DNA of 34,404 bases from a virus. The notes beneath the pieces are model-generated. The model did not search any database. It was not told the origin of the DNA and saw only the letters and a list, made by a program, of their open reading frames with translations. Positions 1 through 34,404 of the stretch are shown piece after piece (the first letter of the stretch is position 1; each line of letters opens with the position of its first letter). A program made the translations under genes and the position numbers. The stretch lies in IMG/VR virus record IMGVR_UViG_3300042868_000837, positions 1-34,404 of that record. One strand, 5' to 3'.

Positions 1-65
1 GGGGGGTACATGGACAGAGCAACGGAAGCCCCCCGCGTATATTGGTAAACCGCTTAAACCACGAC

Positions 66-142
66 CTACTTTTCAGTCGTGTTAACTTACTTAACATTTT
101 AAAATTGCGGTCTACTTTTCAGTCGTGTTAACTTACTTAACA
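66..142. repeat. Pair of identical 31-bp direct repeats, each containing a dyad
   Basis: The same 31 bases occur at 66-96 and 112-142, starting CTACTTTTCAGTCG and ending ACTTAACA, with 15 unrelated bases between them. Inside each copy TGTTAA and TTAACA form inverted arms around a 5-base spacer, so each copy carries a small dyad. The arrangement fits duplicated operators, binding sites for a phage regulator, or phage-specific promoters upstream of the packaging genes. I do not see a convincing sigma70 promoter across them and did not notice the motif elsewhere in the window. The repeat is seen directly; the role is inference. Confidence 0.8.
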
Positions 143-155
143 CGCAACTTACGCG

Positions 156-210
156 CCGCAGCCGCTTCCCATCCCCCCGTTTCACCCCCTTGCGCACCGC
201 AGCCGCTTCC
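156..210. repeat. Pair of 14-bp direct repeats
   Basis: CCGCAGCCGCTTCC occurs at 156-169 and again at 197-210, in a pyrimidine-rich non-coding stretch between the 31-bp repeats and the terminator at 262-300. It may belong to the same regulatory leader. No function can be assigned from sequence. Confidence 0.6.
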
Positions 211-261
211 TCTATTCTCTCCTTATGCCGCTGGGGTTCCCTTCCTCCTCCCCCGCTGGTA

Positions 262-300
262 GGGGGTGCTGCTCCCCTCGTCAGCACCCCCTTTTCTTTT
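262..300 (+). terminator. Intrinsic terminator upstream of the small terminase gene
   Basis: GGGGGTGCTG (262-271) pairs perfectly with CAGCACCCCC (282-291) across a 10-base loop, and is followed directly by TTTTCTTTT. This is a textbook + strand Rho-independent terminator with a 10-bp GC-rich stem. On the minus strand no T-run follows, so it acts on rightward transcripts. No coding gene precedes it inside the window. It either ends an operon outside the window or ends a short leader RNA starting in 1-261. Confidence 0.85.
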
Positions 301-326
301 GGTGCGTTTACTCCTATGCTTTATGC

Positions 327-803
327 ATGGCTAAGAACCTCACCAAATGGTCCGATAGACTTGCACTAGACATAGCCCTCCATCTGGAAGGGAGCGGTGG
401 TACGCTGCCTGACATCATTAGCGGGCACGACATCACCCCGTTCGAGTTGCAAGCCTTCAACAAGGACCCGATTTTCACCAAGAAGGTGGACGGGTTCCGC
501 GACGACATTAAGCACAAAGGTCTCAGCTTTAAGCTTAAGGCGCGGATACAGGCTGAGCAGCTTCTGGAAACGTCCTTTGCGCTGATCCACCACCCAGAGA
601 TTTCCCCCGCCGTGAAGGCGGACCTGATCAAGTCCACGGTGAAGTGGGCTGGGCTGGAACCTAGGGGGCCTGAGGACGCCTCCGGTGGCACTGGTGGTGT
701 GACGATCACGATCAACTTGGGCAGCAAGGACGAGGACAAGCGGGTGATCGACATCACACCACAACTCGAACTGGAACAACGCGAAGCGTCCTCAGTTGCG
801 TGA
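327..803 (+). CDS. Terminase small subunit (putative)
   Basis: This 158-residue protein probably recognises phage DNA and hands it to the large terminase during packaging. The open frame extends upstream to about 225, but that stretch runs through the terminator at 262-300, so I place the start at ATG 327. No strong ribosome site precedes it. The N-terminal half is helical, with a region like the helix-turn-helix part of small terminases (LPDIISGHDITPFELQAF). The middle carries the stretch LKARIQAEQLLETS and a following IHHPEISPAVKADLIKSTV, which I associate from memory with podophage TerS proteins. The tail is acidic, after a segment GGVTITINLG. Position about 0.8 kb ahead of the large terminase supports the call. 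Family assignment is from recognition, not a search. Confidence 0.7.
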   Translation: MAKNLTKWSDRLALDIALHLEGSGGTLPDIISGHDITPFELQAFNKDPIFTKKVDGFRDDIKHKGLSFKLKARIQAEQLLETSFALIHHPEISPAVKADLIKSTVKWAGLEPRGPEDASGGTGGVTITINLGSKDEDKRVIDITPQLELEQREASSVA

Positions 804-978
804 CCGACTTCTTGCGCTGTTCACAGAAAACTACGATGGATTTTCCGCCGTAAGGCTGACATCTGCTACACTCTACAAGCAACTGGAACTCCTTCTACGT
901 CGGTATTGCGTTCCGTACCGTATGAAGGTTGTCAAAACACGTAGATTTGGCACGCTTTACATCGTGCAACTGCTATAA
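796..978 (+). CDS. Small basic hypothetical protein
   Basis: A 60-residue frame starting at TTG 796 overlaps the last eight bases of the small terminase gene and ends 12 bases before the next ATG. The product is leucine- and arginine-rich, with a predicted helix (LYKQLELLLRRY) followed by a short strand-like C-terminus (GTLYIVQLL), compatible with a tiny winged-helix or DNA-binding fold. I recognise no family. It fills an otherwise empty gap in a tightly packed operon, and TTG starts in stop-overlap positions recur in this genome (5363, 9412, 10637, 23393). The ribosome site is weak, which lowers confidence. Confidence 0.55.
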   Translation: MRDRLLALFTENYDGFSAVRLTSATLYKQLELLLRRYCVPYRMKVVKTRRFGTLYIVQLL

Positions 979-990
979 AGGGGAAGAAAC

Positions 991-1500
991 ATGAGTGACG
1001 ACGCACTAACCATCGCTATTCTTGCGGCTCGACAGGCGCTGGAAGCGGCAAACAGGTCTGATGACACCGCAAAGGCTGTGGTAAACGCACTGAACACGAT
1101 TGCAGAGGCTCTGACTGCGCTTACTAGGGTCATCCACGACGCTGTTTATGACGATGAAGACGACGAAGACAGCGGAGATACGGCAAAGCCCCCCAAACAG
1201 GGTGGTGCCCCCGGCCTTGTCGTTGACGAGCCTACGTTTTCAGCGATGCCAGAGCTTTCTGGAGTGGTTTACCCAGAATATACGCGCGAAATGGACGCCA
1301 TGCTGGCCGCAGGAGACCCTGATCCGCTGGTTCCGTTGATGCACATCGCGCCTATATCTGATATCTATCCCCATGAGACCTCTAAATTTATCTGTTGGTG
1401 CCATCCGACCATCGAGACGCAGGGTGGGCTGCACGTTGTGGTCCATAATGCCGCCGATGGCCGTGACCAGCCTGAAACCCACAAGCACGAGTTGCATTAG
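991..1500 (+). CDS. Hypothetical protein with acidic linker and Cys/His-rich C-terminus
   Basis: This 169-residue protein has a good ribosome site (AGGGGAAG) before ATG 991. Residues 1-50 are a helical Ala-rich segment. About residues 53-63 are a highly acidic stretch (VYDDEDDEDSGD), followed by a Pro/Gly linker. The C-terminal 40 residues contain a CWCHP motif and end in HKHELH. The Cys-x-Cys-His cluster and terminal histidines could bind a metal, but that is inference. Comparable CWCxP-ending proteins occur in other phages, without known function as far as I know. It lies in the packaging operon between the terminase subunits. Confidence 0.75.
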   Translation: MSDDALTIAILAARQALEAANRSDDTAKAVVNALNTIAEALTALTRVIHDAVYDDEDDEDSGDTAKPPKQGGAPGLVVDEPTFSAMPELSGVVYPEYTREMDAMLAAGDPDPLVPLMHIAPISDIYPHETSKFICWCHPTIETQGGLHVVVHNAADGRDQPETHKHELH

Positions 1501-1577
1501 TGTTGCTTAGTGCGCTTATTGTTTTGTCTTTCGCTGCTCTACTCGCGTGGTCTGTGTTCGACTTTAATACTTGGTAG
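1500..1577 (+). CDS. Possible 25-residue single-span membrane peptide
   Basis: GTG at 1500 overlaps the TAG of the previous gene and opens a 25-codon frame ending TAG at 1575-1577. The product MLLSALIVLSFAALLAWSVF plus FDNTW-like ending residues is almost entirely one hydrophobic helix. The stop lies inside the ribosome site of the large terminase gene (TAGGAG), so the frame fills the gap exactly. Its size and hydrophobicity fit a tiny phage membrane peptide, but no family is recognisable and the start is a weak GTG. It could be chance. Confidence 0.4.
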   Translation: MLLSALIVLSFAALLAWSVFDFNTW

Positions 1578-1586
1578 GAGCTACGA

Positions 1587-2978
1587 ATGGCGCTGACGAT
1601 TAGTTACACACCTCCCCCTACGGGGAAGCTGTTCATGGCCAGTGACGCCAAGATGCGGGTCCTGATGGGGCCAGTGGGGTCTGGCAAGAGCGTGACAAGT
1701 TGCTTTGAGATCGTCAGGCGTGCGTCCATGCAGGCTCCCAACGCACAGGGTATACGCAAGACACGTGCGGCTGTGGTGCGCGAGACCGCCCGTCAGTTGC
1801 AGGACACGACGATCAAGACGTTCTTGGACTGGTTCCCGCCGGGGGTGTGCGGGGACTATATGAAGACTACTAAGACTTATTTATTCAAGGTAGGCGATGT
1901 TGAGTGCGAGGTTATGTTCCGTGCTCTGGATGATGCAGACGACGTAGCTAACCTCAACTCCCTCGAACTGACGTTCGCGTGGTTCAACGAGTGCCGGGAC
2001 ACTCACCCTGAGATTGTGGACGCCATGTCCAAGCGCATTGGACGTTTTCCGTCGAGCAAGGACGGAGGGCCGACTTGGTTCGGGATGTGGGGTGACACCA
2101 ACCCGCCGACGATGGACACGTGGTGGTACTACCAGTTGGAGAAGCTGGACCCCAAGGACGGTGTATCGTTCAACGATAACGGGTGGGATATATTCAAGCA
2201 GCCGTCAGGCCGCAGCCCATACGCAGAGAATGTGGAGAACCTACCAGAGGGGTACTATGATACGCAGGGTCGGTCGGACGAATATGTTCGTGTATACATC
2301 GACGGAGAGTACGGGCTTAGTTCAAACGGTATGCCTGTATATAAGTATTTTAAGCCTGACTATCATATGGCTCGTGGTGTTCTCCGTCCTATCACTAACG
2401 GCGCTCGGCCTATTATCATTGGTATGGACCTTGGCCTTACTCCGGCGGCTGTCATCGGACAGCAGGACGCACGCGGGCGGGCGCTTATCTTAGCTGAGTG
2501 CGTGAGCTTCGACATGGGCGTGCAACGGTTCATGCGAACGATGCTGAGGCCGCTCCTGAGTGAGAAGTTTCCGGGTGCTCCGATCCTGATCGTGACCGAT
2601 CCTGCTGGTACGCAGCGGGCGCAGACCGACGAGCGCAGCGCCGTGGACATCATCAAGGCGGAAGGGTTCAAGGTTATCCCGGCACGGACTAACTCACGGG
2701 CTGCGCGTATCAACGCCGTGGACGACTTCCTCATGCGTCAGGTGGACGGCGATCCTGCCCTCCTTGTCGATCCCGGCTGCACAGCGCTTAAGGCTGCGAT
2801 GATGGGGGGCTATCGCTACAAACCCAAGGGTGACATGGACATCGACAAGAACAGCCACTCACACGTGGCGGAAGCGCTTCAGTACTTGATGCTACACATC
2901 ACGGCTGGGTCGTCGGACGCTGCGATGGGGAACCGTCGCCGCGACGTTAAGCCCGTTGCATCCCTCGGCTGGACGTAA
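1587..2978 (+). CDS. Terminase large subunit (ATPase and nuclease)
   Basis: This 463-residue protein is the motor and nuclease that drives DNA into the procapsid and cuts it. The N-terminal ATPase has a Walker A motif GPVGSGKS at residues 28-35 and a Walker B-like segment LTFAWFNE ending at E135. The C-terminal RNase H-like nuclease shows GMDLG with D281, IVTDPAG with D338, and a third acidic/His cluster around D420 to E429 (DKNSHSHVAEALQY). Size and motif order match the family. The start at ATG 1587 has TAGGAG upstream. It is the last gene of the packaging block, followed by a terminator at 3071-3101. The packaging type (cos, headful or terminal repeat) cannot be read from sequence alone. 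Confidence 0.93.
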   Translation: MALTISYTPPPTGKLFMASDAKMRVLMGPVGSGKSVTSCFEIVRRASMQAPNAQGIRKTRAAVVRETARQLQDTTIKTFLDWFPPGVCGDYMKTTKTYLFKVGDVECEVMFRALDDADDVANLNSLELTFAWFNECRDTHPEIVDAMSKRIGRFPSSKDGGPTWFGMWGDTNPPTMDTWWYYQLEKLDPKDGVSFNDNGWDIFKQPSGRSPYAENVENLPEGYYDTQGRSDEYVRVYIDGEYGLSSNGMPVYKYFKPDYHMARGVLRPITNGARPIIIGMDLGLTPAAVIGQQDARGRALILAECVSFDMGVQRFMRTMLRPLLSEKFPGAPILIVTDPAGTQRAQTDERSAVDIIKAEGFKVIPARTNSRAARINAVDDFLMRQVDGDPALLVDPGCTALKAAMMGGYRYKPKGDMDIDKNSHSHVAEALQYLMLHITAGSSDAAMGNRRRDVKPVASLGWT

Positions 2979-3070
2979 TACAGTGGCTGTGTTGAAGGTG
3001 CTGCATTCCGCAGCGCTGCTGTTATGGTGGTTTCTACCTTTCGACGCTTCTACTCTCCCTGATTTAACTT

Positions 3071-3101
3071 GCCCCCGACTAACCTCGGGGGCTTTCTTTT
3101 T
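3071..3101 (+). terminator. Intrinsic terminator after the large terminase gene
   Basis: GCCCCCGA (3071-3078) pairs with TCGGGGGC (3085-3092) around the loop CTAACC and is followed by TTTCTTTTT. It lies about 90 bases after the terminase stop and 60 bases before the next start, separating packaging from head-gene transcription. A promoter for the head genes is therefore expected in 3102-3150 or read-through is used; I could not identify a convincing one. Confidence 0.88.
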
Positions 3102-3159
3102 GGTTGTTTGCGCGTTATGTTAGCCGGGTGCTTATCATTGCACCACTGGAGGCTGATCT

Positions 3160-3312
3160 ATGCCGGGTATGATGGGTAAAAGTAAGAACATGAAGGGCTA
3201 CGGGAAGACGGGCGGTAAGCCCGGTACGGGCGTGGCGGTGACGCCGCAGGTTCCCGCTATGCCCCGTGGCTATAAGAGCGGTGGTATGGTTAAGCCTAAG
3301 GGTAAGAAGTAA
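3160..3312 (+). CDS. Small Gly/Lys-rich basic protein
   Basis: A 50-residue frame starts at ATG 3160, with a strong ribosome site (GGAGG at 3148-3152), and ends in TAATG shared with the portal start. The product is rich in Gly, Lys and Met (MPGMMGKSKNMKGYGK and an ending GGMVKPKGKK) and strongly positive. Similar short Lys/Gly-rich peptides sit beside portal genes in many podophages, with no assigned function. The ribosome site and overlap make the gene believable. Charge suggests nucleic-acid or capsid contact, which is inference. Confidence 0.75.
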   Translation: MPGMMGKSKNMKGYGKTGGKPGTGVAVTPQVPAMPRGYKSGGMVKPKGKK

Positions 3313-5366
3313 TGGCTGGGGCTGGTCTGTCTGTTCTCCGAGTTGTTGGCAACGACGAGCTTGCTCGTCGTGAGCGCGAGGCTTCTGCTCAGGCTCTTGA
3401 GGACCGGCAGAACCAGCCATTCATTACTGGGCTTACGGCTTACCTGCACGAGTGCTGGGACGCAGCGCGTATTGCTAAGAAGCCGATTGAGACCGAGATG
3501 CTCTCGGCGCTGCGTCAGCGCAACGGCGAGTACGAGCCGAGTAAGCTCAAGGCCATCCAGCAGCAGGGTGGCTCTGAAGTCTTTATGATGATCACTGAAG
3601 TGAAGTGTCGCGCGGCTGAGAGTTGGCTGCGCGACATCCTGCTCGACACCGGTATGCCCCCGTGGGACATCCAGCCCACTCCTATCCCCGATCTGTCGCC
3701 CAATCAGGACCGCGAAATCCAAGCGCAGTTCGAGGACGCGATAATGAACATCATGGAGCAGCAGCAGGCGGCTCCTGACCCTGCACAGCTTATGCTGCTT
3801 CGCGAGGTTGTCTCACAGGACTACCGCTTCAAGCTGCTTCAGGAAGCCTACAACCGCGTTGACCGGATGAAGCATGTCATCTCGGACCAGTTTGCACAGG
3901 GCGGTTGGGTTGAAGCTTTTAACGAGTTCATCACTGATCTTGTGACGCACCCGGCTGCGTTCATCAAAGGGCCGATTGTCCGTCGCCAGCGTTCCCTAGG
4001 TTGGAAACAGGACGAGACTGGCCGCACTGTGCCCGCTCCTGTTGAGCGCATCGGGCCTGAGTACGAGCGCGTCGATCCGTTCAACATCTACCCAGAACCC
4101 GGCATTACCAACATAGGTGACGGGTACCTGTTCGAGCACCATCCGCTGACTCGCATGGCCCTTGCCGATCTAATCGGTGTGCCGGGGTACGACGACGCAG
4201 CCATTCGTACTGTGCTTGAGGGTAACAGTGGCCCGTCGTGGATCAGTTCAGATGTGATGCTGACCAAAGAGCAGGAAGAGCGCAAGTATTACACGGAAAT
4301 GCGCCCGACAGAAATCTTCGATACGCTTGAGTTCTGGGGTAAAATCTCCGGTAAAATGCTTGTTGACTGGGGCATGGACGAGGAAGACATCCCTGATCCG
4401 GCCCGCGAATACGACGCAAACGTGTGGGTCGTAGGAAACTACGTCATCAAGGCTGTCCTAAACTACGATCCCCTCGGGCATAAGCCGTATTGCAAAACGT
4501 CGTTCATCAAGGCTCCCGGCGCGTTCTGGGGTAAGAGCATCCCCAAAATCCTTGAGGACCTCCAGAGCATCTGCAACGCGGCGGCTCGCGCTCTCGTCAA
4601 CAACATGGGTATCTCGTCTGGCCCGCAGGTTGAGGTCAATCTCGACCGCATCCCGCCTAACGAAGATATCACCCAAATCCACCCGTGGAAGATTTGGCAG
4701 GTTACGAACGATCCTATCGGGTCTTCTGCTCCTGCGGTGCGCTTCAACCAGCCTAACGACAACGCCAGCACGCTGATGGCTGTCTATGAGAAGTTCAGCA
4801 AGCTGGCTGATGACCACTCCGGTATTCCGTCTTACCTCTACGGCGATCTGAATGTTCAGGGCGCTGGTCGTACTTCGTCCGGTCTATCCATGCTTATGGG
4901 TTCTGCCGGTAAGGGCATTCGTCAGGTCGTGATGCACATCGACTTCGATGTGACCAAGCCGATTGTAGAGCGTCAGTACGTATACAACATGCGCTACCAC
5001 GAGGATGAAAGCATCAAGGGTGATGTGGACATCATGCCGCGCGGTGCGATCAACCTTGCTAACAAGGAAACGATGAACGTTCGTCGCATTGAGTTCCTTA
5101 ACGCAACGGCTAATCCCATCGACATGGAGATCATCGGGCCTGACGGTCGTGCTGCAATCTTGCGCGAAGTTGTTAAGGGCTTGCAGATGCCAGTCGATGA
5201 TATTATACCATCACGTGAGAAGGCGGTACTTAGGGCTGCTAATGCACAGGCTAACGCCCAGCAACAGCAGCTTCCAGCACCAACTCCTACACAACCGGAC
5301 GGTTCGCCCAAGGGCGGCATGGATGGTAACGTGATGATGAATAGAGCAAACGGAGGCGCGGCTTGA
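3312..5366 (+). CDS. Portal (head-tail connector) protein
   Basis: The 684-residue product is the likely portal ring subunit, the channel through which DNA is packaged and ejected. It sits directly after the terminase block and before scaffold and coat, as portals do. Its size fits the large podophage portal class. The central region contains segments I recognise from such portals, including FIKGPIVRRQRSLGWK and an aromatic and proline-containing DPFNIYPEPG. A helical, Gln-rich C-terminus (from about residue 640, ANAQANAQQQQLPAP) would form the barrel-like end and its tail. The start is set by the TAATG overlap with the preceding gene. No catalytic motif is expected. Confidence rests on context plus family recognition. 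Confidence 0.88.
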   Translation: MAGAGLSVLRVVGNDELARREREASAQALEDRQNQPFITGLTAYLHECWDAARIAKKPIETEMLSALRQRNGEYEPSKLKAIQQQGGSEVFMMITEVKCRAAESWLRDILLDTGMPPWDIQPTPIPDLSPNQDREIQAQFEDAIMNIMEQQQAAPDPAQLMLLREVVSQDYRFKLLQEAYNRVDRMKHVISDQFAQGGWVEAFNEFITDLVTHPAAFIKGPIVRRQRSLGWKQDETGRTVPAPVERIGPEYERVDPFNIYPEPGITNIGDGYLFEHHPLTRMALADLIGVPGYDDAAIRTVLEGNSGPSWISSDVMLTKEQEERKYYTEMRPTEIFDTLEFWGKISGKMLVDWGMDEEDIPDPAREYDANVWVVGNYVIKAVLNYDPLGHKPYCKTSFIKAPGAFWGKSIPKILEDLQSICNAAARALVNNMGISSGPQVEVNLDRIPPNEDITQIHPWKIWQVTNDPIGSSAPAVRFNQPNDNASTLMAVYEKFSKLADDHSGIPSYLYGDLNVQGAGRTSSGLSMLMGSAGKGIRQVVMHIDFDVTKPIVERQYVYNMRYHEDESIKGDVDIMPRGAINLANKETMNVRRIEFLNATANPIDMEIIGPDGRAAILREVVKGLQMPVDDIIPSREKAVLRAANAQANAQQQQLPAPTPTQPDGSPKGGMDGNVMMNRANGGAA

Positions 5367-5608
5367 GGCCGACAGCGGAAGTTATTAGGGCCTTAGCGGT
5401 GGTGTCTCGCAGTCATCCTATTGTGACCGCGTACATTGCTGAGTGGGCGGCTAAAGAACTTTCGCAACTTCCTTATGCTTCAGGTAACTCGGCAGTCTCG
5501 CAGGGGCGCTGCCAAGTCCTAGGAGAGCTTAACAAGCTACTCCAAGATGCCCCTGATCTGGCGGCAAATCCCAATAGCGGGAAGCCTCCTTCTACGCACA
5601 CCGGATAG
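5363..5608 (+). CDS. Small conserved phage protein next to portal
   Basis: An 81-residue frame begins at TTG 5363 in a TTGA overlap with the portal stop, with a good ribosome site (GGAGG at 5352-5356). The product is mostly helical (VIRALAVVSRSHPIVTAYI, then LSQLPYASGNSAVSQGRCQ). Proteins of this type, with a central LPY and a later QGRCQVL motif, occur between portal and scaffold genes of related podophages, to my recollection as hypothetical proteins. It may act in head assembly or be a minor virion part. That role is inferred only from position. Confidence 0.75.
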   Translation: MRPTAEVIRALAVVSRSHPIVTAYIAEWAAKELSQLPYASGNSAVSQGRCQVLGELNKLLQDAPDLAANPNSGKPPSTHTG

Positions 5609-5619
5609 GAGCGTAATTA

Positions 5620-6648
5620 ATGGCACTTCCTAAGCAAGTTCAGGAACAGATTGAGGCTGCTAAGGCCCACTATGAGCAGGTTGATGAACCCGCAACGGAG
5701 GCTAACCAGCCGACCGGCGCGGCGGATGACACCAGCGAAAGTGCGTCTAACGAAGCCAACAATGCCCAGAATGTAGCTAACTCTGCACCTGCCGAGCATA
5801 CTGGTGCAGAACTTGACCCGTACGAGCACCGTTACAAGACGTTGCAGGGGATGTACAACGCGGATAAGACCCGTTGGCAGCAGCAGGCGAGCGAAGTTCA
5901 AGCTCGCAACACGCAGTTGGAGCAGCTTCTCGCTACTCTTTCCGCTCAGTCCCAGACCTCGACACAGGCGCAGAAGCCAGTCGATCATATTGTCTCGGAT
6001 ACTGAACGTGAGGAATACGGCGAAAGCATCAATGTGATGCGTAAAGTCTCACAGGAAGAACTTCGTCCTTTCAAGGACAAGGTCTCCCAGATTGAAAATG
6101 CTATCAACCAGATTATGGCGAACCTGAACACTCAGATCGTCCCGCAGGTTCAGCAGGTTGCACAGCAGCAGGCTATCTCGCAGGAAGATCGGTTCTGGCA
6201 GAACCTCGCATCGAACGTGCCTAACTGGCAGCAGATCAATAATGACCGGGAGTTCCATGACTGGCTCCTCGACACTGATCCGCTGACGGGCACGACGCGT
6301 CAGTCCCATCTGGAACTGGCACAGCGTAACCTCAATGCGCCGCGTGTAGCTGCATTCTTTAGTACGTTTGTCGAGCAGACCGGGAAGTACAAGCCCAACG
6401 CTAATGCTCAACCTAATCGGTCTGCGCAGGCTACCGAACTCGAAAAGCAAGTTGCCCCCGGTAAAAGCCGGTCTAACAACGCTGCTGCTTCGGGTAAGTC
6501 CGAGAAAACCTACTCTCCCGACGACATTCGTAAGTTCTTCGATGACGTACGGGCGGGTAAGTATAAGGGCCGGGAAGCTGAGCGTAACCGTCTTGAACGC
6601 GATATCTTTGCTGCACAGCAGGAAAATCGCATCGTGGCTAACGCTTAA
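5620..6648 (+). CDS. Scaffolding protein (capsid assembly)
   Basis: This 342-residue protein is the probable internal scaffold that guides coat assembly. It lies immediately before the coat gene. The composition is typical: highly charged, Gln-, Asn- and Ala-rich, no cysteine, with long predicted helices and coiled coils at about residues 65-110 and 120-190, and a disordered acidic N-terminal region (20-65). The C-terminal part from about residue 297 (YSPDDIRKFFDDVRAGKYKG) is basic and helical, the kind of segment that binds the coat in P22-type scaffolds. No protease domain is visible, so release may not need a fused protease. The ribosome site is GGAG about 10 bases before ATG 5620. Confidence 0.85.
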   Translation: MALPKQVQEQIEAAKAHYEQVDEPATEANQPTGAADDTSESASNEANNAQNVANSAPAEHTGAELDPYEHRYKTLQGMYNADKTRWQQQASEVQARNTQLEQLLATLSAQSQTSTQAQKPVDHIVSDTEREEYGESINVMRKVSQEELRPFKDKVSQIENAINQIMANLNTQIVPQVQQVAQQQAISQEDRFWQNLASNVPNWQQINNDREFHDWLLDTDPLTGTTRQSHLELAQRNLNAPRVAAFFSTFVEQTGKYKPNANAQPNRSAQATELEKQVAPGKSRSNNAAASGKSEKTYSPDDIRKFFDDVRAGKYKGREAERNRLERDIFAAQQENRIVANA

Positions 6649-6659
6649 GGAGACTAAAC

Positions 6660-7568
6660 ATGGCGTATCCTAATTCCTCTGGTCGTCCGAATTACGCGGG
6701 CAACTTCATTCCCGAAATCTGGTCCGGTAAGCTCATCGAGAATTTCTACGACGCTACCGTTCTGGCGGCTATTGCCAACACCGACTACGAAGGTGAAATC
6801 CGCAACATGGGCGATACGGTTAACATCCGTACCACCCCGGAACTGACCATCAAGGACTATGTTAAGGGTCAGACCCTCTCGGTCGAGAACCCCGACAAGC
6901 CGAAAATTCAGCTTCTGATCGACAAGGGTCAGTACTTCGCGGCTATCGAAGACGACGTTGATAAGGTGCAGTCCGACATCAACCTGATGGACACTTGGAC
7001 TAAGGACGCTTCCGAGCGTATGAAGATCAAGATCGACAAGGCTGTTCTGGCCGGTATCGTGACCGATGTGTCTGCTGATAACGAAGGCGCAACTGCCGGT
7101 CGTATCTCGAACAACATCGACCTCGGCACCACTGGTTCGCCTATCGCCATCACCAAGACCAACGTCCTCGAATATATCGTGGACCTCGGCACTGTGCTGG
7201 ACGAAGCCAATACCCCGGAAGGCGAACGCTTCCTCGTGATCCCGGCCAAGATGGCTGGCTTCATTAAGAAGTCGGACCTGAAGGACGCTTCGCTGACCGG
7301 CGATAGCACTTCGGTTCTCCGTAACGGTCGCCTCGGCATGATTGACCGCTTTACTCTGTATGTGTCGCACAATCTCCCGGTCGCTGCGGGTAAGTTCGAC
7401 ATCATCGCAGGGCACAAGATGGGCTTCACCTTTGCGTCTCAGATGACCGAGATGGAAACCATCCGTGCTGAAAGCACCTTCGGTGACATCGTGCGTGGTC
7501 TTCAGGTCTATGGCTTCCAGACGATCAAGCCGGAAGCTCTTGCCCACGGCGTAATCACGCTGGCGTAA
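6660..7568 (+). CDS. Major capsid protein
   Basis: This 302-residue protein is the probable coat protein of HK97-like fold, to be expected from its place after the scaffold. It begins with a short N-arm (MAYPNSSGRPNYAGNFIPEI) typical of coat proteins in this phage group. Features seen include a helix-rich start, a P-domain-like segment and a β-rich region around residues 60-95 (GDTVNIRTTPELTIKDY). Strong ribosome site AAGGAG precedes ATG 6660. The product has no membrane segment and no cysteine. The gene is followed at once by a stem-loop (7573-7594) that may protect its message. The fold is assigned by context and general resemblance, not alignment. Confidence 0.88.
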   Translation: MAYPNSSGRPNYAGNFIPEIWSGKLIENFYDATVLAAIANTDYEGEIRNMGDTVNIRTTPELTIKDYVKGQTLSVENPDKPKIQLLIDKGQYFAAIEDDVDKVQSDINLMDTWTKDASERMKIKIDKAVLAGIVTDVSADNEGATAGRISNNIDLGTTGSPIAITKTNVLEYIVDLGTVLDEANTPEGERFLVIPAKMAGFIKKSDLKDASLTGDSTSVLRNGRLGMIDRFTLYVSHNLPVAAGKFDIIAGHKMGFTFASQMTEMETIRAESTFGDIVRGLQVYGFQTIKPEALAHGVITLA

Positions 7569-7572
7569 TTGT

Positions 7573-7594
7573 GTAGGGGGCTTTGGCCCCCTAC
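7573..7594 (+). promoter_or_regulatory. GC-rich stem-loop after the coat gene
   Basis: GTAGGGGGC (7573-7581) and GCCCCCTAC (7586-7594) form a 9-bp perfect stem with loop TTTG. The following bases (CCCCTTATCC) contain no T-run, so it is not a clear intrinsic terminator. It could be a message 3' end, a partial terminator or an mRNA-stabilising hairpin between coat and decoration genes. Confidence 0.75.
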
Positions 7595-7621
7595 CCCCTT
7601 ATCCCGATTGGAGAAACAATC

Positions 7622-8104
7622 ATGGCTACTTATGCTGCTGACTACGTTGCCGACCGCTCTATGGCGATTGGTGGCAAGATTACGCTTCTTGAGCGCACGA
7701 TGGACTTTGCTGAAATCGCAGCTTACCGCGCTGGTGCTGGCCTGACGGCTCTTGTTGCCAACGATGTGTATGAGGCGATCTCGCTCAACGCGAAGACCCT
7801 TGTTCTGGCCACTGGCGTAGCCGTAACCGGCGCTGGCACCGCCTCGCTGACGCTGGACGTTGGTGATGGGACCGACCCCGATGGCTATCTCGACGGCGTT
7901 GCCGCCGACGCTGTCGGCTCGTTCCAGTCGGGTAACAACCTGACCCTGACCGCTGGCACCCCGAATGCCATCACTGGTACGCCGTATGCCTATGCCCTTG
8001 GTAAGTACTACACGGCTGCTGATACCATCGACTTGAAGTTGGTCGGTTACGTTCCCGGCAATCTCGTCTGTCGCCTCTGGGCGCTGGTCGCGGACTTCTC
8101 GTAA
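7622..8104 (+). CDS. Putative head decoration / minor capsid protein
   Basis: A 160-residue protein with start at ATG 7622 after GGAG. An open frame reaches back to 7583 through the stem-loop, but the ribosome site favours 7622. The product is β-rich, Ala-, Gly- and Thr-rich (VAVTGAGTASLTLDVGDG, NNLTLTAGTPNAITGTPY), with no cysteine-rich or catalytic motif. It directly follows the coat gene and is enclosed by two similar hairpins, so it is likely expressed at high level. These properties fit a capsid-decorating or head-fibre protein. No specific family is recognised. Confidence 0.65.
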   Translation: MATYAADYVADRSMAIGGKITLLERTMDFAEIAAYRAGAGLTALVANDVYEAISLNAKTLVLATGVAVTGAGTASLTLDVGDGTDPDGYLDGVAADAVGSFQSGNNLTLTAGTPNAITGTPYAYALGKYYTAADTIDLKLVGYVPGNLVCRLWALVADFS

Positions 8105-8110
8105 TAACTT

Positions 8111-8132
8111 AGAGGGGGCTTCGGCCCCCTCT
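8111..8132 (+). promoter_or_regulatory. Stem-loop with UUCG tetraloop
   Basis: AGAGGGGGC (8111-8119) and GCCCCCTCT (8124-8132) enclose TTCG, giving a 9-bp stem closed by the very stable C(UUCG)G tetraloop. It is followed by TCCCCTTCAGGAGG, which contains the next gene's ribosome site but no T-run. It mirrors the hairpin at 7573-7594 on the other side of the decoration-like gene. Confidence 0.8.
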
Positions 8133-8151
8133 TCCCCTTCAGGAGGTCGCG

Positions 8152-8442
8152 ATGGACACCGATATTAAAGCCGTGCAGCTTGCTGCATCTGGGCAGATCA
8201 CTACTAAGCGTTCCTACTTTCGTAAGGTATTCATAACCCACACTGGTGGTGGGGATGCAGAACTAAAGTTCTACGATCTTGACGCGGCTCCAGTCGGCGC
8301 TGAGCCGTACTATAGTTTTTACGTACACGGGAAACAAATCCACCAAGTGGATATGCCAGACCCCGGTGTGCTCTTCAATAACGGCGTATACGTTGTTCTC
8401 CCAGCCGATTGTAAGTGTACAGTTCTCTACAACGAGGCGTAA
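8152..8442 (+). CDS. Small β-rich hypothetical virion protein
   Basis: A 96-residue frame with a near-perfect ribosome site (AGGAGG at 8141-8146) before ATG 8152. The product looks like a compact β-sandwich (YFRKVFITHTGGGDAELKFY, and later QIHQVDMPDPGVLFNNGVY). Such proteins often sit in the head region as hypothetical proteins. No motif gives a function. The stop is directly followed by the next ATG. A small virion or head-stabilising protein is a reasonable guess from position only. Confidence 0.7.
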   Translation: MDTDIKAVQLAASGQITTKRSYFRKVFITHTGGGDAELKFYDLDAAPVGAEPYYSFYVHGKQIHQVDMPDPGVLFNNGVYVVLPADCKCTVLYNEA

Positions 8443-8838
8443 ATGGCGACAATTAAACGCGGCTCTGAGACCTTTCCCGGCTACAACCAGCCGAAGCGGA
8501 CCCCCAGCCACCCTAAGAAATCCCATGCTGTGCTCGCCAAGTCAGGTGATCAGGTTAAGCTGATCCGCTTTGGCCAGCAGGGTGTCAGCGGTTCACCCGA
8601 GAAGCAGGGTGAAAGTGAAACGTATAAGAACCGTCGCGAAAGCTTTAAGGCCCGTCATGCAAGTAACATTGCTAAGGGTAAAATGAGCGCTGCGTACTGG
8701 GCAGACAAAGTTAAGTGGACAATCGCTCCAATTGGTGTTATGTTTCTTCTGAACGCAGGAGCTACCGATGCCGAATGGAAACCTAAAGGTCCAAACTACG
8801 TGTCCTCAATGTGGGGGGACACGCTTAGCGAGGGGTGA
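8443..8838 (+). CDS. Conserved basic phage protein with an extended, probably aberrant C-terminus
   Basis: Residues 1-92 form a basic protein I recognise as a recurring phage hypothetical: it begins with FPGYNQPKRTPSHPKKSHAV, continues with VKLIRFGQQGV, and ends GKMSAAYWADKVKW. Relatives, from memory, stop right after this Lys-Trp ending. Here the frame runs on for 39 unrelated residues (from about 8719) into the start of the HNH gene, whose ribosome site and first 70 bases lie inside it. The tail therefore looks created by insertion of the endonuclease gene, which removed the original stop. The product may still be functional. Function unknown; a nucleic-acid-binding or head role is possible. 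Confidence 0.8.
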   Translation: MATIKRGSETFPGYNQPKRTPSHPKKSHAVLAKSGDQVKLIRFGQQGVSGSPEKQGESETYKNRRESFKARHASNIAKGKMSAAYWADKVKWTIAPIGVMFLLNAGATDAEWKPKGPNYVSSMWGDTLSEG

Positions 8839-9220
8839 TGTCGTAAGAAAGGCTGAGCGCCTTGGTACCCCACTCTTTTGTAAGCCCTGCCGTAATCAAA
8901 CGCGGTTTGCAGAAAAATCCCACCCCCTAAAAGGTACGGGGGTAAAGAATGATCCTGACCGTATTAGAGCACGGGCTAGCTTCTATAAGGCAAAGCAGCG
9001 GTGCAAGTTAGGCTCAGCACACCACCCTACCTATGCAGCAGTTGAGTTTAGGTTTGTTTCGTTTGACGAGTTTTACGCTTTGCTAGGCCCACGGCCTGAA
9101 GGACACACACTCGATAGGATTGATCCATTGGGGCACTATGAACTCGGTAACGTTAGATGGGCTACAGCGCAGCAGCAAGCGGCTAACCGGATGCCCCGCA
9201 ACTACTGGAAGGCAGGTTAA
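8719..9220 (+). mobile_element. Probable inserted homing-endonuclease element
   Basis: Between the point where the upstream conserved protein should end (after Trp codon 8716-8718) and the start of the next small conserved gene (9221) lies only a free-standing HNH endonuclease gene with its own ribosome site. No terminal repeats are visible. Boundaries are inferred from the loss of the expected stop on the left and the intact neighbour on the right. Confidence 0.5.
8768..9220 (+). CDS. HNH endonuclease (homing type)
   Basis: This 150-residue protein starts at ATG 8768 after AGGAG. It begins with a zinc-ribbon-like part: C12-x2-C15 and C38-x2-C41. The C-terminal half carries the signature HTLDRIDPLGHYELGNVRWA (residues 113-132), with the D-R-I-D core, the H123/Y124 pair and N128 followed by R-W. 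This matches free-standing phage HNH endonucleases that nick or cut DNA to spread their own gene. It overlaps the end of the altered upstream gene in another frame. Typical use is invasion of unoccupied cognate sites in related phages. Whether it still cuts is not knowable here. Confidence 0.88.
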   Translation: MPNGNLKVQTTCPQCGGTRLARGDVVRKAERLGTPLFCKPCRNQTRFAEKSHPLKGTGVKNDPDRIRARASFYKAKQRCKLGSAHHPTYAAVEFRFVSFDEFYALLGPRPEGHTLDRIDPLGHYELGNVRWATAQQQAANRMPRNYWKAG

Positions 9221-9415
9221 GTGGTAATGAAAAGCCCGACGAAAAGCCGTGTCAATGAGGCCGGTGTGTATACAAAGCCAGAGCTTCGTCGTCGGTTATT
9301 CAACGAGATTAAAGGTGCTAGTGTGCAGGGCACCGCCGCTGGTCAGTGGTCTGCTCGTAAGGCTCAGCTTCTGGCTAAGAAATACAAAGCCGCAGGCGGA
9401 GGCTACAAAGATTGA
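9221..9415 (+). CDS. DUF5872-like protein, N-terminal half
   Basis: A 64-residue basic frame starts at GTG 9221, adjacent to the HNH stop with GGAAGG upstream; an ATG at 9227 is the alternative. The motif GQWSARKAQLLAKKYKAAGG (residues 41-60) is, to my recollection, the first half of the DUF5872 domain, which elsewhere continues in one chain into the WGTKSGK...RYLPEKAI region. Here that second half is in the next gene (9412), overlapping by TTGA. Domain function is unknown; the strong positive charge suggests nucleic-acid contact. Confidence 0.78.
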   Translation: MVMKSPTKSRVNEAGVYTKPELRRRLFNEIKGASVQGTAAGQWSARKAQLLAKKYKAAGGGYKD

Positions 9416-9645
9416 AGAAGCCCCAGAAGGATTTGGTCAACTGGACTAACCAGAAGTGGGGCACCAAGTCGGGTAAGCCTTCTTCTCAGACAGGTGAGCG
9501 CTACCTGCCGGAGAAAGCGATTGAAGCCTTAAGCCCCGCAGAGTATGCTGCTACCACCCGTGCTAAACGGCAAGGTAAGAAGCAGGGGAAACAGTTTGTT
9601 CCTCAGCCTGCTTCCGTAGCAAAGAAAACATCTCGCTTCCGATAG
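9412..9645 (+). CDS. DUF5872-like protein, C-terminal half
   Basis: A 77-residue basic frame starts at TTG 9412, in TTGA overlap with the preceding stop. It contains WGTKSGKPSSQTGERYLPEK and ALSPAEYAATTRAKRQGKKQ, which I associate with the second half of DUF5872. The two genes therefore look like a split version of one domain, in frames offset by -1. Translation is probably coupled. I see no clear slippery heptamer at the junction, so frameshift fusion is not supported. Function unknown. Confidence 0.78.
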   Translation: MKKPQKDLVNWTNQKWGTKSGKPSSQTGERYLPEKAIEALSPAEYAATTRAKRQGKKQGKQFVPQPASVAKKTSRFR

Positions 9646-9654
9646 GAGTTTGTC

Positions 9655-9750
9655 ATGCCTGCAAAGCCGTTTAAGCCCTGCTCCAAGTGCCCGTCGCCTG
9701 CTAAGTGCAAGGCCGCTGGTAAGTGTCTTATGGGTGGAAAGAAAAAGTAA
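9655..9750 (+). CDS. 31-residue four-cysteine micro-protein
   Basis: A tiny frame starts at ATG 9655 with a good ribosome site (TAGGAG at 9643-9648) and ends in TAATG overlap with the next gene. The product contains CSKCPSPAKCKAAGKC, with four cysteines in a C-x2-C-x5-C-x4-C pattern, set among lysines, and could bind zinc. Short proteins of this pattern recur in phages, from memory, but have no known role. The ribosome site and the exact fit in the gap support it. Confidence 0.72.
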   Translation: MPAKPFKPCSKCPSPAKCKAAGKCLMGGKKK

Positions 9751-9992
9751 TGACTCAGTATCTTAGGCATAAGGCAAAGGGGACGATCTACTCGTGGAAC
9801 ACGGAGATCGCAAAGAACCCTAACATTGAAGCCGTTACAGAGGAACAAGCTTTCCCTGAGCGTTTTGTTCCGAGTGACATCAAGACCCGCAGGTCAAAGC
9901 TGAACATCACCCCTGCGGTTATCGAAGAGCCGCCGCCGATTGAGTTCCCTGATATCAATGCGGATGCGTCTAGGGGTCTGGAGAATATCTAA
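9750..9992 (+). CDS. Small hypothetical protein ahead of the adaptor genes
   Basis: An 80-residue frame starting at ATG 9750 (TAATG overlap with the micro-protein stop). An open frame reaches back to 9723, but ATG 9750 is the natural start. The N-terminus resembles a short β-unit common in small phage proteins (YLRHKAKGTIYSWNTEIAKN, then TEEQAFPERF), followed by a Pro-rich tail with EEPPPIEFPDI. Position just before the adaptor genes suggests a minor head or connector role. Not identified further. Confidence 0.68.
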   Translation: MTQYLRHKAKGTIYSWNTEIAKNPNIEAVTEEQAFPERFVPSDIKTRRSKLNITPAVIEEPPPIEFPDINADASRGLENI

Positions 9993-10640
9993 ATGACACT
10001 GGGCGACATCATCGCTGAGGCTCGCATCCTGTTGCAGGATACGCGGTCGTCCCTGTATCGGTATTCCGATGCTGACCTGCTGAAGTTTGGCAACCAGACT
10101 TTGAAGCGGATGGCGGTGCTTCGCCCTGACCTGTTCTCCTACATCGGACCGATCACTTGCACAGCGGGTACGGTCATCCAGTCCGCACCTGCTGATAGTC
10201 TTCGCATCATGGAAGTCTTTAGTATTAGTGGCGGCAAAGCCGTTCGCGAAACGAACCGCGAAATCCTCGACCAGACTTACCCCGACTGGATGAACGAGAC
10301 CGCTGGTCCCTGTGTCAATTGGATGCGGCACACGCGAAACAATAATAAGTTTTTCATCTATCCGAAGGCTCCCGCTGATCAGGTTCTGGTCGGTGAGTAT
10401 TCAAAGTCACCTCCGACCTACGCAGCAGGCACTGAGATCGAACTGCTTCCTAACGCCTACTATCCTGTCGTTCTCGACGGGTTGGTATTCATCGCTGAGA
10501 GCCTTGACAATGAGCATGTGAACTCCGGTCGCGCTCAGATGTTCCAGAAGGCATTTGCTGACGGCCTCGCGATCAACATGGAACAGCGCAGGGTTACCGA
10601 CACTGAGAGCGGCGGGCTTGAACAGGAGAAGGTACGTTGA
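9993..10640 (+). CDS. Head-tail adaptor-like protein (DUF6682-like)
   Basis: This 215-residue protein starts MTLGDIIAEARILLQD, the helical N-terminal pattern I associate with the phage adaptor-type family DUF6682. It contains helices in the N- and C-terminal parts and a β-rich middle (VGEYSKSPPTYAAG). In podophages a protein here joins portal to nozzle, comparable in place to T7 gp11. The gene ends in TTGA overlap with the next gene, also of 215 residues, so the two are likely made in linked amounts. The family call is from memory; the role from context. Confidence 0.72.
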   Translation: MTLGDIIAEARILLQDTRSSLYRYSDADLLKFGNQTLKRMAVLRPDLFSYIGPITCTAGTVIQSAPADSLRIMEVFSISGGKAVRETNREILDQTYPDWMNETAGPCVNWMRHTRNNNKFFIYPKAPADQVLVGEYSKSPPTYAAGTEIELLPNAYYPVVLDGLVFIAESLDNEHVNSGRAQMFQKAFADGLAINMEQRRVTDTESGGLEQEKVR

Positions 10641-11284
10641 CCACTCGGCTATACACCTCGCTTGAGAGCCGTCTCGCGCCAACCGTACCCGGTTGCCCAC
10701 GCCCTGTTGTTGAGCAGTACGTGCGCGAAGCCGCGATTGAGATGTGCGAGCAGACGCTCGCATGGCGTTACGAGCAGGACCCGATCCGGCTTACCCCAAG
10801 CATCTACGAATACGACTACGAGACGCCAGACGATACTGAGGTTGTCGGCGTGATCCATGCTGCGCTTAACGGGCAAAAGATTATTCCCCTCACGCAGGAG
10901 CAAATCCATGAACGCTACCCAGCGTGGCCTGACCAGAACCAGCGTACCGAGCCGCGTTTTCTTGGGCAGTTTGATCCTGATCATTTTCTCGTGGTTCCTG
11001 TACCTGACGATAGCAAGTCCTATGATCTGAAAATGTTTCTGGCGTTGCGCCCCACGCCGGATAGCACCGGCATGGAGAAGACGGTCTTTGATGATTGCGA
11101 GCAGGCAATTATCCACGGCACGCTGTCGCGTTTGCTCTCGCTCCCCGAAAAATCGTGGACGGACAAAGGTCTTGCGGACTACCACGCGCGTCAGTTTGTC
11201 TATAAATGTTCTGCTCGTCGTGCTAAAGCTAGCCTTGGCGTGGCGCGGGCTAGCGTCACAGCCCGTATGAACCCGATGGCATAA
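10637..11284 (+). CDS. Second adaptor-like tail protein
   Basis: A 215-residue frame beginning TTG 10637 (MTTRLYTSLESRLAPTVPGC), with ribosome site AGGAGAAGG, overlapping the previous stop by TTGA. The segment CPRPVVEQYVREAAIEMCEQ is a pattern I have seen in podophage structural proteins following the first adaptor. The fold is helices flanking a β-rich core (FLVVPVPDDSKSYDLKMFLA). It may be the second ring of the neck, or a tail-attachment protein. No catalytic motif. The equal length of the two adjacent proteins may reflect duplication, but I see no obvious sequence identity. Confidence 0.65.
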   Translation: MTTRLYTSLESRLAPTVPGCPRPVVEQYVREAAIEMCEQTLAWRYEQDPIRLTPSIYEYDYETPDDTEVVGVIHAALNGQKIIPLTQEQIHERYPAWPDQNQRTEPRFLGQFDPDHFLVVPVPDDSKSYDLKMFLALRPTPDSTGMEKTVFDDCEQAIIHGTLSRLLSLPEKSWTDKGLADYHARQFVYKCSARRAKASLGVARASVTARMNPMA

Positions 11285-11292
11285 GGTGCAGC

Positions 11293-11625
11293 ATGGTCGA
11301 TACGATCCGTCTAGTCTCTGGTGACAGTAAGCCAGACATTACACTGGTACTAACTGATCAGAGCACTAATCTTGCGCTGGACCTCACTGCGGTAACAACC
11401 GCAGTGAACGTAAAGTTTCGACAAGCCGGTAGCACCACGCTTATTTCGACCATCTCATGTATCAAAACTGACGCTGCTAACGGTATCGTGTCGTTTGATT
11501 TTTCGGGCGGCGCACTTACCGATCTTGCTGCTGGTATGTACGAAGGCGAAATTGAAATCGACTACGACGGTGCTACACACACTGTGTTCGACGTTTTGAA
11601 GTTTAGGGTGCGAGACGACTTCTAA
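11293..11625 (+). CDS. BppU-N-like immunoglobulin-fold tail protein
   Basis: A 110-residue protein beginning MVDTIRLVSGDSKPDITLVL, the pattern of N-terminal domains of baseplate upper proteins (BppU-like), with alternating β-strands (VNVKFRQAGS, GIVSFDFSGG, YEGEIEIDYD). It probably forms one immunoglobulin-like domain anchoring tail appendages. It starts nine bases after the adaptor gene and ends in TAATG overlap with the repeat protein, which likely forms part of the same appendage. Family by general resemblance. Confidence 0.65.
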   Translation: MVDTIRLVSGDSKPDITLVLTDQSTNLALDLTAVTTAVNVKFRQAGSTTLISTISCIKTDAANGIVSFDFSGGALTDLAAGMYEGEIEIDYDGATHTVFDVLKFRVRDDF

Positions 11626-12836
11626 TGCTGTCCGTAAGCCGCATCGTCGTCCAAGCAACGGTAAGTGCTATTGCTGCCACGTTCGTGGTGGCAACGGTTT
11701 CCGTCCCGACTATCGGCGTCACGATCCTCGAACACCCGCGCTATGTTGACGTTGCGCTGACCAGCGAGACGCTGGTGTTCGACATGGACGCGGTACGCGA
11801 AGACGAAGTCACCGCCGTAGAAACTATAGACAGAGAGCTAATTCGCCCTGTTTCCGACACCGTTACAACCTCTGACTTATTCGGGGTTGAGCGCGGAAGA
11901 GACGACACTGATGCTTCTACGACTTCGGACAGTGCTGTCCTGTCTGTTGGTAAAGTTTCTACAGACATCGCGACGACGAGCGAGACCTTCGTTAGAAGCG
12001 TAGATAAAGTCTCTACCGACACGGCCACGACATCCGACACGGCTGTCAGCGCCGTTAGTACAGCCAGAACTGATACGGCCACGACATCCGACACGGCTGT
12101 TAGCGCCGTTGGTAAAGCCTCCACCGACACGGCCACGACTTCTGATGCTGCTGTTAGCGCCGTTGGCAAAGCCTCCACTGACGTTGCGACGACGAGCGAG
12201 ACCCTCGTTAGAAGCGTAGATAAAGTTCTTACCGACAGCGGTACGACATCCGACACGGCTGTTAGCGCCGTTGGCACGGCGCAGACCGACACGGCCACGA
12301 CATCCGACACGGCTGTTAGCGCCGTTGGCACGGCGCAGACCGACACGGCCACGACTTCTGATGCTGCCGTTAGCGCCGTTGGCAAAGCCTCTACAGACAT
12401 CGCGGCGACGAGCGAGACCCTCGTTAGAAGTGTAAACAAAGTTCTTACCGACACGGCCACGACATCCGACACGGCTGTCAGCGCCGTTGGCAAAGTCTCT
12501 ACCGACACGGCCACGACATCCGACACGGCTGTCAGCGCCGTTAGTACAGCCAGAACTGACACGGCCACGACATCCGACACGGCTGTTAGCGCCGTTGGTA
12601 AAGCCTCCACCGACACGGCCACGACTTCGGACAGTGCTGTCCGCGCCGTTGGCGCGGTGCAGACAGACACAGCCGCAACCGGCGAGACTATCGCTAAGTC
12701 CATCAACGTGGTAATTAGCGACAGCGCAACAACCAGCGAAAACGTTGATGGACTGTCGATTGGTAACCGCCGTCTGCTTGAAGATGGATCAATCCGCCTG
12801 CTAGAAACTGGCGACAAGCGCCTGCTGGAGAGCTAA
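11625..12836 (+). CDS. Tandem-repeat tail appendage protein
   Basis: This 403-residue protein has a hydrophobic/β N-terminal part (residues 1-95), then about 15.5 units of 18 residues with consensus DTATTSDTAVSAVGKAST (residues 96-370), and a C-terminal end with three spaced copies of RLLE (NRRLLEDGS, IRLLETGDK, RLLES). Units of the S-E-T type (TSETxVRSVxKV) fall at repeats 2, 6 and 10, giving a four-unit super-period. Regular Thr/Ser/Ala/Val repeats fit a fibrous or coiled stalk in an adhesion appendage. Similar Asp-Thr-Ala-Thr-Thr-Ser-Asp repeats and RLLE endings are known to me from other phage tail genes. No enzymatic motif. Number of units probably varies among relatives. Confidence 0.8.
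   Translation: MLSVSRIVVQATVSAIAATFVVATVSVPTIGVTILEHPRYVDVALTSETLVFDMDAVREDEVTAVETIDRELIRPVSDTVTTSDLFGVERGRDDTDASTTSDSAVLSVGKVSTDIATTSETFVRSVDKVSTDTATTSDTAVSAVSTARTDTATTSDTAVSAVGKASTDTATTSDAAVSAVGKASTDVATTSETLVRSVDKVLTDSGTTSDTAVSAVGTAQTDTATTSDTAVSAVGTAQTDTATTSDAAVSAVGKASTDIAATSETLVRSVNKVLTDTATTSDTAVSAVGKVSTDTATTSDTAVSAVSTARTDTATTSDTAVSAVGKASTDTATTSDSAVRAVGAVQTDTAATGETIAKSINVVISDSATTSENVDGLSIGNRRLLEDGSIRLLETGDKRLLES
11910..12719 (+). repeat. 54-bp in-frame tandem repeat array (15 units)
   Basis: Units of exactly 54 bases begin at 11910 and continue in register to 12719; a partial unit follows. Neighbouring units are very similar at DNA level, for example ACGGCCACGACATCCGACAC recurs in many. 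Strong DNA identity with intact frame indicates expansion by unequal exchange or slippage under coding selection. The array includes a 216-bp higher-order period between units 2, 6 and 10. Confidence 0.9.
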
Positions 12837-13511
12837 ATGCCTGACTTGAAAATCTCAGAGCTAACAGCAGCCACCGACATTGGCTCGTCGGAATTTGAGA
12901 TCGTTCAGGGTGGTACCAATAAGCGTGCCGCCAATACCCTTCTCTACACTCCGCCGACTAGCGACGGCGCTGCTCTCGGTTCCACAACTTTGCAGTGGTC
13001 TGACCTGTTTCTTGCGTCAGGCGGCGTGCTGGATTTCGCCAACGGCAACTGGGTTGCCACCCACACCTCCGGCATTCTGACCGTAGGCACTGGTGATCTG
13101 CGCGTCACCACAGCGGGGACCAACACCGCGTCCGTGGTCACGGTTGGTGGTACGCAAACTCTGACGGCCAAGACACTGACCGCGCCCACGGTAACCAACT
13201 ACACCGAAACACTTTTTGCGCCAGCGTCGAACACAGCCTACACCGTCGATCTTGCTAACGGCACGCTTCAGAAGCTCACATCATCCGGCAACTTGACGGT
13301 CACTTTGCCGACCTCGGTCGCCGGTAAAAGTTACGTAATCATCATCGCCTACGGTGGTACTCACACACTGTCTTGGACGGGCGGGTCTACTATCAAATGG
13401 TCAGGCGGTACCGCCCCAACCGCTACTTCAGTTAACGCAAAGTTCGACATTTTTTCGTTTTTCTGCGACGGCACTAATACCTACGGGCAAGCAGTAGGAT
13501 TAAATTACTGA
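12837..13511 (+). CDS. Tail fibre-type protein
   Basis: A 224-residue protein opening MPDLKISELTAATDIGSSEF, a very common start of podophage tail-fibre or appendage proteins. The middle has repeated β-strand/turn units (TQTLTAKTLTAPTVTNYTET), as in triple β-helix fibres. The end is β-rich with a receptor-domain-like region (YVIIIAYGGTHTLSWTGG; DIFSFFCDGTNTYGQAVG). The gene abuts the repeat protein stop (TAAATG). Likely part of the host-binding appendage. Specific receptor cannot be inferred. Confidence 0.75.
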   Translation: MPDLKISELTAATDIGSSEFEIVQGGTNKRAANTLLYTPPTSDGAALGSTTLQWSDLFLASGGVLDFANGNWVATHTSGILTVGTGDLRVTTAGTNTASVVTVGGTQTLTAKTLTAPTVTNYTETLFAPASNTAYTVDLANGTLQKLTSSGNLTVTLPTSVAGKSYVIIIAYGGTHTLSWTGGSTIKWSGGTAPTATSVNAKFDIFSFFCDGTNTYGQAVGLNY

Positions 13512-13969
13512 TGTTCAGCGCGGCAACAAAAGCAACAGCCCCGGCAAAAAACTCTGGGACCGAAATCGCGGTTATCCACGATGCTACGCCGTTTATATCA
13601 GTGTACCCGTGGTCGGCTGGCTTTGGCACCAAGTATGCTAACCCAGCAACACTACCGACCGGTACTGGGAACGTTGCGGCATTTAACCCAGCAGGAACCG
13701 CCATTGCGGTTGCTCACGTTAATACGCCGTTTATATCAGTGTACCCGTGGTCGGCTGGCTTTGGCACCAAGTATGCTAACCCAGCAACACTACCGACCGG
13801 TAATGGGAACGTTGCGGCATTTAACCCAGCAGGAACTGATATCGCGGTTGCTCACGCTACTTCGCCGTTTATATCAGCGTACCCGTGGTCGGCTGGCTTT
13901 GGCACCAAGTACGCTAACCCAGCAACATTACCGACCGGCACTGGGTTTGGTGTAGCGTTTTTACCCTAA
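13511..13969 (+). CDS. Three-unit β-propeller-like repeat protein
   Basis: A 152-residue protein starting in TGATG overlap with the previous gene. From residue 16 to the end it is almost exactly three units of 46 residues, each with FISVYPWSAGFGTKYANPAT (or close), then LPTGTGN, AAFNPAGT and IAVAH. This type of unit resembles WD40-like blades, and I recall longer phage versions with more units. Three units are few for a closed propeller, so the protein may assemble from several chains or be a contracted allele. Unit DNA is nearly identical. Position among fibre genes suggests an adhesion role. Confidence 0.75.
   Translation: MFSAATKATAPAKNSGTEIAVIHDATPFISVYPWSAGFGTKYANPATLPTGTGNVAAFNPAGTAIAVAHVNTPFISVYPWSAGFGTKYANPATLPTGNGNVAAFNPAGTDIAVAHATSPFISAYPWSAGFGTKYANPATLPTGTGFGVAFLP
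13556..13966 (+). repeat. 138-bp in-frame repeat (three copies)
   Basis: The marker GTTTATATCA is found at 13591 and 13729, and in the third unit at 13867, giving an exact 138-base period. The units are nearly identical over most of their length, implying recent duplication or gene conversion. The last unit diverges at its end, GGTTTGGTGTAGCG. Confidence 0.88.
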
Positions 13970-13981
13970 CACGAGAAAAAT

Positions 13982-14242
13982 ATGGACATCCTTAAACTGG
14001 ACATTCTCAAGCAGGCCATGACGGCTCGGCAAAGTAGCGTCGGGGAGTACCAGATCAACATCGACAATTTTACAAGAGCAATTGCTAAGATTGACCAGCA
14101 TCATGCGCATGACGCAGATATGCTTGAGTTCAGGGAGAAGCTCGAAACTCTGCTACGCGATAGCGTGCGGGAGCAGAAGAAGGAGCAGCTTATTTTGGAT
14201 GTGATCCGCGAGCAGATTGAGGAGCATAATGCTTTACCGTGA
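13982..14242 (+). CDS. Small coiled-coil protein
   Basis: An 86-residue protein that is almost wholly helical and highly charged (SVREQKKEQLILDVIREQIE), with heptad spacing of Leu/Ile. ATG 13982 follows GAGAAA. Short coiled-coil proteins are frequent after fibre genes and may act as fibre assembly helpers or spacers, but there is no proof here. Its end overlaps the next gene's start by 14 bases. Confidence 0.68.
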   Translation: MDILKLDILKQAMTARQSSVGEYQINIDNFTRAIAKIDQHHAHDADMLEFREKLETLLRDSVREQKKEQLILDVIREQIEEHNALP

Positions 14243-14486
14243 AAGAAGCGACGGCCTGTTTGAACCGTGGTTGGGGCAGGAAATAGATGGCGTATGGCAC
14301 TCGCGAAACATCGAAGAGTTGTGGAGCGCGGAAGCTCTCTCGGCTATTGGGTTATACAAACCGCTTGTACCAACTGCGCCACCCGGTAAACGGTCGGCTA
14401 GTGATTACATCGCCCGCGTAGATGGCGTTGTGCAGCACGTTTGCGAATGGGTTGATATAGAACCTGAAGACCCGGCTATAGCTTGA
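14229..14486 (+). CDS. Small hypothetical protein (tail-fibre accessory?)
   Basis: An 85-residue protein starting at ATG 14229, preceded by GAGGAG; the frame can be opened four codons earlier at TTG 14217, but the ribosome site favours ATG. Contents: MLYRERSDGLFEPWLGQEID, then a helix-like SAEALSAIGLY and an acidic ending. The opening resembles small phage proteins that follow fibre genes, where chaperone functions are common. No identified family. Confidence 0.62.
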   Translation: MLYRERSDGLFEPWLGQEIDGVWHSRNIEELWSAEALSAIGLYKPLVPTAPPGKRSASDYIARVDGVVQHVCEWVDIEPEDPAIA

Positions 14487-14507
14487 TAAGAAGCTAGGAG
14501 ATAAGTC

Positions 14508-16568
14508 ATGGCTCGTATTATTGACCGCACAGAGCAGGGACGCCGTAACGCCAACGGCCAACTGGGGGCAGTGAAGGGGCTTGTCTTCCATCACACCGGC
14601 TACGCAAAAGACCCAACCACCGGTAAGCTTACTTGGGTGCCTACGGTAGATAGCGTAGTCAACAACGTAAGCGTCCACTTCGTCATGGACCGCGACGGAC
14701 AAGTTTACCAAATTCTCCCTGACGGTTCTAGAGGCAAGCATGTCCTAAAGCAAAACAACAGTTATATAGGTGTTGAGTATATTGCCCGTGATGATGCTGA
14801 CATTACGCAGGCACAGCGGGACGCCACCAAAGGCTTCGTCGAAGAAGTGCTGCCCCGCTATGGGTTAACACCCAGCCCTGATACGCTACTCGGCCATACG
14901 GACGTACCGGGGCAGAAAGAAGTAAACCACAGGCGTATATCAGAGGGGCAAACTGCTAGGTGGAGTGCGCTTACAGCCCTCGGTTTTCCCGCACCAGAAA
15001 CAAAAATATTTGGGGATAATGGTAGCGGTAAACCAACTAGCACATGGGCTGAACTGGCGTCGGGCGTTCCGCAAAATAACCGCCTCGCCTATAACTCAAC
15101 GCCCAATAACGTGCAGCAGCTTCAGACGCAGCTTAAGAGCATGGGCTTCGACCCCGGTAAGGTCGATGGCGTTATGGGTTCGCGCACCAAGTCTGCTATT
15201 AGGAAGTTTCAAGACGCCAATGGCTTGACGGCAGATGGTATTGTCGGACCTCAGACGATCAACGCGCTTTCCGCCGCGATGGGCGGCAGCAGTGTATCGG
15301 TACCCGGCTCGCAGAATTACCGTAATGTGACCGGTGTCGCCCCCGCCGGGGTGTCCGTCTCCCCGCGCTATAACCCCAATGTCGGTATAGGGGACAGCGG
15401 CAATGCTGCCATGTCGGTTACTCCGCGCGTGCCATTTGAGGCTAACTTCCGCGACCCAGCAGACCCGATCCTAAATAATATCTCCCCGGAGCGGGCCAAG
15501 AGGATGTCGCGTGGCCTCGACATGAACGTCAGCCGTGAACAATCGGCAAAGGATGTGCTGATCGGTGGACTTGGTGCGCTGCTCGGTAAGCCGTTTCCGA
15601 TGGGGTCTGCCCCCGCGTCGAACGCTCTCACATCAGTCAGCCGCCCCACTTACGTTGTGGATAGCAGTGGTAACATCGTTGACAGGACTACCGGAGCAAA
15701 GGTCGGCCAGTCGGAACCATCAGTGTTTGCGAACACTGGTCTGAACACTCTGCGTAGGCAGATAGGCTTTACCGACGCATCCCGTGTTGCGCCTGCTGTA
15801 CCCGCTGCCGCTTCTAAGCCTGCTGCACCTGTGGCCACCCCTTATTTGCCGGGGATGACCCTCCCGCGCCCCGCATCAGTCCCTGTTACTGCACAACTCA
15901 CCCCTGCGAGCACCGGCCCTAAGGTTGTTTACTCCGGTGATCCTTCCATTGGTAACATGTACGTCTACCCTAAGGTTCCCTACACAGAGGGCGATCCTAA
16001 CCGCCTTAAACCCCAACCGGTGGGGTTGCCGCTTAACACTAATCCTATAACCAAGTTTGCTGTTCCGTATTATGCGTCGAACAGTCCGTCTCTTGCCGCC
16101 CGCCCAACCGTCGCAGCAAATACATCTGTGGCTCCGATCCCGCTACCACGTAATGCACGGCCAACCGTAGTAAATACCGCCGCAGCAAAACCTCTCCCTG
16201 CGTCTGCACCGTTGTCGTACGCGCCTATTAAACCCACCCCGCCTGCTCCGACTAAACTCACTGGCTTCGGCGGGATGACCGGCACTAGCTTCCAACCTGC
16301 GGCCCCGATCCCAATGCCGTACGGAGCGCGTCCGGTTGCCCCAGCAAACACCGCGTTAGCCGCAACATCGCAACTTGCTGGCGTCAAGCCAGTTAGTAAG
16401 AACGTGTCCAGCTATTCTGGTAGTTCCTCTTCCGGCGGTGGCTCTTCTTCTAGTGCCCCGATTGAGGGTAGCTCCACCGGTAAATTGTATAATGTTGGGC
16501 AGACGTACACCACCGGAGGCGGGCTTAAGTATGTAGCTCAGGCTGACGGTACATTTAAGAAGGTGTAG
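14508..16568 (+). CDS. N-acetylmuramoyl-L-alanine amidase with peptidoglycan-binding domain and long Pro/Ala-rich tail
   Basis: A 686-residue protein. Residues about 1-158 form an Amidase_2-type zinc amidase (cleaves the lactyl-peptide bond of peptidoglycan): FHHTG with H28/H29, HFVMDRDGQVYQ (57-68), IGVEY (87-91), and GHTDVPGQK with H130. The third zinc ligand is not obvious; H141 is a candidate. Residues about 199-256 form a PG_binding_1 repeat (VQQLQTQLKSMGFDPGKVDG, then KFQDANGLTADGIVGPQT). The remaining 430 residues are low-complexity Pro/Ala/Ser-rich with short recurring motifs (APIPLPRNARPTV and APIPMPYGARPV), ending in a β-like NVGQTYTTGGGLKYVAQADG. Too long for a simple endolysin; a virion-anchored or tail-linked lytic enzyme is possible. 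ATG 14508 follows AGGAG. Confidence 0.85.
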   Translation: MARIIDRTEQGRRNANGQLGAVKGLVFHHTGYAKDPTTGKLTWVPTVDSVVNNVSVHFVMDRDGQVYQILPDGSRGKHVLKQNNSYIGVEYIARDDADITQAQRDATKGFVEEVLPRYGLTPSPDTLLGHTDVPGQKEVNHRRISEGQTARWSALTALGFPAPETKIFGDNGSGKPTSTWAELASGVPQNNRLAYNSTPNNVQQLQTQLKSMGFDPGKVDGVMGSRTKSAIRKFQDANGLTADGIVGPQTINALSAAMGGSSVSVPGSQNYRNVTGVAPAGVSVSPRYNPNVGIGDSGNAAMSVTPRVPFEANFRDPADPILNNISPERAKRMSRGLDMNVSREQSAKDVLIGGLGALLGKPFPMGSAPASNALTSVSRPTYVVDSSGNIVDRTTGAKVGQSEPSVFANTGLNTLRRQIGFTDASRVAPAVPAAASKPAAPVATPYLPGMTLPRPASVPVTAQLTPASTGPKVVYSGDPSIGNMYVYPKVPYTEGDPNRLKPQPVGLPLNTNPITKFAVPYYASNSPSLAARPTVAANTSVAPIPLPRNARPTVVNTAAAKPLPASAPLSYAPIKPTPPAPTKLTGFGGMTGTSFQPAAPIPMPYGARPVAPANTALAATSQLAGVKPVSKNVSSYSGSSSSGGGSSSSAPIEGSSTGKLYNVGQTYTTGGGLKYVAQADGTFKKV

Positions 16569-16569
16569 C

Positions 16570-17217
16570 ATGGACGGCAACTTCGACCGCGCTTTAGCGG
16601 AAGTACTTAAGCACGAAGGCGGTTTTGTGAACCACCCCAATGATCCGGGGGGCGCTACCAATCGTGGTATTACAATTGCCGTTTACCGTAAATGGATTGA
16701 TAAAGACGGCACGGTTAACGATCTCAAGAAAATATCTACCGCAGTAGTCGCACATATTTATCGTAAGCATTACTGGAACGCTGTGCGCGGTGACGATCTA
16801 CCTCCCGGTGTAGACTACGCGGTCTTCGATTTTGCCGTTAATTCGGGGGTCAATCGCGCTAGTAAGTTTTTGCAGGCAATTCTAAAAGTACCGCAAGACG
16901 GTAAGATAGGACCTGTCACTATAGCAGCAGTGAACGATGGTGTGCCAGATGCGCTTATCAATCAGTATTGCGACCGCCGTCTCGCGTTTCTTAAGGCGCT
17001 TCGTACGTGGGCTACGTTCGGCAGAGGCTGGGGTAAACGCGTGGCTGATGTCCGTGCTGTCGCCCTTAGAATGGTCGCTGCTGACCACGATATTGTGGGC
17101 ACACAGAGTACCGTAGAAGTTACGTATACCGCGCCGGAACGCGCCGAAATCGCTTCAAACTGGTTTGCTCGTTTGGTACAGTTGATCGCGGCATTCTTCA
17201 AAGGGCTACGGAAATGA
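16570..17217 (+). CDS. Endolysin, GH108-type muramidase with PG_binding_3-like domain
   Basis: A 215-residue enzyme. The N-terminal domain has the GH108 signature with LKHEGGFVNHPNDPGGATNR (residues 13-32); E16 is the expected catalytic residue. The PG_binding_3-like half (about 85-175) shows VDYAVFDFAVNSGVNRASKF and GKIGPVTIAAV. Such enzymes cut glycan strands of the cell wall at lysis. A C-terminal extension (about 190-215) ends in an amphipathic, cationic hydrophobic helix (NWFARLVQLIAAFFKGLRK), possibly membrane-acting or for outer-membrane disruption; that part is inference. The stop overlaps the first holin-like gene (ATGA). Confidence 0.9.
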   Translation: MDGNFDRALAEVLKHEGGFVNHPNDPGGATNRGITIAVYRKWIDKDGTVNDLKKISTAVVAHIYRKHYWNAVRGDDLPPGVDYAVFDFAVNSGVNRASKFLQAILKVPQDGKIGPVTIAAVNDGVPDALINQYCDRRLAFLKALRTWATFGRGWGKRVADVRAVALRMVAADHDIVGTQSTVEVTYTAPERAEIASNWFARLVQLIAAFFKGLRK

Positions 17218-17429
17218 GGGCTATTCTTGAGGGTTGGAAGACGCGACTGCTGGCGTTCTGTGTGGCCTTTCTCGGGATCGTAGAAGCGGTTGATCCGACG
17301 CTTATCACAAGTGCATTCGGGCTTGACCAGCGCGGCAACGCGGTCCTTCTTATCGCTATCGCGGTTGCTATCTTCATCCTACGCCAGATCACCGCTACCC
17401 CAGCACCCCCACTTGTGAGGAAGAAGTGA
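17214..17429 (+). CDS. Holin-like small membrane protein 1
   Basis: A 71-residue protein starting at ATG 17214 in ATGA overlap with the endolysin stop. It has two hydrophobic segments (LLAFCVAFLGIVEAV and NAVLLIAIAVAIFIL), separated by a short turn with aspartates, and a basic C-terminus (RKK). This layout and the gene position directly after the endolysin are typical of a class II-type holin that opens the inner membrane at lysis. Family identity not established. Confidence 0.72.
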   Translation: MRAILEGWKTRLLAFCVAFLGIVEAVDPTLITSAFGLDQRGNAVLLIAIAVAIFILRQITATPAPPLVRKK

Positions 17430-17680
17430 TGGAATGCCTGTTCAATCCAGTCGGATGTGCCGAGGTTGCGGTCGGTCGGGTATCGACCGAGACATGGATT
17501 ATTGCCGCGCTTTTCCTAGGGCTTGTGCTCGGCGCGACGTTCCGCTGGGGTGCAGTAGCCCTCGCCTCCTTCTTTGCTTTCTTGTTCCTTCGGCGCGGTA
17601 GCGACGAGAACCATTCAGAAGTTTCTGGTAAGGACGCGTTGCCGTCTGTGACTATCAAGGGGCGCAAGCGTGGAAGCTAA
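17429..17680 (+). CDS. Small membrane protein 2 (lysis cassette)
   Basis: An 83-residue protein from ATG 17429, overlapping the previous stop (TGATG), with GAGGAAG upstream; a GTG three bases earlier is a weaker alternative. The region TWIIAALFLGLVLGATF plus VALASFFAFLFL is hydrophobic, so one long or two short spans are expected. N- and C-terminal parts are soluble, with two cysteines in the first 11 residues. A holin or spanin-like function is possible from context; I see no lipobox of an outer-membrane spanin. Confidence 0.62.
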   Translation: MECLFNPVGCAEVAVGRVSTETWIIAALFLGLVLGATFRWGAVALASFFAFLFLRRGSDENHSEVSGKDALPSVTIKGRKRGS

Positions 17681-17933
17681 GTTTACGGACGAACAACTTC
17701 AGCAGCTTCGTAACGTGCTTCGCGAGCAATTTGATCGGGCGGGGTTGCGGCTTGATGAACCAGAGCACGTAGACGACGCCCGCGAGGACTTCCGTTTCCT
17801 CCGTAAAATTCGTAAATTTAATGATGGCATTGCCGCTAGGATCGGCACGTTTGTTATCATTAGTGGACTTGGCCTACTTGGATGGGCTATAACGACGGCA
17901 GCTAATGTGTGGAAGTCCGCACCAACACCGTAA
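17670..17933 (+). CDS. Small membrane protein 3 (holin-like)
   Basis: An 87-residue protein starting at GTG 17670, inside the end of the preceding gene, with AAGGGG upstream. It is a charged helical protein (TDEQLQQLRNVLREQFDRAG, EHVDDAREDFRFLRKIRKF) with one membrane span near the C-terminus (IGTFVIISGLGLLGWAI). The layout resembles single-span holin or antiholin-like accessory proteins in other phage lysis cassettes. Exact role uncertain. Confidence 0.62.
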   Translation: MEAKFTDEQLQQLRNVLREQFDRAGLRLDEPEHVDDAREDFRFLRKIRKFNDGIAARIGTFVIISGLGLLGWAITTAANVWKSAPTP

Positions 17934-17944
17934 GGAGACGTATA

Positions 17945-18409
17945 GTGCTGAACGAAAAGTTGAAAGTTACGGGCGATGTTTCGTTCGTACTGCGTGATGA
18001 AACCGGTAAGATTATCGAAACTAAAGAAATTCATAATCTCGTAGTGACGACCGGTCTTAACTTTATCGCCGCTCGCCTGAAAGGCGCTACACCGGCGGCG
18101 ACCGAAATGACGCACATGGCTGTCGGCACTGGCACTGTCGCTGCTGCTCTTGGAAATACTACCCTTGGGACTGAGCTTGCACGCGTAGCGCTGACCACCC
18201 CCGGCGGCACTGTTGGTGCTAGTCCCGCTACTATCCAGTACGCGTGTACCTTCGGCGCTGGAAGCCCTTCGGGCACAAATGCGCTCACGGAAGCTGGCGT
18301 GTTTAGTGCCTCGTCCGCTGGTACCATGATGTGCCGCACGGTCTTCTCCGCGATCAACAAAGCCCCCGGTGATAGCCTGACTATCACGTGGACGATTACC
18401 ATCAGCTAA
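17945..18409 (+). CDS. Tail-associated structural protein
   Basis: A 154-residue protein. I choose GTG 17945 as start because AAGGAGACG precedes it at good distance; an open frame goes back to 17909. The first part is β-rich (VTGDVSFVLRDETGKIIETK), followed by a segment VGTGTVAAALGNTTLGTELA and an ending SAINKAPGDSLTITWTITIS. I recall similar proteins in podophages annotated as tail or virion structural proteins. It returns the gene order from lysis to tail, just before the glycine-rich adhesin gene. Function otherwise unknown. Confidence 0.7.
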   Translation: MLNEKLKVTGDVSFVLRDETGKIIETKEIHNLVVTTGLNFIAARLKGATPAATEMTHMAVGTGTVAAALGNTTLGTELARVALTTPGGTVGASPATIQYACTFGAGSPSGTNALTEAGVFSASSAGTMMCRTVFSAINKAPGDSLTITWTITIS

Positions 18410-18419
18410 GGAACCTTAA

Positions 18420-19640
18420 ATGGGCACCGTACAGGTTAAGAACAACGCATACAGCACTCTGGCAAGTGGCATTAACAATGTCGCTACCTCGCTGACCGTT
18501 GCCACTGGACACGGTGCCCGTTTCCCGGCTGTCACCACAGCCTCTGGCAACTATTTTTACGCAACGCTGATCGACACTTCTAACAATCTGGAAGTGGTTA
18601 AGGTCACTAACGTGTCTACGGATACGTTCACCATCGTCCGCGCTCAAGACGGCACTACGGCACGGGCTTACTCGGCTGCTGATCGTATTGAGTTGCGTGT
18701 TACCGCAGCGCTCCTTAACGAACTTCCCGCCCGGCCCATCCAAACCGGCGACATCGCGGACGATGCGATTACAGCGGATAAGCTTGCAGACACGGCTGTC
18801 ACCGCTGGCTCCTACGGCGGCGCTGGTAAGTACACCGCGATCACAGTAGACGCGCAGGGTCGGTTGACGGCAGCAAGTCAGGGTTCGCTCGGTGTTCTCT
18901 CGGCGACGACTTATGATGTAGCAGCTAGTCCTGTCTCATGGACCAAGCCCGCTACCGGTACGTTTATCCGCGTCCAGATGTGGGGCGGTGGCGGCTCAGG
19001 CGGTCGGTATCAGTCAGGTGATGCTTGCGGTGGCGGCGGCGGCGGTGGGTACTTCGACGTTAGTTTCCCACTTTCCTCGATTGCCGCAACTGCTACGATC
19101 ACTATCGGTGCCGGTGGCGCAGCTAAGACCGTAACCGGTAATGGTAATAACGGCGGCAACACTACGTTCGTCCACGGGTCTACGACTTACACGGCTTATG
19201 CTGGCGGCGGTGGCGCTCGCGGTTCCGCCGGTACTGTCCCCGGCGGTGGCGGCGGCGGTATGCTTGGCGCTGGTTCCGTAACCTCTGACACTGTGACCGC
19301 CGCAGGCAACATGGGCGGCGGCGTTGGTGGTTCAGCGGGCTTAAAAGGCGGGTATCCGACTGTTATATTCGCTGGCGCTGGCGGTGGTGGCGGCACTACC
19401 TCTGGTGTTGGCGGCGCGGGGGGCGATGCGTTCTGGGGCGGCGCTGGCGGTGGCGGTGGCACGGAGACCGGCGCTACAGCCGCTGGGGGTACAAGCTTCT
19501 TTGGCGGCGCTGGTGGTGCTGGTAATACAGGTACTGCGGCTGCTACTGCTGGTTCTGTCCCCGGTGGGGGTGGCGGTGGGTCTGAAAGCGGTAACTCTGG
19601 CGCTGGTGGCGCTGGTCGCTGCATTATTACCATTTGGTAA
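18420..19640 (+). CDS. Glycine-rich tail adhesin-like protein
   Basis: A 406-residue protein. The N-terminal 95 residues form a β-rich domain (NNVATSLTVATGHGARFPAV), then a spacer with IADDAITADKLADTAVTAGS, a pattern usual before fibre receptor regions. From about residue 188 (MWGGGGSGGRY) to the end it is strongly glycine-rich in runs of 3-7, like the Gly_rich_2 type and the polyglycine-II helix tips of T4-like adhesins. Thus it may bind host surface. It ends GAGGAGRCIITIW. The high GC repetitive DNA is natural for this composition. ATG 18420 has AAGGAA nearby. Confidence 0.8.
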   Translation: MGTVQVKNNAYSTLASGINNVATSLTVATGHGARFPAVTTASGNYFYATLIDTSNNLEVVKVTNVSTDTFTIVRAQDGTTARAYSAADRIELRVTAALLNELPARPIQTGDIADDAITADKLADTAVTAGSYGGAGKYTAITVDAQGRLTAASQGSLGVLSATTYDVAASPVSWTKPATGTFIRVQMWGGGGSGGRYQSGDACGGGGGGGYFDVSFPLSSIAATATITIGAGGAAKTVTGNGNNGGNTTFVHGSTTYTAYAGGGGARGSAGTVPGGGGGGMLGAGSVTSDTVTAAGNMGGGVGGSAGLKGGYPTVIFAGAGGGGGTTSGVGGAGGDAFWGGAGGGGGTETGATAAGGTSFFGGAGGAGNTGTAAATAGSVPGGGGGGSESGNSGAGGAGRCIITIW

Positions 19641-19649
19641 GGGACACAG

Positions 19650-22061
19650 ATGCCCGCAGTTAAAATTGAGAAGTTTCTTGGCCTTGCACCCAAGGTAGCA
19701 CCGCAGTTGCTGCCTAACGTTGCTGCGCAAGAAGCAAGCAATGTGCGGCTCTTTTCCGGTGATCTACTTCCGTATCGCTTGCCGAAAGAAGTCGGAACCA
19801 CTTATCGCAGCGGTGAGGTCAAGACGATCTACCCATTGCGTAACCCTACGACCGACGCTATCGAATGGTTGTCTTGGCCGGGTGACATCGACGTAGCCGT
19901 GGCTACTTCGCTTAACGACGAAGAGCAGCGCATCTACTATACTGGCGACGGTGTCCCTAAGGTAACGAACTACGACAAGGCCATCGCTGGCGGTGGTCCA
20001 TACCCGGCTGGGTCTTTCGATCTTGGGCTTTCACTTCCTACGGCTAAACCATCTGCGTCTGCCGCGACTTTCTCGCAACTGACTGTTTCGTCTTACGCGC
20101 GGGATAGCGGTAGTATCGCTACGCTTACGTTCGGTTCAGCGCACGGTCTCAAGTCTGGTGCTGTGGTTACAGTATCCGGGTTTAACGACACTTCACCGGA
20201 CACTACGCCGTTTAACCTAACTAATACCGTCATTACGGTGACAAGTAGCACGACCTTTACCTACTATAACGTAGGTCCTGTTGTATCGACTACTTCAACC
20301 GACACGGACGGTCGCGTCAATTTGGCTGGTAACACAATCCAGCGCAACTACGTGTACACGTGGTACACCCCGTGGGGTGAGGAGAGCATTCCTTCTGAAC
20401 CTACGGCTGACATCTTTTGTAAAGACGGTCAGGTTGTAACCGTTAGTAATTTGCCTAACTCTGCTCCCGCAGGCAGTAACTATATCCGGGCGATCCGACT
20501 TTACAGGACGGTTACGACCACGACTGGCTCCGGCTATCTCCGGCTCCGCACCCTTTGGTTCCCTCGCACCATCGCGTCTGCAAGCCGCGCAACCAACGTA
20601 GCAACACTGACGTTCACTGAGCCTCATAACCTTGAGGTGGACGACTACTTCAAGGTGGCTGCTGTAGCTTTTGGTGGTTCCGCAGACACCAGCTTCAATG
20701 GTTCCGATAGGATTGTTCTGTCCGTTTCTACGGACGGTAAGTCGCTGACCTACGCAAGCACCGGCACCGACAAGGCTACGACTGCTTGCTCCGCTGGTAC
20801 GGTCTATTACGATGTGGCGGAACCCGGCGGTACGACCCATACCTACTACGAGAGCACGACCTTCACGGATAACTATAACGTCTACGGGCTTGTGTTCCCG
20901 CTGACTTCGCTCGACTACGACCCGCCTGATCCAGATATGACCGGGCTTACCCGCGCCCATAATAACATCCTCGCTGGCTTCGTAGGCAATGAACTCTGCC
21001 TGTCTGAACCAAGCAAGCCGTGGGCGTGGCCGATTATCTACCGGCAGATTTTTGATGCACCAATCGTAGCCATTGCGGCGGTGTCCGAAACCATCTTGGT
21101 TATGACGGAGAAGTACCCGTATATTGTGCAGGGTAACGAACCGGCTAATATGGGGCAGACCCGTGTCGATGCGCCTTACCCCTGTGTGTCTAAGCGCGGG
21201 GTTGTCAATATGGGGTATGGTGCCATCTATCCCACACATGGTGGGCTAGCGATCTGGGGCGGCGCGTCCGGTCTCGACATCATTACCAAAGTTGTCCATG
21301 ACTGGGACACTTGGGAACTCATGGGTCAGCCTAGTGAGCTTGTGTCCGAGTTCTTCTCCGACAAGTACTTCGGGTCTTACACTTCCGGTTCGATCATTTT
21401 TGAGCAGGATAGCGAGACTGGCGGCAACCTGACCACCTCTACTACAAAATTTACCGCAGCCTACTACGACGCTCGCGACGACGCGTTCTATTACGTTCCC
21501 GGCGTAGACGGTACCGTTTACCAGTGGGACCACCCGGAGCAGCCGTTTACTGAGATGTCGTGGAAGTCGAAGCTGATCGACACGCCGCTATGGATCAACC
21601 TTGGCGCGGCACGAGTGGTCGCGGACTACGCGGTTGACGTATCCGCTGTCGAGGCAGTCGTTGCCTATAACGCGCAAGTGGTAGCGCATAACACTGCTGT
21701 TTGGGCTTATGAGGACACTGATAACGATACCATCGCGCTAAATACGATCAACGGGCCACATGATTACGTCGATCCCATCACGCTCGCGAACACGGTTGTT
21801 CTAGGATCGTTGAACACCACGCTCGTTAACGGCGATCTTCTTACGCAGTACGAGCTTCCGCTCCCTGCTGGTAGTAATCCGGTAACGTTCTCCCTTTGGG
21901 TCGATCAGGAACTTGTCGTTAGTACGACCCTCACAGACAGCGGCGTGTTCCGCTTACCTACCGGTTACCGTTTCGATAGGTTTGAAGTCGCCGTCTCTGG
22001 TGCGACCCGCGTTCAGGCTATCCATCTGGGTGAGACACCCACGCAGTTGAGGACTTCGTAA
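19650..22061 (+). CDS. Tail nozzle-like protein (compare T7 gp12)
   Basis: An 803-residue protein, large and β-rich, opening MPAVKIEKFLGLAPKVAPQL, as in podophage nozzle proteins. Position after the fibre genes and before ejection genes fits. Two similar β inserts stand out: residues about 145-225 (SYARDSGSIATLTFGSAHGL) and 308-388 (IASASRATNVATLTFTEPHN), each with a VATLTF-type or IATLTF-type strand, a HGL/HNL turn and a later TFTY/SLTY strand. These look like duplicated domains set into the nozzle scaffold. The last half carries propeller-like strands (YGAIYPTHGGLAIWGGASGL). Function: channel for DNA exit. ATG 19650 follows AAGGGAC. Confidence 0.8.
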   Translation: MPAVKIEKFLGLAPKVAPQLLPNVAAQEASNVRLFSGDLLPYRLPKEVGTTYRSGEVKTIYPLRNPTTDAIEWLSWPGDIDVAVATSLNDEEQRIYYTGDGVPKVTNYDKAIAGGGPYPAGSFDLGLSLPTAKPSASAATFSQLTVSSYARDSGSIATLTFGSAHGLKSGAVVTVSGFNDTSPDTTPFNLTNTVITVTSSTTFTYYNVGPVVSTTSTDTDGRVNLAGNTIQRNYVYTWYTPWGEESIPSEPTADIFCKDGQVVTVSNLPNSAPAGSNYIRAIRLYRTVTTTTGSGYLRLRTLWFPRTIASASRATNVATLTFTEPHNLEVDDYFKVAAVAFGGSADTSFNGSDRIVLSVSTDGKSLTYASTGTDKATTACSAGTVYYDVAEPGGTTHTYYESTTFTDNYNVYGLVFPLTSLDYDPPDPDMTGLTRAHNNILAGFVGNELCLSEPSKPWAWPIIYRQIFDAPIVAIAAVSETILVMTEKYPYIVQGNEPANMGQTRVDAPYPCVSKRGVVNMGYGAIYPTHGGLAIWGGASGLDIITKVVHDWDTWELMGQPSELVSEFFSDKYFGSYTSGSIIFEQDSETGGNLTTSTTKFTAAYYDARDDAFYYVPGVDGTVYQWDHPEQPFTEMSWKSKLIDTPLWINLGAARVVADYAVDVSAVEAVVAYNAQVVAHNTAVWAYEDTDNDTIALNTINGPHDYVDPITLANTVVLGSLNTTLVNGDLLTQYELPLPAGSNPVTFSLWVDQELVVSTTLTDSGVFRLPTGYRFDRFEVAVSGATRVQAIHLGETPTQLRTS

Positions 22062-22411
22062 TGGCATTCTCAGCGCTACCTCCGGTGCCCACTGCTGATA
22101 ACAGAGAGTGGCTCTATCGCTTTAACAACGCGATGAAGCAGAATATGGAGCTTCTCACCGGGCAACGCGGGCAGTCAGGTAGCCGTGCAATTCTCGCTGG
22201 GCAAGTTAGCCTTAACCCTGTGCCTGAGCTAAACATGCGGCAGGTCACTGCAACGGGCGTTGGTATTGCGGTTAACTCTGCTGCGTCCACTGCGGTTGCA
22301 ACACAGGCTGATTATGTTAAACTAATCGTAGACGTACAGACGCTTGCGAACGATGTTGCTGCCATCCGTGCGACACTGAATGGCCTCATAGAACAGCTAA
22401 AGGGTGTATAA
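22061..22411 (+). CDS. Small tail protein with C-terminal helix
   Basis: A 116-residue protein that overlaps the nozzle gene stop (TAATG). It begins MAFSALPPVPTADNREWLYR, then a helical NNAMKQNMELLTGQ, and ends in a heptad-like helix (DVQTLANDVAAIRATLNGLI) that may trimerise. Similar small proteins lie after nozzle genes in other podophages. Probably a virion component. No motif suggests enzyme activity. Confidence 0.7.
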   Translation: MAFSALPPVPTADNREWLYRFNNAMKQNMELLTGQRGQSGSRAILAGQVSLNPVPELNMRQVTATGVGIAVNSAASTAVATQADYVKLIVDVQTLANDVAAIRATLNGLIEQLKGV

Positions 22412-22412
22412 G

Positions 22413-23396
22413 ATGGCCGAAGGTAGTAAAAGGTTCTCCGGTGGACTTCGCGAGGGCGGCGCTTCGATGCGTGGTAACCTCGTTAGTGGTGGGATGGACC
22501 TCTCTCCTGCCCTTGCTCGGCTTGTTAATACCCCCTCCATGCTGATGACATCCACTGGTGTTGGTCAGGGTTATGTGGCTGGTCAGGGTGCTGCGGCTTC
22601 CGCACCCGCCCCACTTGTCGGTCAGGAGAATGTTCCGTCCTTCGGCGGTGGCTTCGGTATGCAGCCTAACTTCTCTGCTCCGCGCCTGTCGTTCCGCTCG
22701 CAGGGCTTTGCCGATGGCGGCTTAGTCGATCCTAACCAGATGCAGATGCAGATGCAGGGGCAGATGCAGGGTCAGATGCCTGATCCGGCAATGAACCTCC
22801 CTCAGGCTCCGCCGCTTGACCCTCAGCAGCTTCAGGGCGAAGTGCAGCGCATGGCGACCGCTAACCCGGAGGTGCTACAGCAGCTTCAGGAAGTCATCAT
22901 GCAGGCGCTTCAGTCTGGTCAGTTGACGATGGAGCAGCTTGATATGGCTGTCCAGTTGGCTAGGGCCGCTGCTCAGAACCCGCAGCTTTACCCACGCCTT
23001 CGCACTCTTGCCATCCAGCGCGGCCTCGCGACTGAGCAGGACCTGCCTCAGCAGTACGATCAGGGTATTGTGTTCGCGTTCCTCCTTGCTGGTGAAGCAG
23101 TTCAGCGCATGGGGGCGCAGGCGCAGCCGCAGCCGCAGGGCCAGATGATGGCCGATGGTGGTTCCGTTGTGGTTCCGGGGTCCTACGCCGCAGGCGGTGG
23201 CGTTACCGCAGGCTCTCCTACCGGGGACAAGACCGGTCGCGCTGACGATATTCCGATCCGCGTTTCGGGTGGTGAGTACGTTATCCCGCACCATGTCGTC
23301 ATGGCAAAGGGCACGGAGTTCTTTGACAAGTTGCTCGCGAAGTATGATAACAATCCGAACAACGACCCCGAAGATGACAGCGAGGACATGGATTGA
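22413..23396 (+). CDS. Virion protein with GEYVIP-type C-terminal motif
   Basis: A 327-residue protein starting at ATG 22413 after the AGGG of the upstream gene end; the frame can be opened at GTG 22404 but ATG is preferred. It is rich in Gln, Met, Pro and Gly, with a low-complexity QMQMQMQGQMQGQMPDP stretch. A helical middle (VLQQLQEVIMQALQSGQLTM) follows. Near the end lies RADDIPIRVSGGEYVIPHHV, a motif I recall from other podophage virion proteins in the ejection or tail module. The acidic tail DPEDDSEDMD closes it. It precedes the GNAT-like gene by TTGA overlap. Likely an internal or tail-related structural protein. Confidence 0.7.
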   Translation: MAEGSKRFSGGLREGGASMRGNLVSGGMDLSPALARLVNTPSMLMTSTGVGQGYVAGQGAAASAPAPLVGQENVPSFGGGFGMQPNFSAPRLSFRSQGFADGGLVDPNQMQMQMQGQMQGQMPDPAMNLPQAPPLDPQQLQGEVQRMATANPEVLQQLQEVIMQALQSGQLTMEQLDMAVQLARAAAQNPQLYPRLRTLAIQRGLATEQDLPQQYDQGIVFAFLLAGEAVQRMGAQAQPQPQGQMMADGGSVVVPGSYAAGGGVTAGSPTGDKTGRADDIPIRVSGGEYVIPHHVVMAKGTEFFDKLLAKYDNNPNNDPEDDSEDMD

Positions 23397-23857
23397 CCGA
23401 ACACCTCGAACCACTTCTCCTAGGCACACCGCAGCTACTTGAGAGCTACTGGCCGCAGGTGGAGCCTCTGTTTGAGAAGTGCGTCCGACGAGCGTCACAC
23501 GGTGAGTATGCCGTGCAGGATATTAAAGCCCTTGCCTTCGCTGGCCGTGCGTTCGTGTTTATCCTTACAAATGACAAGCATGACTTTACAGTTGACCGGC
23601 GTGTAACCCTCGCGCTCGCACTTGAAATTGTAAATTATCCTAGGCTTCCTGCGCTAAATATCTTGGCTGTAGGTGGTTCTGGCCTTAAGATGGCGTACAC
23701 AAAGTACTGGGGTATGCTGCGCGGTTGGGCCTACATGAGCGGTGCTCGTGCTATCGAAGGCTGGGTCGGACCCGGCATGAAGCGCACCACCGAAAGCATG
23801 GGGTTCAAGTCCGTGTACACGCACATGCGATACGATCTGGAGCAAGGCGATGCCTGA
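23393..23857 (+). CDS. GNAT acetyltransferase-like protein in the ejection module (compare T7 gp13)
   Basis: A 154-residue protein starting at TTG 23393 (TTGA overlap; GAGGA upstream). It opens EHLEPLLLGTPQLLESYWPQ, then has an AFVFILTNDK strand, NILAVGGSGL, and an ending helix-strand GPGMKRTTESMGFKSVYTHM. This order matches the degenerate GNAT fold known from T7 gp13-type proteins, which are needed for virion assembly and not known to acetylate. The typical acetyl-CoA loop (Q/RxxGxG/A) is not evident here, so enzymatic activity is doubtful. Position between virion proteins supports an assembly role. Confidence 0.75.
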   Translation: MTEHLEPLLLGTPQLLESYWPQVEPLFEKCVRRASHGEYAVQDIKALAFAGRAFVFILTNDKHDFTVDRRVTLALALEIVNYPRLPALNILAVGGSGLKMAYTKYWGMLRGWAYMSGARAIEGWVGPGMKRTTESMGFKSVYTHMRYDLEQGDA

Positions 23858-24977
23858 GATTTGTTTTGACGGAATTGCCTGTCAACCGTCGCTTGACATT
23901 GCAGCGCGGCATGAAGATGAATTTAAGGGCGCCGGTGGCAACGCTCTCACCGCTATTGCGGGTATCGCAGTCTCCATCGCGGTCCCCTTCCTTGCCCCCA
24001 CAGTTGCTGGCGCTATTTTCGGCGCTTCGGCTATGGCCGGTCTTAGCGGAGCGATCCTTGCGGGTGGTGTCGGTGCGGCACTGGGTGCCGCTGGTGCGTA
24101 TCTGACGGGCAACGACCCTATACTTGGCGCTCTTACGGGCGGCCTCGGCGCTGGTGCTGTTCAGGGCTTCGGCGCTTTCGGTGCAGTAACAGGGGGCGCT
24201 GGTGGTACGTCCTTCCTTGCACCGGGTGGTGTCGGCACTGGGCTTGTAAACTTTGGTCAGACTGTCCCCGGTGCTGTTGCTCCCGGTGTCGCTGCCCCCG
24301 GTGCTGTTAGTGCAGGGCTGTCTGCTCCTAGCTACACTGCTGCTACCCTCGGTGCCCCCGCTGGTGTCGCTGCTCCCGCTGCTGGTGGCTTCATGGGCCT
24401 CGGTGCTGCGGAGACTGCCGCTCTCGGTAACGCTGCCATTATGGCTGCGCCTCAGGCAATTGGTATGCTCGGTGCTGAGTTCCTTCCACCAAGTGATCAG
24501 GCGTTGGCTACTGAGGCAGCACTTAAGCAACAGTACGACCAGCAGCAGGACCTCTATACGCAGGCTATGAACACCGCGCAGAACATCAGCCCCGAACTGA
24601 TGGCGCAGAACCTCGCTGGTCAGGCTCAGCTTCAGTCGGCTCAGGTCATCGCCGAAGGCGATAGCGCTGGTACTCAGGGTGGTTACGATCCGGCTCGTGA
24701 AGAGTCTCGCCAGCGCAAGCAGGCAGTCGCTGGTTCCACTATGCGTGGTACTGGTTATATGCAGGGTATGCTCGCTGGCACCGAAGCTCAGGCAGATGCT
24801 ACTGTGCGGGCTGCTGGTCTTCGCCCCGGCTATGCTGATTACCTCACGGCTCTTTCCAGCTTCGGTACGGATGCTGAGCGCAAACGGCGGGCTGCTGAAC
24901 TTGCTGGCTTTGCTGAACCGTTCGCTGGTGCGTTTGTCAAAGCTAAGCCTACTGATCAGGTTCAGGCCAGTACATAA
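23850..24977 (+). CDS. Ala/Gly-rich hydrophobic ejection protein (compare T7 gp14)
   Basis: A 375-residue protein that starts at ATG 23850 inside the end of the GNAT-like gene. After a short N-terminus with two cysteines (CFDGIACQ), residues about 30-200 are Gly/Ala-rich and hydrophobic (LTAIAGIAVSIAVPFLAPTV; GAILAGGVGAALGAAGAYL), suited to forming a membrane channel after ejection. The rest is helical and Gln/Ala-rich (QYDQQQDLYTQAMNTAQNIS; YDPAREESRQRKQAVAGST). Gene order and composition are those of the first ejection protein of T7-type systems. The role is from context; no sequence identity to gp14 was computed. Confidence 0.75.
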   Translation: MPEICFDGIACQPSLDIAARHEDEFKGAGGNALTAIAGIAVSIAVPFLAPTVAGAIFGASAMAGLSGAILAGGVGAALGAAGAYLTGNDPILGALTGGLGAGAVQGFGAFGAVTGGAGGTSFLAPGGVGTGLVNFGQTVPGAVAPGVAAPGAVSAGLSAPSYTAATLGAPAGVAAPAAGGFMGLGAAETAALGNAAIMAAPQAIGMLGAEFLPPSDQALATEAALKQQYDQQQDLYTQAMNTAQNISPELMAQNLAGQAQLQSAQVIAEGDSAGTQGGYDPAREESRQRKQAVAGSTMRGTGYMQGMLAGTEAQADATVRAAGLRPGYADYLTALSSFGTDAERKRRAAELAGFAEPFAGAFVKAKPTDQVQAST

Positions 24978-24988
24978 GGACAACACCG

Positions 24989-26695
24989 ATGGCGCTTATT
25001 GACACTCTCGGGGCTGCTCAGGCTGGTGCTGCAAATGCGTCAGCGAATTACCTCACCCGGCTTAGGAACGCACAGCAAGCTAATCAGCTTGCCGCTAACG
25101 CAGTGCAGTCGGATATGGACGCGGCTAATCAGGCTGCGCGGTACAAGGCTGGTCTCCGGCCTGCATACACTCCCGCTGCCCCTATGAACTTGAAGACCGA
25201 CATTCGCACTCCCGGTGGTGATGTCACGCAGAAAGACATCCAGTACTATCCGGTAAGGGACGGTCAGGTCTCCCTGCCCCTCTACGACGCTGCGCCTGTG
25301 CCTGCGGGTCTTACTCCTCCCTCCGACAGCCCATACTACGGCAGGACACCAATAGTGCCCTCCGGCGGCACTCCTGCTGCTCCCGCTGCTGGTGTAGTTC
25401 CTGCGGATAAAATCCCTATCGGGTTTGCGGATTACTACCCTAACGTTGATGTTTTCAACCCCGGTCCAGATGCATCTCCACTGGCAGCGGGAGCCGCTGG
25501 TGTGGGTAACGCCCTCTATAATGCACCCGGCGACTTTAAGAACGTAGTAGAAAACGTCTTTAAGAAGCCGTTTGTTGACGCCTATAACTGGGCAACGATG
25601 AAGCCTAGCGAGCTTAATGAGCTTTACTATAGGCCGGGGGCTGTTCCTGCTGCTGCGGAACCTGCTGCGGAGGCTGCTCCTACTGCTGTAGAACCTGCTG
25701 ACCTTACACCTGCTGAGCGTAGCGGGTACGAGACTGCCGTAGGTCTTACTCCTCCGCTGGAGGGCGGCGAACCCGCCGATATGTCGCCTGTCTCGCTACT
25801 GACTAATCCGCAGGCACGGGCTAAGCTCTCAGACGCTGACCTCGACTACCGCAACACCGGTATAATGGACAACCGTAACCTTATTATTAATATGTTTAAT
25901 AGGGAAGTCGGCAACTTGCAGGCTGACGCTGCACGTAACGATCAGCTTCGTGTGCAGCAGTACGATGCTCTGATGCAGCAGGCGCAGTCTGCAACCACCG
26001 CTGGTAATACCGGCTACGCCCAAAGTCTTATCAACAAGGCGGATGCTCTGCTTCAGGAAGCTAGTGACGCTGTGACTACCCAGCGCCAGATGATGGATAC
26101 CTTGCAGGCGAACGCACAGGGGCTTCTGAACAGCAACGAAACGGAACTGCTTTCTAATCAGGCAGTGATCGCGGAACGTGAGTTCACCGTAGGCAACAAC
26201 CCGTCTCGTATGCTGTCCATGCTGGAGGCTTACGGCTTTGGTGGTGTCAACCTTGAAGGTATGCCTAACGGTAAGCTCCGCATGGCCCTCCCCACCGAAG
26301 GCGGTGGTATTACGTACTTCACGGACCAGAGCGGTAAGCCTGCTGAGATGACTAAGCAGGAGTTCGTTAGCTTCTTTATGGGTACGTTGTCGGAAGATAT
26401 CCGTGCTAGACAGATTGCGGACCAAGCGGCTTCGGCTGCTAGCAATCTGGAGTTCCAGCGGGAGTTGGAGAAGATATCGTTCCAGAGCTACGCGGACATT
26501 CAGAAAGCACTTGCTGATAAAGGTGTCGGCGAACAGACGTACGATACAAAAGTTGGCGATGACGGCTCTATAACCTATACACCTAAGGACCCGCTGAGCG
26601 GCCTCCCGATTGTCTTAGTTCAACCGGAAGAAGGTGCTAATGGTATGACGCAGTACAGGCCGCAGTTCATCAACCCGGCTGCTGGTCTCAGGTAA
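24989..26695 (+). CDS. Helical ejection protein (compare T7 gp15)
   Basis: A 568-residue protein. The N-terminus is helical (GAAQAGAANASANYLTRLRN) with Ala/Asn/Gln. Residues about 95-250 are Pro/Ala-rich linker. From about 275 to 395 long helices follow (DALMQQAQSATTAGNTGYAQ, then INKADALLQEASDAVTTQRQ), consistent with a coiled internal virion protein. The C-terminal part contains SYADIQKALADKGVGEQT and a β-like end. It is placed between the hydrophobic protein and the giant protein, like the T7 gp14-gp15-gp16 order. No enzymatic motif. ATG 24989 follows AAGGA. Confidence 0.72.
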   Translation: MALIDTLGAAQAGAANASANYLTRLRNAQQANQLAANAVQSDMDAANQAARYKAGLRPAYTPAAPMNLKTDIRTPGGDVTQKDIQYYPVRDGQVSLPLYDAAPVPAGLTPPSDSPYYGRTPIVPSGGTPAAPAAGVVPADKIPIGFADYYPNVDVFNPGPDASPLAAGAAGVGNALYNAPGDFKNVVENVFKKPFVDAYNWATMKPSELNELYYRPGAVPAAAEPAAEAAPTAVEPADLTPAERSGYETAVGLTPPLEGGEPADMSPVSLLTNPQARAKLSDADLDYRNTGIMDNRNLIINMFNREVGNLQADAARNDQLRVQQYDALMQQAQSATTAGNTGYAQSLINKADALLQEASDAVTTQRQMMDTLQANAQGLLNSNETELLSNQAVIAEREFTVGNNPSRMLSMLEAYGFGGVNLEGMPNGKLRMALPTEGGGITYFTDQSGKPAEMTKQEFVSFFMGTLSEDIRARQIADQAASAASNLEFQRELEKISFQSYADIQKALADKGVGEQTYDTKVGDDGSITYTPKDPLSGLPIVLVQPEEGANGMTQYRPQFINPAAGLR

Positions 26696-26704
26696 GGAAC
26701 GGTT

Positions 26705-29700
26705 ATGGCGCAGTTCGACATTAATTTTACTCCGTCCTTCGTTCCCTCCGGCCCTACTCCTGATCCACTGGCTGTAGCCAAGTCGCGCTATGATCAGATG
26801 ATCGGTGGGCTGCGCCCACCGCAGCAGGCTCAGCCCCGTGGTACGCAAGGCCCGCTCTACAGCGGGTCTAAGAATGCGTACTTCATCGGTGGTCGAGAGA
26901 TCAGTGCTCGTGACGAGGCCGGTCTGCTTGAGGCTGCTACTACGGCTGACTTCTCTGTCCCGTACGAAGCCCCCGCTGGCGACTGGGCGCAGGTGGATAC
27001 CGGCCAGTTTGGGTCTATGATCCAGAAGATCGCTGACCCCGACCTTATGACCCGTATGGGTAAGTCGTTTGAGAGTGGCCTCGCTAGTTCTGGCGAACTG
27101 CTTGGCGCTACCGCTCGCTTCGCTGGACTGGAAGAACCCGGCAAGGCTCTCATGGACGCCAGCCAGCGTCGTCAGCAGGAACTCTCGCCGTACAGTGTCG
27201 GGTTCACCGACATCGGTAAGGACCCCACGGTTGATGTGGTGGACTGGATCGCTAGCACTATTGGTCAGCTTGGTCCGTCTATCATCGAAACACTCGCTGC
27301 CACGGCTATTGGTGCCGCCGCTGGCGCTTCGGTCGGTGGTCCCGCTGCTCCTGCTTCTGCCACGGCTGGCGCTATCGCTGGCTTCTTCGGTAAAGATGCT
27401 ATTAAGGATGCGCTCAAAGCTGCCGTAGTAACCTACGAGAAGCAGGCTCTTAAGACCGCCGGTAAGGAAGCGGCTGAAGGTGTTGCGCGTCAGGCCGCTA
27501 TCAAGGCTGCTCCCAAGGCTGAGGTTGTTGCCGCGTTGCGGGCGACACCAGAAGGTGTGGCCGCTCTCAAGACCCTGCGCTATGCAGGTGCCTTCACTGG
27601 TGGTCTTATTGCTAACGTCGGTAGCTCTTACCTCACTGGTATTGGTGATGTTACCGCTGAGCAGCTTTCGTCTGGCCTATCCCCTGATCAGCTTAACCGG
27701 ATGGGTATTGCCGCAGCGGCTGTGCCGTATGCGGCTCTTGAGTCCCTGCCTGAAGCTACCCTATTTGGGCGCATTGCCAGTGAAGCCTTTGGTAAGACTA
27801 AGAACCTTGCTAAGACAAAGACTTGGGTGGACCGCGCACGATCCATTATCGCTAAGGGTGGCCAGCAGGCTGCGCTTGAAGGTGCCACTGAAGTCGGTCA
27901 GGAAGGCTTTGTCCTCGCTGCCAACCCGCTGACGAACTGGAACGACCCGGAGATCGCTAACCGGATTATTAACTCGTTTGCCGCTGGTGCCCTGATGGGC
28001 GGCGCTCTCGGTGGTGTCAGCGCCTTTGCCCCCACTGACCTGCTCAATCCCAGTCGCGATATTAACAAGGATACGGAACAGGGTCAGCAGACGCAGAAGG
28101 GTGAAGAACAGCCGACACAGGGTGAGTTGTTCCCCGGTGCTCCGATCCAGCAGGCACCTATGGGGATGCAGGGTCCCGGCTTTGCTGAACCTGTTGCTGC
28201 TCCGGCTAGCCAGCGTCCCGTGCTTGAGCGTCAGCTTGAACAGGTTCGCCGTGCCATCCGTGATGGATTGGCTGTCACCAAGCGCCTCCCCGACGGCACC
28301 GAGGTCAAGACCAGTGGTGCAACGGAGCCGCAACTTAATGCCATGCGGCAGGCTCAGACTGAACTGGAGATGCAGCTTCAGCGTATGGGTATCGCGGGTG
28401 ACCGCACTCAGGCTGCACAGCCGAACGACCTCATGCTTAATGCGTCTCTGTTCCCAGAGGTGCCAGACTTTGCGCAAGGTCCAACGTCGCCGTTCCCCAA
28501 CCCTCAGGGCAGATTGAAGATTGGGCCTCCGGCCAACTTCACTGTCTCGCCTGAGGGTGGGGTAGAGATTTCTGGTCGTGATCGGTCTGACTTCATTGTC
28601 TCGCCTAAGGGTGAGGCGCAGCTTTTTGGCTTCAATCCTGCTGCTCCTACTGCTCCTACTGTTCCCGACGCCGAGTTCTCGGCTCCGCCTTCGCGCCTTG
28701 CACTCCCGGCTCCTAGGCGTGATGCTGCGCCGCCCAACCGCCCTGACGAAGAGTTCGGCCCATCGAACCCTGCCCCCGCCGATCCCCGCTTCAACGACCC
28801 TAACATCTCACGCGGTGTTATGGCGCTTCGCGCGCGTATGCAGGCCGCAGATCAGGGCGCGCTCGCAGAGCAGGCGCAGCTCAACCGGCAGGCGCAGCTC
28901 AAGCGCGGCGTCTCGCAGCCCGACCTAAGTGGGATTCCATCCCTTGGCCCGCTCAACGACGGCCTGCCGCCCCCTAGCCCTGCCGTTAAACTAGATATCA
29001 CTGCCGCTGACGGCAAGAATGAAATTGCAAACAACGGCAAGCGTAAAGTCCTGTCATGGTTTAACGGGCTTAGCAAAACGCAGCAGGATAAGGTTCTTGG
29101 TGACGAACGCTACGATAATACAATAGATGAGTTTATAAAAGACGTTCGCAAAGCAAAGAGCTACACCAATCTTGTAAAGTACCTTCAGTCACTGGTGCCC
29201 GGTGCGCCGACTATCGCGTCGGTCAAGGTGAGTAAAACTGCTGCTCCTGCTCCTGCTGCATCCACTACGCCAAAGCCCTCCGAGAAAAAGACGGGGGGAG
29301 CGCCTAAAAACGCTGAGACGTTTCCCGACCAGAAGCAGTCTGATAAAAGTGGTACCACAGTAAAGAGCGAACCTAAACCAGCAGCAGAGCCTGCCGCAGC
29401 AAAGCCTGCCGCAGCAGAACCCGCAGCCGGTGGTAGTGAGTTCGTTCTAACGACGTTCCTTGACGACCTCAATGCTCTGATTGATGCCAAGGACCCGATC
29501 TCCGACAATACGGAACGCACCGAAACGCGGAAATCGCTTAGCGAGCGGGCCACCGACTTGATGCGGTACGACCCGAATTTGCTTACGCGTGAACTGACTA
29601 GCGATAGTGAAAAAAATAAGCGCTACGTTGGTTCGTTCTATAAAAGGACCCTTACTGGTCTTGTTGTACAGATCGACAAAGATGGCTATTTCACCCCCGA

Positions 29701-32700
29701 CACAGCTTTCGCTGCTGATGTCGCGGCACTAACAGAAGAGCAACGTGACATCGCAGAGACGATGCCGGAGACATTGCGGAAAGCCGTAGCGGCATTTGAC
29801 GGCAAAGCCCCCCGAGGAGGGAGCCACTTCCGTGTAGACGGCACGCCCATCGCTAACCCGATGGAAGTCGGTAGGGTAAAACTGCTGCTCAACACCATCA
29901 AGTCGAAGCTGCGCATTGCACCTAAGACCCACGTGTTCCGCAACCTGAAAGAACTTAAGAGTTCAAACCCCACGCTGTACAAGGCGGCTAAGGCTGCGCG
30001 TACTGAGGGTGACTTCGACACGGTCAATGCCGCTGGTTACTCCTTTGGCGACACCGTGATCCTGTTCTCGGATAACATCCAGACTGAGCAGCAGCTTAGG
30101 TTCGTCATGGCCCACGAGACCATCGGACACTTCGGGCTTCGCTCCATCACGGATGGGGCGTCCGTCAACAAACTTCTTAACAGTCTATACGACAACGACT
30201 TCCGGGTTCGTACCGCTACTGATGCGTACATGACGCGGATGGGTATCCCAAAGCTGGAAGCTATCGAAGAAGTTCTGGCCGACAACGCTGCTTATCTCGA
30301 CACCAGCCTGCTGGCACGCATCACTACCTTTATCAAGAACGCGCTGAACAAGGTCGGTGTCACCTTTGGTGATGAGTTTGCACGGGAGATCGTGTCTCAG
30401 CTTCGCAAGTACGTGCGCTATGGAGAACTTAACGGCACCCCGGCTAGCGCCACGCAGCTTGCAGAGAACATGATCCGGCTGGAGGAGCAGGCTCGCGTCG
30501 GTCGCTACTCTGCAACTAACACGTTCGCCAATGTGGCGCAGGGTTTCAACTGGCTCGCCAGTCTCTCTAACGGTGTCTTCACCGGTAGGCAGGACCTTCT
30601 GGCCGAAACGCGGCGTTTCCTTAGCGATAACAAGACCAACACCAAGTCGCTGTTTAAGGATGTGCTTGACGCATTCTCCACGCCGCAGGGCCTTGGTGTT
30701 CAGAACTATGGCACGCGGGAGATCAATAGCATCTTCACCGACATGAGCCATCTGCGTAGCATGGTCATCAGCAGGCTCGCGGAAGTTGCGCCTGACTTGC
30801 ACAAGACCGGCAAGGATGATCCTGAACTTCTTCAGGCCGAAGAGATGTTCATCCATCGGATGCTGGAACTCTATATGAACTTCAAGCCGGGGCCTGAACA
30901 GAAGGACCCGGACCTTGTTTACACTGACAGGTTCGACCCGGATGGCACCCCGGTTAGGAACGTTGAAGCCATCGCTGCGTACAAGAAGCGCATCCTAGCT
31001 ACGCCTGAGATGTTTAAGAACGGTGTCAATTTCCGCGATAAGACGCCCCCGTTCAAAGCCACCGTCGCCGCTGATAGCCCTGCCTATAAGTTCTATTCGC
31101 AGATGGTGGACACGCTGGTCGAACAGCAAATCCTTCGCCTCCAGAGCGTCATCCAAGGTGGTAAGGTCAACGAGAACTTGGCGTTCTCTTACCTGCGTAA
31201 CGCCGAGGCGAACGACGCACAGATCGCGATCATCGAAGAGGCTCGCCGTATCTACACCAGTTTGGCGGTGAAGAACGCCAAGGTTGACAAGGACAGCGGG
31301 CAGATCAAGCTCGACGACGAAGCTTCGGCCAAAGCTAACGTCTTCGCGAACCAAGTTGCCCGCGTTATGTCTAAGGAGTTTGGTGATCAGAAGCTGAAGG
31401 ACTGGCTGGAGGGCAACCCGAAGGAGGGCAGCGAGCAGTTCCGTACGGCTGAGTTTGACGACTTTATTAAGAAGCTGCCGACGCTAAACAAGCTTAAGCT
31501 GGGTAGCCTGACTGAGGTCAACAGCCTCATTGTAAACTCGGTGTTCAACGCAACAACCGCCCGCGATGCACAGCTATACGCGAAGCAGTCCATCCTCCGG
31601 CACTACACCCCACTCGACCGCGCTGGTGAGTTTGCGGTTAAGGTTGCTGTTGTAGACGGGGAAGGTAATACGATCTCCCTTGGCAGGGAGTCTATGGCCC
31701 ATCTCCCGTACTATGAGTTTGACACCAAGGCTGAAGCCGACCGTGTTATGGAAGAACTAAACAGGGCTTTTGCAACTCAGTTTACGGAAACAGGTCTAAA
31801 GGATATTGATGGAAAGCCAGTAAAGAGCGATGCTAAGCTGGTTGCATTCTCTGGTGCGGTCTCTAAGACTGCTGAAATGCGTATAACGGTTAACCCCAAT
31901 ACGCTGCTCAAGGCCATTGAGAACCTTGGCATTAGGCTTCCTGCTGAGGCTGTCGAAAAACTTGTAACTAGAACTACAAACCAGAACGCTGCCGCTCGTC
32001 GTAACCTTGAGCGTAACGTTAACCCCGGCTTCCGCCGCGACATCCGTAGCGTTCAGGCTGAGTTCTCAGAGTTCATCGCTAGCATTGTGGCTAACAACAT
32101 AAACCGTCCGAAAGTGGATGACCTATTCAGGCCGCACAACCAGTGGATGTGGACGGGTAGCCGGGATCGTCTTGACCGTCTTAAGGCTAGGATAGAAGCA
32201 GCGCCAACGGCTGACGAGCGCCGTGACCGCGAGCGGGAGTACGCTGAGTACGCCACACAGTTCCGCTACTCTACCAACACCAGTACGGCTGAGGGCCTCA
32301 GTAGCGTTGAGATCAACGGTACGAAGTACAAGCTCATGGGTCGCGGGAATAAGTACCGTGAAATGGCCATACGCATGGTTGACACGCTCAACCGCAGCGG
32401 CGGCGAACTTGTTGAAGTCAGTGAGGCCATCTTCGGTAAGGGTTTCGGTGCCCAACTCCGCACGTTCTCAGTGCTCGCTCAACTCGGCGGCTCCTTCGCC
32501 TCTGGCTTGCTGAACGTCATCGGCCTCTCCACCAACACGTGGTCCTATCTGGCATACACGAACAAGCAGAACGGCTTCGGCGGTGGGTACGGCTCCGCTG
32601 CTTCCGCACTGGCGATCAACAAGGCCCTTGCGGACACTAGCTTCCGCAAGCTCAATGATATCAAGTACCTAAAGGAACTCGAACCGGGTAAGCACAACCT

Positions 32701-34039
32701 AACCCGCGATGAAATTAACTTCCTTATCAAGGTGGCTGAAGACGGCGAACTTGCGGCGTCCCAGTCGCAGGCCCTTATGGGTGCTACCCGTGGTCGTAAC
32801 CCGACTACTCAGAAGCTCATGGACGGCTGGATGTCGTTCTTCAACTACACTGAACAACTTACCCGCCGCACCACAGCACTTGCCACGTTCCGTCTTGAGT
32901 ACCAGAGGCAGCTTGCCCTCTATGGTGGTAGGCCAACAGCGGACCAGAAGAGCGCCGCGCTTGGTCGGGCTACTAAGTTTGCTGAGGCGGCTGTCGGCTA
33001 CACGCAGGGTCGCTATGGTCTGATGGATCGTCCTGAGCTTGGGCGCACTGGTCTGCTCCAGTACCCCTTCCAGTACAAGCAGTTCGTTATCAACACCGTC
33101 GAACTCCTTGCCAACATGGACACCCGTGGGCGCATCCAGTACCTAGCTATGATGCTGCTCCTCGCTGGCGTTTCGGGTCTGCCGTTCGCTGAAGACATCG
33201 GCGACTTGCTCGACACACTGCTGTCGTTCTTCGGTATCCCCCGTGCCAACGTGGAGAAGGAGATGCTGATGCTCTACGACAGCATTCTCCCCGGCTCGGC
33301 TGAGATTATTAACAAGGGTATCCTCGACCAACTTCTTGGCGTGTCGATTAGCTCTCGTGTCGGTATGGGTAACATCTTGCCACTTACGTCGGCTGGTGTG
33401 CCGGGTACTGACATCACACGTGAACTCATGGACTTCGCTGGCCCGGTGGTCGGTATGTTGGCTGGCACCACCTCGTTCGTGGATGGTATCCTGTCCATGC
33501 CGCTGGAAGCAGCGGGTATCAAGCCCGGTGAAACTTCTTTGCGGGATGTGTTCCGCAACTCCCCGATCACTGCACTCCGGTCGGTTGGTGACGCTTGGGC
33601 CTACCTCGACACGGGTGCCATCGTCTCCGCCGATGGTCGCATGGTTGCTGACAACGTGTCTGGGTTTACGATCTTTGCACGCTTGCTTGGGTTCTACCCG
33701 GCTGAGGCTTCCCGTCAGAACAACATGGTCCGTCTCGGCAAGCAGAGCGATGCATACCGCAACGACATTGCCGCTAAGTTCCGGCTGGATTACATCCGCG
33801 CCGGGATGTCGAACAACATGAAGGGCGACCGCGAGGCGATGGCTCGTGTCATTGACGAAGTCGAGCGGTGGAACAAAGCCGCCAAGGGTACCGGCCTTGA
33901 GATTAGCAACTTTGTTAAGAACTCTCGTAAGGCGCTCAAGGACGCACAGATGAGCACAGCGGAACGGTTCCTCAAGTCCACGGCAAAAGCCAATCGCCCC
34001 GTCATGGAGGAACTGGCTGATGCTATGGGTATCGAATAG
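26705..34039 (+). CDS. Giant polyvalent ejection protein with zincin-like motif and PLxRFG-type C-terminal region
   Basis: At 2444 residues this is the largest gene. Regions: Gly/Ala-rich hydrophobic segments at about 176-237 (IETLAATAIGAAAGASVGGP) and 292-320; helical Gln-rich part to about 570; a Pro/Ala/Lys linker at about 842-912; then a zincin-like domain with MAHETIGHFGLRSI (H1137, E1138, H1142) and EAIEEVLADNAA (about E1185-A1196) as further ligand. The spacing is HExxxH, one residue longer than classical HExxH, but I recall it from phage polyvalent proteins. At 1634-1642 YTPLDRAGE stands where PLxRFG-type proteins have PLxRFG. A hydrophobic stretch lies at about 2142-2179. By place and size it should be the T7 gp16 counterpart, entering the host at infection. 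No transglycosylase motif seen. Confidence 0.85.
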   Translation: MAQFDINFTPSFVPSGPTPDPLAVAKSRYDQMIGGLRPPQQAQPRGTQGPLYSGSKNAYFIGGREISARDEAGLLEAATTADFSVPYEAPAGDWAQVDTGQFGSMIQKIADPDLMTRMGKSFESGLASSGELLGATARFAGLEEPGKALMDASQRRQQELSPYSVGFTDIGKDPTVDVVDWIASTIGQLGPSIIETLAATAIGAAAGASVGGPAAPASATAGAIAGFFGKDAIKDALKAAVVTYEKQALKTAGKEAAEGVARQAAIKAAPKAEVVAALRATPEGVAALKTLRYAGAFTGGLIANVGSSYLTGIGDVTAEQLSSGLSPDQLNRMGIAAAAVPYAALESLPEATLFGRIASEAFGKTKNLAKTKTWVDRARSIIAKGGQQAALEGATEVGQEGFVLAANPLTNWNDPEIANRIINSFAAGALMGGALGGVSAFAPTDLLNPSRDINKDTEQGQQTQKGEEQPTQGELFPGAPIQQAPMGMQGPGFAEPVAAPASQRPVLERQLEQVRRAIRDGLAVTKRLPDGTEVKTSGATEPQLNAMRQAQTELEMQLQRMGIAGDRTQAAQPNDLMLNASLFPEVPDFAQGPTSPFPNPQGRLKIGPPANFTVSPEGGVEISGRDRSDFIVSPKGEAQLFGFNPAAPTAPTVPDAEFSAPPSRLALPAPRRDAAPPNRPDEEFGPSNPAPADPRFNDPNISRGVMALRARMQAADQGALAEQAQLNRQAQLKRGVSQPDLSGIPSLGPLNDGLPPPSPAVKLDITAADGKNEIANNGKRKVLSWFNGLSKTQQDKVLGDERYDNTIDEFIKDVRKAKSYTNLVKYLQSLVPGAPTIASVKVSKTAAPAPAASTTPKPSEKKTGGAPKNAETFPDQKQSDKSGTTVKSEPKPAAEPAAAKPAAAEPAAGGSEFVLTTFLDDLNALIDAKDPISDNTERTETRKSLSERATDLMRYDPNLLTRELTSDSEKNKRYVGSFYKRTLTGLVVQIDKDGYFTPDTAFAADVAALTEEQRDIAETMPETLRKAVAAFDGKAPRGGSHFRVDGTPIANPMEVGRVKLLLNTIKSKLRIAPKTHVFRNLKELKSSNPTLYKAAKAARTEGDFDTVNAAGYSFGDTVILFSDNIQTEQQLRFVMAHETIGHFGLRSITDGASVNKLLNSLYDNDFRVRTATDAYMTRMGIPKLEAIEEVLADNAAYLDTSLLARITTFIKNALNKVGVTFGDEFAREIVSQLRKYVRYGELNGTPASATQLAENMIRLEEQARVGRYSATNTFANVAQGFNWLASLSNGVFTGRQDLLAETRRFLSDNKTNTKSLFKDVLDAFSTPQGLGVQNYGTREINSIFTDMSHLRSMVISRLAEVAPDLHKTGKDDPELLQAEEMFIHRMLELYMNFKPGPEQKDPDLVYTDRFDPDGTPVRNVEAIAAYKKRILATPEMFKNGVNFRDKTPPFKATVAADSPAYKFYSQMVDTLVEQQILRLQSVIQGGKVNENLAFSYLRNAEANDAQIAIIEEARRIYTSLAVKNAKVDKDSGQIKLDDEASAKANVFANQVARVMSKEFGDQKLKDWLEGNPKEGSEQFRTAEFDDFIKKLPTLNKLKLGSLTEVNSLIVNSVFNATTARDAQLYAKQSILRHYTPLDRAGEFAVKVAVVDGEGNTISLGRESMAHLPYYEFDTKAEADRVMEELNRAFATQFTETGLKDIDGKPVKSDAKLVAFSGAVSKTAEMRITVNPNTLLKAIENLGIRLPAEAVEKLVTRTTNQNAAARRNLERNVNPGFRRDIRSVQAEFSEFIASIVANNINRPKVDDLFRPHNQWMWTGSRDRLDRLKARIEAAPTADERRDREREYAEYATQFRYSTNTSTAEGLSSVEINGTKYKLMGRGNKYREMAIRMVDTLNRSGGELVEVSEAIFGKGFGAQLRTFSVLAQLGGSFASGLLNVIGLSTNTWSYLAYTNKQNGFGGGYGSAASALAINKALADTSFRKLNDIKYLKELEPGKHNLTRDEINFLIKVAEDGELAASQSQALMGATRGRNPTTQKLMDGWMSFFNYTEQLTRRTTALATFRLEYQRQLALYGGRPTADQKSAALGRATKFAEAAVGYTQGRYGLMDRPELGRTGLLQYPFQYKQFVINTVELLANMDTRGRIQYLAMMLLLAGVSGLPFAEDIGDLLDTLLSFFGIPRANVEKEMLMLYDSILPGSAEIINKGILDQLLGVSISSRVGMGNILPLTSAGVPGTDITRELMDFAGPVVGMLAGTTSFVDGILSMPLEAAGIKPGETSLRDVFRNSPITALRSVGDAWAYLDTGAIVSADGRMVADNVSGFTIFARLLGFYPAEASRQNNMVRLGKQSDAYRNDIAAKFRLDYIRAGMSNNMKGDREAMARVIDEVERWNKAAKGTGLEISNFVKNSRKALKDAQMSTAERFLKSTAKANRPVMEELADAMGIE

Positions 34040-34404
34040 TTAAGGGCTTACAAGCAGGGGGCTACTGGCGTTCTCCAGTAGCTCCGACAACTGCGGGTGC
34101 TTCAGATCGAACAGGGTAATGTAGGTCTGAGGTGCGCGTACGCCTGTGTCTTTACCCAGCGAACCACGGTTAGACTTGGGTGTGATGTCCACACCGTACT
34201 GCATCATCTCGGCCATATAGCTGTTGTAGTCTACGCCACGTGATGCCAGCCAGTGCTTGAAGTACGTCCGGTCGATCATCATGGTGCCATCGGAGAACGG
34301 TGAGTTGCTGTCCTTCCGCATGATGTCGAAGCGTACACGGATTTCCCCGCCGATAGGCTGACGGGTGTTGTCCACCACAGGGCTGAACTTGTCGGTGTGG
34401 AAAA
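34040..34404 (-). CDS. 3' end of a minus-strand gene, possibly a replication (primase/helicase-type) protein
   Basis: The frame is open from the window edge (34404) to the TAA at 34042-34040, giving 120 codons of a longer gene; no proven start is inside (a GTG at 34378 is internal). The segment GTMMIDRTYFKHWLASRGVD, then YMAEMMQYGVDITPKSNRGS and LGKDTGVRAPQTYI, resembles C-terminal regions of phage primase/VirE-like proteins, in which a short helical domain ends in an L-G-K-[DG]-T segment. That link is a memory-based guess. It is convergent with the giant ejection gene, whose TAG ends at 34039, next to this TAA. This suggests the replication genes are on the opposite strand. Confidence 0.6.
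   Translation of the reverse strand, partial: FHTDKFSPVVDNTRQPIGGEIRVRFDIMRKDSNSPFSDGTMMIDRTYFKHWLASRGVDYNSYMAEMMQYGVDITPKSNRGSLGKDTGVRAPQTYITLFDLKHPQLSELLENASSPLLVSP
34058..34085. other. Stem-loop at the convergent gene junction
   Basis: GCTACTGG (34061-34068) pairs with CCAGTAGC (34075-34082) around a 6-base loop; it can extend to 34058-34085 with one G-U pair. It lies 19 bases after the giant gene's stop and within the last codons of the minus-strand gene. No T-run follows on either strand. It may be a bidirectional transcription barrier or incidental. Confidence 0.6.

What the first reader, a model, noticed from the sequence alone, without database searches (positions are those of the whole stretch)
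26705..34039. 2444-residue ejection protein carrying a peptidase-like domain
One chain joins hydrophobic channel-like segments, a long linker, a zincin-like site (HExxxH plus a downstream E-rich helix) and a PLxRFG-type C-terminus. If ejected like T7 gp16, it would bring a metallopeptidase into the host at the start of infection, either to process itself or to attack host proteins. The non-classical spacing makes the site unusual.
Basis: partly seen in the sequence, partly recalled or inferred. Interest (0 to 1): 0.75.

Follow-up and report, generated by a model that had tools for sequence, protein, structure and literature searches.

The report
Giant phage ejection protein with metallopeptidase
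A bacterial virus from the environment carries one very large protein, probably packed in its particle and injected into the host, that contains an intact zinc-peptidase domain; the domain belongs to a widespread type that was already described in 2017, so this is a well-supported new example of something known, and its target has never been shown.

Summary
In detail: window 26705-34039 (+) is one open frame of 2444 codons with HETIGH at residues 1137-1142 and EAIEEVLAD at 1185-1193. The site is real. E1189, which was not part of my search pattern, is invariant in 63 of 63 relatives, and 17 of 17 homologues fetched by their C-terminus alone keep both halves. AlphaFold2 gives a confident core with the zincin order (helix, three strands, HExxxH helix, Glu helix), and PDB matches are dominated by zincin peptidases. 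The domain is the best-conserved stretch of the protein.

It is not unusual. HExxxH spacing occurs in at least 120 viral stretches, and Iyer et al. 2017 described it explicitly as a set of zincin domains in phage 'polyvalent proteins'. The literal PLxRFG motif is absent, although the C-terminus matches NCBIfam's PLxRFG-protein tail model (E 1.8e-40). The gene sits last in a podophage late block, like T7 gp16, but no sequence link to gp16 was found. Most likely it is a virion ejection protein whose peptidase processes its own chain, perhaps at the fast-evolving Pro/Ala-rich linker. Catalysis and substrate are inferred. New member of a known kind.

The parts
26705..34039 (+). whole gene, 2444 aa giant protein (P0001)
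   Evidence: full-length homologues of 2457-2914 aa
26738..28144 (+). conserved N-terminal region, residues 12-480, with a modest hydrophobic segment at 192-211; no family hit
   Evidence: 27-34% identity to full-length homologues, block identity 0.22-0.39 apart from 0.12 at 241-300, hydropathy
28145..29818 (+). fast-evolving, gappy linker, residues 481-1038, most low-complexity at 841-910 (Pro/Ala/Lys/Glu)
   Evidence: block identity 0.08-0.16, gaps up to 47%; composition
29867..30424 (+). zincin-like metallopeptidase domain, residues about 1055-1240
   Evidence: AlphaFold2 core residues 1055-1198 mostly pLDDT above 90; zincin peptidases at the top of PDB matches; best-conserved block, identity 0.56 at 1081-1140
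30113..30130 (+). HETIGH, residues 1137-1142: predicted zinc ligands H1137 and H1142, general base E1138
   Evidence: lies in predicted helix 1128-1148
30257..30283 (+). EAIEEVLAD, residues 1185-1193, with E1189 as predicted third zinc ligand
   Evidence: E1189 invariant in 63/63, not selected for; in predicted helix 1183-1197
32441..33988 (+). PLxRFG-protein tail region (NF032893 tail-700), residues 1913-2428, helical, with hydrophobic segments 1921-1941 and 2144-2165
   Evidence: searches (E 1.8e-40, 139 bits against cut-off 100; phrog_11358, E 3.6e-28), model mean pLDDT 81.5 for residues 1640-2444
1587..26695 (+). context: podophage late genes upstream (terminase 1587-2978, portal/head-tail 3312-5366, major head protein 6660-7568, structural proteins 9993-11284, tail fibre 18420-19640, internal virion protein family 19650-22061)
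   Evidence: genes 19650, 22061, 22404 and 23393 recur near the homologous giant gene in other contigs

Best explanation
A giant virion ejection protein of a podophage, of the phage 'polyvalent protein' type, with an intact zincin metallopeptidase domain of the HExxxH set. Zinc would be held by H1137, H1142 and E1189, with E1138 as general base. The chain is made late, packed in the capsid and ejected with the DNA, its helical C-terminal region acting at or beyond the inner membrane. The peptidase most likely cuts its own chain, in the virion or just after ejection, and the fast-evolving Pro/Ala-rich linker just before the domain is the likeliest place to be cut, freeing the N-terminal part from the peptidase/C-terminal part. 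Shown here by computation: the ORF, the domain, its conserved site, its fold class and its gene context. Inferred: zinc binding, catalysis, packaging, ejection and self-cleavage.
For: E1189 and the HExxxH residues are invariant. The fold model has the zincin order described by Iyer et al.: N-terminal helix, three strands, HExxxH helix, inserted helices, Glu helix. The first 36 PDB rows of the structural re-alignment are almost all zincin-fold domains: anthrax-lethal-factor type (M34) Z 6.8, MATCAP 5.8, PPEP-1 5.6, PprI 5.2. The best named viral model matches are large polyvalent proteins. A profile comparison with the zincin domain of the N4 virion RNA polymerase aligns HExxxH on HExxH and Glu on Glu, P 2.7e-4. 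The domain is the most conserved block while the linker is the least. Some relatives carry ART-PolyVal and LPD3 domains beside it. Iyer et al. cite a processed phage P1 DdrB and propose autoprocessing.
Against: No curated Pfam, NCBIfam or PHROG model hits this domain above cut-off; Pfam M48 is below cut-off. Foldseek itself finds no PDB match below E 0.05, and Z values under 8 are only moderate. Zinc geometry could not be measured because no coordinates were available. N4 virion RNA polymerase, which also has a zincin domain, is packaged uncut, so self-cleavage is not general. No sequence link to T7 gp16 was found. Presence in the virion is untested.
Confidence: 0.6

Rival explanations
1. The peptidase is an injected effector that cuts one or more host proteins at the start of infection.
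For: The active site is under strong conservation; some related proteins also carry other enzymatic polyvalent domains such as ART; Iyer et al. list host attack as an option; the fold matches include proteases that act on specific protein targets.
Against: The domain sits in the middle of a 2444-residue chain in the best-conserved block, more like a fixed part of the machine than a rapidly changing effector; no target is known.
Confidence: 0.2
2. The zincin domain has a structural or regulatory role (packaging, refolding, holding another domain in check) and little or no proteolysis.
For: In N4 the zincin-containing C-terminal region is needed for encapsidation and inhibits the polymerase, and the protein is packaged uncut.
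Against: All three ligands and the general base are invariant across very divergent relatives, which a purely structural domain would not need.
Confidence: 0.17
3. The HExxxH is a chance motif in a helical structural protein.
For: No curated Pfam family above cut-off.
Against: Invariance, predicted zincin fold, 120 stretches with the same flanks and an unselected downstream Glu.
Confidence: 0.02

Closest known systems
HEXXXH set of zincin-like MPTase domains in phage polyvalent proteins (Iyer et al. 2017, PMC5512222)
   Same: HExxxH instead of HExxH, Glu on the next conserved helix, three-stranded core, embedded in giant phage proteins with ART/LPD domains in some relatives
   Different: No other catalytic domain was recognised in this chain; long unconserved linker in front of the domain
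Escherichia phage N4 virion RNA polymerase gp50, C1 zincin domain
   Same: giant podophage ejection protein with a zincin domain before a large helical C-terminal part; HE motif and Glu align
   Different: N4 has canonical HELVH and an RNA polymerase domain; the C-terminal parts do not align significantly
PLxRFG domain-containing phage proteins (NCBIfam NF032893), e.g. those of F116-like Pseudomonas phages
   Same: shared C-terminal region of up to about 500 residues
   Different: the literal PLxRFG motif is missing here; the zincin-like sites seen in F116 and phage 8P are HExxH types (HELQH, HEMIH, HEMTH)
Dipeptidyl peptidase III, family M49 (HEXXGH plus EECRA or EECKA motif)
   Same: six-residue HEXXGH motif, followed by an EExxA motif whose second Glu binds zinc; the phage family also has a five-residue variant (HEMGH in phage Rollin), as M49 does (PMC5805324)
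   Different: no sequence or fold hit to M49 was found; much smaller domain; the likeness may be convergent
T7 gp16
   Same: very large last gene of the internal-virion-protein block; hydrophobic stretches towards both ends
   Different: no significant similarity; no transglycosylase hit in the N-terminus

Membership tests
HEXXXH zincin MPTase of polyvalent proteins | HExxxH motif in a helix | tested here: met
HEXXXH zincin MPTase of polyvalent proteins | conserved Glu on the following conserved helix as third zinc ligand | tested here: met
   E1189 invariant 63/63, in predicted helix 1183-1197
HEXXXH zincin MPTase of polyvalent proteins | zincin core: N-terminal helix, three strands, two C-terminal helices | tested here: met
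   secondary structure, and 71 matches
HEXXXH zincin MPTase of polyvalent proteins | zinc binding and peptidase activity | not testable with these tools
   needs protein; coordinates of the model were not available to measure the site
phage polyvalent protein | giant protein with several unrelated domains linked to phage structural genes | tested here: inconclusive
   some relatives carry ART-PolyVal, LPD3 and the gene lies in the late block, but only one catalytic domain was found in this chain
PLxRFG domain-containing protein (NF032893) | score above curated cut-off | tested here: met
   139.1 bits against 100
PLxRFG domain-containing protein (NF032893) | literal PLxRFG motif | tested here: not met
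   regular-expression search
T7 gp16-type ejection protein | position as last large gene of the internal virion protein block | tested here: met
   T7 layout
T7 gp16-type ejection protein | sequence or profile similarity to gp16 | tested here: not met
   BLASTP E 0.23, hhalign probability 0.1%
T7 gp16-type ejection protein | presence in the virion and ejection into the host | not testable with these tools
   uncultured virus
peptidase family M49 (DPP III) | HEXXGH plus EExxA motif | tested here: met
   HETIGH and EEVLAD; M49 motifs from PMC5805324
peptidase family M49 (DPP III) | two-domain M49 fold and sequence similarity | tested here: inconclusive
   no M49 chain among listed sequence or fold matches, which does not exclude it

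The most novel reading that the evidence does not exclude
The HExxGH...EExxAD zincin is an active, injected peptidase of a widespread group of mostly uncultured podophages that cuts a defined host protein in the first minutes of infection, using a hexapeptide zinc site otherwise known as the hallmark of dipeptidyl peptidase III.
Probability: 0.15. Interest if true: 0.6.

Novelty: new member of a known kind. Interest (0 to 1): 0.27.

Why it matters
Zincin domains are, according to Iyer et al. 2017, the commonest domain of these giant injected phage and plasmid proteins, and I found no report of a shown substrate for the HExxxH kind. This family gives a clean, testable case: an intact site in a compact domain, with a fast-evolving linker just in front of it. 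Showing what it cuts would tell whether giant ejection proteins are processed like polyproteins or arrive as proteases aimed at the host.

Tried and rejected
Direct searches with the whole protein or the domain against viral contigs by exact peptides found nothing; alignments A1 and A2 were too divergent for that search. Pfam, PHROG, NCBIfam and PADLOC gave no accepted hit for the peptidase; Pfam M48 (E 0.03-0.04) and PADLOC CapP (E 0.01) match only around the HE helix. PDB sequence hits to alphaRep proteins and ribosomal S5 are composition or short-motif chance. The C-terminal model (mean pLDDT 81.5) has no convincing PDB match, best Z 4.8, mostly membrane transporters and long helices, so no fold is claimed for it. 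No Pfam domain of interest (for example LPD38) was found in the C-terminal relatives. M49 did not appear among fold matches, which does not exclude a link. The nearest cultured phages by the domain alone are only borderline, and a close uncultured relative found none. Chance origin of the motif was rejected on conservation. Two weak profile alignments of the C-terminus, to T7 gp16 1096-1116 and to N4 gp50 near its C-terminus, overlap on the same G..QY.F.YKQF segment but are not significant.

Full report
The observation. The open frame at 26705-34039 (+) is real, 2444 residues, one stop at its end. HETIGH lies at 1137-1142 and EAIEEVLAD at 1185-1193. In shuffles of the same composition HE...H occurs in 0.3% and with an E-rich element downstream in 0.13%. 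The literal PLxRFG motif is not there, but residues 1913-2428 match the NCBIfam model for the tail of PLxRFG proteins with 139 bits against a cut-off of 100 and phrog_11358 at E 3.6e-28. Hydrophobic stretches are modest: 192-211, 1921-1941, 2144-2165.

Context. The window is a 34,404-base virus record, probably a fragment: relatives of the same type lie on contigs of up to 58 kb. It is a podophage late region: terminase, portal/head-tail protein, major head protein, two structural proteins, an amidase and a GH108 lysozyme, tail fibre, a protein of the internal virion protein family phrog_511, then small genes, a 375-aa and a 568-aa gene and the giant gene. Genes 19650, 22061, 22404 and 23393 recur near the giant gene in relatives; the 375-aa and 568-aa genes were not found there. 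The position corresponds to T7 gp16, but neither BLASTP nor a profile comparison links the protein to gp16.

Relatives. Full-length homologues align over residues 12-480 and 1039-2444, and the peptidase region is the most similar part, 39-52% where it aligns on its own. To avoid selecting for the motif, a second set was fetched with a C-terminal query only: 17 of 17 with the domain covered keep HExxGHxG and the EAxEE element. In the 63-member alignment the invariant residues are A1136, H1137, E1138, G1141, H1142, G1144 and E1189; E1189 was not in the search pattern, and 44-61 residues separate it from the second His. Along the full length the 1081-1140 block has mean identity 0.56, the linker 0.08-0.16.

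Fold. AlphaFold2 on the domain with 63 sequences gives pLDDT above 90 over most of residues 1055-1198: helix, strand, two helices, two strands, helix 1128-1148 with HETIGH, two helices, helix 1183-1197 with E1189. This is the zincin order given by Iyer et al.. Foldseek against the PDB is weak (best E 0.05), but the first 36 rows of the structural re-alignment are almost entirely zincin peptidases or domains of the same fold: anthrax-lethal-factor type Z 6.8 (rmsd 5.5, 159 residues), MATCAP 5.8, PPEP-1 5.6, PprI 5.2. Against viral models the best named hits are large polyvalent proteins. The N4 virion RNA polymerase zincin domain aligns with HE on HE and Glu on Glu (P 2.7e-4, probability 42%).

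What is known. Iyer et al. [quoted passage not shown] They propose self-processing, in the virion or after injection, or attack on host proteins; they cite P1 DdrB as processed before packaging and N4 virion RNA polymerase as packaged uncut. A 2025 preprint of the N4 structure (PMC12633501) places the HExxH domain beside a large helical part without known fold, reports no evidence of degradation, and shows autoinhibition of the polymerase through the C-terminal region. The six-residue HEXXGH followed by an EExxA motif, second Glu binding zinc, is the hallmark of M49 dipeptidyl peptidase III, where five-residue variants also exist (PMC5805324); the phage family shows the same dimorphism (HEMGH in phage Rollin). 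Membership in M49 was not shown.

Verdict. What it took for unusual, the spacing, is the rule in a large and described family. The mechanism I judge most likely is self-processing of a giant ejection protein, about 0.6 for the whole statement; the zincin class itself is near certain (about 0.95), activity likely (about 0.75), and the substrate open. Interest is low to moderate: the open question (what do these peptidases cut?) is real, but this member does not change it.

Noticed in passing
L022 (also L044, L054, L089), between the HEAIGH and AVEEYMA helices: An insert of about 190 residues, starting with SRRGFLKGAGSVIGAVA (Tat-signal-like), splits the peptidase domain between its two zinc-binding helices; the close relative L115 lacks it.
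   Followed up: partly
L080, L090, L125, L049: Two HExxxH peptidase copies in one chain, the second of the form HELGGHxG.
   Followed up: no
L007 (Pseudomonas phage Rollin): A member of the same domain family with canonical HEMGH spacing, so five- and six-residue motifs coexist in one family.
   Followed up: partly
window 8768-9220 (+): An HNH endonuclease gene sits between the head genes and the next structural genes.
   Followed up: no
window 14508-17217 (+): Two neighbouring peptidoglycan hydrolases: a 686-aa amidase/PG-binding protein with a long extra C-terminal part, and a GH108 lysozyme.
   Followed up: no
window 33050-33112 (residues 2116-2136 of the giant protein): The G..QY.F.YKQF segment is where two independent, non-significant profile alignments to the C-terminal parts of T7 gp16 and N4 gp50 both land.
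   Followed up: no
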